Part shown: positions 1-64,000 of the stretch, in pieces
How the letters are laid out: every line of letters begins with the position of its first letter
Numbering within the stretch: the first letter of the stretch is position 1
Assembly: GCA_003330885.1 (NCBI GenBank)
Contig: CP030277.1
Coordinates: 2,592,001-2,656,000, forward strand
Reading direction: 5' to 3'
DNA: 64,000 nt
Origin: Rhodobiaceae bacterium
GTDB lineage: Bacteria; Pseudomonadota; Alphaproteobacteria; Parvibaculales; Parvibaculaceae
Program-made: the position numbers and the translations under genes
The notes under the pieces: model-generated
What the model was told of the DNA's origin: nothing
Databases searched by the model: none
Seen by the model: only the letters and a program-made list of their open reading frames with translations

Positions 1-66
1 TCGCGCTAAACACCCCAATTCGGGCAGACAAGCGTTCAGGCAGGGTTCATTTGGGGGGAGCAAAAT

Positions 67-921
67 ATGCCCATGAAACAGAAAAGCCCCCAATCCAACG
101 CCTCGCGCCTCACTGCTGTCCTCATCGGCGCCTCCTGCCTGTTTGCCGGACCGCTCACACAGACAGCCATGGCGGATACACTCCCAACCAATCTGAAGGT
201 GGACTATTCCATCGCGCTTGGCGGCTTCAATCTGGGCACGGCAGATATAGAAGCCAACCTGGGCGACGGAAACTACGAGCTCGATGCCACGGTCAGGACC
301 GAAGGAATCGCAGACCAGTTTTTCGAGACCACCTTCGTGTTAGAAAGCAAAGGGTCCTTTTTAGGCAACCGCGTAAAGCCCGCACGTTTTGTGTCCACCT
401 ATCAAGATGCAGATTCGTCGCGACGCGTCGAGCTCACCTATCCAAGCCGCGGGGCACCTGTGATGGCCGCTGAGCCCGCCTATGGGGATGGCTTTGGCCC
501 TCATGTGCAGCTGAACGACATCCTGATGACCCAGGACCCCATAAGCGCACTGCTCCTGCCAATAAGTAGCGCCACGGCGTCACCCTGCGACCGTTCGCTG
601 CCCCTTTTTGACGGTCGCCGCCGCTATGACCTGCAACTGCGCGAAGATGGCATGACCGAAATAAACGGCGGCGAAAATGCCTATAACGGCCCCGCCATGC
701 GGTGCACCGTTGGCATGCTGCCGGTCGCAGGCTATGAGCGTAAAACCCTCATTAAACTGCTTGCGCGCGAGGATTCGATCCGGGTTTGGCTCGCACCGCT
801 ACAGGGAAGCGATGTCTGGATACCCGTCAGAATGACCCTTCGCACCCCATTTGGCGGGGCCGTCATGCGGGCCACACGATTTGAAGTGGCGTCTACCGAG
901 GATGTGGCATCAGCGAATTAA
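67..921 (+). CDS. DUF3108 domain-containing secreted protein (first of a pair)
   Basis: A 284-residue protein with a Sec-type signal peptide: basic start, a hydrophobic stretch at about residues 15-34 and a likely cleavage after AMA near residue 36, so it should be periplasmic. The body fits DUF3108: a beta-rich N-terminal half with SIALGGFNLGTA, then PCDRSLPLFDGRRRYDL, then an end containing the PVRM motif and a TPFGG turn. Function of the family is unknown; a lipid-binding-like beta fold is only a guess. The next gene is a paralogue with the same landmarks (TEGIAD versus TEGVAD, LFDGRR versus VFDGRR). The ATG follows a very strong GGGGGGAG at positions 53-60. Confidence 0.85.
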   Translation: MPMKQKSPQSNASRLTAVLIGASCLFAGPLTQTAMADTLPTNLKVDYSIALGGFNLGTADIEANLGDGNYELDATVRTEGIADQFFETTFVLESKGSFLGNRVKPARFVSTYQDADSSRRVELTYPSRGAPVMAAEPAYGDGFGPHVQLNDILMTQDPISALLLPISSATASPCDRSLPLFDGRRRYDLQLREDGMTEINGGENAYNGPAMRCTVGMLPVAGYERKTLIKLLAREDSIRVWLAPLQGSDVWIPVRMTLRTPFGGAVMRATRFEVASTEDVASAN

Positions 922-1033
922 AAGCCTGAAGACCTAAACAAACGAAAGAAAATGTGATCGGGTCGGCTCTTGCCCGCGTATTCTGAAAGGGAGATGATGC
1001 TTTCATCGTCCGGCTCGGAGATACGAGGACCGC

Positions 1034-1930
1034 ATGACTTCAGTCACAAGACCATCACTTCGAACCCTTTTGGTAGCGGGTTTAATGCTTTCTGGTGTGC
1101 CGCTTTTCGCGAACGCGGTCAGCGCAGAAGAAAATGCGCCGACTGTTAATGAAACCAGTGGAAGCGCCCAAGAGGTTGACCTGACGTTCGAGATTTATGG
1201 CGGCGGATTGCACATTGTCTCCTTTGGAACACAAGCAACACTCACGCCTGAACGCTATGAAATAGCAGCTCAATTTCAAACCGAAGGTGTCGCTGATACA
1301 CTCTTCCACGGACGGGGCTCAAGCACGGCGAGTGGGCTGCTCACACCAGCGGGACCTCGGCTTCTCAACTATTCACAGGAATATGACGGACGGTTTGGTG
1401 AGCGCTCAATCACCATGGCTTTGGATGAAAGCGGTCGATATAACGTCGCCGCACAGCCGGTGGATGGAATTCACAAAGAAGGGTTCTCTGCGTCCAGAGT
1501 GCGAGGAAAAGTTGACCCTCTAACTGCCTCCATATTCACAGCAATCAATTCCTCAGCAGCGCCCTGCTCCCAAACGATCCCTGTCTTTGACGGCCGCAGG
1601 ATCTTCAATCTGAAATTCAAGGAATTGGATCAAACAGAGCTGCAGCCTATTGGCGCTGGCGCCTATGCCGGACCAGCCTGGAGATGCAGCGTCCTTTATG
1701 ATCCCGTTGCCGGGTTCACCCGCGAGTTTCTCGTTGAGCGGGCCAAAAACCCGCTGCCACCGTTCACAGTATGGCTCGCCCGATTTGACGAGCAAATGGG
1801 ACCGAGCGGCAACCAGCCACTGGTTCTACCGGTCCGCATGATGTTTGAAACAAGCATCGTCAACGCCATCGCGCATCTCACGACAGCTGAGGTCGACGGC
1901 AAAGCCCTCATTCAGCCTGCAATCAACTGA
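1034..1930 (+). CDS. DUF3108 domain-containing secreted protein (second of a pair)
   Basis: A 298-residue paralogue of the preceding gene, separated from it by 112 bp. It has a signal peptide with a hydrophobic core at about residues 10-29 and a plausible cleavage near SAE. Shared family landmarks are GGLHIVSFGT, TEGVADTLF, a PCSQTIPVFDGRR segment with the same conserved cysteine, and the PVRM motif near the C-terminus. The two proteins probably act in the periplasm or at the outer membrane. The function is unknown, and nothing in the neighbourhood narrows it. The gene ends convergently with methylmalonyl-CoA mutase. Confidence 0.83.
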   Translation: MTSVTRPSLRTLLVAGLMLSGVPLFANAVSAEENAPTVNETSGSAQEVDLTFEIYGGGLHIVSFGTQATLTPERYEIAAQFQTEGVADTLFHGRGSSTASGLLTPAGPRLLNYSQEYDGRFGERSITMALDESGRYNVAAQPVDGIHKEGFSASRVRGKVDPLTASIFTAINSSAAPCSQTIPVFDGRRIFNLKFKELDQTELQPIGAGAYAGPAWRCSVLYDPVAGFTREFLVERAKNPLPPFTVWLARFDEQMGPSGNQPLVLPVRMMFETSIVNAIAHLTTAEVDGKALIQPAIN

Positions 1931-1966
1931 CCGCGCCTATCTCTTATTTGCCGCATTTTCGAACCA

Positions 1967-1985
1967 CAAAAGTCTGCAACTTTTG
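1967..1985. terminator. Weak AT-rich hairpin between convergent genes
   Basis: CAAAAGT and ACTTTTG form a 7-bp stem around a CTGCA loop in the 66-bp gap between the convergent DUF3108 and mutase genes. The low GC content of the stem makes it a weak candidate terminator. Confidence 0.3.
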
Positions 1986-1996
1986 CTGAAAAGGCG

Positions 1997-4162
1997 TTAG
2001 GCGGACCGTTTCTCACGGATCAAGCGCAGGACGTCTGCAGCACATTCGATGATATTCGAGCCAGGACCGAAAATGGCAGAGGCGCCAGCCTTATAAAGGA
2101 AGTCATAGTCCTGCGCAGGAATAACCCCACCGCAGATCACGACCACATCGCCTGCACCTTCTGCTTCAAGCGCCTTTACAATCTCCGGCACCAGCGTCTT
2201 GTGCCCGGCGGCAAGGCTGGAAATGCCGATCACGTGAACATCATTCTCGATCGCGTCCCGCGCGGCTTCCGCCGGTGTCTGGAACAAAGGCCCCACATCC
2301 ACATCAAAACCCAAATCCGCAAACGCTGTCGCAACAACCTTCGCGCCACGGTCATGACCGTCCTGGCCAACCTTCACCACCAGCATGCGCGGACGGCGGC
2401 CTTCATCCGCCGCAAACTGCTCAATCTCTGTCTGGATTTTCTCAAATCCACCATCGCCTTCATAGGCTTGAGAATAAACACCTGACACTGTCTTCACCTC
2501 CGCCCGGTGACGCCCAAACACTTCTTCCATCGCATCGGAAATCTCTCCAACCGTCGCGCGGGCACGAGCCGCATCGACCGCGAGAGCAAGAAGATTGCCA
2601 TTGCCTCGGGCACCTTCTGTCAGCGCCTTCAAGGTTGCCTGCGTTTTCGCTTCGTCGCGGGTGGCCCTGATCTGCTTCAACCGCGCGATCTGAGAGTCAC
2701 GCACTTTTGCATTATCTACTTCCAGAATGTCGATATCGTCTTCGTTTTCAAGCTTATACTTGTTCACACCGACGACAACTTCTTCGACTTTATCGACCCG
2801 CGCTTGCTTGCGCGCCGCAGCCTCCTCAATCTCAAGCTTGGGCATGCCGCTTTCAACGGCTTTGGTCATGCCACCAAGCTCTTCAATCTCTTGGATTTTC
2901 GCCCAGGCCTGCGATGCTATCGAATGCGTCAGCGTTTCCACATAATAGGAGCCGCCGAGCGGATCGATCACATTGGTAATGCCGGTCTCTTCCTGGATAA
3001 CAAGCTGCGTGTTCCGTGCAATACGAGCCGAGAAGTCCGTCGGCAAGGCAATAGCTTCGTCAAGCGCATTGGTATGCAGGCTCTGAGTGCCGCCCAATAC
3101 AGCTGCCAACGCTTCGAGCGTTGTCCGCATCACATTATTGTAGGGGTCTTTTTCCGTTAGAGAGACGCCCGACGTCTGACAATGGGTGCGCAGCATCAGC
3201 GACTTCGGGTTCTTCGCCCCAAACTCAGACATGATGCGATGCCATAGAAGCCGCGCCGCGCGAAGCTTCGCCACTTCCATGAAGAAATTCATCCCAATCG
3301 CGAAGAAGAAGGAAAGCCGCGGCGCAAACTGATCTACGTCAAGACCTGCCCCTTGAGCCGCGCGGACATATTCCATGCCATCGGCCAACGTAAAGGCCAG
3401 CTCTTGCACCTGCGTCGCGCCTGCTTCCTGCATGTGATAGCCGGAAATGGAAATCGTATTGAACTTTGGCATGTTCGCGGAGCAATAAGCGATGATATCC
3501 GCAATGATCCGCATCGATGGCGCGGGTGGATAAATATAGGTATTGCGCACCATGAACTCTTTCAGAATGTCATTCTGAATGGTGCCTGCGAGCTTATCTG
3601 GCGTCACACCCTGTTCTTCCGCCGCAACGATGTAATTTGCAAGGTTTGGAATGACCGCGCCGTTCATCGTCATAGAGACCGACATCTCATCGAGCGGAAT
3701 TTGATCGAAAAGAATTTTCGTGTCTTCCACGCTATCAATCGCGACACCGGCCTTACCGACATCGCCAACGACCCGCTCATGATCGCTGTCATAGCCACGG
3801 TGCGTCGCCAGATCGAAGGCAACCGATAGACCCTTCTGACCTGCCGCCAGATTACGCCGGTAGAACGCGTTTGATTCTTCTGCAGTCGAGAAGCCTGCAT
3901 ATTGCCGGATGGTCCAAGGACGTCCTGCATACATGGTTGCCTGCGGACCGCGCACAAAAGGCGCCATGCCCGGCATGGAATTGGCGTCATACCCCTCTTC
4001 GGCAATCGCCTCCAGGTCGGCCGCGGTATAGAGCGCCTTGACGTCGATCCCTTCGGGGGTCTCCCACGTCAGACTATCCACAGAGCGGCCCTTCATCTGC
4101 TTTTCAGCCAAAGCGCGCCATGTCTCAATTGGAGTCTCTATCGGGGGGGTGTCACTGCCCAT
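1997..4162 (-). CDS. scpA: Methylmalonyl-CoA mutase, B12-dependent
   Basis: A 721-residue enzyme that interconverts methylmalonyl-CoA and succinyl-CoA using adenosylcobalamin. This is the last step in recovering propionyl-CoA from odd-chain or branched acyl chains. The N-terminal two thirds is the substrate-binding barrel, with motifs such as [21 protein letters not shown] and TNALDEA. The C-terminal 130 residues form the cobalamin domain, with the DxHxxG signature DGHDRG at residues 601-606 (H603 is the expected cobalt ligand) and the later GG and GPG loops. Length and domain order match the single-chain catalytic MutB/ScpA type. No small subunit or MeaB-type chaperone lies beside it. Family assignment is secure; the choice between the scpA, mutB and bhbA names is a convention. 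Confidence 0.96.
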
Positions 4163-4626
4163 GCGTCCATAATCCTAACCGGTCAGAAGTTGGCGCGGAG
4201 TATCGTGGAACGGCGCCGTCCGGTCAACAAAGCCCGAAAAACAGCCAAAAACACACGAAAACGTTGGGGCAATGCAAAGAAAAATGCGGCGACGGGCCAT
4301 AGGGTACGCAAACCCGTCGCCGCGATCCGGAGCAAGAGCGCTTAGGGGTGTACCTAGGGGGCGCCGCACCAGATCAACATGCACTCAGGCTGGGAGTCCT
4401 TCGTGCACGGGCCCATTTTTCAGCATGTTCCAAAGAGAGACAAAACACAGGCAAGCACGAGTGTGTGAAGAGAAGCGCGTAACGAAGGATTAAGGATGAT
4501 CGGACCTTTGCGACCTCGCAGCCATGTTCTTCCCGCCTATTTAGACAATTTTTCCAGACCTGCCCGAAAATAGAACTAAGGATCAAATGTCCGACGTGCA
4601 GTCGCACCAGGACGCTGGGAGAATGT
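4163..4626. other. 464-bp intergenic region between divergent mutase and kinase genes
   Basis: No convincing gene lies here; the short open frames in it lack a ribosome site and family features. It must hold the promoters of the two divergent genes. The one strong structural element is a GC-rich inverted repeat at 4286-4323, listed separately. I looked for the cobalamin-riboswitch B12 box (GCCACTG) on the mutase strand and did not find it. Confidence 0.7.
4286..4323 (-). terminator. Strong hairpin with T-run, in the mutase leader
   Basis: GCGGCGACGGG (4286-4296) and CCCGTCGCCGC (4313-4323) are perfect 11-bp inverted arms around a 16-nt loop. Read on the minus strand, the second arm is followed by ATTTTTCTTT, the layout of an intrinsic terminator. 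It lies 124 bp upstream of the mutase start with no minus-strand gene ahead of it, so it would act in the mutase leader or end an unseen short transcript. Confidence 0.55.
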
Positions 4627-7008
4627 GTGGTGCGCCAGAGTTTGCAAATGATAAGGGAATTGGCCGGCAATGCCTGGCGCGGTCCCTTTGTCGCGAGTTC
4701 GCTCACACCCGACTGCATAAGAAAAATCAAAGCCAGCCAGTTCGATTCCATCGCCCGCGCTTACCGCGCAGCCCCCCTCCTGATGTGTGGCGTTGGCCTA
4801 GCCCTCTATCTCTTCTTTGATAGCCAGTATTCTCAAGCTCTGACGCTGACATGGCTTCTTGCCGTATTTGGAACCTACGCAGCCAAAACTGTGTTCCAAG
4901 AATTCTATTTCCGGTCTCCGAATGCCAGTGAGCAACCAGAAAAATGGATCAAGCAATATGCAGCGATCTATTGGGTGGTGAACGCCAATTGGGTTCTGTT
5001 TCTTCCCATCTTCTGGAATCCGGAAAACGAAACACAGAACATGCTCCTGTTTCTGGTTTTGATATGTCACATCGTCACCGTCACGGCGATCGCGTTCCGA
5101 AATTTCACGATCTACTTCTCCAACAGTGTCGCGCCAATAACCGCAGTTGTTGCAGGGTGCTTGGCCGCTGGTGGACCTGTCTATCCGGTGATGGGCATTT
5201 TGATGATCGCCTTCTATACGTTCCTGACATTCGTCGCCCGATCAGCACAGTTTCAGAATGTTGACACCTATCGTGTTCGTTTCAAAAATGAAGAATTGAT
5301 CGCGGATCTCGCCCAAGAGAAACAATCATCTGATCAAGCCCGCATCCGCGCGGAACAGGCGAACCTGAATGCACGCGAACGAGAAGAACTCTTTCGGGCG
5401 CTGGTGGAAAATGCCTATGACACAATCATGCTGACAGATGAAGCAGGCTTCGTCCGGTACGCCGCACCTTCCGTTCGCCAATTTGACATCTTGCCCAACC
5501 AGGCAATTGGGCGACGCCTCTCTGATCTGCTGACGCCGATTGATGACAATAGCCAGCTCAAAACATCTCTGATCGAAGGCGACAGTCAGGGAAGCATTCG
5601 CGAATTCAAGGAACGCATAAGAACACCTCGTGGGAATGATGCCTGGATTGAAGCCTCAGTTACCGATCTACGCGGCACGGAGGCCGTTGGCGGCCTCGTC
5701 CTCAACATTAGAGATGTCACCCAACGCAAGCGTGCAGATGATGAAATGCGCAGTCACTTGGAAGTCTTGAACGCACTGGCGCGCGGTATTGAGATCAATA
5801 CGATTCTCGCAAAGGTAACCTCCAGTGTCGACGAAATGGGTGGCGGTGGGCGCTCCGTAATATTCCTTGTCGATAAAGACAATTGCGTTACTGACGCCGT
5901 CGGGCCAGGTGTGGATCAACGACTGAGGGATTCTGTTGTCGGCGTGACACTTAACCCTGGCGATGGGTGCTGCGGCGCCGCAATAGCGAGCGGGAAAAGG
6001 GTTGTCGTTTCAAACGTCGAGACTGATCCCCTTGAAAGAGACTATCGCGATATTCTAGGTGAAACTGGATATGCCGCATGCTGGTCTCAGCCAATCTTCT
6101 CTCGCAACGGTCATATCCTTGGCACACTTGCCACATTCTACAATGATCACACGACCCCAAGCGAAGCTGAGACCGTGTACATTGATGGTGCAGCCCACCT
6201 GGCCGGTATCGCCGTTGACCGACGGACGCAAGAACGGCAACTGCGTGACGCCAGCGAAAGCGCTGAAATGGCCAACCGCGCCAAATCGCGGTTCCTTGCA
6301 ACCATGAGCCATGAACTCAGGACACCCCTGAATGCAATCATCGGCTTCTCAGAAGTCATGCAGCAGGAGATGTTTGGCGCACTCGGAAATGACCGCTATC
6401 GCGACTACACAAACGATATTCTGACTAGCGGACGCCACCTACTCAGCATGATCGACGACATTCTCGACATCTCCAAGATCGAAGCAGGCCGCTATGATCT
6501 TGAAGAGCGCGACATCGAAATGGATGATGTGATCCGATGGTCTGCGGAACTCATCAGGCCCAAGCTGGCAGAGGGTGACCTCGAACTAAAGCTTGATGTT
6601 CCTGACGATCTTCCTCTGGTCTATGCAGACAAGCGCGCACTGCGTCAGGTGCTGCTGAACCTTTTGTCCAACGCAGTGAAGTTCACAGAAGCAGGTGGCT
6701 CCATAACCGTGACTGCCGGCATTCATGAACAAAATGGCCTGACAGTGTCGGTCTCCGACACAGGCATCGGCATTCCGCCAGACCGGGTCCGCGAGACCCT
6801 TGAACCTTTTGTGCAGGTCGAAAGCTCCATGACCGGCAAACATCACGGTACCGGCCTCGGCCTCTCGATCACCAAACACCTTGTCGAGATGCACAACGGA
6901 ACATTCGGTCTGGAAAGCAAAGAAGGCATCGGTACAAAAGTCAGCTTCACCTTCCCGCCGCACCGACTCATCTTGGCGACAGACCGGATCTCCAACGAAA
7001 CCGCATGA
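4627..7008 (+). CDS. Membrane-bound PAS-GAF hybrid sensor histidine kinase
   Basis: A 793-residue kinase. About six hydrophobic helices lie between residues 48 and 205, followed by a coiled coil (about 215-255), a PAS domain (252-365), a GAF domain (about 380-535), the phosphoacceptor HisKA helix with H562 in MSHELRTPLNAIIGFSE, and an HATPase domain with the N box (LLNLLSNAVKFTEAGG), G1 (DTGIGIP) and G2 (GTGLGLSI). There is no receiver domain and no response regulator beside it, so it is an orphan kinase. The GAF domain carries a CC pair (GDGCCGAA, about 446-451) and Cys485, possible ligand or redox residues. The start is GTG at 4627 with GGGAG five bases upstream; an ATG at 4648 is the alternative. 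Confidence 0.92.
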   Translation: MVRQSLQMIRELAGNAWRGPFVASSLTPDCIRKIKASQFDSIARAYRAAPLLMCGVGLALYLFFDSQYSQALTLTWLLAVFGTYAAKTVFQEFYFRSPNASEQPEKWIKQYAAIYWVVNANWVLFLPIFWNPENETQNMLLFLVLICHIVTVTAIAFRNFTIYFSNSVAPITAVVAGCLAAGGPVYPVMGILMIAFYTFLTFVARSAQFQNVDTYRVRFKNEELIADLAQEKQSSDQARIRAEQANLNAREREELFRALVENAYDTIMLTDEAGFVRYAAPSVRQFDILPNQAIGRRLSDLLTPIDDNSQLKTSLIEGDSQGSIREFKERIRTPRGNDAWIEASVTDLRGTEAVGGLVLNIRDVTQRKRADDEMRSHLEVLNALARGIEINTILAKVTSSVDEMGGGGRSVIFLVDKDNCVTDAVGPGVDQRLRDSVVGVTLNPGDGCCGAAIASGKRVVVSNVETDPLERDYRDILGETGYAACWSQPIFSRNGHILGTLATFYNDHTTPSEAETVYIDGAAHLAGIAVDRRTQERQLRDASESAEMANRAKSRFLATMSHELRTPLNAIIGFSEVMQQEMFGALGNDRYRDYTNDILTSGRHLLSMIDDILDISKIEAGRYDLEERDIEMDDVIRWSAELIRPKLAEGDLELKLDVPDDLPLVYADKRALRQVLLNLLSNAVKFTEAGGSITVTAGIHEQNGLTVSVSDTGIGIPPDRVRETLEPFVQVESSMTGKHHGTGLGLSITKHLVEMHNGTFGLESKEGIGTKVSFTFPPHRLILATDRISNETA

Positions 7009-7030
7009 AAGGCCTTCCAGAGAATGTGGG

Positions 7031-7525
7031 CTAGCCCTGAAGTTCTTTGAGAATGTCGTCCATAATGGCGAACCCAGCGCCCCAACCGCTGCCGAAACCT
7101 TCCATCGCACCAGCAAAGCAGGCGATCTCGGTTTCGGTTGCCTCATGGGGCACCCAGGTCAGACGCACCTGGGTCTTCTCGCCCTTGTCCTGAAAAGTCA
7201 CTGTTGTCAGGAGAACCCTTGGCCAGTCCGGCATCATCGGATTTGACGTCGGGTTCCAGTCTGCATCCGCCGATGCGTGGTGCCAGACGATTTTTTCCTC
7301 AGGAACAATCTCCTTGAAAGTCATGATGCTTCGGTCGGACATGGACTTCATTTTCATTTCATTGAGCCAGACGCCGCCGGGCTTCAGGTCAAACTTGTGA
7401 ATGACCGTCTCGATATTGGGTCCATACCAGCGTGCGAGGAGCGCCGGGTCTGTCCAGGCCTGCCACACAAGGGGGCGAGGCGCATCAAATTCTCGGTCGG
7501 TCACAAATTCCGGCAACTCACTCAT
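7031..7525 (-). CDS. SRPBCC / AHSA1-family protein (START-like fold)
   Basis: A 164-residue protein of the Aha1-C-terminal-like (AHSA1) family within the SRPBCC superfamily. It has the characteristic opening FDAPRPLVWQAWTDPALLARWYGP, a central GGVWLNEM strand and a closing GFGSGWGAG helix. These proteins have a deep hydrophobic ligand cavity; most in this subfamily have no known ligand. Its start overlaps the end of the upstream ArsR gene by 8 bp, the usual ArsR-SRPBCC arrangement in which both are co-transcribed and the regulator controls the pair. Confidence 0.9.
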   Translation of the reverse strand: MSELPEFVTDREFDAPRPLVWQAWTDPALLARWYGPNIETVIHKFDLKPGGVWLNEMKMKSMSDRSIMTFKEIVPEEKIVWHHASADADWNPTSNPMMPDWPRVLLTTVTFQDKGEKTQVRLTWVPHEATETEIACFAGAMEGFGSGWGAGFAIMDDILKELQG

Positions 7526-7889
7526 GGGTCGTATCCTTCGCGTGGGATTGTTTCAATTGGATCAAGAGATCATCGAGCTGATCAAAGCTCTTTCCCCAGA
7601 ATTCTTGGAACTCAGCAAGCCAGTCGACGGCCGCCGCCATGGTCTCAGCCTTCAACCGAGCGGGGCGGCGTTGCTCATCAACATCGCGTTCTACAAGCCC
7701 CGCCTTTTCCAGCACTTTGAGATGACGAGAAATAGCAGGCTGGCTGATCTCAAATGGAGCAGCCAATTCATTCACAGACGCCTGACCGTCGGCCAGCCGC
7801 GAGAGAATTGCGCGACGGGTCGGATCTGCCAGCGCCGAGAACACCGCATCCAGATTGGGCTTTGCTTCAATATAACCTGTTCGTTCCAT
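7518..7889 (-). CDS. ArsR-family winged-helix repressor
   Basis: A 123-residue regulator of the ArsR/SmtB fold. DAVFSALADPTRRAILSRLADG is the classic opening, followed by a winged helix with the recognition helix in ISQPAISRHLKVLEKAGLV and a short wing. The metal-binding ELCVCDL-type motif is absent, so this is the non-metal branch commonly paired with SRPBCC genes. The promoter predicted at 7897-7924 places the start of transcription close to the ATG, and a perfect ATAAC-N6-GTTAT palindrome covers the -10 and start region, which suggests autorepression. No Shine-Dalgarno is visible. Confidence 0.9.
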   Translation of the reverse strand: MERTGYIEAKPNLDAVFSALADPTRRAILSRLADGQASVNELAAPFEISQPAISRHLKVLEKAGLVERDVDEQRRPARLKAETMAAAVDWLAEFQEFWGKSFDQLDDLLIQLKQSHAKDTTHE

Positions 7890-7924
7890 AACTAATATGT
7901 TATATTAAAATGCAAGGGAGTCAA
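7888..7924 (-). promoter_or_regulatory. Promoter and ArsR-type operator for the ArsR/SRPBCC operon
   Basis: On the minus strand TTGACT (plus-strand 7919-7924) and TAACAT (7897-7902) are 16 bp apart, with 7 bases from the -10 to the ATG. ATAAC (7888-7892) and GTTAT (7899-7903) form a palindrome with a 6-bp spacer that overlaps the -10 and the start codon. This fits a leaderless, autorepressed transcript. Confidence 0.5.
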
Positions 7925-8056
7925 GAGGCCTGGCGGCGCATCTCGCAAATCATGGGTTTGGGTGGAGAAGCAAAAAGTCCGGCGGACGGAGGCAGGCAGC
8001 GCCTGGATCACTATTGAAAAAGGCGGGCATCAATCTCTTGAGCCCGCCTCCTGAAC

Positions 8057-9352
8057 CTATTCCGCCGCCTGCTTGGGCGCTGCATTTTTATTGATGTAGC
8101 CAAACAGATGACCGCCCACTTTACGGATCTGGATTTCCTCCGCCCCTTCGGTGATCCGGTAGCGACGGTGATGCCGGTAGATATGCTCAAACGGCTTGTG
8201 ACGTGAGTAACCAATCCCGCCATGGACCTGCATCGCAAGGTCTGCTGCTTCACAGACCAGACGGTTTGCCCGGTAGTTGCACATGGAAACTTTGTCTGAG
8301 AGGTGGATCGCCACCTCAGGCTTGGTCATCTGATCCATCTGCCACGCGGTTTTGTAGACAAGGTTCCGGATCATCTCGCATTCCGTATGGGACTCAACGA
8401 GCGGGAACTGGATCGCTTGATTGGCCGCCAACGGCTTGCCAAAGGGCTTCCGGTCTTTCGCGTATTGAACGCTCTCATTAATGCAGAACTGCGCCGCACC
8501 AACACCCGACGCCGCCTGGCGAATACGGTTTTCGTGCACAAAGTGCTGCGCAAGAGCGAGACCATTTTCACGTGGGCCGAGGATCGCACTATCAGGCACC
8601 CACACATTGGTGAGCGAAATGCGCGGATGGTCTGTCGGCATATTGAAGGTCCAAAGATATTCTTCGATCTTGAAACCGTCTGCGTCCGTGGGCACCAGGA
8701 AACAGGTAATGCCGCGCGCGGCGCCATCATCCCCCGCCGTGCGCGCAAAGATCATGTCGTAATTGGCGATGTGAAGACCCGTGTTCCACATCTTCGACCC
8801 ATTAATGAGCCATCCATCGACGCCATCGCGCTTCTCTGGCACAGCGCGGGTTTCCATCCAGGTTGCATCGGACCCGTGATCGGGTTCGGTCAGACCGAAC
8901 GCTACCTTGTGCGTTCCAGCCAACATGCCTCCGATAAACTCATCCTTCTGTTCTGGCGTTCCAAAATCCCGAAACATCAAAACCTGCGGCATGTTCCCCA
9001 CAATTGAACTCTCATTTTGCAGGTCATTGTGAAGGCCCAATCCTTTGGTCGCGAGATGTTCGCGGATCACCGCCATGTCGAGATTGGTGCCGTTCTGCCC
9101 GCCATATTCTTCTGGCAGCGCATAACGAAGGTGACCCGCGGCATCCGCCTTTTTGCGCATCTCCCGCAGCAGGTCTTCCCAATCTTCCCGCGGAAGCCCG
9201 TCATTGTCCCAATCGGTGCGCGCATGCTCCCGCCTGTGATCGAAGAAGCGGATATTGTCGTCCTTGTTCTCGAGCGGCTTGATCTCTTCTTCTATAAATT
9301 TGTCCAGCACCGCCAAATAGTCGCGAAGCTTTTGTGGAATCTCGAAATCCAT
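8057..9352 (-). CDS. Acyl-CoA dehydrogenase
   Basis: A 431-residue flavoprotein that introduces the alpha-beta double bond into an acyl-CoA and passes electrons to ETF. The three-domain layout is visible: helical N-terminus with LPEEYGG, a middle beta domain with FGLTEPDHGSDA (FAD and substrate contact) and NGSKMWNTG, and a C-terminal helical domain with AKDRKPFGKPLA, MQVHGGIGYSRH and the closing TEGAEEIQ. Length is slightly above the usual 380-400. No ETF or thiolase gene adjoins, so substrate chain length cannot be told. The upstream region contains a DnaA-box sequence and is shared with the divergent helicase gene. Confidence 0.93.
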   Translation of the reverse strand: MDFEIPQKLRDYLAVLDKFIEEEIKPLENKDDNIRFFDHRREHARTDWDNDGLPREDWEDLLREMRKKADAAGHLRYALPEEYGGQNGTNLDMAVIREHLATKGLGLHNDLQNESSIVGNMPQVLMFRDFGTPEQKDEFIGGMLAGTHKVAFGLTEPDHGSDATWMETRAVPEKRDGVDGWLINGSKMWNTGLHIANYDMIFARTAGDDGAARGITCFLVPTDADGFKIEEYLWTFNMPTDHPRISLTNVWVPDSAILGPRENGLALAQHFVHENRIRQAASGVGAAQFCINESVQYAKDRKPFGKPLAANQAIQFPLVESHTECEMIRNLVYKTAWQMDQMTKPEVAIHLSDKVSMCNYRANRLVCEAADLAMQVHGGIGYSRHKPFEHIYRHHRRYRITEGAEEIQIRKVGGHLFGYINKNAAPKQAAE

Positions 9353-9692
9353 CTGCCATCCTCCCCGGATGTAGTTTTAAAAGGCTGATTTTGATGGATC
9401 TGACTATAGAGGCTCGAGCAGCCTGCGCCAGACGGGACGTTACGTAAGGGGGGTAAGTTATCCACAGATTTTATTAACGTCCGTCCGCCCTCATCCATTG
9501 CCAAATACTAGATTTAGCCGTGAACGGATCGGGAAAATACCCAGGTCATCGATTCGGACGTGATTCGTTCTCACAATGATCTGAAAGTTAACGGTGCAAA
9601 TATTAACGCGGATCCGACCCTTCACTGGCCTTTGAGCTGTCGATTTCAAGGCCTTGCATTCCGTGTCCAGAGCCGCGAAGGTGCGCGCCGAC
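9353..9692. other. Intergenic region with a DnaA box and paired GANTC sites
   Basis: About 340 bp between the divergent dehydrogenase and helicase genes. It contains the perfect DnaA box TTATCCACA (9458-9466) followed by an AT-rich ATTTTATTAA, two GATTC sites 11 bp apart (9551-9555 and 9562-9566) of the type methylated by CcrM in alphaproteobacteria, and several TTAACG hexamers. I see no gene and no cluster of further DnaA boxes, so I do not call it an origin. Confidence 0.5.
9458..9466 (+). promoter_or_regulatory. Perfect DnaA box
   Basis: TTATCCACA matches the high-affinity DnaA consensus exactly. It is a single box, placed in a divergent promoter region, so regulation by DnaA is a more modest reading than replication initiation. 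Confidence 0.5.
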
Positions 9693-12766
<3,074 letters not shown>

Positions 12767-12767
<1 letters not shown>

Positions 12768-13165
12768 TGGCAGCAGAAACGCCACATGCCAAAACCCAGC
12801 GGCTTGACCGGTGGCTTTGGTTTGCGCGGTTTTTTAAAAGCCGCACCCTTGCCGCGAGCGTTGTCAGCGCCGGCAAAGTGCGGGTGAACGCTGAGCGGGT
12901 GAGCAAACCAAGCCATTCCGTAAAAGCCGGTGACGTCCTGACCTTTCCCGCTGCAAAACAAGTCCGAGTCATAAAAGTTGTTGAACTGGGGGCACGTCGC
13001 GGGCCAGCCCCCGAAGCACAGGCGCTCTATGAGGACCAGGCACCACCAGAACAGCGAAAAGCAGCCAATAAGCCGCCAAAAGTAGCGGAAAGAGAAGCAG
13101 GCGCCGGTCGTCCCACAAAACGTGAAAGACGGCAAACGACGGCTTTGAAACAGGGTCTCGACTAA
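12767..13165 (+). CDS. S4-domain RNA-binding protein (Hsp15-like)
   Basis: A 132-residue protein with an N-terminal S4 domain: RLDRWLWFARFFKSRTLAA, then AGKVRVNAERV and VKAGDVLTF, which is the alphaL RNA-binding loop. The basic C-terminal tail resembles Hsp15 (HslR), which binds stalled 50S subunits carrying peptidyl-tRNA. Its start overlaps the helicase stop, so the two are translationally coupled and likely work on RNA together. The HslR equivalence is inference from length and domain; no closer functional evidence is visible. Confidence 0.85.
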
Positions 13166-13241
13166 AATCACATTATATTTATGTGGTTGAAATAGTTCTC
13201 CTGAACCTATAAGTGAAATCCAACCAACAAATGGCGGACCC

Positions 13242-13700
13242 ATGCTCAAGCGGATTCAAGCCCTGTTCCAAAGCCCGGCTGAGGAAACAGAGGAAAAAAC
13301 TTTCGACGACGTAAAAGTCGCAGCAGCAGCCTTACTGGTTTGCGCGGCGACCATGGACGAAGTCTATGGAAAAACAGAACAAGCGACGATCCGGCAGGTT
13401 CTGAAAACCTTCTTTGAACTCTCCGACGAAGAAACAGAAGAGCTCATCAGTCTCGCTGAAAGTGAAGAACAGCGCGCCGTCGGGCTACATCGCTGGACCC
13501 AGACACTCAAAGATGCCTATGAAGTGGAAGAACGCGCTCGGCTGATCGAACAGCTCTGGGAAGTTGTCTACGCAGACGGCGAATTGCATGACTATGAAGC
13601 GAGCCTGTTGCGGCGGGTAGTAGGCTTGATATACGTTCCCGACCGCGAAGCAGGCCTTGCGAGGAAACGGGTCCTCACCCGACTTGGCATCGAGGACTAA
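13242..13700 (+). CDS. TerB-like (tellurite-resistance B fold) protein
   Basis: A 152-residue all-helical acidic protein. The centre (VKVAAAALLVCAATMDEVYGKTEQATIRQVL and LIEQLWEVVYADGELHDYEASLLRRVVGLIYV) matches the TerB/DjlA-like fold, whose paired helices carry acidic residues (here DGELHDYE) suspected of binding metal. Stand-alone TerB proteins are widespread in alphaproteobacteria without other ter genes, and none are seen here, so tellurite resistance should not be assumed. It lies between the S4 protein and ferredoxin genes on the same strand. Confidence 0.85.
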   Translation: MLKRIQALFQSPAEETEEKTFDDVKVAAAALLVCAATMDEVYGKTEQATIRQVLKTFFELSDEETEELISLAESEEQRAVGLHRWTQTLKDAYEVEERARLIEQLWEVVYADGELHDYEASLLRRVVGLIYVPDREAGLARKRVLTRLGIED

Positions 13701-13761
13701 GGCCTGGAAGCTTAGACCACACACAATGTCCGCACTCACTATGCGGAATTCGGAGTAGAAT

Positions 13762-14100
13762 ATGACCTATCTGGTGACCGACAATTGCATTAAGTGCAAA
13801 TACATGGACTGCGTCGAAGTCTGCCCGGTCGACTGTTTCTATGAAGGCGAGAATATGCTCGTCATCCATCCAGATGAATGCATCGATTGTGGCGTATGCG
13901 AGCCAGAATGCCCTGCGGAGGCGATCAAGGCGGACACTGAGCCAGGCCTCGAAAAGTGGCTTGAGGTCAACACGGAATACGCATCGAAATGGCCAAACAT
14001 CACCATGAAAGGTGAGCAACCGGCCGATGCGGAAGAATGGGACGGCAAGAAAAACAAATTCGAAGAGCATTTCAGCACAGAGCCCGGCGAAGGCGATTAA
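13762..14100 (+). CDS. fdxA: 7Fe ferredoxin FdxA
   Basis: A 112-residue ferredoxin. The N-terminal half carries the cysteine patterns of a [3Fe-4S] plus [4Fe-4S] protein: [18 protein letters not shown], then [12 protein letters not shown]. The C-terminal half is the extension typical of the alphaproteobacterial FdxA (KWPNIT and a closing acidic tail). It carries electrons in the cytoplasm; the partner is unknown. In this group fdxA is usually found beside the helicase, S4 and CarD genes, as here. Confidence 0.95.
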
Positions 14101-14507
14101 CCTCACCCCGCTCTATGCGTCTGATTTTGCTGAGCTTTCCCCGCCCGATCTTTATTTCAGGCGATTTTTGTGATATGCTCTCGCCAAAGTAATTCAACTA
14201 GGCCCCGGTTGAGGGATGACCGGGACATTTGGGCACCAATTTGGGCGGCAAAGCTTGGAAACAGGCGGTCCGCCAACGTGGGTCCTTTTCTGGGTCAAAC
14301 CTGGAGATGAGATAGGGGATCCGAAGAAAAGCTGATCTAGCCTCCTGGTGACAGTGGGGCGACATCCAGCGGTCTCTTCACGCATACGGATAAATTGGAC
14401 AAAAAGTGGCGGACAAATTGAACCGCTCTTCTGGTCTGTTTGATCCATCCAACGCCCCAAAGCCTAAAACCACATGCTGGCAGGACCAGCAAGCAGATGG
14501 AGCGATC
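14101..14507. other. Intergenic and leader region upstream of the CarD gene
   Basis: About 400 bp with no convincing gene if CarD starts at the ATG at 14508. An in-frame GTG at 14406 would extend that protein by 34 residues of ordinary composition, but it lacks a ribosome site. I see no clear terminator after fdxA and no recognisable RNA motif. Confidence 0.55.
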
Positions 14508-15644
14508 ATGGCAGCCAAGGCCACAAAAAAGACGAAGACCAGCGCAAAGAAGGCGACAAAAGCCGCCGCAAAGGCCAAGGCAAAACCTAAAGCCAAAACC
14601 AAAGTGAAAGCCGCCGCCAAGAAAACAGCAACAAAAAAGGCTGCCAAGGCGCCCGCGAAAGCCAAGGCAAAACCAAAAGCCGCGGCAAAAAAGACGGCTG
14701 CGAAGCCAGCGGCAAAAAAGACGGCTACAAAGAAAGCTGCAACCAAAAAGGTCGCGCCTAAGGCTGCTGCAAAAACCGCTGCCAAGAAGGCCACGGCAAA
14801 AAAAGCCGCGCCGAAAAAGCCAGCAGCCAAAAAGGCTGCGCCTAAAGCCGCGACAAAGAAAACCGCAGCCAAAAAGGCTGCGCCTAAAGCCGCGACAAAG
14901 AAAACCGCTGCCAAGAAGGCCACGTCGAAGAAAGCTGCAAAGCTCGACATCGTTCCTGAGAAAAAGGTCCCGAGGACAACGCCGATCATCGCACGCCCTG
15001 CGAAAGTCGACATTCCAGAACCAGCGTCGATCCGCCCTATTCCCAAGGCAGAACCGAAGGTCACAGCAACGCCAGATCCAAGGCCGAGTAAGCTGGACTT
15101 CAAGAACAAGGAATTCGTCGTCTACCCCTCACACGGTGTGGGCCAGATTACCTCCGTTGAACGCCAGGAAGTAGCCGGTCACGAGCTAGAGCTATACGTA
15201 ATCACCTTCGCAAAAGACAAAATGACCCTGCGGGTTCCGACAAACAAATCCGAAGCGGTCGGCATGCGCAAACTGTCAGAGCCAAAAGTCATCACCCAGG
15301 CAATCGATACGCTGAAGGGTAAAGCGAAGGTGAAGCGCACCATGTGGAGCAGGCGTGCGCAGGAATATGAAGCAAAGATCAACTCCGGTGATCTGATCTC
15401 AATTGCTGAGGTCGTTCGCGATCTCTTCCGTTCCGATAAACAGCCAGAACAATCCTATTCAGAACGCCAGCTTTTTGAGGCGGCCATTGACAGAATGGCC
15501 CGTGAGGTTGCCGCTGCCGACAATATGGACGATACCGCCGCCATTGGCAGGCTGGAGACCGTTCTGGTGACGGCGGCTGGCAAGGCAGAGAAAAAGGCTG
15601 AAGCCGAAGCGGAAGCTGCCGCAGAGGCGGCTGGAGAGGCTTAA
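14508..15644 (+). CDS. CarD-family regulator with an N-terminal histone-H1-like tail
   Basis: About 378 residues if translation begins at ATG 14508, which has GGAG five bases upstream; GTG 14406 has no such site. Residues 1-145 are almost only Lys, Ala, Thr and Pro (KKAAPKAATKKTAAKK pattern), as in the tail of histone H1. A proline-rich linker follows. From about residue 198 the CarD/CdnL domain begins: an RNA-polymerase-binding Tudor-like fold (KEFVVYPSHGVGQITSVE, YVITFAKDKMTLRVPT), then a helical part (RRAQEYEAKINSGDLISIAEVVRDLF), ending in an acidic EAEAEAAAEAAGEA tail. CarD proteins stabilise promoter open complexes and are usually about 170 residues in this class. The basic tail presumably binds DNA non-specifically. 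The gene contains a 42-bp tandem repeat. Next gene is rpoH. Confidence 0.9.
   Translation: MAAKATKKTKTSAKKATKAAAKAKAKPKAKTKVKAAAKKTATKKAAKAPAKAKAKPKAAAKKTAAKPAAKKTATKKAATKKVAPKAAAKTAAKKATAKKAAPKKPAAKKAAPKAATKKTAAKKAAPKAATKKTAAKKATSKKAAKLDIVPEKKVPRTTPIIARPAKVDIPEPASIRPIPKAEPKVTATPDPRPSKLDFKNKEFVVYPSHGVGQITSVERQEVAGHELELYVITFAKDKMTLRVPTNKSEAVGMRKLSEPKVITQAIDTLKGKAKVKRTMWSRRAQEYEAKINSGDLISIAEVVRDLFRSDKQPEQSYSERQLFEAAIDRMAREVAAADNMDDTAAIGRLETVLVTAAGKAEKKAEAEAEAAAEAAGEA
14823..14906 (+). repeat. Perfect 42-bp tandem duplication inside the CarD tail
   Basis: Positions 14823-14864 and 14865-14906 are identical and in frame, each encoding 14 residues of the Lys/Ala tail. A degenerate third copy follows. 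Perfect identity suggests recent slippage and possible length variation between strains. Confidence 0.85.
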
Positions 15645-15670
15645 ATTTCAGCTCAAGCACTGATTTCAGG

Positions 15671-15699
15671 AAAAGCACGCTCTTAGCGGGCTTTTTTTG
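15671..15699 (+). terminator. Intrinsic terminator after the CarD gene
   Basis: AAAAGCACGCT and AGCGGGCTTTT form an 11-bp stem with one A-G mismatch and a CTT loop, followed by a run of T. It separates the CarD gene from rpoH. Confidence 0.65.
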
Positions 15700-15793
15700 T
15701 GATCCAGCCCAGTGGCCGGCCCGTATACCCCATGACACAAAAATCGCCTTGAGGTCGCGTTTACGACCTTTGGGGAGGGGACAAGGGACGGTC

Positions 15794-16699
15794 ATGGTAT
15801 CAACAGCTTTTATCGATACGCCTGAGACACAACGCGCCAATCGACGTTTCATCAAAAAGGTTATGACCAAACCGCTCCTGTCTGAAGAACATGAGCGCGA
15901 TTTGGCACGCCGGTGGCGCGACAATCAGGACGTGAATGCCCTCCATGAACTGACCGGCGCTTACATCCGCCTTGTCGTTTCCATGGCGACACGGTTTCGC
16001 AACTATGGCCTGCCTGTCAGCGATCTCGTGCAAGAAGGTAATGTCGGCCTCATGCAGGCCGCAGCGCGCTTTGATCCTGACCGCAATGTGCGGTTTTCAA
16101 CCTATGCAGGTTGGTGGATCCGAGCCGCCATTCAGGACTTTGTCCTGCGGAACTGGTCTATTGTTCGCACAGGCACAACAGCCGCTCACAAGTCTCTGTT
16201 TTTCAACCTGCGCCGGTTGAAAGCCCGCATCGCAAACGGGACACGGGACAAGCTAACCCCTGATGACCGTCAGTCGATCGCTGAAAACCTGGGCGTCAAT
16301 GTTATCGACGTTGAAAAAATGGAAACCAGACTTTCGGCAAGCGATCGATCCCTAAATGTGGTGCCGGGCGGTCAGGAGGATGAAGGCGGGTCGACCTGGC
16401 AGGAATTGCTCGTCTGCGATGCACCGACACCGTCTGAATTGGTCGAAGAGACCAACAAAAACGAACGCGTTAGAGAATGGATCGAAAGTGCCTTCGAGCA
16501 TCTAAATCCTCGTGAGCGGGCCATCATTTCGGAGCGCCGCTTGAGCGACCAGACAGTCACCCTGGAACAGTTAGGGACAAAATTCGGCATCTCGAAAGAA
16601 CGGGTTCGCCAGATTGAAAACCGCGCATTGGAAAAAATGAAAGTCGCAATTACCGAAAAAATCGACGATCCCATTGCTGCCACGTTTCTATCAGCCTAA
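15794..16699 (+). CDS. rpoH: RNA polymerase sigma factor RpoH (sigma-32)
   Basis: A 301-residue group 3-like sigma factor of the heat-shock class. Region 2 is recognisable in SDLVQEGNVGLMQAAARFDPDRNVRFSTYAGWWIRAAIQDFVLRNWSIVR, and the RpoH box follows as SLFFNLRRLKARI (QRKLFFNLRK in E. coli). Region 4 ends the protein with LEQLGTKFGISKERVRQIENRALEKMK. The start at ATG 15794 has GGGACGG upstream and gives the standard length; an in-frame TTG at 15749 would add 15 residues. Alphaproteobacteria often carry two rpoH genes. The stop overlaps that of the convergent protease gene by two bases. Confidence 0.94.
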   Translation: MVSTAFIDTPETQRANRRFIKKVMTKPLLSEEHERDLARRWRDNQDVNALHELTGAYIRLVVSMATRFRNYGLPVSDLVQEGNVGLMQAAARFDPDRNVRFSTYAGWWIRAAIQDFVLRNWSIVRTGTTAAHKSLFFNLRRLKARIANGTRDKLTPDDRQSIAENLGVNVIDVEKMETRLSASDRSLNVVPGGQEDEGGSTWQELLVCDAPTPSELVEETNKNERVREWIESAFEHLNPRERAIISERRLSDQTVTLEQLGTKFGISKERVRQIENRALEKMKVAITEKIDDPIAATFLSA

Positions 16700-18204
16700 C
16701 GCCAAGACTCTTCTTCAATGTGCTTGAGCAAAGCACCTGCTGGGACATGGTCGTCCCCGCGCTTGCCATTGATTAGAAAGAACAGTACCTCGCTCTCTCC
16801 ATAGAGCTGAAGTCGCCTGGCGACATCACTCATCTGTCCGCTTCTGGAGATTTCCAGAATTCCTATCTGGAGCGGGCCGGTGTTGGCATCTCTCTCATCA
16901 ACAAGCCCGAAACTCGTGACAATATCTTGGATCTCATCATGATGCTGGTCGCCGACCTGCGGCGGTACACCGATGAGAAACCGGTAAGCCCTGCCAGGAC
17001 GAGCAAAGACCACTGTTGCGAGTGTATTGAGCCCCTGAAAGCGCATCCACGCAGATGCCGCAGGCAGTCCGCCGAGTTCAAACTGACGAACATTCTGCAA
17101 TGCGAGAGACACCGCCCAATCATTTGTGAGATAGCTTAGAGGATCTGTATCCCGTTCCAGTAGGCGTCGATCAAATTTCATGATGACTTTGTCAGGCCCA
17201 AGCGCCCAAACACCTTCACCGGTGTTAAACAGCTGGAATGTATCTGGCACCTGGAAATGGACACCCTCAACAAGATGCACAAAACGGTTGCCACGCACAA
17301 AACCCCGCTCTGCTGGCATGCCATAGAGCAACCCATCAATGGCAGCCATATATCGCACTCGCCCCCGCTCCTTGAGCTGAGCAGTCAGGCGAAGCGCTTG
17401 CGCCCACTCCGCTGTTCGCCGCGCTCGGTCTTGCGTATCTGGGTGGTTAGCTAACCACCCGACTGGAGAGGTCCAAAGAGCCACATCCATCTGGCGCGCA
17501 CGATGCTTTGTATAGGTATTCATCACCTCAAGAACATCGCTCACAGCAAGCGGGTCGTATCCCGCCTCGTCCAAATAGGTGACAGCGAGCCGGTCCGCGT
17601 CGCTTTCTTGCAGACGAGAATATCCGGCAAGCAGACCGCTGCGCGACAGTATGCCCGCGCGGTCATCCCATCCGACAAGGCCGCCAACCAGATTGTCGAG
17701 CAAAGCGATATCAGAGGCGACGTCCCTCCTACTTGCGATATGACCTGCGCTGACATGCGCCATTTCATGCGCGAGCACGGCAGCAAGTTCTGCTTCATCA
17801 TTCAAATACGCAAGCATCCCTCGGGTGAGGTACACCCTCCCGTCGGATAGAGCCATTGCATTGGCCAACGGACTGTTGAGGATGGTCAGGTCATAGGTCG
17901 TCGTCGACAAATCGCCATGACCGCCTAGCCGCTCCAGCACACTGCTTACATAAGTGGTAAGCGCCGCATCTTCATAGACACCACCATGGGATCGAAGAAT
18001 GCGTTCGTGGGCGCTGATCGACACACGCTCGACCGCGCGAGGGGATGCCGTTCCCAAATTGCCGGAAGGTCCAGCATCAGACGAGCAGGCCGAAAGAACT
18101 TGGGCAGTTATCGCCACGACCAAGGGCACTAGCGCCCAGTCCGTCCGGCTACTCCCCTTGCTCCTCCAAGAACGCATCGCGTGTAACAACCGATTTCTCT
18201 GCAA
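16696..18204 (-). CDS. M48-family metalloprotease lipoprotein (BepA-like)
   Basis: A 502-residue zinc protease. The lipobox is LSAC with Cys40 after a hydrophobic segment, so it should be a lipoprotein in the envelope. The catalytic HExxH is H146-E-M-A-H150, with the third ligand E200 in RLQESDADR, all in the M48 arrangement. The following 300 residues contain no TPR that I can discern, but include a conserved domain found C-terminal to the peptidase in many alphaproteobacterial relatives. Envelope quality control, as with BepA, is the likely role. The stop codon overlaps that of rpoH, so the two transcripts converge. ATG 18177 is an alternative start. Confidence 0.88.
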   Translation of the reverse strand: MQRNRLLHAMRSWRSKGSSRTDWALVPLVVAITAQVLSACSSDAGPSGNLGTASPRAVERVSISAHERILRSHGGVYEDAALTTYVSSVLERLGGHGDLSTTTYDLTILNSPLANAMALSDGRVYLTRGMLAYLNDEAELAAVLAHEMAHVSAGHIASRRDVASDIALLDNLVGGLVGWDDRAGILSRSGLLAGYSRLQESDADRLAVTYLDEAGYDPLAVSDVLEVMNTYTKHRARQMDVALWTSPVGWLANHPDTQDRARRTAEWAQALRLTAQLKERGRVRYMAAIDGLLYGMPAERGFVRGNRFVHLVEGVHFQVPDTFQLFNTGEGVWALGPDKVIMKFDRRLLERDTDPLSYLTNDWAVSLALQNVRQFELGGLPAASAWMRFQGLNTLATVVFARPGRAYRFLIGVPPQVGDQHHDEIQDIVTSFGLVDERDANTGPLQIGILEISRSGQMSDVARRLQLYGESEVLFFLINGKRGDDHVPAGALLKHIEEESWR

Positions 18205-18269
18205 TCATCCAATCCCCAAGGCGAGACCCGAAACCTATGCCACAACCTGCCTGACATCCTTATGTCAGA

Positions 18270-19073
18270 TCAAGACGCGCGACCAGGGCCATCGAGGAAC
18301 TCAATCTGCTCAGGATGGGTCACCACGATCTCAGGACCATTATAGGATTTGATCCAACCGCGCACTCTAATGCGCGCATCACGGTAAACCTCAAGATCTT
18401 CGGAAAACTGGTGGCGATGCTTTGGCGCTATCGTCACCGTGAAGTCTTCGCGCCAATCATCCCCAAAATTAAGATAGAGCCTGCCACGGACCAGCGCCGC
18501 CCCCTGCACGATACCTTCAACCAGCTGAAAACTGTCAATATGGGCAAGTAGATTGTCGGGCTCGCCTGCAGGCCGAACTGCATAATAAGGATGGCCCCAG
18601 ATCGCCCGTCGCGCCTCTCGTGCTTCCTTCTCAAGATGCAACAGCTCGGCAACGCAGGACCTATTGTCAGGGAAGGAATAAACGCGGGCCATACCCTCAG
18701 CAATCATAGCGCCTTGCACCCAACGTCCGTCTGTGAGGTGAAGGTGAGCAAGCAGTCGACCATACCTGTCTTCCCGACGCCCCCCGTAAGACAGCCGCAC
18801 GTCTTCATTCTTGACGAGTGCCGCCAAAGTCTCTCGCGCCTCGGCGGCCAATGGCCAGTCGGCGAAGTTACGCCGCCCCAAAGCAAGTTTAGGCGCTTGA
18901 AGTCCGACCAGCCTGACTTCCCGCCCGTCCTGCAAGACAACAGTGTCGCCATCGACAATCGACACGACCTTGCTTGTCTCCGATCGCTCAAGATCGCAAA
19001 AAGGGAGAGCAACGGCCGACATTGGGGCCAAGACACATAGGACAAATGCCCAAAGCAGCTTGCCCGCAATCAT
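18270..19073 (-). CDS. Secreted thermonuclease-fold protein with altered active site
   Basis: A 267-residue protein with a signal peptide (hydrophobic residues about 5-22, AVA cleavage) and an SNase-like OB fold (KVVSIVDGDTVVLQDGREVRLVGLQAPK, then EDRYGRLLAHL). In staphylococcal nuclease the motif RLIGIDAPE supplies catalytic Asp40 and Glu43; here it reads RLVGLQAPK, so both are replaced (Gln and Lys), while the arginines of RLVG and DRYGR remain. The C-terminal 100 residues form a second region of unclear function. It may be a binding protein rather than a nuclease, or belong to a subfamily with different catalysis. Confidence 0.85.
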   Translation of the reverse strand: MIAGKLLWAFVLCVLAPMSAVALPFCDLERSETSKVVSIVDGDTVVLQDGREVRLVGLQAPKLALGRRNFADWPLAAEARETLAALVKNEDVRLSYGGRREDRYGRLLAHLHLTDGRWVQGAMIAEGMARVYSFPDNRSCVAELLHLEKEAREARRAIWGHPYYAVRPAGEPDNLLAHIDSFQLVEGIVQGAALVRGRLYLNFGDDWREDFTVTIAPKHRHQFSEDLEVYRDARIRVRGWIKSYNGPEIVVTHPEQIEFLDGPGRAS

Positions 19074-19101
19074 CTTTGTCGAAGTAGCAAGACCGACGAT
19101 G

Positions 19102-19758
19102 TTAGGCCTGCGCGTTTAAGTCTGTAAGGCCCGCTTTATAGGCAATGATCGCCGCTTCCGTTCTGTTCCGTACACCCAGCGTATTGAGGATGGCATTCAC
19201 ATGAAGCTTTACCGTTGCCAACGCGATACCCAGCTGAGTACCGATCTCCTGATTGGAAGCCCCGCGACCCAGTTCCTTCAGCACATCCATCTGACGCCGC
19301 GTAAGTCGGTCCAGTCCTGCTGAATCAAACGAATAGTTTGGTTCCCCAAATCCGCTGCCTTCCTTAGACAGAATAGATTCCGGAACATACCGACCACCAG
19401 ACAGAACAAGCCGTACAGCACCGACAAGAACTGCCGCTTCTGTTGTTTTAGGCACTACGCCCTGAACGCCCATATCGAGATACCGACGCACGATCTCCGG
19501 CTGGTCCTGCTCATGGAGCAGAATGACAGAGCCGACACCTTCTGTTTCCTGAAGACGCGAAATGGATGCCATCTCACGGCCAACTTGCGCAGCGCCTTCC
19601 ATCAACACCAGATCAACAGAGCCGTTCTGTCCCAACTGTTCGACAAGCGCATCAACGTTCGCGACTTCAACTATCGTCGCCTCCGAATCCACGCCCTTCA
19701 AGATTGTGGCCAACCCAATGCGACAGCATGGGTGCTCACTCACAACAACCAAATTCAT
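19102..19758 (-). CDS. Orphan LuxR-type response regulator with degenerate receiver
   Basis: About 218 residues starting at ATG 19758, which has GGGGGA eleven bases upstream (a longer frame back to 19794 lacks support). The N-terminal half has the receiver fold, but the acidic pair at the first strand is SEH instead of DDH, and the phosphoacceptor position reads VDLVLMEG, with Glu54 where aspartate is expected. The invariant lysine (VVPKTT) is kept. The C-terminal NarL/LuxR helix-turn-helix is intact: LTRRQMDVLKELGRGASNQEIGTQLGIALATVKLHVNAIL. It probably works without phosphorylation. No partner kinase adjoins. A strong promoter and a palindrome lie upstream. Confidence 0.88.
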   Translation of the reverse strand: MNLVVVSEHPCCRIGLATILKGVDSEATIVEVANVDALVEQLGQNGSVDLVLMEGAAQVGREMASISRLQETEGVGSVILLHEQDQPEIVRRYLDMGVQGVVPKTTEAAVLVGAVRLVLSGGRYVPESILSKEGSGFGEPNYSFDSAGLDRLTRRQMDVLKELGRGASNQEIGTQLGIALATVKLHVNAILNTLGVRNRTEAAIIAYKAGLTDLNAQA

Positions 19759-20238
19759 AACGCTTAGTCCCCCGACCTGCGCGCTGCATCTCAAAAGCCA
19801 ATGATCAACGACCCGCCAGGCTCACCAATCAGCTGAAATAAAGAGAAACAGAAGTCCAATAGTGAAATTACTAATTCAAGAATTATAGAACAGACTTAAG
19901 CCTGCGACAATGACGACGCGTCATTCAATTTCGCTGATTTCCCTTTTAGAAACAGGGTTTCCGGCCGCTCCTTGGTGGAATACTTGTTTCACATGTAATC
20001 GCAAAGGTCATCCATCGTTCGGACAGGTATCGAGAAAACAATACAGTCAAACAACTGCGCATGGCACTGGCAGAACCTTGCCACCAAGAAGCACTGGGGG
20101 AGAAACAATCGTAGACGCGCCTGCGAAACCGACAATAACTGGATCATAGACAATCGACGTAAACGGCAAAAACGGAAAGGGAACCACCTACCTCCCATAG
20201 CGGCTCTCTGCTATACAGACCCCAATTGCTGTATCTAT
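19759..20238. other. Intergenic region upstream of the LuxR regulator and tRNA-Arg
   Basis: About 480 bp with no supported gene; the one open frame (19910-20149, plus) has no ribosome site and no family features. It holds the promoter and palindrome listed at 19882-19925 and a weak TATACA (20212-20217) placed 22 bases before the tRNA. Confidence 0.55.
19882..19925 (-). promoter_or_regulatory. Promoter and palindromic operator of the LuxR regulator
   Basis: On the minus strand TTGTCG (plus-strand 19905-19910) and a perfect TATAAT (19882-19887) are 17 bp apart. Overlapping the -35 is the palindrome AATGACG-N3-CGTCATT (19909-19925). This predicts a leader of about 115 bases and control by a dimeric regulator, possibly the LuxR protein itself. 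Confidence 0.55.
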
Positions 20239-20315
20239 GGCCCCGTAGCTCAGCAGGATAGAGCATCAGATTCCTAATCTGAGGGTCGGTGGTTCGAATC
20301 CACCCGGGGTCACCA
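20239..20315 (+). tRNA. tRNA-Arg (anticodon CCT)
   Basis: A 77-nt cloverleaf can be folded by hand. The acceptor stem is GGCCCCG with CGGGGTC (one G-T pair). The D arm is GCTCAGCAGGATAGAGC, and the anticodon stem TCAGA/TCTGA carries loop TTCCTAA with anticodon CCT. The variable loop is GGGTC, the T arm GGTGG-TTCGAAT-CCACC, the discriminator A, and the CCA is encoded. It reads AGG codons. Confidence 0.95.
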
Positions 20316-20650
20316 CGCACACGCCAATCACCTTTAGCGGCGCGCCACTTGGGTTGAGCCTCTCAAAACTGAGTAATCGCCAGTATTTGAAGGTTAATCC
20401 GCCCGCCAATTAAAAACTAAACGTGCCAATTTGCCACACGAACCATTGATTGATGACGCAAGGGAAGCACGACCTCCAATTCTCACCGCGCAGCTGAGAA
20501 GCAGGGGCTTCGCAGGAAGCCGAATAGGAAACGACGTTCAGTTCTGCATTTCTTCTTCTGCTAGCCCGATCCCTTACCCGTCGCGTAGTTGGGCGAGAGC
20601 GCACCGCCACTTAGCTTGTGGACCAACACAACCCACAAGGATTAACGGCA
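20316..20650. other. Gap between tRNA-Arg and a small membrane protein
   Basis: About 335 bp. I find no gene, no integrase, and no partial copy of the tRNA 3' end that would mark an attachment site. Confidence 0.5.
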
Positions 20651-21076
20651 ATGGATATGTTCAATGAGATGAATGCGCAGATCGCGCAATTTCCCCAATG
20701 GCTGCAATGGTGGCTTACCTGGATGCAGACGCTGCTGATCCTCCTACCCTTCTTCTTCATCAAGAGGCGGGAAGCCCAGGTGTTGATCGCCGCGCAGGTT
20801 CTCAACTTTGCCCTTGGCTTCTACATATATACAGCTCAGGGAAACATGATCACCAAACTCTTTGGTCTTGGACATGTTTTTTGGGCGTTCGCCTTTGCCT
20901 ACTTCGTATATCGGATTTTCACTAGCAAGGCAGAGACCGACGGGCGTCCCTATTTCCGCGCTTGGCTCTATACAGCAACAGTGACCCTCGCCATCTCGCT
21001 GGTCTTCGATACCTATGACCTCATTCAATATATCGGCGGCACCCGCGAACCGATGGTCGAATATTACGCACAATAG
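20651..21076 (+). CDS. Small membrane protein of unknown function
   Basis: About 141 residues from ATG 20651, which has AAGGA nine bases upstream; a GTG at 20618 would add 11 residues. I predict four membrane helices: LTWMQTLLILLPFFFI, a segment around VLIAAQVLNFALGFYIY, VFWAFAFAYFVY and WLYTATVTLAISLVF. No motif identifies a function. A terminator-like hairpin follows. It is a single gene with no obvious operon partner. Confidence 0.75.
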   Translation: MDMFNEMNAQIAQFPQWLQWWLTWMQTLLILLPFFFIKRREAQVLIAAQVLNFALGFYIYTAQGNMITKLFGLGHVFWAFAFAYFVYRIFTSKAETDGRPYFRAWLYTATVTLAISLVFDTYDLIQYIGGTREPMVEYYAQ

Positions 21077-21106
21077 GAAGCTATGACTTTTGGTGATTGA
21101 AGGATG

Positions 21107-21132
21107 CGAGAGGTGCCCTGAGGCGCCTCTCG
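21107..21132. terminator. Hairpin between convergent membrane-protein and GST genes
   Basis: CGAGAGGTGCC and GGCGCCTCTCG pair over 11 bp with one G-T pair and a CTGA loop. It sits between two convergent genes; the T-run is poor (TCTTG). Confidence 0.55.
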
Positions 21133-21158
21133 TCTTGTGAACGGCAGGTTGGAATTAG

Positions 21159-21782
21159 TCAGGCTGCCTGAGCATAGCTTTCACGTTCCGTCATCCGGGC
21201 AATCCAGGCGCTGACGGCTTCTCTACCTTCCAAAAGGCTCGCACCTTCAGGCGCCAGCGGCAAGAAGCTCAACATTGTCGCGTTGAAAAAGTCCGCAAGC
21301 GAAAGCGACCCAACCAAATAGTCCCTGTCTACGAGTTCGTGTTCAATCACATCCAACACGCGGGCAATCTCCGGCAGGGCAGCCGCAATCAGCCCCTCGT
21401 TGGCTTCAACCTCATTCATGGGGGCGACAACCCGCTCCATGACCAGACCGGTAATCACTGACGGATAAACATACGCGTCAGCGACACAGATCCACTTGCG
21501 CATCTGCGCCCGGGTCTCCGGATCAACTGGTTGCAGCGACGGCCCCTCAAACATTTCATCAACATATTGCGCTATGGCTGCCGTCTCATAAAGGTGCACA
21601 TCGCCATGGCGAAAGGCCGGAACTTTTGCGAACGGGTGATGGGCAGCGCGATAATCTTCCTCGCCGAGGCTCATGAACTCAACCTTGTGAAGATCATAGT
21701 CTACATTCTTCTCCGCGAGAATCAGGCGCGCCGTCTTCCCGTAGCTGGAAAGATCGGTGGTGGTGAGAACGGGCTTGGTCAT
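21159..21782 (-). CDS. Glutathione S-transferase family protein
   Basis: A 207-residue protein with a thioredoxin-like N-terminal domain (LTTTDLSSYGKTARLILAEKNVDYDLHKVEF, the KVPAFRHGD cis-proline turn and ETAAIAQYVDE) and a helical C-terminal domain ending in a SLADFFNATMLSF segment, all typical of GSTs. Such enzymes conjugate glutathione to electrophiles or bind ligands; the substrate is unknown. Divergent from an XRE regulator 181 bp away, which may control it. Confidence 0.9.
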   Translation of the reverse strand: MTKPVLTTTDLSSYGKTARLILAEKNVDYDLHKVEFMSLGEEDYRAAHHPFAKVPAFRHGDVHLYETAAIAQYVDEMFEGPSLQPVDPETRAQMRKWICVADAYVYPSVITGLVMERVVAPMNEVEANEGLIAAALPEIARVLDVIEHELVDRDYLVGSLSLADFFNATMLSFLPLAPEGASLLEGREAVSAWIARMTERESYAQAA

Positions 21783-21963
21783 TTAGAGGTCCTTTCAAAA
21801 CGGGTTAAGGCATCCAAGCTCCCAAACCTCATGCACGTCGCCAATTCCGTCTCGCGTAAGCATTCCTGGCTGACATTGGCTCCCCTATCGTCCAACCGAA
21901 TGGTCCCTCATTCCATGCGATTTCTTCCTAAGTCTGAATAGGACAAAAGGAGATCGGACTTTC

Positions 21964-22776
21964 ATGCAACCAGCCCATACACAAAGTGCCGTTGGCATCT
22001 TGCTGAAAGAATGGCGGGCTGCCAGGGGCTTAAGCCAACTGGCCCTCGCCTGCGACGCCGACATTTCCCCTCGACACCTGAGCTTCGTGGAAACAGGGCG
22101 GGCTCAGCCGAGCAGAGAGATGGTGTTGACGCTGGCCGACACCCTCGAGGTTCCCTTGCGCGAACAAAACGCACTGCTTATCGCAGCGGGATACCCGTCA
22201 GCCTTTTCCGAGTCTGACTATGACAGTCCGGAAATGAGTGACATCCGAAGCGTGGTCGACCTCATGCTGAGCGCCAACGAACCTTTTTGTGCGGCTGCCA
22301 TTGACCGCCATTGGAATATATTGAGCGCCAACAAAACCTATTGGGCGACGACCGGTGGCGAACCAGATCCAGCTATTGCGAAGCCCAACCTCCTAACGCG
22401 GATGTTCGCGCCCGGCGGTTTCAGAGACCTCGTCGTCAATTGGGATGATGTCGCCTACCCGATTGTCCAGCGCCTCCATCGCGAAGCCATCGCAGAGCTC
22501 AGTCGAAACGAGACCTCGACCAGAGACCTGCTGGACGAGCTGATGCAGACCTACGATCTTCCGCCTCAGTGGAAGGTCATCGATATTGGCGCGCAGCAAC
22601 CGCCACTCGTACCGGTGATCCTTGAAATAGGGGACAAGACCATTCACCTGGTCACCACCATTACGACGCTTGGCACAGCGCAGGATGTGACACTGCAAGA
22701 GATCCGCATCGAATCCTTCCTACCTGCGGACCAGGAAAGCCGCGACAACTGGATTGCCCTGATTGGCGACGCCTAA
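21964..22776 (+). CDS. XRE-family regulator with MmyB-like ligand-binding domain
   Basis: A 270-residue regulator. Residues 10-65 are an XRE helix-turn-helix (LLKEWRAARGLSQLALACDADISPRHLSFVETGRAQPSREMV), and residues about 100-265 resemble the MmyB-like PAS-type domain, known in relatives to bind fatty acids (AIDRHWNILSANK). The divergent neighbour is a GST gene and the downstream neighbour a small membrane protein, either of which may be its target. The ligand is unknown. Confidence 0.9.
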   Translation: MQPAHTQSAVGILLKEWRAARGLSQLALACDADISPRHLSFVETGRAQPSREMVLTLADTLEVPLREQNALLIAAGYPSAFSESDYDSPEMSDIRSVVDLMLSANEPFCAAAIDRHWNILSANKTYWATTGGEPDPAIAKPNLLTRMFAPGGFRDLVVNWDDVAYPIVQRLHREAIAELSRNETSTRDLLDELMQTYDLPPQWKVIDIGAQQPPLVPVILEIGDKTIHLVTTITTLGTAQDVTLQEIRIESFLPADQESRDNWIALIGDA

Positions 22777-22865
22777 AGACAAACACTTACCTCAGAGGGA
22801 ATTGGGCGCGCCTCCTGGTCGTGGCAATTTTTCAGCAGAAAACCGCACAACAAGGAGTGGCAAAA

Positions 22866-23300
22866 ATGTTTCTGACTGACGCATGGAAAAGCGACGCACC
22901 CTTCAACCCTGAAAGCAGACTGCTGCGTCGGTTCTTGTTGGGGAACGCAACCTTCTCAACCCTCACCGGCACTCTCTGCCTGGTGGACGCAGCCCCGCTC
23001 ACCCGGGCTTTTGGCATTCCCGACCCAACTCTTTTGCCGGGCCTTGGCGTTCAGCTGCTCCTATTCGCCACAGCAATTGTCTGGATCGCCACCCGCCAGA
23101 ATATCTCAACCCGCCTTGCCTGGGTCATCATCGCGCTGGACATCGGATGGGTGGCGGGCACCTTCGCACTCCTGCCCTTCGTCGCAGACATGCTGACTTC
23201 AGCAGGGGTCACCGTAATGGTCTTGGTCGCCCTTGGCGTTGCAACCTTCGCAAGTGGCCAGATAGCGGGTGTGAAGCGTTTAAACCTGCAGACTGAGTGA
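22866..23300 (+). CDS. Small membrane protein of unknown function
   Basis: About 144 residues from ATG 22866, preceded by AAGGAG at 22852-22857; an upstream GTG at 22821 is less likely. Three or four hydrophobic helices fill the protein (LLGNATFSTLTGTLCLV, LLPGLGVQLLLFATAIVWIA, LAWVIIALDIGWVAGTFALLPF, VTVMVLVALGVATFASG). No recognised family motif. It lies 89 bp downstream of the XRE regulator on the same strand and may be co-transcribed with it. Confidence 0.72.
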   Translation: MFLTDAWKSDAPFNPESRLLRRFLLGNATFSTLTGTLCLVDAAPLTRAFGIPDPTLLPGLGVQLLLFATAIVWIATRQNISTRLAWVIIALDIGWVAGTFALLPFVADMLTSAGVTVMVLVALGVATFASGQIAGVKRLNLQTE

Positions 23301-23463
23301 TCTGGCGAGCAGAAATCAGCCCTACCCAAAAGATTTAACGCACCATTGCCCAAGGAAAATTCATAGTACCGTTCAATGAGTTCCGTGATTAGACTATAGG
23401 CAGGTCGGAGTGTCGCAGAGCTGGTGCAAGAGCTTTGCGACCACCCAATACAGGAGCCTTGGT

Positions 23464-23901
23464 TTGACCGTAGCTCAGCTGCTCTATACGTCGAAGGCAC
23501 AGCCCAACCTGGCCAAGAGCGAGCTGGACGCCATTCTGGTTTCCGCCCAACGAAACAACGCAAAAATCGGTGTTACTGGATTTCTGCTTTTCGACGGCGT
23601 CAATTTTGTTCAGCTCCTTGAGGGCGCCGAGCGAGACGTACAACAAATATACCGCCGTGTATGCTCAGACGATCGCCACTCGAATGTTGAAGCATTGTTG
23701 CAGGAAAACAAACCGCACCGCAGCCTGTCAAATTGGGCGATGGCCTATTCCCATATCGAGGCTGAAGGCCCTCGTGAATTCGGCGGATCGATGAATGGAT
23801 CGGATGCACAGGAACTAATCGCCTTGCTCAAACAAAACCCAACACCGATGCGCCTTATCATCTCAGACTTCCTGTCAGACGTATTTTCAAGAAGGAACTA
23901 G
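23464..23901 (+). CDS. Stand-alone BLUF-domain blue-light photoreceptor
   Basis: About 145 residues if translation starts at TTG 23464, with AGGAG seven bases upstream. This start gives exactly the numbering of cyanobacterial PixD (Slr1694): Tyr8, Asn32, Gln50 and Trp91, the residues of the flavin hydrogen-bond switch (LLYTSKA, RNNAKIGVTGFLLF, FVQLLEG, SLSNWAMA). From a GTG at 23410 the same residues would be at 26, 50, 68 and 109. All switch residues are present, so FAD-dependent photosensing is expected. There is no output domain, so it should act by protein-protein contact; no GGDEF, EAL or cyclase gene adjoins. The stop overlaps the convergent pirin gene. Confidence 0.9.
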   Translation: MTVAQLLYTSKAQPNLAKSELDAILVSAQRNNAKIGVTGFLLFDGVNFVQLLEGAERDVQQIYRRVCSDDRHSNVEALLQENKPHRSLSNWAMAYSHIEAEGPREFGGSMNGSDAQELIALLKQNPTPMRLIISDFLSDVFSRRN

Positions 23902-24812
23902 TCAGGCAACGGGATAAACTCATCATCCCCAGGGACGGGTGCAAAGCGGCCTTCCCGCCAATCTTCCTTCGCCTGGTCAATCCGCTCCTGGCGACTGGAA
24001 ACAAAATTCCAATAGAGGTGGCGTCGCCCATCAACTGGCGCACCGCCAATCACCACATAGTGCGCTCCCTCAGGCGCCAACACGTCCACGGACTGGCCGG
24101 GCTCCAAAACCATCATGGTGCCAGCTTCAAATCGGGCACCCCCAATCTCCACAGCGCCGCGCACAGGATAGACAGCCCGTTCTTCATGATCGGCGGGGAT
24201 GGTGAGCATCGCTCCTTCTGCCGCTTCAACGTCTGCGTAAAGGGTTTGGCTATGAACAGTGACCGGTGACGCCATGCCCCATCCCTTACCCGCGACCAAT
24301 GACAGCTTGATGCCTTCCTTCTCAAAGGAGGGGATATCACCTGCGGCCACATGCTGAAAACTTGGGGCAGTCTCCTCAAGGTCTCGGGGCAAAGCCATCC
24401 AGACTTGCAACCCAAACAAAGGTCGTTCCTGACCCAACAACTCCTCTGGTGTGCGCTCTGAATGCACTATGCCGGACCCAGCCGTCATCCAATTCACTTC
24501 ACCGGGGCGGATCGGTTGCACATAGCCCAGACTGTCGCGGTGCATGATCTCTCCCTCAAACAGCCAAGTGAGCGTTGAAAGTCCGATATGCGGATGCGGT
24601 CGAACGCTAATCCCTTCGCCCGCTGGAAAGATCGCAGGACCCATCTGATCGAAAAAGACAAAAGGTCCAACACTGCGCTTCTCAAGAGCAGGCAGCACAC
24701 GGCGTACATCAAATCCGCCCAGATCTTTCGTCTTCGGCGTAACCACAACCTCTACGGCGTCACACCCATCAACCTTTGTACAGGCTGGCGTTTCATTTCT
24801 TTGAAAAGTCAT
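23898..24812 (-). CDS. Pirin family protein (bicupin)
   Basis: A 304-residue pirin with the N-terminal cupin metal ligands H73, H75 (RPHPHIGL), H117 and E119 (SGIVHSE) and a C-terminal second cupin with IPADHEERAVYPVRGAVEIGG. Pirins are iron-binding and some have quercetin dioxygenase activity; the natural substrate here is unknown. It is the second of two pirin genes on this strand, divergent from a LysR regulator that probably controls them. A hairpin lies between the two pirin genes. Confidence 0.92.
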   Translation of the reverse strand: MTFQRNETPACTKVDGCDAVEVVVTPKTKDLGGFDVRRVLPALEKRSVGPFVFFDQMGPAIFPAGEGISVRPHPHIGLSTLTWLFEGEIMHRDSLGYVQPIRPGEVNWMTAGSGIVHSERTPEELLGQERPLFGLQVWMALPRDLEETAPSFQHVAAGDIPSFEKEGIKLSLVAGKGWGMASPVTVHSQTLYADVEAAEGAMLTIPADHEERAVYPVRGAVEIGGARFEAGTMMVLEPGQSVDVLAPEGAHYVVIGGAPVDGRRHLYWNFVSSRQERIDQAKEDWREGRFAPVPGDDEFIPLPD

Positions 24813-24852
24813 CTGGTATCTCCTCAGGGCGGGCTCTCAAAACAAGTTGGGT

Positions 24853-24878
24853 GTCAGGCCTTGAACTCAAGGCCTGAC
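24853..24878. terminator. Hairpin between the two pirin genes
   Basis: GTCAGGCCTTG and CAAGGCCTGAC pair over 11 bp around AACT. It directly follows the upstream pirin's stop on the minus strand. There is no clear T-run on that strand, so it may stabilise an mRNA end or reduce read-through. Confidence 0.5.
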
Positions 24879-24885
24879 ATTTTGG

Positions 24886-25599
24886 TCAGGGGATCATGTC
24901 AAACAAGAGCAGGTGAGCATCTTCGACAATATCGAGTGCCAAAACATCTTCATCTGCGACAGCGAGCCCATCACCAGCCACCAAGCTTTCACCGGCAATC
25001 GACAGCGTCCCTTCCGCCACCTGCAACCAGAGCAAACGCCCTGGCTCAGCCGCGTGGGTGAAACGCTCACCGGCGGCGAAACGGCCCGCATAGAGATCGG
25101 CATCCTGGCCGATCTTCAGTGAGCTATTACGCCCACTTCCGCTAGCCACAAGCTTGAACCCGCTTGGCTGCTCCCCGGCATCAAAGAAGCGCTTCTGGTC
25201 ATAAGAAGGCATCTTGCCCTCTTCCTCGGGCATCACCCATATCTGAAGAAAATGTACGGGGGTTTCAGCTGAGGCATTGTACTCACTATGTCGAATGCCA
25301 CTTCCCGCCGACATCACCTGAACTTCACCCGCCTCAATCACTGAACCGGTGCCGAGCGAGTCTTTGTGCTCCAGCGCACCCTTCAGAACATAGGTGATGA
25401 TTTCCATGTTCTGGTGGCCATGTGTATCGAACCCCGCACCAGGCCGGACCTGATCCTCATTGATCACCCGCAAGGGGCCAAATCCCATATGGTCTGGATC
25501 ATAAAAATGGCCAAAGGAAAACGTGTGTTGAGACGCCAGCCATCCGAAATTGGCCTGCCCGCGATCTGCTGCTTTTCTGATTTTCAACATCTGCTCCAC
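24886..25599 (-). CDS. Pirin-like protein (YhaK/quercetinase type)
   Basis: A 237-residue pirin. Metal ligands are H60, H62 (DTHGHQNMEII), H104 and E106 (SGIRHSEYN), and the N-terminal SFGHFYDPDHMGFGPLRVINED is highly characteristic. The shorter C-terminal cupin has lost most ligands, as in YhaK. Its gene is divergent from the LysR regulator, with 102 bp between the two starts containing the inverted repeat noted below. Confidence 0.92.
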   Translation of the reverse strand: MEQMLKIRKAADRGQANFGWLASQHTFSFGHFYDPDHMGFGPLRVINEDQVRPGAGFDTHGHQNMEIITYVLKGALEHKDSLGTGSVIEAGEVQVMSAGSGIRHSEYNASAETPVHFLQIWVMPEEEGKMPSYDQKRFFDAGEQPSGFKLVASGSGRNSSLKIGQDADLYAGRFAAGERFTHAAEPGRLLWLQVAEGTLSIAGESLVAGDGLAVADEDVLALDIVEDAHLLLFDMIP

Positions 25600-25629
25600 T
25601 CCTCATGATTGCCTTGAGAGAGAAGATAG

Positions 25630-25691
25630 TTGTCGTCAGAAAATTTACTATTGATCTATTTTTCTACATAATGTCTCTATTTAGACGACAA
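25630..25691. promoter_or_regulatory. Long-spaced inverted repeat between pirin and LysR genes
   Basis: TTGTCGTC (25630-25637) and GACGACAA (25684-25691) are perfect inverted arms 46 bp apart in the divergent promoter region. The second arm is 10 bp before the LysR ATG. The AT-rich spacer is likely to hold both promoters. Layout fits paired binding sites for a tetrameric LysR regulator. Confidence 0.5.
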
Positions 25692-25701
25692 TAGAAAATC
25701 C

Positions 25702-26613
25702 ATGGACAAGTTCGCAGCGATTTCAGCCTTTGCGGTGGTGGTAGAGCAAAACGGCTTTGCCGCAGCGGCTCGTGCGCTGGGCGTGTCCCGGTCTCAAGTG
25801 AACAAGGCGGTGATCAATCTGGAAGATGATCTGGGCGTGCAACTTCTTCAACGCACCACCCGCCAGGTATCACCAACGCCGAGCGGTCAGGCCTTTTATG
25901 AGAAGTGCCGGACAATTCTCGATGATCTGGCGGAAGCTGAACGCAGTCTCAAGGACACGAGCAACCGCCCCTCAGGCGCACTCAAAATCAACGCGCCTCT
26001 CTCATTCGGCGTTGCACACTTTGGTCCAGCACTGATCGATTTCATGAAATGCTATCCTGAGATCACTACGGAACTGGACCTGAGTGACCGGTTCGTTGAT
26101 CCTGTGGCAGACGGCTATGACATTACCGTGCGCATCGGCGCCTCAGACCCCATCCCCTCTTTGATCGATCATGAAATTGTAGAGATGAAGCGCGTTCTCT
26201 GCGCCGCGCCCTCTTTTTTGAAAGAACATGGCGCACCGCAAGAGCCAGACGACCTCAGAAAACTTCCCTGCCTGCACTACGGAAATCTGGCGACCGGCAA
26301 CTCCTGGCCGCTTACCAAGGGAGAAAAACAAAAGAGCGTCCGGATCAACGGAACCCTTTGCTCTAACAATGGAGACATTCTATGCGAAGGCGCTGTCGCA
26401 GGACTTGGCATTGCGCTCCTTCCCACCTTTATTACTGGCAAGGAACTTCAGACGGGTCGGCTTGTAACGGTGCTTCCCGACTGGAAACCCACAACCCTGC
26501 AGCTCTGCCTGCTCTATCCGCCCAACAGACACCTGGCCACCCGCGTCCGGCTCTTGGTGGAATTCATCTATGAGCGCTTCGCCGGCGAACCCTACTGGGA
26601 TCTTGTGGGATAG
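25702..26613 (+). CDS. LysR-family transcriptional regulator
   Basis: A 303-residue LysR protein: winged helix at the N-terminus (FAAAARALGVSRSQVNKAVINLEDDLGVQLLQRTTRQVSPT) and a periplasmic-binding-protein-like effector domain. The second half has the CrgA/AaeR-type look (GALKINAPLSFG, DRFVDPVADGYDITVRIG). It is divergent from the two pirin genes; LysR regulators next to pirins usually control them in response to an aromatic or phenolic compound, which is inference here. Confidence 0.93.
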   Translation: MDKFAAISAFAVVVEQNGFAAAARALGVSRSQVNKAVINLEDDLGVQLLQRTTRQVSPTPSGQAFYEKCRTILDDLAEAERSLKDTSNRPSGALKINAPLSFGVAHFGPALIDFMKCYPEITTELDLSDRFVDPVADGYDITVRIGASDPIPSLIDHEIVEMKRVLCAAPSFLKEHGAPQEPDDLRKLPCLHYGNLATGNSWPLTKGEKQKSVRINGTLCSNNGDILCEGAVAGLGIALLPTFITGKELQTGRLVTVLPDWKPTTLQLCLLYPPNRHLATRVRLLVEFIYERFAGEPYWDLVG

Positions 26614-26704
26614 ACAGACTACATGTCCCGTGTGCAAACACGCGGTATCCCCTCATCTTCTAGGACTAGCATCTTCAAGGTTTCGCGACCGCCCCTAGCT
26701 TGTT

Positions 26705-27667
26705 ATGACAGGCCCCATGGGCAGCACCAGAAACATCCTGATCATCAAGCATGGCGCTTTTGGCGACGTGATGCAGAGCGAGGGCGCACTGCATGACATT
26801 CGCGATCATCATCCAGATGATCAGATCACTGTGCTGACAGAGCCGGCCTACGCGAAGATCATGGAACGCTGTCCCTGGATCGACACTGTCGTGCGCGACC
26901 CACGCGAACCTCGCTGGCGGCTGGACAGAATGTGGGCTCTGCGGCGCACACTCAAGCGCCTCAATATCGGCCGGGTCTATGACCTGCAGAACTCGTCTCG
27001 CACGGCGGACTATTTCAAATGGATCTTCCCCGGAGTGGAATGGTCAGGTACCGCGCCTGGATGCTCCCACCCCCATAAAGCCAAAGACCCCAAATCCATC
27101 CACAGCCTTCGCCGAATGGAAGGACAGCTCATTGATGCGGGCCTGACCTGCAGACACACTCTGCAGCCCGACGTCAGCTGGATGGCGAACGACGTCGGGG
27201 CTCTGTTGGACGAGGCGGGGCTTCAATCCGGTTTCATCCTTCTTGTACCAGGCTCATCCGCCTCTCTCCCTCACAAACGTTGGCCGTTTTATAAGGAGCT
27301 CGCCGCCCGTCTTATTGCAGACGGACGGCAAGTGGTCACTGTGCCGGGCCCTGATGAGATGGAACTCTGCGCAACCATTCCTGGAACAACGCTCACCGGC
27401 GGCTCATTCCTCGGATGGTTTGATCTGGCTGGTGTTGTGAAAGAAGCCGCCTATATCGTTGGCAACGATACGGGCCCGTCGCACCTTGCCGCACATATGG
27501 GCAAGCCGGGCCTCGCCCTTTTCGGGTCGCACACCACCGTTGAGAAGACCGGAATCAAAACAGATCGGTTTGATGCCATCGAGGTTGAAGACCTGAACGA
27601 CCTGTCCGTTGAACAGGTGTATGAAGCAGTGAATGCGGGACTAACCGCTCAGTCAAATTCGGTGTAG
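26705..27667 (+). CDS. Glycosyltransferase family 9 (heptosyltransferase-like)
   Basis: A 320-residue GT9 enzyme with the family's ILIIKHGAFGDVMQSEGAL opening and the C-terminal nucleotide-sugar site (GNDTGPSHLAAHMGKPGLALFG). GT9 enzymes add heptose or related sugars to lipopolysaccharide core on the cytoplasmic side of the inner membrane. The 3' end overlaps by 19 bp the convergent DUF6165 gene, a family often found with glycosyltransferases. No other LPS gene is near. Confidence 0.92.
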   Translation: MTGPMGSTRNILIIKHGAFGDVMQSEGALHDIRDHHPDDQITVLTEPAYAKIMERCPWIDTVVRDPREPRWRLDRMWALRRTLKRLNIGRVYDLQNSSRTADYFKWIFPGVEWSGTAPGCSHPHKAKDPKSIHSLRRMEGQLIDAGLTCRHTLQPDVSWMANDVGALLDEAGLQSGFILLVPGSSASLPHKRWPFYKELAARLIADGRQVVTVPGPDEMELCATIPGTTLTGGSFLGWFDLAGVVKEAAYIVGNDTGPSHLAAHMGKPGLALFGSHTTVEKTGIKTDRFDAIEVEDLNDLSVEQVYEAVNAGLTAQSNSV

Positions 27668-28050
27668 GACTTTTCTTCAACGATTGTGGCACCGGTTTCA
27701 AGATTGATATCTTTCTTCAGTGCGGCACGCTTGTCATTGGTCACGTAGACAGCACGCGCAAGAGCAACAAACTTTTCACCGAAATCCTTGTCCCGTTCGC
27801 ATTCGCGAATATCGTCCTCAATCACCCAAAGCGCTTCATTCACTTCCTTAAGCGCCGCCGTGAGCTTTTGCAGTTCTGCAGTATCTTCAAGCGCTGCATC
27901 CCGCGCCGCGCTGAGCACACCTAATTCGTGGCGAACATTCTTCAGTTTGGCTTCATCGCTCATCCGTTCGGATTTAATGTTGAGGATGGTGATCTTATCG
28001 ATCAACTCACCTGCCCCTACTTCGATCATGATGGGTTGCGTGTCGGCCAT
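27649..28050 (-). CDS. DUF6165 family protein
   Basis: A 133-residue protein that begins with the well-conserved IEVGAGELIDKITILNIKSERM and continues as a long helical, charged segment (about residues 35-80), ending in ETGATIVEEKSYTEF. Function is unknown; relatives occur beside polysaccharide and glycosyltransferase genes. The stop lies inside the last codons of the convergent GT9 gene, so the two mRNAs have complementary ends. Confidence 0.85.
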   Translation of the reverse strand: MADTQPIMIEVGAGELIDKITILNIKSERMSDEAKLKNVRHELGVLSAARDAALEDTAELQKLTAALKEVNEALWVIEDDIRECERDKDFGEKFVALARAVYVTNDKRAALKKDINLETGATIVEEKSYTEFD

Positions 28051-28219
28051 GGAATTCTCGCTTTAGTCTGGAGACAGTTTCATCTCAGGAAGCCGCTTTA
28101 TAGAGGAACTTGGAGAACCGGCCCAGCCCTTAATATGACCGTTTCGAACCCAGCCCAGACGTGCCAAAATGCGCGAATGCGACCAACCAGGCCAATCTTA
28201 GACCCGCTGAGGATGTTTG

Positions 28220-28561
28220 ATGTCGAGTGAAACCGCCGCCCTCTCCTGGGCGCGCAGCCTCCAGGAAGAACGCCGTCTCCACATCAGGGCAAACCAGCCC
28301 TGGCTCAGGGTGGAAACAGAGGGCTTTGCCTACATCGTTCATGATTGGTCGGTTGGCGGCGCAGCAATTGACCATTTCCACAGCAGTGGCGCCGTCGGCA
28401 GCCTTGTCACCGGACTTTTAGGCTGGTCAGGCACCGAAACCCTTTCTCCGTTTCAAGCTGACATTGTGCGCCAGGACGAGAACGGCCGCACAGCGCTGCG
28501 CTGGCTCTCCATGGATGCAGAGCTTCAGCGCGAGCTGGATCAGATTGCCCGCCATCGCTGA
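28220..28561 (+). CDS. Small PilZ-like protein of uncertain family
   Basis: A 113-residue protein starting at ATG 28220 with TGAGGA six bases upstream. An N-terminal ERRLHIRANQ, then YIVHDWSVGGAAI, matches the arginine and D/NxSxxG pattern of PilZ c-di-GMP receptors, although the arginine motif is not canonical. A short helix ends the protein. If it is PilZ, it is a divergent single-domain one. It sits 44 bp ahead of the enoyl-CoA hydratase-like gene on the same strand. Confidence 0.65.
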   Translation: MSSETAALSWARSLQEERRLHIRANQPWLRVETEGFAYIVHDWSVGGAAIDHFHSSGAVGSLVTGLLGWSGTETLSPFQADIVRQDENGRTALRWLSMDAELQRELDQIARHR

Positions 28562-28605
28562 TCAGAAATTCCAAGAAACCAAATCATGGCCGGGAGGATA
28601 TTGTC

Positions 28606-29418
28606 ATGACCAGCTACAAGACATTGAAAATCGAAAAACAGGGCGCGGTCGATTGGGTCACCATGAACCGTCCAGATGCGCTTAATGCCATGAACCCTGA
28701 ACTTGTCACCGACCTGCTCGACTATTTTGGCGGGCTCTACATGGACCACAGTGTGCGGGTGGTGGTGTTACGCGGCGCAGGCCGTGCTTTCTGCGCAGGC
28801 CTTGATCTAAAAGATCGCTCCAACACACCGGAAGCAGGCACCACATCCTCCAGCCCGCAAGCCGGGTTGGTAGGGCAACGGCGGATTAGCGAGATCGTCA
28901 TGCGTATGCGACGCGCGCCCCAACCCATCATCTCTTTGGTGCATGGGCCTGCCTGCGGTGGCGGCTTTGCCCTGGCGCTTGCCAGTGATATTCGCATTGC
29001 AGGCGAAAGCGCACGAATGAACGCCGCTTTCATCCGAATTGGCCTCTCTGCCTGCGATATTGGCGTGAGTTATTTTTTACCGCGCCTGGTAGGCGTGTCT
29101 GTCGCCAGCGAACTCATGATGACCGGACGCTTTATCAACGCGACCCGCGCGGAACGCGTTGGGCTCGTCTCAGAAGTCGTGCCGGATGATCAACTCACAG
29201 AAGCTGTACAGCCCTATCTCGACGAAATGCTGACAACCACACCCCTGGGGCTCCGCCTGACCAAGGAATGCCTCAACATGAGCGTGGACGCCGGGAGCCT
29301 GGAAGCCGCCGTCGCCATGGAAGATCGCAATCAGATTCTCTGCGCCCAAACGGAAGATTTTCGTGAGGGGATAAGCGCATTTCTGGGAAAACGAGCGCCG
29401 AACTATCAAAATACTTGA
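28606..29418 (+). CDS. Enoyl-CoA hydratase/isomerase family protein
   Basis: A 270-residue crotonase-fold protein with the oxyanion-hole segments AGRAFCAGLDLKD and GPACGGGFALALASDIRIAG. The two catalytic glutamates of classical enoyl-CoA hydratase are not at their places: the first position is the Ala in GGGFALAL and the second lies in AAFIRIG. An aspartate remains in SACDIGVSYFLPR. The family therefore fits better than the reaction; isomerase or another crotonase chemistry is possible. The following gene is a long acyl-CoA dehydrogenase. Confidence 0.9.
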   Translation: MTSYKTLKIEKQGAVDWVTMNRPDALNAMNPELVTDLLDYFGGLYMDHSVRVVVLRGAGRAFCAGLDLKDRSNTPEAGTTSSSPQAGLVGQRRISEIVMRMRRAPQPIISLVHGPACGGGFALALASDIRIAGESARMNAAFIRIGLSACDIGVSYFLPRLVGVSVASELMMTGRFINATRAERVGLVSEVVPDDQLTEAVQPYLDEMLTTTPLGLRLTKECLNMSVDAGSLEAAVAMEDRNQILCAQTEDFREGISAFLGKRAPNYQNT

Positions 29419-29585
29419 TCGTCTCGGATCACAATTGTGGAATACCCCTGGTTTTCGTGGGGGAACCTGCGATTTTTGCTGGACTCTTAGGGGCAATAAA
29501 GCGTCGAATCTGCTCGACAAACGCGTACGGACGAATAGAATTCGGCCCGCTTACTGACAATTTTGAAAATTGAGGACACGACGCC

Positions 29586-31445
29586 ATGCCATCTTATAAG
29601 GCGCCTGTTGAGGACTTCATGTTCCTCTTCCACGAACTTCTTGAAATCGACAAACGCTCCGACTTGCCCGGTTTCGAAGACCTGACCCCCGATATGACCG
29701 GAGCCATTCTCGAAGGCGGCGCGAAATTCTGTGAAGAAGTATTGCAGCCCCTGAACCAGATCGGTGACGAACACGGTTGCGTACTGGAAAATGGTGTTGT
29801 TCGCACACCACCAGGTTTCAAAGAAGCATTCGAAAAATATTGCGAAGACGGCTGGAACCGCCTTGGCGCATCAGAAGAAATGGGCGGCGCAGGCCTCCCC
29901 TCTGTTGTCACCTTTGCTTTCTCTGAAATGGGATCATCTGCAAACCAGGCCTTCACAATGTATCCAGGCCTGACCAACGCTGCTTATGGCGCACTCCACG
30001 CGACGGGCGAGCCTTGGATGAAAGAGCACGTTGTGCCGAAAATGGTTGCTGGTGAATGGACCGGCACCATGTGCCTGACAGAGCCGCACTGCGGAACCGA
30101 CCTGAAGCTTATGCGCACAAACGCGGTTGAGCAGGAAGACGGCACGTATCGTTTGAACGGCACTAAGATCTTCATCTCCGGTGGCGATCACGACATGACC
30201 GACAATATCGTCCACATGGTGATTGCAAAAATTCCTGATGAAGATGGAAAGCTCGCCAACGACCTGTCGACTGTGAACTTCTTCATGGTACCAAAATTCA
30301 TCGTCGATCCAGAAACCGGCGAGCTGGGACAGCGCAATGGCGTGTCCACCGGCTCCATCGAAAAGAAGATGGGCATCAAGGGCAACGCAACATGCGTGCT
30401 GAACTTTGATGATGCGGTTGCTTACAAGCTCGGCGGTTCACCTAAGAAGGTCAAAAAGACCGCGGACGGCAAAGAAGTAAAATCTAAATCTTCCGGCATG
30501 GCCGGCATGTTCGGCATGATGAACGCAGCCCGCATGGGTGTTGGCATTCAGGGCATCGCTGTTGGCGAAGTTGCCGTACAGAACGGCGCTGCTTACACCC
30601 TTGAACGGACCGCAGGGCGCTCCCTGACAGGTGCGAAAAATCCTGAACAGTCCGCAGACCCGATTATCGTCCACCCGGACGTGCGTCGTCTCCTGCTGCA
30701 GTCCCGGTCTTTTGTTGAAGGTGCGCGAGCACTCGCCATGTATGTATCCATGCTCTTCAGCGCCCAGAACAATGCGGCGGATGAAAAAGAGCGCGAAGAA
30801 GCAAACGATTTGAGCCAGCTTCTGACACCGGTCATTAAAGGCTACTTCACAGACAAAGGCTTTGAAGCAGCCAACGCATCCATGCAGGTCTTTGGCGGAC
30901 ACGGTTATGTTCGTGATCACGGCATGGAACAGTTTGTCCGTGACGCCCGTATCAACCAGGTCTATGAAGGCGCCAATGGCGTGCAGGCACTTGACCTTGT
31001 CGGTCGGAAAATGACCGCCAATGGCGGCCGCGCGACAATGGCCTTCTTCGGCAAGATCGAAGCCTTCATTAAGGAGAATGAAGGCGACGAAGCCATGAAG
31101 CCATATATCGAGCCGCTGAAGGTCGGATATGAGCGCATGGGCAAAGCCGCAGGTTGGCTCATGGAAAATGCTCCAAAGAATTTCGACAATGCTGGCGCTG
31201 CCTCATACGAAATGATGAACATCTTTGGTGTAGTATCCCTTGGCTGGATGTGGGCGCAGATGGCCAAGGTTGCCCTCGCGAAGCTTGCAGCGGGCGAAGG
31301 AAATGCAGATTTCTACAACCGCAAGCTTGTCCTCGCGAAGTTCTGGTTGGAACGGGAAGTGCCGAATACGGCAGCTTACCTGGAGCGCATTGAGCTGGGC
31401 TCCGAAGACATTATGAAACTCGAGGAAGACGCTTTCGTAGCGTAG
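29586..31445 (+). CDS. Long acyl-CoA dehydrogenase (DmdC-type, 619 residues)
   Basis: A 619-residue acyl-CoA dehydrogenase with the extended C-terminal domain found in DmdC-type and related enzymes. The N-terminal YKAPVEDFMFLFHEL is typical of this branch. FAD/substrate segments are MCLTEPHCGTDL and INQVYEGANGVQALDLVGRK, and QVFGGHGYVRDHGMEQ is the usual C-terminal helix. The acceptor should be ETF. DmdC handles methylmercaptopropionyl-CoA in DMSP use, but many members are of unknown substrate, and no other dmd gene is near. A terminator follows. Confidence 0.93.
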   Translation: MPSYKAPVEDFMFLFHELLEIDKRSDLPGFEDLTPDMTGAILEGGAKFCEEVLQPLNQIGDEHGCVLENGVVRTPPGFKEAFEKYCEDGWNRLGASEEMGGAGLPSVVTFAFSEMGSSANQAFTMYPGLTNAAYGALHATGEPWMKEHVVPKMVAGEWTGTMCLTEPHCGTDLKLMRTNAVEQEDGTYRLNGTKIFISGGDHDMTDNIVHMVIAKIPDEDGKLANDLSTVNFFMVPKFIVDPETGELGQRNGVSTGSIEKKMGIKGNATCVLNFDDAVAYKLGGSPKKVKKTADGKEVKSKSSGMAGMFGMMNAARMGVGIQGIAVGEVAVQNGAAYTLERTAGRSLTGAKNPEQSADPIIVHPDVRRLLLQSRSFVEGARALAMYVSMLFSAQNNAADEKEREEANDLSQLLTPVIKGYFTDKGFEAANASMQVFGGHGYVRDHGMEQFVRDARINQVYEGANGVQALDLVGRKMTANGGRATMAFFGKIEAFIKENEGDEAMKPYIEPLKVGYERMGKAAGWLMENAPKNFDNAGAASYEMMNIFGVVSLGWMWAQMAKVALAKLAAGEGNADFYNRKLVLAKFWLEREVPNTAAYLERIELGSEDIMKLEEDAFVA

Positions 31446-31483
31446 AACCTTCAGTCTAAGCGAGTTACATCGACGAATATTGG

Positions 31484-31516
31484 AAGCCCCGGTGGAAACA
31501 TCGGGGCTTTTGTTTG
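31484..31516 (+). terminator. Intrinsic terminator after the long acyl-CoA dehydrogenase
   Basis: AAGCCCCG (31484-31491) and CGGGGCTT (31502-31509) form an 8-bp stem with a 10-nt loop, followed by TTGTTTG. Confidence 0.7.
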
Positions 31517-31580
31517 TCTTCTGGCAAGAATTGGACACGCATACTGCCACCACAATCTTCTTAAAGCTGGCGGGTGAATT

Positions 31581-32135
31581 TTGTCGACCTTCAACTCTCT
31601 CCATTTCGATCAGGTGCTAGCCTACTGGAAGTCGGTCGCCAAGACAGGTGCGCCCAGCCCACGTGAGTTCGACTTCGTAATGATCCCAGCCGCTCTACCA
31701 GACATTACTTTCTGGGAGCTGCATGAAGATGGAAGAATTATCTGTCGGATGGCAGGGACAGCTGTCATTTCGCGTATGAAGACGGACATTACGGGCGTAG
31801 ACCTGAGGACAACAACCGCTGCGGATCAAGGCTTCGACGTGCTACACGACTTTAAGGCCATGCAATCTCTGCCCTGCGGCATGTATCACATGGCACACAA
31901 TCAGCACCCTTCAGGGAAGATTGCACGATTGGAAACCCTAACCCTGCCTATAGCGCCTGACCGCCGCAGTTTGCCAAAATTCGTTTGCGTCAATCATATG
32001 ATGGAAACAGTTGGCTATGATGCGGACGACAGTTCCGATGGCCTCAAGTTCGCAAAGGAACTGGAAGAACGTAGGTTCATCGACCTTGGCTGGGGTGTGC
32101 CCAGTGTTAAAAATGCACAGCAGGTAACAGGATAA
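31581..32135 (+). CDS. PAS_5-type PAS-domain protein
   Basis: A 184-residue single-domain protein matching the alphaproteobacterial PAS_5 family (MIPAALPDITFWELHEDGRIICRMAGTAV, then SLPCGMYHM and LETLTLPIA). Such proteins are small PAS sensors with unknown partners. The start is a TTG with GGCGGG upstream; no kinase adjoins. Confidence 0.8.
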   Translation: MSTFNSLHFDQVLAYWKSVAKTGAPSPREFDFVMIPAALPDITFWELHEDGRIICRMAGTAVISRMKTDITGVDLRTTTAADQGFDVLHDFKAMQSLPCGMYHMAHNQHPSGKIARLETLTLPIAPDRRSLPKFVCVNHMMETVGYDADDSSDGLKFAKELEERRFIDLGWGVPSVKNAQQVTG

Positions 32136-32198
32136 GGGCTCCATTCCCTCTTCCCAGAAGCGGCTGCATGTCTCATGCTACCCGCTGAGGAGAGACCA

Positions 32199-33164
32199 AT
32201 GGCTGACTATGATCCATCCCAGATAGGCGACGAACCAGGCGATGCCGCATTCACACGAACATCACCCTATGGTGGCTCCTATGAGGCCACCTATGCAGGC
32301 GCAACAAGCTTCCTGCGATGTCAGTACACCCGCGACCTGAAGGGGTTTGATGTCGCGGTATCAGGCGTGCCGTTTGATCTGGCAACCACCGGCCGTCCCG
32401 GCGCAAGGCTCGGACCACGCGCTGTCCGCCAAGCCTCCGTCAACCTCGCATGGGATCAACCACAAGGCTGGGATTTCAATCCTCTAGACCAACTGAAAAT
32501 CGCCGATTGGGGCGATTGTGTTTTTGATCCAGGCAGACCCGAAACCTGGATTGAGCGCCTTGAAGGCCATGCCGCAGATATTCTGGCAAGCGACACCGCC
32601 ATGCTCACCATCGGCGGAGATCATTTCATTTCTTTTCCAATGATCAAGGCTCATGCGGCGAAGTACGGGCCCCTCTCGCTCATCCATTTCGATGCGCACT
32701 CAGACACCTGGGAAGACGCAGAAGGCCGCATCGATCACGGCACCATGTTCTATCATGCCAAAGAACAGGGCCTCATTGTCCCAGAACGTTCTATCCAAGT
32801 CGGACTGCGAACCCACAACCCCAAAAGCCATGGCTTCAACATTCTCGATGCCGCCGAGACATGTAGGTCTGATGCCCAGACAATTGCTGATCAAATCAAG
32901 AAGGCCGTCGGCACCAACCCGGCCTACCTGACCTTTGATATTGATTGCCTCGACCCGGCCTACGCACCCGGAACAGGCACACCGTGCGTCGGCGGCCTCA
33001 CCACACGCCACGCACTAGATATTCTGCGCGGTCTCGAGGGCATCAACCTTATTGGCATGGACGTCGTGGAAGTAGCCCCGGCCTATGACATCGGCGAGAT
33101 TACGGCACTTGCGGGCGCCACCATAGCTTACCAGCTGCTCGCCCTCTATGCGAGCCGACCATGA
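32199..33164 (+). CDS. speB: Agmatinase (arginase superfamily)
   Basis: A 321-residue ureohydrolase starting at ATG 32199, with GAGGAGA ahead of it. Mn-binding motifs are GGDHFIS, HFDAHSDTW and FDIDCLDPAYAPGTGTP, all in order. Agmatinase hydrolyses agmatine to putrescine and urea; other guanidino substrates are possible in this family. The stop overlaps the start of a GNAT gene by 4 bp (ATGA). Confidence 0.92.
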   Translation: MADYDPSQIGDEPGDAAFTRTSPYGGSYEATYAGATSFLRCQYTRDLKGFDVAVSGVPFDLATTGRPGARLGPRAVRQASVNLAWDQPQGWDFNPLDQLKIADWGDCVFDPGRPETWIERLEGHAADILASDTAMLTIGGDHFISFPMIKAHAAKYGPLSLIHFDAHSDTWEDAEGRIDHGTMFYHAKEQGLIVPERSIQVGLRTHNPKSHGFNILDAAETCRSDAQTIADQIKKAVGTNPAYLTFDIDCLDPAYAPGTGTPCVGGLTTRHALDILRGLEGINLIGMDVVEVAPAYDIGEITALAGATIAYQLLALYASRP

Positions 33165-33616
33165 GCTTCTCGTTCAGGCCTATAGCTCCAAGTGACCGGC
33201 AACTCATTGAAGAGCTGGTGCGCGCCTATTATGCCTTTGATGGCCTCACCTACGATCCGTCACTTCATGGGCCGGCCTTGGATCAATTGGTCAAAGGCGA
33301 CCCGGCCGTCAAAATCTGGATCGTTGAGGCAGACGGTACGCCCGCAGGCTATCTCATCCTCACCATCGGCTTCTCCATGTATTATGGCGGCAAAGACGGG
33401 TTTATTGACGAGCTGTTTCTCAAAGAACAGTTCCGAGGGTCCGGCGGAGGCGCGGAGATCATGCACTTTGCCGACGTCCAAGCGAAAGAACTTGGACTTG
33501 CCTACCTCCACCTGGAAGTAACCGAGACCAACACCCGCGCACGCGGCATCTATGAACGCCGGGGATTTGCACCGACAGGGCATATGTTGATGAGCAAGAG
33601 GACAGCCCCTGACTGA
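33161..33616 (+). CDS. GNAT-family N-acetyltransferase
   Basis: A 151-residue acetyltransferase. The acetyl-CoA site is FIDELFLKEQFRGSGGGAEIM, with R/Q-x-x-G-x-G/A pattern, and the C-terminal strand and helix is ETNTRARGIYERRGF. It overlaps the agmatinase gene by 4 bp, so it may modify agmatine, putrescine or a related polyamine, which is inference. The next gene begins inside its 3' end. Confidence 0.88.
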   Translation: MSFSFRPIAPSDRQLIEELVRAYYAFDGLTYDPSLHGPALDQLVKGDPAVKIWIVEADGTPAGYLILTIGFSMYYGGKDGFIDELFLKEQFRGSGGGAEIMHFADVQAKELGLAYLHLEVTETNTRARGIYERRGFAPTGHMLMSKRTAPD

Positions 33617-34577
33617 CCACCGCCTGGAACGCCGCCACGCCTTCATCGATCTTTCTGACAATGAAATTGGCGACCTCATTCGCCCGTGTTTCGGGCCGGG
33701 TGCGTTAGAAAAATCAACCCTCCTCAGCGGCGGTAAGATCAACTCCAACTACGCACTGAGCTTGAAGGTCGAACCCTTCAATGCGGTTCTGCGCCTCTAT
33801 GCCCGAGGTCAAAGCACGTGTCGGATGGAACGCGACATCCTACGAACTCTCAATGACCAGGTTCCTACCGCGAAAGTGCTTCTCGACGGATCAGAAAACG
33901 CCCAACCATTTCTGGTGCTGTCATGGGTCAACGGGGAGACGCTGGACAACACGCTTAATCAGCAAAGCCGAAACCCGGCAAATCTTGGGAGCCAGGCAGG
34001 CGACGTTCTTGCCGACATCCACAAGCTGGATTTTCCAGATGCAGGCTTTTTTGGCGAAGGCCTCAAGATTGAAAATCCCTTTCCTCTCGGACAAGAAAGT
34101 TTCCTCTCGTTTATTGGACCATCGCTGGACGCACGCGCCGGGTCACGCTTAGGTGCGGAACGAACCGACCATCTACGACAATTCACGCTATGGGCAGCAC
34201 CGCTCCTCAACCAATTACCTACACGCACCTGCCTCGTTCACAGCGACTTCAATCCCCCAAACATCATGATCTACCACGGAGAGCTCACTGCCGTGCTTGA
34301 TTGGGAATTTGCCCATGCAGGCACCGCGCTTACGGATATCGCAAACATGTTGCGACCTCGGTCTTACCAACCACCGGAGTTCAATGAAGCCTTTATCGCC
34401 GTCTATGAAGCAAAGGCTGGAGCCCTTCCCCCCAACTGGCAGTCACTGTCACGCATTCTCGATCTCATGGCGCAAATAGAGATGCTGGATGCCCCAGAGG
34501 ACCGCCCGGGTATCTTCAAATGGGCGATTGAGCGCATCGAAGACACGATCAGCTTTGTTGAAAGCGATCTGGGCTGA
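33609..34577 (+). CDS. Aminoglycoside-phosphotransferase-fold kinase with probable CTG start
   Basis: A 322-residue APH-fold kinase if the CTG at 33609 is the start. Catalytic motifs are H211-SD213-FNPPN218 (the HxDxxxxN loop) and D231 in LDWEF. The nucleotide-binding LLSGGKINSNYAL (about 38-50) lies upstream of the first ATG/GTG/TTG-type codon (TTG 33762). A protein from 33762 would lack this loop. The open frame extends up to a stop at 33591, and between these there is no ATG, GTG or TTG. CTG 33609 is preceded by AAGAGGA and overlaps the GNAT stop, so coupling is likely. Substrate unknown: choline, ethanolamine or homoserine-like kinases share this fold. Confidence 0.82.
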   Translation: MTDHRLERRHAFIDLSDNEIGDLIRPCFGPGALEKSTLLSGGKINSNYALSLKVEPFNAVLRLYARGQSTCRMERDILRTLNDQVPTAKVLLDGSENAQPFLVLSWVNGETLDNTLNQQSRNPANLGSQAGDVLADIHKLDFPDAGFFGEGLKIENPFPLGQESFLSFIGPSLDARAGSRLGAERTDHLRQFTLWAAPLLNQLPTRTCLVHSDFNPPNIMIYHGELTAVLDWEFAHAGTALTDIANMLRPRSYQPPEFNEAFIAVYEAKAGALPPNWQSLSRILDLMAQIEMLDAPEDRPGIFKWAIERIEDTISFVESDLG

Positions 34578-34693
34578 AACCGCCAAATTCACGTTTCGCA
34601 AGTCCCCACCACCATGATAGCGTGCCTGCCATCAAAATCAGGTTGCGATTGGCAATCAAATGTTTCCAGGAAAAGTGCCAAATCAGTCTTGGC

Positions 34694-34724
34694 GGTTTTC
34701 CGTCCGGAAACACGTACAAAAGTG
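34694..34724 (+). repeat. Near-repeat copy 1 with a TTTCCG-TC-CGGAAA palindrome
   Basis: This 30-bp stretch recurs with three differences at 35639-35672. Its core is a 14-bp palindrome, TTTCCG-TC-CGGAAA (34697-34710). It lies just upstream of the SDR start (34738), where a regulator could bind. Confidence 0.6.
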
Positions 34725-34737
34725 ACAGGGATCAGAT

Positions 34738-35517
34738 ATGAAAAACCTCTTCGACATTAGCGGCAAAGTCGCCATCGTCACCGGCGGCTCCCGCGGCATT
34801 GGTGAAATGATCGCGCAAGGGTACGTCGAAAACGGCGCCAAAGTGTATATCACCGCGCGGAAGGCAGAGGCCTGCGACGCGACAGCTGCACGCTTGAGCG
34901 AAATCGGCACCTGCATCTCTATCCCTGGTGACTTGTCCACCGTGGAAGGCGTGACCAAATTCGCAGAAGAAATCGCCAAGCGCGAAGAAAAGGTCGACAT
35001 TCTCGTGAACAATGCGGGGGCCGCCTGGGGCGAACCTTTGGAAGACTACGCAGAAAGCGGTTGGGACAAGGTCTTTGACATCAACATCAAGGGCCCCTTC
35101 TTTCTGATCCAAAAGATGCTGCCACTCCTGAAAAAGGCGTCAACCTACGAAGCGCCAGCACGGATCATCAACACCGCCTCAATCAATGGCATCAACCCGC
35201 CTATGCTTGAGACCTATGCCTACTCATCCTCTAAGGCAGGCATGATCATGCTGACACGTCACTTGGCTCAGCGTCTGGCAACCGACGACATTCTGGTGAA
35301 CTGTATCGCGCCTGGTCCATTCCAGAGCCATATGATGGCCGCAACCCTAGCCACTCTCGGTGATGAGATTGCAGGTGCCAATCCACGCAAGCGCATCGGT
35401 CAGCCTGAAGACATTGCCGGCGTTGCGATCTTCCTGGCATCCCGTGCCAGCGCCTATACGACAGGCGCCTGTGTACCGTGCGATGGCGGCGCAAGTCAGG
35501 TCGGCGGCGGCATGTAA
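34738..35517 (+). CDS. SDR-family oxidoreductase (RhlG-like)
   Basis: A 259-residue short-chain dehydrogenase with the Rossmann motif TGGSRGIG, the NNAG turn, catalytic Ser in NTASINGINPP and Tyr-Lys in YAYSSSKAG, and the C-terminal IAPGPFQSHM. It resembles the RhlG/FabG-like beta-ketoacyl reductases, which is a family-level inference. NADPH is the probable cofactor (R after the GGS turn, ARK after beta-2). The gene is framed by the near-repeats at 34694 and 35639 and ends in a strong terminator. Confidence 0.92.
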   Translation: MKNLFDISGKVAIVTGGSRGIGEMIAQGYVENGAKVYITARKAEACDATAARLSEIGTCISIPGDLSTVEGVTKFAEEIAKREEKVDILVNNAGAAWGEPLEDYAESGWDKVFDINIKGPFFLIQKMLPLLKKASTYEAPARIINTASINGINPPMLETYAYSSSKAGMIMLTRHLAQRLATDDILVNCIAPGPFQSHMMAATLATLGDEIAGANPRKRIGQPEDIAGVAIFLASRASAYTTGACVPCDGGASQVGGGM

Positions 35518-35537
35518 GCCACCTGCAGAACCAACAA

Positions 35538-35569
35538 AAAAGGCGGGGTCATAACCCCGCCTTTTCTTT
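35538..35569. terminator. Strong bidirectional terminator
   Basis: AAAAGGCGGGGT and ACCCCGCCTTTT form a perfect 12-bp stem with a 4-nt CATA loop. T-runs lie on both sides, so it should end both the SDR transcript and transcripts from the three minus-strand hydrolases. Confidence 0.85.
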
Positions 35570-35638
35570 GTCCCAAAGCGTTTCCAGGGTGAGGGCCATC
35601 GCGCCATTGGTCTGAGCGATAGCCCGAACGTGGGCACC

Positions 35639-35672
35639 GGTTATCCGTCCGGAAACGCGTAAAAAATTGTGA
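35639..35672 (+). repeat. Near-repeat copy 2
   Basis: Matches the copy at 34694-34724 apart from a few bases (TCCGTCCGGAAAC core kept). Here it is downstream of the hydrolase stop (35678, minus), not in a promoter position for any gene nearby. Confidence 0.6.
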
Positions 35673-35677
35673 GCGTC

Positions 35678-36574
35678 TTACTCAGCAGCGACAGACGCCA
35701 ACGAGCTCCGCGCGTGGCCGACAATCAGCTCAATAAACTTCGGACACAGCGCCTCAGGCAGATCGTGCCCCATGCCCTCGATCAGCTCCAGCTGAGCACC
35801 AGGAACAGATTTCGCCGTATCGATACCGCCTTCAACGCGCACGAGATTGTCATCTTTCCCATGGATCACCAGTGTGGGTACTGAGATTTTCCCCAAACGT
35901 TCAACGCGGCTGCCGTCAGCAACAATTGCGCAATACTGACGCATATACCCTTCCGGATAGAACATCCGGTCATAAGCTTCGCCAATCAGCTCTTCATACT
36001 CAGCATCTGTCTTTTTGTACGCAGGACTTTCATATGTGCGCCGACCCTTGATCGAATGGGTGATCACATCCTGACGTTCCTGGCTGGGCGCCGGCTCATT
36101 GAGCGCCTGCTGAGCTTCCGGCGTTGCCCGCGGCACATCCGGATTGCCGGTCGATGACATGATAGACGTCATAGACTGCACCCGGTCGGCGTGGTTGATC
36201 GCCATCAGCTGCACAATCATACCGCCCATGGAGACACCCACAATGTGCGCCTTGTCGATGCCGAGCGCATCCAACACGCCAATGCCGTCTGCCGCCATAT
36301 CCGCCATCACATAAGGAATGTCTGGCGTTTTTCCGGCAAGCACTGCCTTCAGGGTCTCTGAAGGGTCAGGAGCACCCTCAAACTTTTGCGAAAAGCCCAC
36401 GTCCCGATTGTCATAGCGAACGACCCGAAAACCTTCCGCGACAAGGCCATCGAGCAGCGGCATTGGCCAGTTGATCAGCTGCGATGTATAGCCGTTTACA
36501 AGAAGGATCGTAGGACCATCCTTAGGCCCCATGTCTTCTACCTCGATGGCAACGCCATTTGCTTGTACCTGCAT
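35678..36574 (-). CDS. Alpha/beta hydrolase, tandem paralogue 3
   Basis: A 298-residue alpha/beta hydrolase with the nucleophile elbow GVSMGGMI (GxSxG), an acid in VIHGKDDNLV and the catalytic His in GMGHDLP. The segment NRDVGFSQKFEGA is shared with the other two copies. It is the last gene of a three-gene run with spacings of 5 bp and 5 bp, so the three are one transcript. Substrate is unknown; the GxSxG and lid layout fits the epoxide-hydrolase/haloperoxidase-like family of esterases. Confidence 0.9.
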   Translation of the reverse strand: MQVQANGVAIEVEDMGPKDGPTILLVNGYTSQLINWPMPLLDGLVAEGFRVVRYDNRDVGFSQKFEGAPDPSETLKAVLAGKTPDIPYVMADMAADGIGVLDALGIDKAHIVGVSMGGMIVQLMAINHADRVQSMTSIMSSTGNPDVPRATPEAQQALNEPAPSQERQDVITHSIKGRRTYESPAYKKTDAEYEELIGEAYDRMFYPEGYMRQYCAIVADGSRVERLGKISVPTLVIHGKDDNLVRVEGGIDTAKSVPGAQLELIEGMGHDLPEALCPKFIELIVGHARSSLASVAAE

Positions 36575-36579
36575 GCACC

Positions 36580-37497
36580 TTACTCCGCTGCTTGTGCTGC
36601 AGGCGCGGCCTGAGCTCTTTTGGCAGCCTGAGTGATCGCCTCTGCAATCTTCGGCACAAGTTCCTTCGGCATGTCATGCCCCATGCCCGGGACGGTGATC
36701 AGTTCCGCACCAGCAATATGCAGGGCAGTGTCTTTGCCGCCATCCAAGGGTACAAGCGGGTCATCTTCCCCATGAAGCACAACTGTCGGAGCAGACACGT
36801 TCTTCAGCGCTTCCCGTCGGTCGCCGCTCGCAACGATAGCAGCGATCTGACGTACCAGACCCGTTGGATGGTAACTCCGCTCCAACTGTTCCATCATCAA
36901 GGCTCGCCGCTCTTCGTCACTCGCTGGGTAGCCGGGACTTCCGATAACAGAAAATGTGTTGAGCATCCGCTCGAACACAGCCTCCATGTTTGATGGGTCT
37001 TTCGGCGGCGGTGTAAGCAGAGCCGCGCGCGCTTTTTTCGATGGTTTCGACAGCGACTTATGACCGGTCGTCGACATGATGGAAGTGAGGCTCAAAACAT
37101 GATCCCCATGATTTGCAGCAATCAATTGTGCAATCATGCCACCCATGGACACGCCGACAATATGCGCCTTCTCAATACCAAGCGCATCAAGTACGCCAAC
37201 CGCATCTTCGGCCATATCATCCAACAGATAAGGAACCTTCGGAGTAAACCCGAGCGCATCCGCGAGGATCAAGCGCACCATTTTCGGGTTACCGAGATGG
37301 TCAAACTTTGCAGACAGCCCCACATCGCGATTATCAAACCGCACCACGTGATAGCCCCGCGCGACCAGCTCATCGACCAACTCTTGCGGCCAAAGGGTCA
37401 TCTGACCACCAAGCCCCATCACCAGAAGAATGGTTTCCCGGTCTTCGGGGCCAAAACGCTCGACCTCAAACGAATGATTGTTTGCTCTAACTTGCAT
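36580..37497 (-). CDS. Alpha/beta hydrolase, tandem paralogue 2
   Basis: A 305-residue paralogue with GVSMGGMI, VLHGEDDPLVPLDGG and GMGHDMP. It shares the N-terminal pattern (SFEVERFGPEDRETILL) with the first copy. It ends in an Ala/Gln-rich tail (AQAAPAAQAAE). Middle gene of the three. Confidence 0.9.
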   Translation of the reverse strand: MQVRANNHSFEVERFGPEDRETILLVMGLGGQMTLWPQELVDELVARGYHVVRFDNRDVGLSAKFDHLGNPKMVRLILADALGFTPKVPYLLDDMAEDAVGVLDALGIEKAHIVGVSMGGMIAQLIAANHGDHVLSLTSIMSTTGHKSLSKPSKKARAALLTPPPKDPSNMEAVFERMLNTFSVIGSPGYPASDEERRALMMEQLERSYHPTGLVRQIAAIVASGDRREALKNVSAPTVVLHGEDDPLVPLDGGKDTALHIAGAELITVPGMGHDMPKELVPKIAEAITQAAKRAQAAPAAQAAE

Positions 37498-37502
37498 TGA
37501 GT

Positions 37503-38411
37503 TTACTCCGCTGCAGCTTGATTTGACGACTGAGATGCCGCCTTGGTGATCGCGTCCGCGATTGTATTGACGAGGACCAGCGGGAAATCATGACCCATAC
37601 CCGGGATTTCGATCAACTCCGCGCCGGGAATACTCGCCGCCGTATCCCGCCCCCCTTCAACAGGGACCAGAGGATCATCTGTTCCGTGAACAACGACTGT
37701 AGGCGCGGTTACGGTCTTCAGCTTCTCGCGCCGGTCTCCATTCGACACAATCGCCGCCATCTGTCTGAGAATACCCTGTGGGTAGAAGGAACGGTGGAAG
37801 TCGCGGAGCACCCATTCACGCACCTGCGTTTCATCAGTGCGATAGCCAGGACTGCCGATTGTATTCCAGGTGTGAACGCCCCTAGCTGCAACAGCTTCAA
37901 GGTCATTCGGGTCGGGCGCTGGCGCCGCAAGAGCTGCCATCGCCTCAGGCTTCGCCTGCGGCAATTCAGGATTTCCCGTCGTCGACATGATTGACGTGAG
38001 ACTGAGTGTCTTGTCTGGATGGTTGGTAGCGACAAGCTGGGCGATCATGCCCCCCATCGACGCCCCAACGATATGCGCTTTCTTAATATTCAGCGCATCA
38101 AGCAGCCCCACCGCATCTGCCGCCATATCATCGAGTGAATAGGGAGCTTCAGGTTTGTTGCCGCTCAGAAGTGCGCCCACCAGCGCGCCCATATCCGGCG
38201 TGCCAGCCTCTTCAAACTTTGTTGAAAGTCCAATGTCCCGGTTGTCAAACCGGATCACATGATATCCCCGGGATACCAGTTCGTCGCAGAGCTCGACCGG
38301 CCACAAGGTCAGCTGGGCCGAGAGGCCCATAATCAGAAGCACCGTTTCCCGGTCTTCAGGTCCAAACCGCTCATATTCGATATCTATTCCGTTGGCTGAA
38401 ATCTGCGCCAT
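37503..38411 (-). CDS. Alpha/beta hydrolase, tandem paralogue 1
   Basis: A 302-residue paralogue, first in the run, with GASMGGMIAQL, VVHGTDDPLVPVEGG and GMGHDFP. The nucleophile elbow reads VGASMGG, so the residue before Ser differs from the other two, which have VGVSMGG. The shared N-terminal block is IEYERFGPEDRETVLLIMGL. Promoter presumably in the 138-bp gap shared with the divergent isomerase gene. Confidence 0.9.
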   Translation of the reverse strand: MAQISANGIDIEYERFGPEDRETVLLIMGLSAQLTLWPVELCDELVSRGYHVIRFDNRDIGLSTKFEEAGTPDMGALVGALLSGNKPEAPYSLDDMAADAVGLLDALNIKKAHIVGASMGGMIAQLVATNHPDKTLSLTSIMSTTGNPELPQAKPEAMAALAAPAPDPNDLEAVAARGVHTWNTIGSPGYRTDETQVREWVLRDFHRSFYPQGILRQMAAIVSNGDRREKLKTVTAPTVVVHGTDDPLVPVEGGRDTAASIPGAELIEIPGMGHDFPLVLVNTIADAITKAASQSSNQAAAE

Positions 38412-38549
38412 GTCGCGCCCCCTGCTGGATCGTTTATGTCATTTGGGTGAAAGCTTAGCAGGGGTTGCAAAGCCAGCGCAAAAGCCGGACGTTGGGCCCA
38501 AACAGAACCTCAAATCATGCGGCCAAGTCTGGGCCTAAGGGAGTCTCTC

Positions 38550-39212
38550 ATGTCAGTCACCAAAACCCCGGAATTTGACGTATTTTGGTCATTTCGCTCG
38601 CCCTATTCCTATCTCGCTACCAAACGCCTGGTCTCCATCGAGAAGGCCTATGACGTGAAAGTGAATGTGCGGCCGGTCTACCCAATCGCCGTACGAATGG
38701 ACGGGTTTTTCAAGACGGTGAACCCCATGTGGCCCCCCTATCTCATGAAAGACACAGTACGGATCGCTGAAATGGAAGGCCTTGCCTACAATTGGCCCTC
38801 GCCTGACCCAGTCGTCATGGACCTGGCATCCGGCGAGGTACCTAAAGAACAGCCCTACATTCATCGATTGACCCGCCTGGGTTGCGCTGCAGCCGAGGAA
38901 GGCAAAGGCCTCGCCTTCCTCGACGAAGTGAGCAGCATCATCTTTGGCGGCGTGAAGGACTGGCACGAGGGCGGTCATCTGAAAGAAGCCACGGCGCGCG
39001 CCGGACTGGACTTGGGCGACCTGGAAGCCAAAGTGGCAACCGATGAGGCCCATTTTGATAACATCATCACTGAAAACGAGGCCGCTCAGAAAGCAGCAGG
39101 CCATTGGGGCGTGCCGCTCATGGTCTTTGAGGGCGAGCCCTTTTTCGGCCAGGACAGGCTCGATCAACTCATTTGGCGGATGAAGCAAAACGGCTTGCAA
39201 GAGCGGTCATAA
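38550..39212 (+). CDS. DsbA-fold isomerase (2-hydroxychromene-2-carboxylate isomerase type)
   Basis: A 220-residue DsbA/GST-kappa-like protein starting at ATG 38550 with AAGGGAG upstream; ATG 38517 would add 11 residues. The opening is FDVFWSFRSPYSYLATKRL, the fold's serine-proline turn that binds glutathione, and the C-terminus has the HWGVPLMVFEGEPFFGQDRLDQLIW segment. In naphthalene breakdown this family isomerises hydroxychromene-carboxylates with glutathione. Here no other aromatic-pathway gene is beside it. The neighbouring glpD gene follows after 45 bp. Confidence 0.88.
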   Translation: MSVTKTPEFDVFWSFRSPYSYLATKRLVSIEKAYDVKVNVRPVYPIAVRMDGFFKTVNPMWPPYLMKDTVRIAEMEGLAYNWPSPDPVVMDLASGEVPKEQPYIHRLTRLGCAAAEEGKGLAFLDEVSSIIFGGVKDWHEGGHLKEATARAGLDLGDLEAKVATDEAHFDNIITENEAAQKAAGHWGVPLMVFEGEPFFGQDRLDQLIWRMKQNGLQERS

Positions 39213-39257
39213 GGCGCGAAAACCCTTCTTCCCGCAGCGTCAAATTTAAGGACTTCC

Positions 39258-40943
39258 ATGCAACGCGATCTTTCTGCCATGAGCCAGACCGAGTACGACC
39301 TGATTGTCGTGGGCGGCGGCATTTCTGGGTCTTCCATTGCATGGGATGCGGCACTCCGGGGCTTGAAAGTCGCCCTGCTGGAGAAAGACGACTTTGCTCA
39401 CGCAACGACAGCCGGGTCTTCCAAGCTCATTCATGGGGGCCTGCGCTATCTGGTGAACGGTGAGATCGGTCTTGTGCGCGAGTCCCTGAGGGAACGGCGC
39501 GTCTGGGAGCAGAACGCGCCCCATTTGGTCGATCCCCTCCCCTTTATCATCCCCACCTATGGCAGGGGGATGAAGGGCGGCCTCGTGCTCTCCATCGGCC
39601 TCACCATGTATGATCTGCTGGCCTATGACAGAAATCGTCTGGACGATCCGGACAAGAAACTCCCAGGCTACAAAAGCATCTCACGCGAAGAAGCTTTGAC
39701 GCTCATGCCCTCGCTCAATCCCGATGGGTTGACCGGTGCTAAAATCTATTATGACTGTCAGATGTTCGCGCCAGAGCGCCTCTGTCTGGAATTCGTTCTG
39801 GGTGCGGTGGAAAAAGGGGCAGATGCCGCCAACTATGCCAAGGTCACGGGCTTTGAGAAAGAAGCAGGCGGTGCTGCAAACGGTCGCATAACCGGCGTCA
39901 CCGTCAAGGATGAGCTCACCGGCGACACCCACACGATCAAAGGCAAGCTCACCATCAACGCCGCCGGCCCCTGGGCAGACATCCTCATGGGACTGACCGA
40001 TGATGGCAAACCTTCACGGCGCCTCATCAGATCCAAGGGCATCCACCTCATCACCCGAGATCTCTCAGGCGAAAACGCACTCGCTGTTCAGTCCAAGATT
40101 GGTGGACACTTCTTTGTGTTGCCTTGGCGCGGAAAAACAATCCTTGGCACAACCGACACGGTCTTTGATGATGCGCCTGATAAGATCGGCGTGACAGAGC
40201 AAGACATTGAAGATTTTCTCGCTGTCGTGAATGATGGCCTGCCCACGCTCAATCTCACGCGCGACGATGTAGAGAATTTCTATGTCGGCATCCGCCCCTT
40301 GGTGGACACGACACCACAGGACGATGAAGACGATTCCGACAGCTACAATGCCAGCCGCGCGGCAGAGATTGTTGATCACGCGGAAGTAGATGGCGTCGAA
40401 GGCTTCCTGTCTGCCATGGGGGGCAAATGGACGACTTCCAGGCACTTGGCGGAGAAAGTCGTCGACAGCGCTACAAAGAAACTGGGACAACGGCCGAAAT
40501 GCACAACCGAAGACGTTCCTCTCTATGGTGGAGCCACCGGACGCTTCCTGCCCTTCACTGATAAAGCCATCTCCTCGCACACAGACATCCCCGCGGACAT
40601 TATCCGCAACCTGACCCGCTATCACGGCGCACGTTATGAAGAGGTGTTGGCGACGGCGAATGAGCGACAGGGAGAAGCGCCAGAACTGCTGCAGCCTTTG
40701 TCAGCGACCACACACGATATTGGCGCACAGATCGTCCATGCCGTCCGTCATGAAATGGCCGTAACCCTAGAAGACGCGCTGCTCCGGAGAACCGGGCTAG
40801 GCACCCTTGTCCATCCAGGTGAAGCAGCATTGGGCCGCGCCGCCGACCTTATGGCCAGAGAACTTGGCTGGGATGACGCAGAGCGCAGCAGACAGATCGA
40901 AAAAGTAGAGGCGAGCTATAAGACGCTCGACGGGGTCGCGTGA
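39258..40943 (+). CDS. glpD: Aerobic glycerol-3-phosphate dehydrogenase
   Basis: A 561-residue FAD enzyme of the GlpD family. The N-terminal dinucleotide fold is YDLIVVGGGISGSSIAWDAALRG, and TTAGSSKLIHGGLRYLVNGE and IRPLVDT are characteristic. It oxidises glycerol-3-phosphate to dihydroxyacetone phosphate and reduces quinone at the membrane. It has AAGGA six bases before the ATG and overlaps the next gene by 4 bp (GTGA), so coupling is tight. DHAP is the substrate base for the acyl- and alkyl-DHAP chemistry suggested by the neighbouring genes. Confidence 0.95.
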   Translation: MQRDLSAMSQTEYDLIVVGGGISGSSIAWDAALRGLKVALLEKDDFAHATTAGSSKLIHGGLRYLVNGEIGLVRESLRERRVWEQNAPHLVDPLPFIIPTYGRGMKGGLVLSIGLTMYDLLAYDRNRLDDPDKKLPGYKSISREEALTLMPSLNPDGLTGAKIYYDCQMFAPERLCLEFVLGAVEKGADAANYAKVTGFEKEAGGAANGRITGVTVKDELTGDTHTIKGKLTINAAGPWADILMGLTDDGKPSRRLIRSKGIHLITRDLSGENALAVQSKIGGHFFVLPWRGKTILGTTDTVFDDAPDKIGVTEQDIEDFLAVVNDGLPTLNLTRDDVENFYVGIRPLVDTTPQDDEDDSDSYNASRAAEIVDHAEVDGVEGFLSAMGGKWTTSRHLAEKVVDSATKKLGQRPKCTTEDVPLYGGATGRFLPFTDKAISSHTDIPADIIRNLTRYHGARYEEVLATANERQGEAPELLQPLSATTHDIGAQIVHAVRHEMAVTLEDALLRRTGLGTLVHPGEAALGRAADLMARELGWDDAERSRQIEKVEASYKTLDGVA

Positions 40944-41890
40944 GCGCGCGCACTTTTGCCATCATTAACCCGGCCTCCGGGGGTGGCCGGACCGGCCGCG
41001 ACTGGCCGGAGATCCAAAAGAAACTCGAAGCAGCCCTCGGCCCTGTGACCCCTCTCTTCACAGACGGACCCGCAACGCCTGCACACTTGCCAGCGGCCAA
41101 TCTTGCAAGAGACGCCACGGAAAAAGGCGCTGACCTCATCATCGCTGTCGGCGGCGACGGCACCATCAACGAAACCATCAATGGACTGTTTCACGATGTC
41201 TCCGACGGACAGGCACCTGCCCCCCTCGGCCTCCTCAACACGGGGACAGGCGGAGACTTCCGAAAGACTTTCGAGTTGCCAGCGGATCTCGATGCCTGCA
41301 TCGAGCGGCTAGCAAATGGGAGCAGTCGAACCATCGACATTGGGCGCCTCACTTTCAATGCAGATGACAATGTGCCAATGGCGCGCCATTTCAACAATAT
41401 TGCAAGCTTCGGCATGTCCGGCGCCGTCGATCGGGCGGTCAACAAGGCGCGCTTTTCCAAGCTGTTCGGCGGATCGTTCGCCTATCTTTGGGCAACTCTT
41501 TCCACAGCGCTGCGCTATCGCCCACAGGCTGTCCGCATCCGCACAGAAAGCGGGTGGGACGAAGTGATCAATGTGGGTACGGCAGCGGTCGCCAATGGAC
41601 GTTTCTTCGGCGGCGGCATGATGATGGCCCCTGATGCAGCACCTGACGATGGCGCGTTTGATCTGGTGATCATGCGAGACACCGGCGTGGGTGACCTCTT
41701 CAAGGATTCCGGCTCTCTTTATGACGGGACTCATATAGAAAACGAGAAAGTCATCGTCACCCGGACCCGCTGGGTTGAGGCCGAGCCCATTGATACCGCA
41801 CCTGTACTTCTAGATATTGACGGCGAGGCACCCGGCAAACTGCCTGCGCGCTTTGATATTTTACCAAGCGCCCTAACACTTAGATGCTGA
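40940..41890 (+). CDS. Diacylglycerol-kinase-family lipid kinase
   Basis: A 316-residue lipid kinase of the DagK/YegS fold. FAIINPASGGGRTGRDWPEIQ opens it, and the phosphate-binding VGGDGTINETINGL and GLLNTGTGGDF follow. The C-terminal beta domain ends in PVLLDIDGEAPGKLPARFDILP. It phosphorylates a diacylglycerol or other lipid alcohol using ATP. The GTG start overlaps the glpD stop. Confidence 0.93.
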   Translation: MSARTFAIINPASGGGRTGRDWPEIQKKLEAALGPVTPLFTDGPATPAHLPAANLARDATEKGADLIIAVGGDGTINETINGLFHDVSDGQAPAPLGLLNTGTGGDFRKTFELPADLDACIERLANGSSRTIDIGRLTFNADDNVPMARHFNNIASFGMSGAVDRAVNKARFSKLFGGSFAYLWATLSTALRYRPQAVRIRTESGWDEVINVGTAAVANGRFFGGGMMMAPDAAPDDGAFDLVIMRDTGVGDLFKDSGSLYDGTHIENEKVIVTRTRWVEAEPIDTAPVLLDIDGEAPGKLPARFDILPSALTLRC

Positions 41891-41926
41891 CCAAGCATCA
41901 AGGCGACATACCAAAGGATAAGACAC

Positions 41927-43597
41927 GTGACAATTGATCGTCAGACACTTCGCTGGAACGGCTGGGGCCCTGCCAAACAGGAAAATCCTATGCCTGATGG
42001 CGCACCGCAATGGGCCTGGATCAAGGAAACGCTGGGCATGGCGGTTCTACCCTCCACACCCGCAAAGCGCCTGTCGGACATTACGCTGCCGCCCTGCCAC
42101 CTGAGCGCAGGGGAAATCAAGAACCTTGAAGAGATTGTCGGCGAGAACCAGGTTCGCACCGATGATTATGAGCGAGCGTTTCACGCTCGTGGCAAAAGCT
42201 ATCACGACCTTCTTTATGTGCGCGCAGGGGACCTGGACGTGGCGCCCGATGCGGTGGTCTATCCCCGTGCACCGGGCGAAGTGCAATCGCTCCTTTCCTA
42301 TTGCGCTGAAAACGACATGAGCGTGGTTCCCTTTGGCGGCGGCTCAAGCGTTGTAGGGGGCGTCAATGCAACCGCCCGGTCTGCAACAGACAAAGTCATC
42401 ACGCTCGACCTCACCTTGATGGAGGGCATCCACGATGTGGATCGCGTCGCGATGACTGCGCGCATAGACGCCGGCATCTATGGTCCGCACCTTGAGGAGA
42501 AGCTGAACGCGCAAGGGCTAACCCTTGGTCATTATCCCCAGAGCTTCGAATATTCGACGCTCGGTGGATGGATCGCAGCACGGGGCGCCGGTCAGCAATC
42601 CAATCGCTATGGCAAGGCTGAAAAATGGGTCGTGTCAGCAAGACTGGCCACACCAAATGGTCCCTGGTCGACAGAAGAGTTTCCCGCATCCGCAGCTGGT
42701 CCGAACCTTAATCAGCTGGTCGCAGGGTCAGAAGGAACGCTCGGCGTCATCTGTGATGCAACCGTCAAAATCCACGAAAAGCCGCAAGCGAAAGACTATC
42801 GCGGCTACCTGTTCAAAGACTTTGCCACGGGCGTAGAAGTCGCACGCACTATCAACCATGCGGATATTCCCGTCGCAATGGTCCGCCTCTCCGACGCGGC
42901 AGAGACTTATTTCTTTCAGACCTTTGGATCAAGTGGCGGCGGTGGCCTCAAGTCCAAACTGCAAAATGCCTTTTTGAAATGGAAAGGTTTCGCCAAAGAC
43001 CCCTGCCTCATGCTCATTGGACTTGAAGGCGAAAAAACAACTGTTGAGTGGGCGAAAGAACGCACGAGCAGCATCTGCAAATCGGCTGGCGCTCTCGCGA
43101 TTGGGTCAAGTGCGGGAGACAGGTGGTATCACGGACGCTTTTCATCGCCCTACAGCCGTGACCCGATGATGGATCGGGGCATCGGGGTCGATACACTAGA
43201 AACCGCGACCCCGTGGTCCAACATCCTCAAGCTGCATGAAAAAATGATCGGCGCGATCCAAACTGCGCTGGATGAAAATATGGGCGAGCCCGGACAGAAA
43301 GGCATCGTCATGGGTCATGTCAGCCACTCTTACCCGGATGGGGCGAGCCTCTACTTCACATTCGTCTTTCCGCGTGATCTCAAGGACGAAATTGGTCAGT
43401 GGCAGCGGGTGAAACGCGCAGCATCAGACGCCATCGCGGCGAACGGCGGCACAATATCGCATCACCATGGCGTGGGCGCCGACCACACGCCGTGGATGGC
43501 TGAAGAAAAAGGGGCAATGGGCATGACGGTGCTGAAAACCCTGAAAGCAGAGCTTGATCCAAAAGGCATCATGAACCCCGGCAAGCTTCTCGGCTAA
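41927..43597 (+). CDS. Alkyldihydroxyacetonephosphate synthase-like FAD enzyme
   Basis: A 556-residue VAO-family flavoprotein that matches eukaryotic AGPS along its length. The N-terminal RWNGWG (residues 9-14), FAD loop PFGGGSSVVGGV (135-146), GSEGTLGVI (267-275) and SHHHGVG (511-517) are all AGPS hallmarks. By hand alignment R411 (in YSRDP) takes the place of the catalytic Arg419 of guinea-pig AGPS and Y476 the place of Tyr578; the His triplet is intact. AGPS replaces the acyl chain of acyl-DHAP by an alkyl chain, making ether lipids. Here it follows glpD and a lipid kinase. That order recalls M. tuberculosis Rv2249c-Rv2252. Actual ether-lipid synthesis is inference. Confidence 0.88.
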   Translation: MTIDRQTLRWNGWGPAKQENPMPDGAPQWAWIKETLGMAVLPSTPAKRLSDITLPPCHLSAGEIKNLEEIVGENQVRTDDYERAFHARGKSYHDLLYVRAGDLDVAPDAVVYPRAPGEVQSLLSYCAENDMSVVPFGGGSSVVGGVNATARSATDKVITLDLTLMEGIHDVDRVAMTARIDAGIYGPHLEEKLNAQGLTLGHYPQSFEYSTLGGWIAARGAGQQSNRYGKAEKWVVSARLATPNGPWSTEEFPASAAGPNLNQLVAGSEGTLGVICDATVKIHEKPQAKDYRGYLFKDFATGVEVARTINHADIPVAMVRLSDAAETYFFQTFGSSGGGGLKSKLQNAFLKWKGFAKDPCLMLIGLEGEKTTVEWAKERTSSICKSAGALAIGSSAGDRWYHGRFSSPYSRDPMMDRGIGVDTLETATPWSNILKLHEKMIGAIQTALDENMGEPGQKGIVMGHVSHSYPDGASLYFTFVFPRDLKDEIGQWQRVKRAASDAIAANGGTISHHHGVGADHTPWMAEEKGAMGMTVLKTLKAELDPKGIMNPGKLLG

Positions 43598-43614
43598 AAA
43601 GCAGACACAAGAAG

Positions 43615-43644
43615 AGGCGGAACTGTCAGACAGGTCCGCCTTTG
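43615..43644. terminator. Terminator between the AGPS-like and esterase genes
   Basis: AGGCGGA-a-CTGT and ACAG-g-TCCGCCT pair around a CAG loop, followed by TTG. It separates two convergent genes. Confidence 0.7.
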
Positions 43645-43665
43645 TCGCCCTAGATCAATAATGGC

Positions 43666-44595
43666 TTAGGTAAGTACCTTACCCGCAGCCGCAGCGGCAG
43701 CGGCCACTGCTGGCCGGCTCGCCTCCACCATGCCCATCAGGTTGAAGAAACCGTGGATCATTTCTGGGTAGTCGATATAGGTGACATCCACCCCTGCCGC
43801 TTTGAGCGCGTCCGCATAGGCTGCACCCTCAGCCTTCAGAACATCATGACCGGCTGTAATCACGTAGGCAGGCGGCAGACTTGAGAGGTTCGCTTCCCTT
43901 AAAGGCGCAATAGCTGGGTCCGTGCGATCAAATTCCGGCCCAGCATAGTGGTCGATGAACCAATCCATCGTCGCTTTTTCCAGGAAGAAACCTTCCCCGA
44001 ATGACTGATAGGTCGCTGTATCCGTTTTTGTGTCGGTGACCGGATAGATCAGCAACTGATGATGAATAGCCGGACCTTTGCGCTTCTTGGCCAATTGACA
44101 GACTACAGCAGCAAGGTTGCCACCCGCGCTGTCACCAGCAACACCCAAGCCATTCACATCAATCCCAAGGCTGGGTCCGTTCTTTTCAACCCACTCGACG
44201 GCTGCATAACAATCATCCACTGCAGCCGGACAGTGATGTTCCGGCGCCAGACGATAGTCAACAGCGACAACTTTGCAGCCGCTTTCATTCGCAAGCGTCC
44301 GACACAGCGCATCATGGGTGTCCAGATCGCCGATCACCCAACCGCCACCATGGAAAAACACAATCGCCGACAGCGCCCCGCCGCCTGCAGCAACAGGCGT
44401 GTACAGGCGCACGGGAATATCCCCACCAGGTCCAGGCGCCACTTTGTCCTCAACCTTCCCGATAGGAACATCAATTGGGTCTTTCAACGCGACGTACATC
44501 GCCCGAGCCTCAGCAGGCGTCATTTCAGACATTGGCGGACCATCCGCCTCTGCCATCCCGTCAAGCAGCGCCTTCACCTGTGGATCAAGTGTCAT
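43666..44595 (-). CDS. HSL-family alpha/beta hydrolase (esterase)
   Basis: A 309-residue carboxylesterase of the hormone-sensitive-lipase group (family IV). The oxyanion loop is FFHGGGWVIGDLD, the nucleophile elbow GVAGDSAGGNLAA (GDSAGG), the acid in VLKAEG with the upstream aspartate, and the His in YPEMIHGFFN. Such enzymes cleave short to medium esters; physiological substrate unknown. It is convergent with the AGPS-like gene. Confidence 0.92.
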   Translation of the reverse strand: MTLDPQVKALLDGMAEADGPPMSEMTPAEARAMYVALKDPIDVPIGKVEDKVAPGPGGDIPVRLYTPVAAGGGALSAIVFFHGGGWVIGDLDTHDALCRTLANESGCKVVAVDYRLAPEHHCPAAVDDCYAAVEWVEKNGPSLGIDVNGLGVAGDSAGGNLAAVVCQLAKKRKGPAIHHQLLIYPVTDTKTDTATYQSFGEGFFLEKATMDWFIDHYAGPEFDRTDPAIAPLREANLSSLPPAYVITAGHDVLKAEGAAYADALKAAGVDVTYIDYPEMIHGFFNLMGMVEASRPAVAAAAAAAGKVLT

Positions 44596-44828
44596 AGTAT
44601 AAGAATCTCCCCGGTTTTGTTGGTTCGGAGTATTACGGAGCTTTCAGTACTCTTCAACGGTGACAATTCTCCCTCCAAAAACCCCACGATATATGGGGGA
44701 AACTCAATACCTAGATCTTTCGTAGGGTCTTTAAGTCAAAATTTAAGGATTGTGCCCCATTATTACACCTCAAATACACGTCAAGGTTGAAATTTATATT
44801 TCGCTTTGGGCTTATGGGGATCAATACG

Positions 44829-46988
44829 ATGTGGAACAAATTGCCTGAGTTAAAGATCGCGCAAAAGCTGCCAATTACTATCGTAGGTTGTGCGCTTGCC
44901 ATCGCTCTTGGGGTCGGTATTTCCGGCTATTTCCAAGCAGCTTCAACACTTGAGAATGCCACCAACGCCAAATTTGCCGCAACGCTTGCAGACCGCGACG
45001 AAGCCTTCTCAAGATATCTTGAGTCAATCGAACAAGACCTAGCGATCATGACCGAGAGTCCGCAGGTCAAGACCGCAATTGTCGAGTTTTCTCGGGCATG
45101 GGCCACACTTGGCGGAAATGCCACCGGGCATTTGCAGGACGTCTATATCAATTCCAATCCAAACCCCACCGGCAGCAAGCACCTGCTCGACGCAGGGGCA
45201 GACGGATCACGCTATTCGAAGCTACATGCCGAGCATCATCCGTGGGTTCGTACCTTTCTGGAACAGAAGGGGTATTACGACATCTTCTTCTTCGACCTAA
45301 AAGGGAACCTGATCTATTCAGTCTTTAAGGAGCTGGATTTCGCCACAAACATCAATACAGGCGAATGGAAAGACTCTGACCTGGGCGTTGTATTCCGCGA
45401 AACTATGAAGGCGGTGGACGCATCAGCAACACCCTTTACCGACTTCACGCCATATGCACCAAGCAATGGGGCTCCCGCGAGCTTTATCGCCCGGGCGGTT
45501 TACAATGATGCCGGTCAACGCATCGGTGTGGTCTCTTTCCAGATGCCGATCGATGTCATTAACGCCTTTATGCAGTCCGCCGAAGGTCTGGGCGAGACCG
45601 GTGAGGTCCTGCTCGTCGGTGAAGATCGCCTGATGCGCGCAGACTCTCGTCTGTCAGAAACATCCACCCTTCTTTCAAAATGGGTCGACACACCAGCAAT
45701 CGATGCAGTCTTTGCCGGTGAAGCAACAGGCAGATCTGATTACGACATCAACCACCTGGAGAACGAAGTTCGCACTTACGCCCGCGGTATTGAATTCTTG
45801 GGCACTAAGTGGGCTCTGGCAGCTCAGATCACGGAGGACGAGGTCACCGCAGATTTGACAGCCATGCGCAACATTATTGCGATCATCACGCTTGCCTTGG
45901 TTGCGCTCATCACAGGTGCCGGTGTCTATCTGGCGCGTCAGATTGCCAATCCCATTTCTCATACAACAGACGCCATGAACCGTCTGGCTGCAGGTGAGAC
46001 AGAATTGGAAATCGAAAACACAACACGTACTGATGAAATCGGTGAGATGGCACGTGCGGTCGAGGTGTTCAAACAGAATGCTCTAGATCGCATCGCATTG
46101 GAAGCTGCCCAGGCTGAGGAACAAAAAGCCAAAGAGGCACGGACTGCGGGTATTGAGAAGCTCATCGGAGACTTTGACAATTCGATGGGACAAATGCTGG
46201 GTGCAGTGAGTGCCGCAGCTACAGAGATGGAGCACACGGCCTCGGCAATGACGTCCACCTCTGAAACGACCAATGCCAAATCGACGGCGATTGCAGCAGC
46301 GTCTGAAGAAGCAAGCGCGAATGTACAAACCGTTGCTGGGGCTGCTGAAGAGCTCGCAAGCTCAATTCAGGAAATCCGCAGACAGGTTGAGCAATCAACA
46401 AATGTAACGCGCAAAGCAACGGACACCGCACAGGAAGCAAATACGCGCATCGAAGGCCTGTCCTCTGCCGCGCGCCAGATTGGTGAGGTCGTCACCCTTA
46501 TTCAGGATGTCGCCGAACAGACAAATCTACTGGCTCTCAACGCCACCATTGAGGCAGCACGCGCCGGTGACGCAGGCAAAGGCTTCGCAGTGGTTGCTTC
46601 TGAAGTGAAAGAACTCGCTAATCAGACTGCACGTGCGACAGAAGAGATCAGTCAACAGATCTCCGCTGTCCAGGCGTCGACAGATGAAGCGGTTTCCGCC
46701 ATTCGTGAAGTAACATCCACTGTTGGGGAAATCAGTGAGATCTCCGGCGCGATTGCGAGCTCAATCGAGCAGCAGCAAGAGGCAACAGTTGAGATTTCCT
46801 CAAATGTGCAGGAAGCAGCATCAAGCTCCAATGAAGTGACATCTAATGTCGCTGGAGTATCCTCGGCAGCGCAGGAGTCAGCGGGTGCTGCGACAGAGGT
46901 TCAATCCGCGGCGGGCGAGCTAGCCGGTCAAGCTGAGTCCTTGAAGTCGACCGTCGACAAATTCCTGACGGATGTAAGGGCGGCCTAA
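44829..46988 (+). CDS. Methyl-accepting chemotaxis protein
   Basis: About 719 residues from ATG 44829, with GGGGA eight bases upstream; in-frame ATG 44814 and TTG 44787 are alternatives. An N-terminal membrane helix (ITIVGCALAIALGVGI) is followed by a periplasmic Cache-like sensor (YYDIFFFDLKGNLIYSVFKELDFATNI and VSFQMPIDVI), a second membrane helix (IIAIITLALVALITGAGVYLA), HAMP, and a signalling coiled coil whose tip is DVAEQTNLLALNATIEAARAGDAGKGFAVVA. No CheR-binding pentapeptide at the C-terminus. Ligand unknown. No che genes adjoin. Confidence 0.93.
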   Translation: MWNKLPELKIAQKLPITIVGCALAIALGVGISGYFQAASTLENATNAKFAATLADRDEAFSRYLESIEQDLAIMTESPQVKTAIVEFSRAWATLGGNATGHLQDVYINSNPNPTGSKHLLDAGADGSRYSKLHAEHHPWVRTFLEQKGYYDIFFFDLKGNLIYSVFKELDFATNINTGEWKDSDLGVVFRETMKAVDASATPFTDFTPYAPSNGAPASFIARAVYNDAGQRIGVVSFQMPIDVINAFMQSAEGLGETGEVLLVGEDRLMRADSRLSETSTLLSKWVDTPAIDAVFAGEATGRSDYDINHLENEVRTYARGIEFLGTKWALAAQITEDEVTADLTAMRNIIAIITLALVALITGAGVYLARQIANPISHTTDAMNRLAAGETELEIENTTRTDEIGEMARAVEVFKQNALDRIALEAAQAEEQKAKEARTAGIEKLIGDFDNSMGQMLGAVSAAATEMEHTASAMTSTSETTNAKSTAIAAASEEASANVQTVAGAAEELASSIQEIRRQVEQSTNVTRKATDTAQEANTRIEGLSSAARQIGEVVTLIQDVAEQTNLLALNATIEAARAGDAGKGFAVVASEVKELANQTARATEEISQQISAVQASTDEAVSAIREVTSTVGEISEISGAIASSIEQQQEATVEISSNVQEAASSSNEVTSNVAGVSSAAQESAGAATEVQSAAGELAGQAESLKSTVDKFLTDVRAA

Positions 46989-47007
46989 ACGCCCTCAGAG
47001 TTAAGAC

Positions 47008-47037
47008 AAAGAGGCGCCAAAGGGCGCCTCTTTTTTT
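47008..47037. terminator. Strong terminator after the chemoreceptor
   Basis: AAAGAGGCGCC (47008-47018) and GGCGCCTCTTT (47023-47033) form an 11-bp stem with a 4-nt loop, then a T-run. It lies directly before the convergent DUF924 stop. Confidence 0.85.
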
Positions 47038-47040
47038 GCC

Positions 47041-47586
47041 TCATCCTTTGAAGCCGCCTTCATCCAGAAACGCTTGCTCTCGCTCTGTGGTCGTACGACC
47101 CAGCAGCACATTCCGGTGAGGAAAACGCCCGAACCGGGAAATTATATCCCGATGAAGCACCGCAAAGTCATAAGTATTGGCATCGTCTATTCGCTCTTTG
47201 AAATAGACAAGACCTTGCTCCTGCACATCTAACCGCTCCGAATGCATGAAGGGCATATAGAGCCATTTGCGTTCCTCAAGCGGCACCAGCATGTCCTGTC
47301 CACCCTTGATCGCGCGTTCAGCGACCTTCAAAGCCTTCTCGTCGCCAGAGAAAGCACGCGCATCATCTCGCCAAATGTTCCGCGTGAACTGGTCAAGCAC
47401 GAGAACAAGAGCAAGCGCGCCCGATGACGTCTCTGACCAATGGTCGAGCCCATCCTTCAGCCCATTATCGACTGTTGTGCCAAAGCGTGCGGCAATGGTT
47501 TGATCGAAGGCAGCGTCCTTCTTGAACCACTTTTCTGGCCCTGCTTCTGTCCAGAACGTGACGATGCCGGCTGGCGTCACACCCAT
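47041..47586 (-). CDS. DUF924 family protein
   Basis: A 181-residue all-helical protein of the DUF924 family, with VLDQFTRNIWRDDARAF, WLYMPFMHSE and the closing RFGRFPHRNVLLGR that mark it. Fold resembles TPR-like helical repeats. Function unknown. The next gene is divergent, 118 bp away. Confidence 0.9.
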   Translation of the reverse strand: MGVTPAGIVTFWTEAGPEKWFKKDAAFDQTIAARFGTTVDNGLKDGLDHWSETSSGALALVLVLDQFTRNIWRDDARAFSGDEKALKVAERAIKGGQDMLVPLEERKWLYMPFMHSERLDVQEQGLVYFKERIDDANTYDFAVLHRDIISRFGRFPHRNVLLGRTTTEREQAFLDEGGFKG

Positions 47587-47704
47587 TCTGTCTGCTCCTG
47601 TAAAATCGCGAGGGACGCAAGTCTAGCGCGACAAGTCCGTCAGCGCCTACTAGGATATTGCCCGAGACGGCGCTAAGCCGCGGGGATAAAACAGGGAGCA
47701 GAAC

Positions 47705-48259
47705 ATGGCGCGTATTCCATATTTCGATCCGGCCGACGCAGAAGGCCGACTAAAAGAGACCATCGAGAAGCTGCCAGGCCTCAACATATTTCGCATGATG
47801 GCCCATTCAGGAGACCTTCTCGCGAAATTCACCGGACTCGGCAATCACATTCTGGGCCGTGCGAAGCTGGATGCCGTTCTGCGTGAAATCGCGATCATCC
47901 GGGTTGGGGTCCTGTCCAAAGCATCCTACGAAGTTTATCAGCACGAACGGATCGGCCGAGATATCGGCATGTCAGACGATCTGATCAAAGCGATCCATAA
48001 AGGGCCAGACGCATCTGCCTTTGATGACCTGCAGCGTCTTGTGATGGCCTTCACCGACGATGTGGTTCTGAATGTTCGTGCGAGCGATGCCACATTCGAT
48101 CCGCTCGCCAAGCATCTGAGTCATAAGGAGATGCAGGAGCTCACGCTTACCATCGGCTACTATATGATGGTGTCCCGTTTTCTGGAAACCTTCGATGTAG
48201 ACATTGAGGAAGACGGAAACAAAGCAAGCGTCGACCTTAAGTCTCTGGAGCGCAAATAA
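47705..48259 (+). CDS. Carboxymuconolactone decarboxylase-like protein A
   Basis: A 184-residue CMD/AhpD-fold protein: REIAIIRVGVLSKASYEVYQHERIGRDIG is the conserved helical hairpin, but the CxxC pair of AhpD peroxidase is absent (SKASYEV), so a thiol peroxidase role is unlikely. It is the first gene of a tight run of seven and has a paralogue immediately next (0-bp gap), so the two may form a hetero-oligomer. The natural substrate is unknown. Confidence 0.9.
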   Translation: MARIPYFDPADAEGRLKETIEKLPGLNIFRMMAHSGDLLAKFTGLGNHILGRAKLDAVLREIAIIRVGVLSKASYEVYQHERIGRDIGMSDDLIKAIHKGPDASAFDDLQRLVMAFTDDVVLNVRASDATFDPLAKHLSHKEMQELTLTIGYYMMVSRFLETFDVDIEEDGNKASVDLKSLERK

Positions 48260-48835
48260 GTGGCGCGCCTTCCCTACCCAGACCTGAAGGATCTGTCGCC
48301 AGAGAACAGAGATCTTATGGCAAGCCTGCCACCTCTGAATGTGTTTCGGATGATGTCGGGCGCAGCTGCCTCCTTTGCGCCCTTCATGCAGTTCATCAGC
48401 GCCTACCTCAATGAGGGTGTCCTTGATCCCGAACTTCGGGAATTGGTCATTCTGCGGGTCGGTCATCTATGTGGGTCAGCCTATGAAGTGCATCAGCATG
48501 AGCGCGTGTCGCGCACGCTGGGCATCTCAGAAGCGCGCATTCAAGCGGTCAAAGACAAACTTCCAAATGATCTTCTCAGTGACGCAGAGAATGCCGCTTT
48601 GCTTTTCGCAGACGAACAGGTCGCACAAGTCAAAGTCAGCGATACAACCTTCACAGCAACGCATACACATCTCACTGACCCGCAGGTAGTTGAGCTTACC
48701 ATCATCGTCGGAACCTACCTGATGGTCTGCCGTTTCCTGGAGACGCTCGAAATCGAGCTTGAAGAAACCGATATTGACGGGTCCGGCCTGGAAGAAATCG
48801 AAGCCAGCGTCAAAAGCCTGAACGGTGGCGAATAA
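48260..48835 (+). CDS. Carboxymuconolactone decarboxylase-like protein B
   Basis: A 191-residue paralogue of the preceding gene, beginning at GTG directly after its stop. RELVILRVGHLCGSAYEVHQHERVSRTLG gives one Cys where AhpD has two, so again no redox pair. C-terminal half is acidic. Second gene of the run. Confidence 0.9.
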   Translation: MARLPYPDLKDLSPENRDLMASLPPLNVFRMMSGAAASFAPFMQFISAYLNEGVLDPELRELVILRVGHLCGSAYEVHQHERVSRTLGISEARIQAVKDKLPNDLLSDAENAALLFADEQVAQVKVSDTTFTATHTHLTDPQVVELTIIVGTYLMVCRFLETLEIELEETDIDGSGLEEIEASVKSLNGGE

Positions 48836-48836
48836 G

Positions 48837-49685
48837 ATGCCCGACGACAAGAACAAGCCTTCCTACGTCCCCTTGCCCGTCGGTGAAGAGGCAGCCGGGC
48901 AAGCGCCGGGACGCGACAGGCTGACTGCGAAACGGATTCTCATTGTTGGCGGCGGACAACGCACGGTCGATGCCGAGACAGACTCGGTCGGCAATGGCCG
49001 CGCCATGTCTCTGCTTTTTGCACGTGAAGGAGCTCAAATAGCGGTCGCAGATATGGATACAGCGTCCGCAAATGCAACCGTGGATCAAATAGCATCCGAA
49101 GGGGGCAAAGCTTTTGCCCTGACCGCTGACATCTCAGACCCGGATCAGGTCACCGCAATGGTCACACAAGCCAGCGGCGCCATGGGCGGCTTGGATGGCA
49201 TCGTTCTCAATGTCGGCATAGGTGCGGGCATGGGCCTGGAAGGATCAACACCAGAGCTATGGAACCAGGTACTGGACGTAAATCTCCGCGGCCCCATGCT
49301 CGCCTGTCGTGCGGCCCTCCCCCTGATGGAAGAGGGAGGCGCGATCCTCTTCATCTCCTCTGTTGCCTCCATGAAGCCCGGCAGCCGCTTGCCGTCCTAT
49401 GACGCATCCAAAGCAGCATTGGCAGGTCTTATGCGCCATGTAGCCCTTGAGGCAGAACGCAAAGCGATCAGAGCGAACATTGTAGCGCCTGGATTGATCG
49501 ACACACCCCTTGGGCGTCTGTCAACACAGGGCCGCCCAAGCCGTGCTCGCACAAACATACCCGGAGGCCGCCAGGGCACAGGTTGGGAAGTGGCATATGC
49601 AGCACTCTTCCTCATGTCCGGCGAGGCATCCTACATTAACGGCCAGGTCTTGGCCGTCGACGCGGGCCTTTCGACCATCCGCTAA
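48837..49685 (+). CDS. SDR-family oxidoreductase with an expanded glycine loop
   Basis: About 282 residues from ATG 48837, one base after the upstream stop (GGTGG ahead); a GTG at 48825 would add four residues. The catalytic Ser (ISSVASMKPG) and YDASK are present. The dinucleotide loop is unusual: instead of TGxxxGxG there is GGGQ, about ten inserted residues with several acids, then GNGRA. Substrate unknown. It is the third gene of the run. Confidence 0.88.
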   Translation: MPDDKNKPSYVPLPVGEEAAGQAPGRDRLTAKRILIVGGGQRTVDAETDSVGNGRAMSLLFAREGAQIAVADMDTASANATVDQIASEGGKAFALTADISDPDQVTAMVTQASGAMGGLDGIVLNVGIGAGMGLEGSTPELWNQVLDVNLRGPMLACRAALPLMEEGGAILFISSVASMKPGSRLPSYDASKAALAGLMRHVALEAERKAIRANIVAPGLIDTPLGRLSTQGRPSRARTNIPGGRQGTGWEVAYAALFLMSGEASYINGQVLAVDAGLSTIR

Positions 49686-49706
49686 ATTCAATCTGGAGGA
49701 ACAAGC

Positions 49707-50690
49707 ATGTCATCTGCACACACATCCCTGGGGCTTCCCCAATTCGCCTACACCAAAGGCCTGCATGATCTGGGCAATGGCGGCTATGCCTATCTGCAAC
49801 CAGATGGGGGCTGGGGCTGGTCAAATGCGGGACTAATCGTGGATGGCGATGAAGCATTGCTTGTAGACACATTGTTTGACGTGCCTCTCACCCGCGAAAT
49901 GTTGGATACCATGCGCGCGGCGGAACCAAAGGCAGCCAACAACATCCACACTCTTGTGAACACGCACCACAATGGGGATCACTGCAACGGGAATGAATGC
50001 TGTGAAGGCGCAGAGATCATTGCTCACAAGCTCGCAGCCGAAGCCATGCTGAAGGAACCGCCAGCCCTGCTCGCCGGATTCCTGGATATGGCGCCGGACC
50101 TGGGCGACCTCGGCGACTTCATCACCAAAAGCTTCGGCGCGTTTGACTTTAAGGGCGTCACCCAGACCCTCCCGACAACAACTTTCGAGACGGAACTCAC
50201 CCGCAAAGTAGGTGACAAACAGGTACACCTCACCCATGTCGGCCCCGCACACTCACCAGGCGATATCATTGCCCATGTGCCATCCGACAAAACCGTTTAT
50301 ACCGGCGACATCCTCTTCATCGAGGGGCACCCCATCATGTGGGAAGGTCCCGTCCAGAACTGGATTGACGCCTGCAACGCAATCATGGCCATGGATGTGG
50401 AGACAGTGGTACCTGGCCACGGGCCTACCACTGACAAGCGTGGGGTGAAAGCTGTACAGGACTATCTCATATACACACGCGACGAAGCGAAGAAGCGCTA
50501 TGACGCGGGGATGAGTGCCATGGAGGCCTGCAAGGACATCAATTTTTCTGACTATGACAGCTGGGGAGACGGGGAACGCATCATCATCAACGTGACCACG
50601 CTCTACCGGGAATTCTCTGGCGAGGAAGCCGAACCTGACATCCCGACCCTCTTCGGGCAGATGGCGGAACTTGCCAAAGATCGACGCTGA
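49707..50690 (+). CDS. Metallo-beta-lactamase-fold hydrolase
   Basis: A 327-residue MBL-fold hydrolase. The metal motif reads NTHHNGDHCNGNE (H-H-N-G-D-H), with later ligands in HVGPAHSPGD and VPGHGP. These enzymes hydrolyse thioesters, lactones, or phosphodiesters; the substrate is unknown. Fourth gene of the run, 21 bp after the SDR. Confidence 0.9.
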   Translation: MSSAHTSLGLPQFAYTKGLHDLGNGGYAYLQPDGGWGWSNAGLIVDGDEALLVDTLFDVPLTREMLDTMRAAEPKAANNIHTLVNTHHNGDHCNGNECCEGAEIIAHKLAAEAMLKEPPALLAGFLDMAPDLGDLGDFITKSFGAFDFKGVTQTLPTTTFETELTRKVGDKQVHLTHVGPAHSPGDIIAHVPSDKTVYTGDILFIEGHPIMWEGPVQNWIDACNAIMAMDVETVVPGHGPTTDKRGVKAVQDYLIYTRDEAKKRYDAGMSAMEACKDINFSDYDSWGDGERIIINVTTLYREFSGEEAEPDIPTLFGQMAELAKDRR

Positions 50691-50719
50691 CCTAGGTCTT
50701 TGGCAAACAAGGGGACCCC

Positions 50720-51505
50720 ATGCTGACGCTTTTTGAACATCCACTCTCGCCCTATGCGCAGAAAAACAAAATCGCGCTTCGCGAAAAAGATATTGAGTTC
50801 GAGCTGGCCACACCTGATGCCATTGGCTCAGGCGACGCAGGCGGTGAGTTTCTGAAAGCCAATCCACGCGGTGAAGTGCCAGCACTCATTGACGATGGCT
50901 TCGCCATTTTCGACAGCACCATCATCCTGGAATATCTGGAAGACAAATGGCCAACCCCGTCGCTCTTACCAGAAAGCCCGGCAGACCGCGCCCGCGTGCG
51001 CATGATTGAAGACGTGATGGACACCCATTTTGAAGCCATCAACTGGGGCCTGGGTGAGATTGCATATTTCAAGCGCGCCCAAGGAAAGGAAGCGGAGGCA
51101 ATCTTCGCCAAAGCCGCACGCCAGACCCAAACCTTCTTTGCCTGGCTTGAAGACCAGCTTGGTGACGCCGACTGGTTCAATGGTGAGGCGTTCGGGTGGG
51201 GCGATCTCTCGGTCATCCCCTATATCAACGGCTCGGCATCCTTCGGCAACACGCCACCCGCGGGCTCGAGGCTCGAAGCCTGGGCGGCGCGGACCAATGC
51301 CCGTCCCGCCGTTGCCCAGTCCGCGAAAGAAGCCGCCGCGAGCATAGAAGGCATGACCATGGTGGCAGATGTGGTTGAGCAAGGTCTTTTCAAGCGTGAA
51401 TATCGCGACCATCGGTTGGAATGGATCGTGAAGACTGCAGGCCTCGATGTGATCGCCAAAGGCCTCGACAAAAACAACATCCGCTTTTCAAACGACTTTT
51501 CTTGA
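50720..51505 (+). CDS. Glutathione S-transferase-like protein
   Basis: A 261-residue GST: thioredoxin-like domain (LFEHPLSPYAQKNKIALREKDIEFEL, GEVPALIDDG, DSTIILEYLEDKW) followed by the helical domain (WFNGEAFGWGDLSVIPYING). Active-site residue is likely the Ser of HPLSPY. Fifth gene of the run. Confidence 0.9.
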   Translation: MLTLFEHPLSPYAQKNKIALREKDIEFELATPDAIGSGDAGGEFLKANPRGEVPALIDDGFAIFDSTIILEYLEDKWPTPSLLPESPADRARVRMIEDVMDTHFEAINWGLGEIAYFKRAQGKEAEAIFAKAARQTQTFFAWLEDQLGDADWFNGEAFGWGDLSVIPYINGSASFGNTPPAGSRLEAWAARTNARPAVAQSAKEAAASIEGMTMVADVVEQGLFKREYRDHRLEWIVKTAGLDVIAKGLDKNNIRFSNDFS

Positions 51506-51527
51506 AACACCCATCTGAAAGCTGACC

Positions 51528-52466
51528 ATGACCGACATGCAAAATGCCATTCTCTTCCATCAATACGACATCTCACCTTTCTCAGAGAAGGTGCGCGTAG
51601 CCTTTGGCATCAAGGGGCTCACCTGGTACGCCGTCGAGCAACCGGTCATTATGCCAAAACCGGAACTGACCACACTTACTGGCGGGTACCGAAAGATTCC
51701 GGTCATGCAGATCGGTGCAGATATTTATTGCGATACCCAGATCATCCTGCGCGAGATCGAGAAGCGCTATCCAACCCCCTCACTCTTTGTCGGCGGCGAC
51801 AAAGCGCTCGGCTGGGGCATGGGCCTTTGGACGGACAGAGTGCTGTTCCAGGCGGCTGTCGCCGTCATCTTTGGCACGACAGAGGGCTTTGCAGATGAGG
51901 CCTTTATGAAAGACCGGGAAAAACTGATGGGCCGTCCTTTCAATACTGATGAGATGAGAGCCGGTGCGCCCATGATGATGGAACAGCTCCGCGCGCAGCT
52001 CGATTGGTTGGAAGAGCAGCTCTCCGATGGTCGTTCATTCCTGATGGGACCTGATGCAGGCATTGCCGACGTCAACGCCTTTTACAATCTTGCCTTCATC
52101 CGCTGGATTGCACCGGCCGGCGCCGCCGTCATTGATGCCTTTAGGAACGTTGTTGCCTGGGAAAACCGCATTCAGGAAATCGGTCATGGTGACAGGCAGG
52201 AGCTCCGTCGCGAAGAAGCCTTGGACATCGCCCGCGACACAACAAGCACAGAGACCGAAACCGCTGATCAGGGAGAACCCAACGGTCTGATGCCCGGCGA
52301 TCATGTGCATGTCATGGCAGACGACTATGGTCGCGATCCGATTGCAGGCGAACTCGTCTCCTCCTCCGCGCAACACGTAGCCATTAGGCGCAACGACCCC
52401 CGCGTTGGCGATGTGGTCGTTCATTTCCCACGGGCAGGCTTCTTCGTCATGAAGGCGGGCCAATAG
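51528..52466 (+). CDS. GST-like protein with an extra C-terminal domain
   Basis: A 312-residue protein. Residues 7-90 have the GST thioredoxin-like domain (LFHQYDISPFSEKVRVAF, YRKIPVMQIG, CDTQIILREIEKRYP) and 100-225 the helical domain (FLMGPDAGIADVNAFYNLAF). After a Thr/Glu-rich linker (about 235-252), residues 253-312 add a separate beta-rich segment (GLMPGDHVHVMADDYGRDPIAGEL to HFPRAGFFV). Ordinary GSTs of this type end near 220. The extension is unidentified. Sixth gene of the run. Confidence 0.85.
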   Translation: MTDMQNAILFHQYDISPFSEKVRVAFGIKGLTWYAVEQPVIMPKPELTTLTGGYRKIPVMQIGADIYCDTQIILREIEKRYPTPSLFVGGDKALGWGMGLWTDRVLFQAAVAVIFGTTEGFADEAFMKDREKLMGRPFNTDEMRAGAPMMMEQLRAQLDWLEEQLSDGRSFLMGPDAGIADVNAFYNLAFIRWIAPAGAAVIDAFRNVVAWENRIQEIGHGDRQELRREEALDIARDTTSTETETADQGEPNGLMPGDHVHVMADDYGRDPIAGELVSSSAQHVAIRRNDPRVGDVVVHFPRAGFFVMKAGQ

Positions 52467-52472
52467 TGCGCA

Positions 52473-52925
52473 ATGATGGACCATCGTTTCGACAAGGCAG
52501 TGTTGACACTGCCACATCCCGGCTTTCCCTCACTGGCAGCAGAAGCTGCCGGTGAGGGCCACGCCTTCCTGAAACGCATGCAAGACGATTGGGACACAGG
52601 TAAAAACCGTTTCTCAGCACCCGGCGAATATGTGGTGGGGATCAGCTTAGGCGACAAGTTGGTCGCTATTGGCGGCCTCAATAAGGACCCTTATGCAATT
52701 GAAGCAACGACGGGCCGCCTTAGACATCTCTATGTGGCGGCAGCGCACAGACGCTGCGGCATTGGTCGCGCTCTTGTTGACACGTTGCTCTCGCAAGCTG
52801 GAAGTTACTTTCACCGCGTTCGCCTCCGCACCGATAGCGCGGGGGCTGCAGCTTTTTATGAAAGCTATGGATTTCATCCGACCCGAGAGCCCGACGCTAC
52901 CCATAACCTTCGTCTCAATACGTGA
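52473..52925 (+). CDS. GNAT-family N-acetyltransferase
   Basis: A 150-residue acetyltransferase with LRHLYVAAAHRRCGIGRALVDTLL (acetyl-CoA loop RxxGxG/A) and YESYGF at the end. It begins six bases after the GST-like gene and ends the seven-gene run. Its substrate may be a product of the upstream enzymes. Convergent with the next SDR gene. Confidence 0.85.
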   Translation: MMDHRFDKAVLTLPHPGFPSLAAEAAGEGHAFLKRMQDDWDTGKNRFSAPGEYVVGISLGDKLVAIGGLNKDPYAIEATTGRLRHLYVAAAHRRCGIGRALVDTLLSQAGSYFHRVRLRTDSAGAAAFYESYGFHPTREPDATHNLRLNT

Positions 52926-52934
52926 AAAAGCAGG

Positions 52935-53741
52935 TCAGCTGGCGGTCATGCCACCATCAATGACAAGTTCTGTGCCTGTCATATAGCGGGACTCATCTGA
53001 TGCTAAGAAGACCACACCAGCAGCAATGTCTGCGGGAAGCCCAGCTTTACCACCAGGGACACTGAGCGAGGCAAGCGTATCAGGATCAATGGCATTGGCA
53101 CCGTCTACTATCGCTTCTGAATTGCCGAACGTGTCATTATCGATAATGGATTTCGTCCAGATCGCCGTGTCGATAATCCCTGGATGCACTGAGTTGCTGC
53201 GAATATTGTTTCCTGCCTGAGCACACTCAAGAGCAACCGCCTTGGAGAAAAGGCGAACAGCGCCTTTGGTGGCACAGTACCCCGAAAGCCCTGGCGCCCC
53301 GCCAAGCCCAGCAATAGACGATACATTGATGATCGATCCGCTACCGCTCTCAGTCATTGCCGGGATCGCGTATTTGCAGCCAAGGAACACGCCATCAATA
53401 TTGATAGACGTTTGGACACGCCAGTCTTCCAGACTCATTTCGGTGACAGGGGCACCAATGGCAATTCCGGCATTATTGAGCAGCACATGGAGACCGCCAA
53501 AACTCTCAACCGCAATGGCGACAACTTCACCCCAGCGGGCCTCATCGGTCACGTCCTGTGGAGCGAATTTGGCAGATCCACCAGCTTCCTTGATTTGCGC
53601 GACAGTGGCTTCGCCACCCTCAACATCAATGTCTGTGACAAGCACTTTTGCACCCTCGGCTGCCATAGCAATCGCCGAGCCGCGCCCAATACCGCTGCCA
53701 CCGCCCGTCACCAAAGCCACCTTATTGTCCAGACGTCCCAT
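52935..53741 (-). CDS. SDR-family oxidoreductase
   Basis: A 268-residue short-chain dehydrogenase with TGGGSGIG, DID after the second strand (NAD preference), NNAG, SSIAG with the catalytic Ser, YCATKGAV and an HPGIIDT loop. Resembles 3-alpha/20-beta-hydroxysteroid dehydrogenase-like and cyclohexanol dehydrogenase-like members. Divergent from the TetR gene; the shared gap holds a palindrome. Confidence 0.92.
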   Translation of the reverse strand: MGRLDNKVALVTGGGSGIGRGSAIAMAAEGAKVLVTDIDVEGGEATVAQIKEAGGSAKFAPQDVTDEARWGEVVAIAVESFGGLHVLLNNAGIAIGAPVTEMSLEDWRVQTSINIDGVFLGCKYAIPAMTESGSGSIINVSSIAGLGGAPGLSGYCATKGAVRLFSKAVALECAQAGNNIRSNSVHPGIIDTAIWTKSIIDNDTFGNSEAIVDGANAIDPDTLASLSVPGGKAGLPADIAAGVVFLASDESRYMTGTELVIDGGMTAS

Positions 53742-53818
53742 GATATTCTCCCTTTTTTCGTTGTTTTTTGATGTCGCGACTTTAAGCCCAACACCGCAGT
53801 TTGACTCAGTTATTTCGT

Positions 53819-53842
53819 AAAATTAGACTTCGGTCTAGTTTT
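53819..53842. promoter_or_regulatory. TetR-type operator candidate
   Basis: AAAATTAGAC-TTCG-GTCTAGTTTT: 10-bp inverted arms with a single mismatch and a 4-bp centre, ending 18 bp before the TetR GTG. TAGAC-N4-GTCTA is the core. It lies in the gap shared with the divergent SDR gene. Confidence 0.55.
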
Positions 53843-53860
53843 TGTGGGGCAAGGAAGGCT

Positions 53861-54481
53861 GTGAGCGTGGGAGCATCTGAAAATCTGTCGATCACAGGTC
53901 AGCCATCTCGACGCTCTCGCAAAAAGGAGCAGACCCGGAGAGGCATCTTTGCCGCTGCAATGAAGCTTTTTGCAGACCATGACTATGACGCGGTCACGAT
54001 TGAAGACATTTGCGACCGCGCCGACGTCGCTAAGGCCACCTTCTTTCTCCATTTCCCGAACAAGGCCGCTCTGCTTACCGAATTCAACGAGCGTCTGACG
54101 GCAAACCTTCAGGAACGCCTCATCAATGTGTCCGGCAGCGCAGAGGACAAGCTTCGCTTCATGGTGAGCGCCCTCGTCGATGATTGGGAGCAGAACGCTC
54201 AGATCATGCGCAAAATGGTCAGAGAGTTTCTCAACCAACCCTCACTGCCAGAAGCCGCGACAGAAGCAAATGAAGGCCTTCTCGATCTCATTACCAATAT
54301 CGTCAGAGAAGGACAGCAGGCACGTGAATTCGGGAGCAAAGTAGCGCCCGACCTTGTCGCCGCAGCCCTTGTCGCAAGCTGGGGATCCTTCGTTTCAGCT
54401 TGGAGCAACAACAGGGAAGACATTCCCAAATCGGCAGGAGAAGACCTGCTCGACATTATGCTGAACGGCCTAAAGACCTGA
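53861..54481 (+). CDS. TetR-family transcriptional regulator
   Basis: About 206 residues if the GTG at 53861 is used; it has AAGGA five bases upstream, whereas the frame reaching back to TTG 53801 would run through the palindrome listed separately. The helix-turn-helix is TIEDICDRADVAKATFFLHFPNKAALL. A ligand-binding helical domain follows. Divergent from the SDR gene and upstream of the flavin monooxygenase, which it may control. Confidence 0.9.
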   Translation: MSVGASENLSITGQPSRRSRKKEQTRRGIFAAAMKLFADHDYDAVTIEDICDRADVAKATFFLHFPNKAALLTEFNERLTANLQERLINVSGSAEDKLRFMVSALVDDWEQNAQIMRKMVREFLNQPSLPEAATEANEGLLDLITNIVREGQQAREFGSKVAPDLVAAALVASWGSFVSAWSNNREDIPKSAGEDLLDIMLNGLKT

Positions 54482-54526
54482 ACCGACCCAATAAAAACAA
54501 ATATACAAAACACAGAGGAAACAAAC

Positions 54527-55744
54527 ATGCCTGGACCAAAACTACGCTTCGGTGCCTTCATCGCCCCCTTTCACGCTCTAGACGAAAATCCATCCCTGGC
54601 CATGCACCGCGACATGGAACTGGTCGAGTGGATGGACAAGCTTGGCTATGACGAAGCCTGGATTGGCGAACATCACTCAGCAGCCTTTGAAGTCATCGCA
54701 AGCCCGGAACTGTTCATTGCAGCGGCGGCGGAACGCACAAAAAACATTCGCTTCGGGACGGGCGTCTCTTCGCTCCCCTATCACCACCCTCTGATGCTGG
54801 CTGACCGCATCAACCAGCTGGACCATATGACCCGTGGCCGGGTGATGTTCGGTGTTGGTCCGGGCTCACTGCCATCCGACGCGTTCATGATGGGTATTGA
54901 TGTGCAGACCCAGCGCGACAAAATGGACGAAGCGCTAGAAGTGCTCGTCCCTTTGCTTCGCGGCGAGACCGTTACCCATAAATCCGACTGGTTTGAACTC
55001 AACGAGGCACATCTGCAGATGACGCCCTACTCCCGTCCGTCGGTGGAAATCGCGACCGCAAGCCAGGTCTCTCCAACGGGTACGACAGCAGCAGGTCGTC
55101 TCGGCCTCAGTCTTCTGTCTCTCGGCGCCACCTCGTCAGGTGGGTTTAACGCGTTAGCCTCCAACTGGGCCATTGCAGAAGAAAAAGCCAAGGACCATGG
55201 CAATGTCATGGACCGGTCTGGCTGGCGCCTTGTGGGTCCGATGCATATCGCCGAAACAAGAGAGCAAGCACGGAAAGACGTCGAATTTGGCCTCAAAAAC
55301 TGGCTGGCCTATTTCCGCGAAGTTGCCGCCCTCCCACTGGCACCTGACGATGCAGGAGATCCCGTGGACGCATTGATCGAATCCGGTCTTGCCGTGATCG
55401 GCACACCGGAAGACGCCATCGCCCAGCTTGACCGCCTCGAAGCACAATCCGGCGGCTATGGAGCTTTCCTGTTTATGGCGCATAACTGGGCAAACTTCGA
55501 ACGCACCAAAAATTCCTACGAATTGATGGCACGTTATGTGATGCCAAAATTCCAGGGCCTCAACACAAATCGCGAGCAGTCATACGCTTGGGCACGCGAC
55601 AATCACGAGACCTTCATGGGTGCGGCCATCGCAGCTGTTGGCACACGAATCGCAAAACACATCGAGGAAAAGGGCACTGAGAATATCAGCCCGGACATTC
55701 TGGCAGCTGCTGCTGAAATGCACAAAACAGACGCTGCTGAGTAA
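54527..55744 (+). CDS. LLM-class flavin-dependent oxidoreductase (limonene-monooxygenase-like)
   Basis: A 405-residue luciferase-like monooxygenase: LRFGAFIAPFHALDENP, DEAWIGEHHS, GTGVSSLPYHHPLMLADRINQLDHMTRGRVMFGVGPG. This set resembles LimB-type limonene 1,2-monooxygenases of the family, but no limonene-pathway gene is near. It needs a separate flavin reductase, not seen here. It starts 45 bp after the TetR gene on the same strand and ends in a terminator. Confidence 0.9.
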   Translation: MPGPKLRFGAFIAPFHALDENPSLAMHRDMELVEWMDKLGYDEAWIGEHHSAAFEVIASPELFIAAAAERTKNIRFGTGVSSLPYHHPLMLADRINQLDHMTRGRVMFGVGPGSLPSDAFMMGIDVQTQRDKMDEALEVLVPLLRGETVTHKSDWFELNEAHLQMTPYSRPSVEIATASQVSPTGTTAAGRLGLSLLSLGATSSGGFNALASNWAIAEEKAKDHGNVMDRSGWRLVGPMHIAETREQARKDVEFGLKNWLAYFREVAALPLAPDDAGDPVDALIESGLAVIGTPEDAIAQLDRLEAQSGGYGAFLFMAHNWANFERTKNSYELMARYVMPKFQGLNTNREQSYAWARDNHETFMGAAIAAVGTRIAKHIEEKGTENISPDILAAAAEMHKTDAAE

Positions 55745-55762
55745 CGCTCATTCTGAAACAAG

Positions 55763-55797
55763 AAAAGGGCGGTCCTATTTCTGAACCGCCCTTTTTT
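55763..55797. terminator. Terminator between LLM and acyl-CoA synthetase genes
   Basis: AAAAGGGCGGT and ACCGCCCTTTT pair over 11 bp with an 11-nt loop, then T's. Separates convergent genes. Confidence 0.8.
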
Positions 55798-55815
55798 GCT
55801 ATCTATGAACGTAAG

Positions 55816-57609
55816 TTAGACCCTGACCTCACCCGCATTGATCTTGTCGTAAAGCGCCTTGTCCAGCGGAACAAAGGCTTTTGCTGCAGGGTCATTGAAA
55901 TAGATCGGGTCAGACACGCTCTCGGGATCAAACCCTTCCTTCACAAGTTCGACTTTGCGGTGTTTGAAGGTTCCTGTGATTTCGATCTCTGGCTGAATGC
56001 GGATAAAGAGCGGCTGAGCATAGGCTGCGAGCTCCTTCTCCAGATGGGTCCTCAGCTTCGGCAGATCTACTTCTTTGGAAGACACAATCGAGGCCATGCC
56101 CGCACGGCCATCGGCCCCGGGTACATTCACCCCATAAACATTGGCTTCCTTGATGCCCTCAAAGACTGAAATCGCTTCTGCGACTTCAGAGGTCGCAACA
56201 TTCTCGCCCTTCCAGCGGAACGTGTCGCCAATCCGGTCGATGAAATAGAAGTAGCCCTTCTCATCCTGCTTCAGAAGATCGCCAGTCCGAAACCAGGCAT
56301 CGCCCTTCTCAAACACATCCCGGAGGATTTTCTTGCTGGTCGCGGCTTTATCCGCATATCCATCAAAACGACCCGTTGGTAGGCTCGGGTCAATCTTGCC
56401 TAACGCCTCCCCGACTTCGCCAGGGGCGCAGACTTCACACAACCCATCGGCACCGCGAATAGGCTCTTCGCTTTCAATGTCAAACTTCACGATCTCAACA
56501 TTGTATTTTGACTTTGCCCATTTGGGGATACGGCCAATAGAGCCGACTGTGCCGTCATAGTTCACGAGCGCCACATTGCCCTCCGTCGCGCCATAGAATT
56601 CAATGACCTTCGGGATTTTGAAACGCTCCTGGAACTCAGGCCAGATCTCAGGTCGCAGCCCGTTGCCCACCACCGTACGCAGCTTGTGCTTACGTTCTTT
56701 TGGATGGATTTCCGTATTCAACATGTAACGACAGAGTTCACCGATATACTGGAAGAGGGTCGCTTTGTGGTCGACCACATCATCCCAGAATTCCCGTGCC
56801 GAGAAGCGCCGTTTGATGATAACCGAGCCACCTACTGTCAGCGTAATCCCAACTGCGCAAACACCACCGGCAGAGTGATAAAGCGGCAGACAGACATACA
56901 TCCGGTCTCTTTCAGTAGAGTTCGTCGCCGCAGCAAATCCCCCCATCATGATGAGAAGGCGGACATGCGGTATTTTCGCCGCCTTTGGATTGCCCGTCGT
57001 GCCACTGGTGTAAATGTAGAGAGCCGTATTGTCCGTCGTCAGGTCTTTACGATAGTCAGCGGGAAGCGCTTCCGGGGACCGGTCCGCCAGGACCGCATCA
57101 AGATCTTCTGTTCCCTGAACCGCACCGCCCGTCGCCCATACCTTCATTGGTCGCTCAAGACTATCGACCGCGGTCGAGAAATTCTCAGCCAGCTCTGCTC
57201 CGAGGACCAGATGATCCGCCCCAGAGATGGAGAGCGAATGCACCAAAGGCCCGCCAGTCAGGTTTGTATTAATGAGGGCCGCAGCACCGCCCGCCTTGAT
57301 GATCCCGATCCAGGCCACCAGATATTCCGCCCTGTTCTCCATAAGGAGAGCCACAGAGACGTCAGGTCCAACACCTTGCTCTTTCGCCCACCGGGCATAT
57401 CTGTTGGCAGCCGCATCAAGCTCCGCATAGGTCATCGTACCCTGATCGGAGACAATGGCGATATTGTTTGGTTTTGTTCGAGCAAAATCCTCGATCACGT
57501 CAGCAAACGTCCGTGTCTCATCCGCATAAATCGCGTTCACCTTTTTCAGGGAACGCAGGGCGGCGCGCGCGAAGGTCACATCATTGCCAATACTTTGAAT
57601 AAGACCCAT
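55816..57609 (-). CDS. Long-chain acyl-CoA synthetase (FATP/FadD6-like)
   Basis: About 597 residues from ATG 57609, whose GGAGGTGA site is very good; ATG 57624 adds five residues. The AMP signature is YIYTSGTTGNPKAAKI and the adenylation motif FYGATEGNV, with WFRTGDLLKQDEKGYFYFIDRIGDTFRWKGENV as in FATP-type enzymes. It activates fatty acids or sterol side chains to CoA thioesters. Divergent from the TusA-like gene. Confidence 0.92.
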   Translation of the reverse strand: MGLIQSIGNDVTFARAALRSLKKVNAIYADETRTFADVIEDFARTKPNNIAIVSDQGTMTYAELDAAANRYARWAKEQGVGPDVSVALLMENRAEYLVAWIGIIKAGGAAALINTNLTGGPLVHSLSISGADHLVLGAELAENFSTAVDSLERPMKVWATGGAVQGTEDLDAVLADRSPEALPADYRKDLTTDNTALYIYTSGTTGNPKAAKIPHVRLLIMMGGFAAATNSTERDRMYVCLPLYHSAGGVCAVGITLTVGGSVIIKRRFSAREFWDDVVDHKATLFQYIGELCRYMLNTEIHPKERKHKLRTVVGNGLRPEIWPEFQERFKIPKVIEFYGATEGNVALVNYDGTVGSIGRIPKWAKSKYNVEIVKFDIESEEPIRGADGLCEVCAPGEVGEALGKIDPSLPTGRFDGYADKAATSKKILRDVFEKGDAWFRTGDLLKQDEKGYFYFIDRIGDTFRWKGENVATSEVAEAISVFEGIKEANVYGVNVPGADGRAGMASIVSSKEVDLPKLRTHLEKELAAYAQPLFIRIQPEIEITGTFKHRKVELVKEGFDPESVSDPIYFNDPAAKAFVPLDKALYDKINAGEVRV

Positions 57610-57763
57610 CGGGTCACCTCCCATTTTTCTTCTTTTGCAACAATGGTATGTAACCGGGACAAAATTTGGGGGTCAAGCAGAACCGGTCAAAGACCTGCCC
57701 GATCCCCTACACTGGGCGGGGTTTTCCACCACCTGCGATGCGCTGAGACACTTTGAGGGTCAA

Positions 57764-58009
57764 ATGACAGAAAATCAGGACACGGTCCTTGATGTAACAG
57801 GCCTAACCTGTCCGCTGCCCGTCTTGCGGGCCCAGAAGAGGCTGCGAGAGCTCTCTCCTGGCGTCATCCTCAGAGTCCTGGCAACCGACCCCATCGCGGC
57901 GATCGACTTTCCGCACTTTTGTCATGAAAGCGGGCATGAATTGTTGGAGAGCACCAAAGAGGACAAGATCCTCATCTTCCGGATCAAATGCAGATCCGAG
58001 AAGATCTAG
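57764..58009 (+). CDS. TusA-like sulfurtransferase
   Basis: An 81-residue TusA-family protein starting at ATG 57764 with GAGGG five bases upstream. The active-site segment is VTGLTCPLPVLRAQKRL, with the conserved Cys of CPxP. It would pass sulfur between proteins, as TusA does in tRNA 2-thiouridine synthesis, although many such proteins have other roles. Ends 4 bp inside the convergent GNAT gene. Confidence 0.9.
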   Translation: MTENQDTVLDVTGLTCPLPVLRAQKRLRELSPGVILRVLATDPIAAIDFPHFCHESGHELLESTKEDKILIFRIKCRSEKI

Positions 58010-58566
58010 GCACTTCGCGGCGCACGGTAGAGATATCGGTGCTCATCCACCAGTCCATCCGCCGTGTCGCGGGCACTTCGAATGGTTTCTTGTCGGATCA
58101 TCCCAATTTTTTCCAATACCCCAACTGACGCAAGGTTGCGCGTATCACAGGTCGCCCAGATATGGTTTAGCTCGAGCTCCGACATGCCACGGGTCAGCAG
58201 CGCCACAGCAGCCTCCGTGGCCAAGCCTTTGCCCCAGGACGCCGGATGCAGAACGAATCCAAGTTCTGCCCCTTGCGGCATGCCGTCTGCTGGTTCGTCA
58301 AGATAGAGGCAAAGCGCGCCGATCACGCGCCTGCCGGGTTTTGACGTGAGCGCAAGCTCATAGATGGTCCGCGGCATATCAGCAGCGGCATCGATGAAAG
58401 TAGAAAGCTGCGCTTCACTCGCCTGCAGGTCATTTGGCCCCCACATCAGATACTGCGTCACCTCATCCAAACGAGCATAGGAATGCAACGCCTCAAGGTC
58501 CCGTGAGCAGAAGTCCCGGAGGCAAAGCCGCTCTGTTTCAATGGGCAATGAGAGAGCGCATGCCAC
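58006..58566 (-). CDS. GNAT-family acetyltransferase (RimJ/RimL type)
   Basis: A 186-residue acetyltransferase of the RimJ/RimL type (ETERLCLRDFCSRDLEALHSY at the start, FVLHPASWGKGLATEA as acetyl-CoA loop, and NLASVGVLEKIGM). It starts 3 bp after the upstream Spx/ArsC-like gene, so the pair is co-transcribed. Confidence 0.9.
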   Translation of the reverse strand: MACALSLPIETERLCLRDFCSRDLEALHSYARLDEVTQYLMWGPNDLQASEAQLSTFIDAAADMPRTIYELALTSKPGRRVIGALCLYLDEPADGMPQGAELGFVLHPASWGKGLATEAAVALLTRGMSELELNHIWATCDTRNLASVGVLEKIGMIRQETIRSARDTADGLVDEHRYLYRAPRSA

Positions 58567-58568
58567 GA

Positions 58569-58916
58569 TTATCCCGCCTTAAGGGCGGCTTGTTGATCCG
58601 CTTTAAAGCCAACAAGCACCGCGTCCCCCAACTCAAAAACAGGCCGTTTGATGAGCGTTGGATTATCTACGAGAAGTTGAGCCGCACCAGGACCGGCGGC
58701 GGCCTCTTTTTCAGCATCAGAAAGCCCTCGCCAAGTTGTGCTGGCTTTGTTGATAAGACGGTCCCAGCCAACAGCTTTGCCCCAGCGCTTCACTTCCGAC
58801 AGAGTGACCGCATCTGCCCTTACATCACGGAAGGAATGCTCAAGCCCCTCCGCATCTAGCCATTTCCGCGCCTTCTTGCATGTATCGCAGGCTTTCAGCC
58901 CATTTACCTTAATCAT
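58569..58916 (-). CDS. ArsC/Spx-family protein
   Basis: A 115-residue thioredoxin-fold protein starting at ATG 58916 with GGAGG upstream. The redox motif is CDTCKKARKWL (CxxC), followed by the RPVFELGD cis-proline segment. This is the YffB-like branch of the arsenate-reductase/Spx family, glutathione dependent in relatives. Co-transcribed with the RimJ-like gene. Confidence 0.88.
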   Translation of the reverse strand: MIKVNGLKACDTCKKARKWLDAEGLEHSFRDVRADAVTLSEVKRWGKAVGWDRLINKASTTWRGLSDAEKEAAAGPGAAQLLVDNPTLIKRPVFELGDAVLVGFKADQQAALKAG

Positions 58917-59026
58917 CACGCCTCCACTCATTGAACACAGCCATGTTGGACGGATTCGGCTGGAAAACACATGGCCCACATTTTGTGGAGTACATCTCCG
59001 CACTTTCATGATGGGCAGAGGTCGGT

Positions 59027-59770
59027 ATGATGGGGCTATCAACATTAAAGTCGGGGATGGGGCACAAAGAGCCTATGAGCAAAATACTGGAAGAATTGGC
59101 GGTCGAGAGCAAACCCGCCCCCACAAAACGCATCCGGCGCTCAGCGGAAGAGTCCCGCCGCGTCATCTTAGATGCCGCCGCAAAACGCCTCGCAGAACAG
59201 GGGCCAGAAGGCATTCGGTTGCAGGACATCGCCCGCGACGTCGGCATTTCACACCCTGCAATCCTGCACCATTTTGAAAGTCGCGCAGGTCTCGTGAATG
59301 CGCTGGTGGATCGCACCACTTCTCAGTTGCGAGAAAAACTGCTGGGGGTGTTGGACGGAGAAGACGATCAGAAGATCGGGGCGCAGATGCCGAGCCTCGT
59401 GAACAACACGTTTGAAGCGTTGAGCGATCAGGGCACCGCCAAGCTCCTGTCCTGGATGCTGTTGACCGACTCCAGCCCAGAAGGCAATCCAACCACGGGC
59501 GTCATGACAGAGATCGCGGATCGCGGACATGCAGCACGGTGCAAACTCGCAGACAGCGAGAACGTGCCCCACCCCGATCGCGAAGAAACCATGTTTCTGG
59601 TGCTTCTCATCGCAAACACAGCTTTTGGCGAGGCAGTTGTCGGCGACTATTTCTATGAGGCCTGCGGCTTCGGCGACGATCCAGAGGCTCCCCGTAGGTT
59701 TAGAAAATGGCTGGGCGAGATGCTCGGCGCCTATTCTCTCCCTGATGGCTTCTCCGTCGACAAAGGCTAA
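59027..59770 (+). CDS. TetR-family transcriptional regulator
   Basis: A 247-residue regulator (GAGG five bases before ATG 59027; ATG 59075 would shorten it by 16). The HTH is RLQDIARDVGISHPAILHHFESRAGLVNALV. The effector domain is unidentified. It is divergent from the ArsC/Spx-like pair and may control these genes. Confidence 0.9.
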   Translation: MMGLSTLKSGMGHKEPMSKILEELAVESKPAPTKRIRRSAEESRRVILDAAAKRLAEQGPEGIRLQDIARDVGISHPAILHHFESRAGLVNALVDRTTSQLREKLLGVLDGEDDQKIGAQMPSLVNNTFEALSDQGTAKLLSWMLLTDSSPEGNPTTGVMTEIADRGHAARCKLADSENVPHPDREETMFLVLLIANTAFGEAVVGDYFYEACGFGDDPEAPRRFRKWLGEMLGAYSLPDGFSVDKG

Positions 59771-59874
59771 CGCGCCCAGTCCCCACCGCGACGACATGTC
59801 ATCACCGGCATCCCTTGCCAGGTGACCCGCAGTTTGCTGTGCTGATCCTCCAAGATCATAAGGTGCGCCCCTAA

Positions 59875-61263
59875 ATGCTCCATCGCCGTCAATTCCTGCA
59901 AAGCGCTGCAGCTTCTATCTCAGCTGCGGGACTGGCCGGCTGCGATCCCTTCGAGTACCTAGCACCTCATACTAACAATCTCGCCATTCAACGGGCGCAG
60001 TTCAATCTGGTGCCAGACCTGATCACAACTGACATGGTGAGCCTGTCGCCAGATGCCGCACCTCCCATTCTTCGGGCAAAGCAAGGCGTTCCCTTCACAG
60101 CCACCGTCACCAATCACCTGCCTGACTATACAACCATGCACTGGCACGGCATCCGACTACCTAACGAGATGGATGGCGTGCCTTACCTCACCCAATTCCC
60201 ATTGGGTAAGGACGAAAGCTTCACTTACACATTCACGCCACCGGACGCCGGAACATACTGGTATCACCCCCATTGCATGACAATGGAGCAGATGGCGCTG
60301 GGCCTCACTGGTGCACTGATTGTCGAAGAGGCCGAAGCTCCAGGCTTCAACAACGATATTGTTCTCAACTTACGCGACTTTCGTCTGGGCAAAGACGCCC
60401 AGTTCAAGGAGCTCTTTACTCCACGCGGGGCAGCACGCGGTGGAACGCTTGGCAATATTCTTACCGCCAACTGGGACCAGAACCCCGTCTACGATGCGCA
60501 AACCGGCGGACTTGCCCGCATCAGAATTCTCGCAACAGACATAACGCGCATCTACAAGCTCTTCTTACCCAACGCGCGCGGGCGTATCATTGCATTGGAC
60601 GGCCACCCACTTCTGACACCCCTACCGTGGCCCACTGAAAAGGACCCTCTTATTCTGTCGCCAGGCCAACGGGTTGACCTCGCCATTGAAATGCCTGAAC
60701 GGGAAGGCGAGGAGATCAGCCTCATGGCCCAAATCGGGGGACGCGGCAGGAGTCTCGCCCGCCTCCGCGCCGTCGGAAAACCTGAGCAGCGAAGCCTCGC
60801 CGAGCTAAAACCTCTGGTCCCAAACAAGATCTCAGAGCCGATTCTTGAAAATGCCGAGACGCATGAATTTGTCTTCGGTTGGTCTCCGTCAGGCGATCTG
60901 CCGAACAATGGGTTTTGCGGTACTCTCGGATACACATTCTGGTCGATCAACCGAGCCCCCTGGCCGGGAGACGCTTCAGGCACAGGACCACTCGCAACAT
61001 TGAAAATGGGCGGCAGTTACATCCTTCGCCTGCGCAATGAGAGCCCCAACATCCACCCTATCCACCTGCATGGGCTGACATTCAAACCCATAAGGTCAAA
61101 CAAGCGCACCGTCCTGCCCAACTGGACAGATACCGCCTTGTTGCTCAAGGAAGAGACACTGGATGTCGCCCTTGTTGCCGACAATCCCGGCGACTGGGCT
61201 TTTCATTGCCATGTCATCGAGCATCAGAAAACAGGCCTCGCAGGTTATATCCGCGTCGCATGA
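59875..61263 (+). CDS. Tat-exported multicopper oxidase
   Basis: A 462-residue multicopper oxidase with a twin-arginine signal (HRRQFLQ) and a Cys after GLAG (GLAGC), so it may also be lipidated. The four copper motifs are present: HWHG (89-92), HPH (131-133), HPIHLHG (394-400) and HCHVIEHQKTGL (444 onward), the last with Leu as the axial position. It oxidises phenols or metals at the cell surface; the substrate is unknown. It stands between the TetR regulator and PEP carboxylase. Confidence 0.92.
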   Translation: MLHRRQFLQSAAASISAAGLAGCDPFEYLAPHTNNLAIQRAQFNLVPDLITTDMVSLSPDAAPPILRAKQGVPFTATVTNHLPDYTTMHWHGIRLPNEMDGVPYLTQFPLGKDESFTYTFTPPDAGTYWYHPHCMTMEQMALGLTGALIVEEAEAPGFNNDIVLNLRDFRLGKDAQFKELFTPRGAARGGTLGNILTANWDQNPVYDAQTGGLARIRILATDITRIYKLFLPNARGRIIALDGHPLLTPLPWPTEKDPLILSPGQRVDLAIEMPEREGEEISLMAQIGGRGRSLARLRAVGKPEQRSLAELKPLVPNKISEPILENAETHEFVFGWSPSGDLPNNGFCGTLGYTFWSINRAPWPGDASGTGPLATLKMGGSYILRLRNESPNIHPIHLHGLTFKPIRSNKRTVLPNWTDTALLLKEETLDVALVADNPGDWAFHCHVIEHQKTGLAGYIRVA

Positions 61264-61290
61264 AGACGCAGGCGACATAGCTGCATTCAT

Positions 61291-63975
61291 CTAACCGCTA
61301 TTTCTGAGAGCGGTGGCAATCGCACTGATGGAAAGCTGTATCCCTTGCTCAATACGTGTATCGCTTTCGCCCGACCGGTGCCGTTTAATCAGTTCAACCT
61401 GGAGCATGTTAAGCGGTTCAACATAAGGCAGACGTAACCGGAGAGCGTTTTCTGTAGAGGGACTATTTTCCAGAAGACGAGTCTGTCCCGTCACCTCCAA
61501 CAACGCATCATGGGCTCGCGACCACTCCGATCGAATATTTGCGAAAATATCCTGCGCGAACGCCTTGTCCTCCACGAGGGTCACATAACGCTTAGCAACC
61601 TCCATGTCTGATTTAGCGAGCACCATCTCCATATTGGTCAGCGTCGTATGGAAGAAAGGCCATTCACCAGCCATCTCCCTCAGGAGATTCGGGTCCTTGA
61701 AACGGGTGAGCGCGGTGCCCACCCCAAACCAGCCTGGCAACATGACCCGGGACTGAGCCCAACTGAACACCCAGGGAATGGCTCGTAAGTCCTCGATCCG
61801 TTCTGAGGTCGTGCGACTGGCGGGACGCGATCCAATTTTGAGGCCCGCGATTTCCGCTATCGGCGTCATCTGCCGAAAGAAGGTTTGGAAACCTTCTGTG
61901 TCATAAACAAGCCCGCGATAGTGGCTGAAAGCATCCGCCGACAGATCCGCCATCGCTCCGCCAAAACGTTCACTATCCGCAGATGACAGCTGATCGGGCT
62001 CGATGGTCGCCATAAGAGTAGCTGATGCCATTGCCTCTAGGTTTTTGGCGGCTTTTTCCTGAGTGCCATATTTTGCAGCAATGACCTCGCCCTGCTCGGT
62101 AATTCGAATGCGTCCCTGAACACTCCCAGAAGGCTGCGCGCGGATAGCCTCAAAGGCAGGCCCGCCGCCACGACCCACCGCACCGCCACGACCATGGAAG
62201 AGCTGCATTTTTGTCTCGGCCGCCTCAAAGATGGGGACCAGCTTCCGGGACGCGTCATACAGGCACCATACGGATGAAAGATAGCCGCCATCCTTATTGG
62301 AGTCGGAATATCCGATCATCACTTCCTGATGGCCACGCGACGCAGACAGCGCCCGCATCTCAGGTAGCGCAAACCAGTCGCGCATAATCGTTTGCGCATT
62401 TTCCAGATCGCCAATCGTTTCAAAAAGCGGAACCACCATCAAACCAGAGGAAGGCGGATTTCCTGGCTGGTACAGTCCCACTTCCTTGAGAAGCAGATAC
62501 ACCTCGAGGAGATCTGACACGCTATCAGCTTTGGAAACGACATAGGTCGAGATCCCTCCTTTGCCGTACCTGCTATGCACTCGGGCGGCAGCACGGTAGA
62601 GGGTGAGCTCGGAATCTGTTTCTGCGGAGTACGCCAAAAAAGCCGAGGACAAGGGGCGCGCATTTGCAAGTTCCCTCCGCAGCAATGCCACCCGCGCACC
62701 TTCATCCAGGGAAAGATAGTCAGCTTCCACGCCGCCGCCCGCCAACAGTTCAGCAACAACACGCTCATGTACGTCCGAATTCTGTCTGAAATCGAGTGTG
62801 GTGAGATGGAAGCCAAACGTTTCAACCGCGCGCAGCAATTGCTTCAAGGTTCCGTCATCAGCCGATTGTCCGTCGGGCGCGTGCAACCCCCGCTCCAGGA
62901 TCAAAAGATCATCGCGAAAGGCATCAGCGTCAGCATAAGGCTCTCCGTCAAGCGAGCTTGTTCTGGGAGGCGGGCGTCCAATGAGCACCTCATAGGTGGT
63001 CGCCAGACGAGAGTAAACGCCACTGAGCGCCCGGCGATAGGGCTCATCGCGACGGGCATGGCTGTCATCACCGCTCGCATCGGCAAGCGCACGTACCTCT
63101 GCTGGAACGTCAGCATGTTCCAGCGAAATTGACAACACTGCCCCCAGCGCATGCACACCGTCCAGGTAATGTTCCAAAACAGTTTGCGCAGCGCGCGACA
63201 CTGAGTGCTCCACACAAGCCGCATCTACATTTGGATTGCCATCACGGTCCCCGCCGATCCAACTCCCGATCTTCAGAAAACTAGGGCAGTCCTCCCCCAA
63301 TAAACGCTCCCAGCGGGAATATTCCGCCGGCAAGACCGCTAGAAACACGTCGCGAAGGTAATCGAGCTCAATTTCAACCTCATCCAACACGGTCAGTCTT
63401 TGGTGTCGCAGCAACCGCGTTTGCCACAACAGTGCGATGTGCTGACGGATCGCATGATCGATTGAGCGGCCCGCAACTGTTTCTGTTTGCCCTCTGTCCT
63501 TTAGAGAGAGAAGCTCACCAATATGATTGAGATGATCAATGACGCTCTTGCGACGAACTTCGGTGGGGTGTGCTGTGAGAACAGGCATCACCAGCATATC
63601 TGAAAGAGCGTCCTGCACTTGCTCGAGCCCAACCCCTAAGCTCTGAAGGCGTTCAAGCACATCCTCCAAACCCGTCTCGCCCTCTACGACGCCGCTCTGC
63701 CGGTCCTCCGCCAGATTGGCCAGCATTGAAAAAAGCATGAAGGCGCGCACAAAGTGAAGCGCGTCATCAAGCCCAAGAGTCTCTAACTCCCGATCAACAT
63801 CTTCTGCGTCAACAAGCCCACGATGCTGGTCTACGGAAACGGAACGAACCCGCTCAATTCTCTCAAACAGCGAATCTCCGCCATAAGCGCGGATGACATC
63901 ACCCAGCAAATTCCCGAGATATCGCACATCGGCATTTTGGGTAACGGTCTGCTTTGAAGATTGCATGGCGTCCAC
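61291..63975 (-). CDS. ppc: Phosphoenolpyruvate carboxylase
   Basis: An 894-residue PEP carboxylase with VLTAHPTEVRRKSV (catalytic His136), GGDRDGNP, GYSDSNKDGGYL and the mobile loop FHGRGGAVGRGGG, ending at the conserved C-terminal region. It makes oxaloacetate from PEP and bicarbonate and is anaplerotic. Convergent with the multicopper oxidase. The start is ATG 63975 (63966 also possible); 25 bases of upstream DNA remain in the window. Confidence 0.96.
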   Translation of the reverse strand: MDAMQSSKQTVTQNADVRYLGNLLGDVIRAYGGDSLFERIERVRSVSVDQHRGLVDAEDVDRELETLGLDDALHFVRAFMLFSMLANLAEDRQSGVVEGETGLEDVLERLQSLGVGLEQVQDALSDMLVMPVLTAHPTEVRRKSVIDHLNHIGELLSLKDRGQTETVAGRSIDHAIRQHIALLWQTRLLRHQRLTVLDEVEIELDYLRDVFLAVLPAEYSRWERLLGEDCPSFLKIGSWIGGDRDGNPNVDAACVEHSVSRAAQTVLEHYLDGVHALGAVLSISLEHADVPAEVRALADASGDDSHARRDEPYRRALSGVYSRLATTYEVLIGRPPPRTSSLDGEPYADADAFRDDLLILERGLHAPDGQSADDGTLKQLLRAVETFGFHLTTLDFRQNSDVHERVVAELLAGGGVEADYLSLDEGARVALLRRELANARPLSSAFLAYSAETDSELTLYRAAARVHSRYGKGGISTYVVSKADSVSDLLEVYLLLKEVGLYQPGNPPSSGLMVVPLFETIGDLENAQTIMRDWFALPEMRALSASRGHQEVMIGYSDSNKDGGYLSSVWCLYDASRKLVPIFEAAETKMQLFHGRGGAVGRGGGPAFEAIRAQPSGSVQGRIRITEQGEVIAAKYGTQEKAAKNLEAMASATLMATIEPDQLSSADSERFGGAMADLSADAFSHYRGLVYDTEGFQTFFRQMTPIAEIAGLKIGSRPASRTTSERIEDLRAIPWVFSWAQSRVMLPGWFGVGTALTRFKDPNLLREMAGEWPFFHTTLTNMEMVLAKSDMEVAKRYVTLVEDKAFAQDIFANIRSEWSRAHDALLEVTGQTRLLENSPSTENALRLRLPYVEPLNMLQVELIKRHRSGESDTRIEQGIQLSISAIATALRNSG

Positions 63976-64000
63976 TGAATTTGGTGATGGAATAGATGAC

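Follow-up and report, generated by a model that had tools for sequence, protein, structure and literature searches.

A conserved cluster of CMD-fold, dehydrogenase, metallo-hydrolase and glutathione transferase genes in a Rhodobiaceae bacterium, and its possible part in the breakdown of cyclic compounds

Genes and signals at the locus

The window analysed is the whole 64,000-nt stretch of contig CP030277.1 (positions 2,592,001 to 2,656,000). A sequence-only reading had placed an operon of seven same-strand genes at 47705-52925. All seven open reading frames were present there and were chosen also by a codon-usage gene caller run on the window, and the domains named for them were recovered by Pfam in gene order (CMD, CMD, SDR, Lactamase_B, GST, GST, GNAT). 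The genes and features are listed below, with the number of cluster loci (out of 28; described in the next section) that share a neighbouring gene.

39258-43597: glycerolipid genes (GlpD-like oxidoreductase, diacylglycerol kinase, FAD-linked oxidase)
47628..47656, + strand: GCGACA-N17-TAGGAT, a promoter-like block preceding the operon (sequence match only)
47705..48259, + strand: cmd1, carboxymuconolactone decarboxylase/AhpD-fold protein without CxxC (Pfam CMD, 1.5e-6)
48260..48835, + strand: cmd2, cmd1 paralogue, 37% identical, GTG start (Pfam CMD, 2.9e-9)
48837..49685 (alternative GTG start 48825), + strand: sdr, short-chain dehydrogenase (Pfam adh_short_C2, 5.8e-57)
49707..50690, + strand: mbl, metallo-beta-lactamase-fold hydrolase (Pfam Lactamase_B, 4.2e-21)
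50720..51505, + strand: gst1, glutathione S-transferase (Pfam GST_N, 1.1e-15)
51528..52466, + strand: gst2, glutathione S-transferase-like protein (Pfam GST_N_3, 1.1e-12)
52473..52925, + strand: gnat, acetyltransferase, a rider in the closest relatives only (Pfam Acetyltransf_1, 8.7e-13)
52935..53741, - strand: sdr2, second SDR, convergent (22/28 loci)
53819..53842, no strand: palindrome AAAATTAGACTTCGGTCTAGTTTT, putative operator of the TetR gene (10-bp arms, one mismatch)
53861..54481 (alternative start 53801), + strand: tetR-family regulator (Pfam TetR_N, 7.3e-17; 22/28 loci)
54527..55744, + strand: llm, luciferase-like flavin monooxygenase (Pfam Bac_luciferase, 6.3e-41; 24/28 loci)
55816..57624, - strand: acs, long-chain acyl-CoA synthetase (NCBIfam NF006134, 763 bits vs cut-off 625; 21/28 loci)

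Gaps of 0 to 29 bp had been reported for the seven-gene run and were confirmed: 0 nt between cmd1 and cmd2, 21 nt between sdr and mbl, 29 nt between mbl and gst1, 22 nt between gst1 and gst2, and 6 nt between gst2 and gnat. cmd2 and sdr are separated by 1 nt with the ATG start at 48837 and overlap by 11 nt with the GTG start at 48825. The close packing exceeds chance, since all 6 adjacent pairs in the operon lie on the same strand and no more than 30 nt apart, as do 8 of the 53 other adjacent pairs in the window, where the next longest run of such genes is three.

The promoter-like block was found with identical 17-nt spacing in four of the five closest loci (the window, L032, L033 and L034) and was not seen in L035, for which the 125 bp preceding cmd1 were compared. 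GCGACA-N17-TAGGATA occurs as a single exact copy in the 3.86-Mb genome, and one-mismatch matches of the block were not in excess genome-wide (4 in all vs 3 in the control). By our own count the block agrees with the consensus at 8 of 12 positions, too few for the promoter scan to report it. A palindrome in the equivalent position, possibly the operator of the TetR gene, was also found in L033 and, with arms of 15 bp, in L035; the sequence taken from L032 ends before the site. The TetR regulator may still govern the operon, but the sequence gave no sign of it: the palindrome has no second copy in the window, and no palindrome was found upstream of cmd1.

Beyond the regulator, the best solved relative of llm was 3,6-diketocamphane 1,6-monooxygenase (4uwm, 2.8e-24, with the best stretch covering only residues 36-126). 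3,6-Diketocamphane monooxygenase belongs to the type II Baeyer-Villiger enzymes. The short stretch matched and the varied chemistry of LLM proteins both speak against the reading favoured below. On the far side of the operon, the FAD-linked oxidase is presumably alkyl-DHAP-synthase-like. The GlpD-like and diacylglycerol kinase genes there point to lipids, again against that reading. A literature search gave no paper on the cluster or naming its gene set, and the main text of the Ca. Phaeomarinobacter paper (PMC4110880) nowhere uses the terms aromatic, glutathione or carboxymuconolactone.

Conservation of gene order and co-occurrence

Gene order was compared in 79 named loci with an MBL gene. 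Gene presence was scored by tblastn, because the gene caller gave wrong-strand ORFs in L038 and L046. cmd or gst genes lay beside mbl in 28 of the 79 loci (mbl in 28, gst1 in 26, gst2 in 25, cmd2 in 25, cmd1 in 24 and sdr in 22), with order and strand mostly kept. The order deviates in L051 and L172; cmd-sdr-mbl-gst1-gst2 is kept in L060 and L062, though no sdr2 or tetR homologue is shown there. The conserved unit is the six genes cmd1-cmd2-sdr-mbl-gst1-gst2. Of the seven-gene operon originally proposed, these six stand, and the GNAT gene is ruled out as a member (3/28 loci, L032-L034; missing in L035). The operon claim itself is supported by the conserved order and by the promoter-like scan (itself no better than chance), which gave no + strand site inside 47705-52925 and so no separate sites for the inner genes. 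Order conservation is stronger evidence for the cluster than spacing; taken with the spacing and the conserved promoter-like block, it suggests that the six genes would form one transcription unit.

The six-gene set is not obligatory, since 51 of the 79 loci show mbl with no accompanying cmd or gst homologue, a close MBL is missing in 5 of 37 own-family genomes (G007, G011, G013 and G016 with no or only remote matches; G010 with a 51% match), and mbl, gst2 and cmd1 are on separate contigs in G126. The 51 loci include L042, a short Parvibaculum contig with no cmd or gst homologue above the tblastn limits, though ORF calling labelled gst2 there. Cluster genes nevertheless co-occur in the class beyond synteny. 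mbl and gst2 were found together in 16 of 289 genomes (expected 3.4), or 12 (expected 2.6) with the own family left out; the figures for mbl and cmd1 were 15 (2.9) and 11 (2.2). Fisher values for these pairs are left out, as they take no account of how related or how large the genomes are. gst2 homologues, nearly all full-length, were present in 39/289 genomes (E 1e-20), and none of the other cluster genes was found adjoining the plasmid gst2 homologues (4 of 7 records inspected). At most 8 SDR candidates were scored per genome, so absences of SDR carry little weight. The cluster genes are under purifying selection, with dN/dS of 0.013-0.078 in 23 unsaturated comparisons out of 26 (the set excludes the GNAT gene of L033, although tblastn detects it).

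Relatives carry variable inserts between sdr and mbl (sulfotransferase and FAH genes, and amidohydrolases of two kinds) and an ECF sigma factor gene between mbl and gst1. The slot before mbl holds an amidohydrolase, from one of two different families, in 7/32 cluster loci. A 5-nitroanthranilate-type pathway, prompted by an M20 enzyme in L060 and L062, found no support, as that enzyme is closest to an IAA-amino-acid hydrolase. The changing content, and the occurrence of mbl, gst2 and cmd1 apart from one another in G126 and L169, would fit a set of helper enzymes of broad range that are expressed from a shared promoter and serve several routes rather than a single pathway. This is unlikely, as the order is largely maintained across the 28 loci, L060 and L062 included, and the genes co-occur even where they are not adjacent.

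An AMP-forming CoA ligase gene lies upstream on the opposite strand in 21/28 cluster loci; the window's genome yielded no close counterpart (best match 42%). Tailoring of an endogenous lipid or quinone, tied to the glycerolipid genes and acs, was also weighed. It draws on the annotation of acs as a long-chain acyl-CoA synthetase, on glycerolipid genes of which some recur in the vicinity of mbl or cmd1 (L159, L169), and on Coq4-like genes further along in relatives. It is quite improbable, given that the glycerolipid genes and the operon have between them genes for a lipase, a chemoreceptor and a DUF924 protein that are not all on one strand, that glycerolipid genes occur in the flanks compared in only 5/28 cluster loci, and that mbl, unlike core lipid genes, is present in 25/289 genomes of the class.

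Enzyme families and their nearest relatives

The conservation alignment shows that the Gly-rich loop of sdr carries an insertion and that its S-Y-K set is intact. Both GSTs belong to the GST superfamily by their domains and retained glutathione-site residues (SPY, E-V-P and D-S motifs in gst1). Of the two GST_C matches of gst1, one narrowly passes its cut-off and the other narrowly misses it. The extra domain ascribed to gst2 was borne out as a conserved C-terminal domain of ~80 residues, and gst2 residues 7-309 align with the solved GST-like proteins 4kf9 and 3ic8. gst1 fell far short of both the IsoI model (24.8 bits, cut-off 300) and the beta-etherase model (35.3 bits, cut-off 440). In beta-aryl ether cleavage LigD is an SDR and LigE/F and LigG are GSTs. 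The operon likewise has an SDR with GSTs, and LigF is among the solved relatives of gst1 and 4g10, which we take to be LigG, among those of gst2. The isoprene isoGHIJ and styrene StyI/StyJ systems also combine an SDR with two GSTs, predicted CoA activation and a nearby monooxygenase; unlike them, the window has no CoA-transferase-type IsoG among its seven proteins, and the available part of the source describes no CMD and MBL counterparts (PMC10057887).

The CMD proteins had been described as lacking CxxC, and the motif was found in 0/36 aligned sequences. E61, Y75, E76 and H80 (cmd1) are kept in 36/36, and the two relay cysteine positions are Ala/Ser/Gly and Glu in 36/36. An AlphaFold model of cmd1 (pLDDT 92.7) has an AhpD-like fold, with the debrominase Bmp8 among its fold neighbours. 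In comparison with the AhpD peroxidases (CxxC with a Glu/His relay), the cysteines are gone and the Glu and His retained. The NCBIfam search (E 0.01) gave no match to a gamma-carboxymuconolactone decarboxylase (PcaC) model, from a library that presumably contains one. cmd1 shares its fold with gamma-carboxymuconolactone decarboxylase and with the AhpD-like protein PA0269, which has a proton relay of Glu, Tyr, His and two cysteines (PMC3141380); the Glu, Tyr and His are retained in cmd1, whereas both cysteines are replaced in all 36 aligned proteins.

mbl was assigned to the MBL fold by Pfam and a predicted model (pLDDT 91.2). Its motif residues are H87-x-N89-x-D91-H92, H182, D201 and H238; H-x-N-x-D-H stands in place of the full HxHxDH in 80/80 rows, and in a wider MBL set of 58 the motif residue is Asn in 57 and Asp in one. 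A literature search for the string HXNXDH gave nothing. Scores fell below the cut-offs for quinoprotein relay zinc metallohydrolase (TIGR04559, 98.9 vs 280) and glyoxalase II (TIGR03413, 26.4 vs 200.8). The nearest fold neighbour of known function of the predicted model was chlorothalonil dehalogenase (6uxu; Z 28.2, rmsd 2.8 over 274 residues, 21% identity), a mononuclear-zinc enzyme with ligands Asp116, His117, His257 and Asn216 (PMC12784990). In our own reading of the alignment these correspond to mbl D91, H92, H238 and D201. Both proteins share second-site ligands (Asp-His, His, Asn/Asp), but the dehalogenase has Ser and His where mbl has the first-site H87 and N89.

Around divergent MBL homologues, FAH-family genes occur at a distance of 4 kb or less in 9/18 loci (the 18 of 23 loci with an MBL match; 9/17 without the remote-MBL locus L162), at 7.8 per 100 kb vs 0.5 further out. 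They accompany a true MBL homologue in 6/7 plasmid loci vs only 3/10 alphaproteobacterial loci, and mbl in 1/50 other named loci; the nearest FAH in the window's genome (38% identical) is elsewhere in the genome. A putative metallohydrolase gene (lumF) and an FAH-family gene (lumV), neither with an assigned role, occur together in the Nocardioides lumichrome (riboflavin) breakdown cluster, whereas glutathione and muconolactone are absent from the main text of its description (PMC12746152).

These families could also serve detoxification, in which electrophiles (enals, quinones, algal halogenated phenols) would be cleared by glutathione conjugation and hydrolysis with no carbon gain. The conserved glutathione-site motifs of both GSTs, a hydrolytic dehalogenase as the nearest solved MBL relative of known function and the debrominase Bmp8 as a fold neighbour of cmd1 argue for it. 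We consider it somewhat unlikely: the conserved CoA ligase, LLM monooxygenase and dehydrogenase neighbours, and the FAH-family genes beside part of the divergent MBL homologues, are typical of carbon breakdown; AhpD requires cysteines (PMC3141380), which cmd1 and cmd2 lack, and the title of the Bmp8 structure entry mentions a Cys82 mutant.

A candidate route for cyclic compounds

The likeliest role of the operon is the glutathione-assisted degradation of some cyclic compound. The catabolic or detoxification role first suggested for it is supported indirectly, by the enzyme families, by the CoA-ligase, monooxygenase and dehydrogenase neighbours and by FAH beside divergent MBL homologues; ring- or lactone-opening on a glutathione-linked intermediate, proposed at the same time, is a plausible hypothesis. 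Our preferred reading, held tentatively, is that one transcription unit may supply the intermediate reactions by which a cyclic oxygenated carbon compound is degraded through CoA- and glutathione-linked steps; the compound would be a cyclic ketone, a lactone or a product of ring fission. The neighbouring luciferase-like monooxygenase would oxidize its cyclic substrate, a ketone or an alkene, to give a lactone or an epoxide, and the MBL hydrolase would open the lactone or a similar ester ring, acting mainly via its second metal site, as proposed because one first-site ligand is Asn. gst1 would add glutathione to an electrophilic intermediate (epoxide or enone), sdr would oxidize the resulting alcohol, and gst2 would remove or exchange the glutathione. 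The two Cys-less CMD-fold proteins, possibly a heteromer, may act as an acid-base (Glu/His) isomerase or decarboxylase, and the acid product would be converted to its CoA ester by ligases that flank the operon in relatives.

A bolder and rather doubtful form of the preferred reading is an undescribed glutathione- and CoA-linked route for cyclic ketones or lactones in Parvibaculum-group alphaproteobacteria. It would combine luciferase-type Baeyer-Villiger lactone formation, opening by an HxNxDH metallo-hydrolase of its own subfamily and a new acid-base decarboxylase or isomerase step by a heteromeric Cys-less CMD pair.

The operon ties one Cys-less CMD group and one Asn-motif MBL group to fixed partners, so that the reactions of both the CMD and the MBL proteins could be assigned by studying a single operon in a Parvibaculum that can be cultured. 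mbl occurs without these partners also in SAR86, PS1-clade and Pseudomonadales genomes, and its substrate may therefore matter in the ocean.

Gene content and conservation of the operon

Seven open reading frames, all on the + strand and separated by gaps of 0–29 bp, were found at 47705-52925 as the sequence-only reading had proposed, and Pfam assignments (CMD, CMD, SDR, Lactamase_B, GST, GST and GNAT) bore out the domains it had named. The genes are referred to below as cmd1, cmd2 (CMD fold), sdr, mbl (metallo-beta-lactamase fold), gst1, gst2 and gnat. All six adjacent pairs of this run shared a strand with a gap of ≤30 nt, as did just 8 of the window's 53 remaining pairs; the genome is a single contig of 3.86 Mb.

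Eighty named loci around MBL homologues were retrieved and 79 used, L071 being dropped as it lies on the same contig as L070. Loci with a cmd or gst homologue above identity limits, together with mbl, were taken as cluster loci (28 of 79). Core genes were present in these 28 as follows: mbl 28, gst1 26, gst2 25, cmd2 25, cmd1 24 and sdr 22. Neighbouring genes were present at llm (luciferase-like monooxygenase) 24, sdr2 22, tetR 22, acs (acyl-CoA synthetase) 21, DUF924 19 and gnat 3, and an AMP-forming CoA ligase was called upstream in 21. Part of the absences reflected contig ends (e.g., L034, L047 and L051). From these comparisons, cmd1-cmd2-sdr-mbl-gst1-gst2 is predicted to be a real conserved operon; of the seven-gene operon originally proposed, these six genes form the conserved unit, and GNAT is an addition in the closest relatives.

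In the remaining 51 loci neither cmd nor gst accompanied mbl, which shows that the MBL gene is distributed more widely than the operon. A close MBL homologue was missing from 5 of 37 genomes of the organism's own family (G007, G010, G011, G013 and G016). Variant arrangements were a cmd-sdr-amidohydrolase-mbl-gst1-gst2 core with the upstream CoA ligase on the opposite strand and LLM downstream (L060 and L062), an altered order of cmd, mbl, cmd, gst1 (L051 and L172), and retention of mbl-gst1-gst2 only (L163). In L159 mbl adjoins a gst2 match, and in L169 there is a lone cmd1, within the same chromosomal neighbourhood. Several Parvibaculum loci carried a beta-N-acetylglucosaminidase-family gene in the slot after gst2 (e.g., L050:12815-13879), which GNAT occupies in the window, and some had sulfotransferase-family and arylsulfotransferase-family genes between sdr and mbl, near FAH and amidohydrolase genes (L039:3107-6641).

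Co-occurrence was counted in 289 genomes of the class, with presence set by E-value limits and counts uncorrected for relatedness or genome size (mbl present in 25, gst2 in 39, cmd1 in 34). Joint presence exceeded expectation for mbl and gst2 (16 vs 3.4 expected; own family excluded, 12 vs 2.6), mbl and cmd1 (15 vs 2.9; 11 vs 2.2) and gst2 and cmd1 (17 vs 4.6; 13 vs 3.7). dN/dS was 0.013–0.078 against four close loci (23 unsaturated of 26 comparisons).

Upstream elements and neighbouring genes

47628-47656: promoter-like block GCGACA-N17-TAGGAT, upstream of cmd1
53819-53842: palindrome, upstream of tetR; arms longer in L035

The spacing of the promoter-like block was constant and its spacer sequence variable in the window, L032, L033 and L034; in L035 it was not seen within 125 bp before cmd1. 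Judged by contig coordinates, L032–L035 (G003, G001, G004 and G005) seem congeneric with the window's genome, in which GCGACA-N17-TAGGATA occurs exactly once. The block was omitted by a general promoter scan because only 8 of 12 sigma-70 positions match (own count); that scan returned no + strand site inside the operon and 3 sites in all across the region, vs 4.0 in shuffles. Within the operon leader (47657-47704), GAGACGGC was kept in the four aligned loci; it belongs to a short, GC-rich inverted repeat whose loop and second arm diverge in L034.

The palindrome suggests 53861 rather than 53801 as the start of tetR. The best solved relative of llm was 3,6-diketocamphane 1,6-monooxygenase (2.8e-24), its best stretch being limited to residues 36–126. 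Elsewhere in the window, genes for a GlpD-like oxidoreductase, a diacylglycerol kinase and a FAD-linked oxidase, which we take to be alkyl-DHAP-synthase-like, are consecutive at 39258-43597; the row is reminiscent of a mycobacterial set, and some of its members also lie close to mbl or to cmd1 at loci L159 and L169. A multicopper oxidase gene lies close to the window end (59875-61263), and AT skew reached its maximum among the 2-kb steps (~0.3) over + strand genes at 12001-16000.

Predicted chemistry of the encoded proteins

The metal-site residues of mbl are H87-x-N89-x-D91-H92, H182, D201 and H238. N89 was invariant in 80 of 80 rows, and among 58 wider homologues was Asn in 57 and Asp in one. 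Scores against NCBIfam TIGR04559, TIGR04558 and GloB were far below cut-offs. The predicted model (pLDDT 91.2) was closest, among 1000 chains compared, to 8d2z (Z 31.8) and then to 6uxu (Z 28.2), a chlorothalonil dehalogenase. PMC12784990 describes a mononuclear catalytic zinc in this dehalogenase, with ligands Asp116, His117, His257 and Asn216. As these ligands match D91, H92, H238 and D201 in our own alignment reading, it is plausible that the metal centre of mbl is mainly mononuclear and uses the second site; first-site H87 and H182 are retained.

FAH-family genes were counted in 23 loci from further genomes and plasmids, picked for matching an operon protein independently of FAH. Eighteen had an MBL match, and in 9 of these a FAH-family gene lay ≤4 kb away (density 7.8 per 100 kb near the match vs 0.5 farther out). 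Split by source, the 9 came from plasmids (6 of 7 loci) and from alphaproteobacterial genomes (3 of the 10 loci whose MBL homologue is a true one); L162, which completes the 18, had a remote MBL only and no FAH. Annotated examples came from Novosphingobium, Pseudosulfitobacter, Pseudonocardia and, farther off, Rhodococcus. Among 32 cluster loci, FAH was nearby in 3 and an amidohydrolase in 7. The link fails in the other, mainly gammaproteobacterial and PS1 named loci, since FAH was near in 1 of 50.

Cmd1 and cmd2 share 37% identity, and the cmd1 model (pLDDT 92.7) has an AhpD-like fold. PA0269 employs Glu36, Cys48, Tyr50, Cys51 and His55, according to PMC3141380; by spacing and alignment these correspond to cmd1 E61, position 73, Y75, E76 and H80. 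E61, Y75, E76 and H80 were invariant in all 36 sequences aligned, position 73 was Ser in 19, Ala in 15 and Gly in 2, and CxxC occurred in none of the 36. Replacement of the PA0269-type cysteines and absence of CxxC make AhpD-kind peroxidase chemistry unlikely, and we infer acid-base chemistry for the CMD proteins.

Ser-Pro, cis-Pro and Asp-Ser/Thr features of gst1 and gst2 were conserved among relatives, and sdr has an insertion in its Gly-rich loop with the Ser-Tyr-Lys set intact. The extra domain noted earlier in the second GST was upheld: gst2, this domain included, aligns along most of its length (residues 7–309) to the solved structures 4kf9 and 3ic8, which are named only GST or GST-like.

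The six-gene operon is likened to iso- and lig-like glutathione-linked modules as a variant of them, differing in that its gst1 falls below the family cut-offs of both named systems. It is most likely catabolic, and might, as a tentative proposal somewhat short of even chance, serve a cyclic ketone or lactone route with glutathione and CoA steps.
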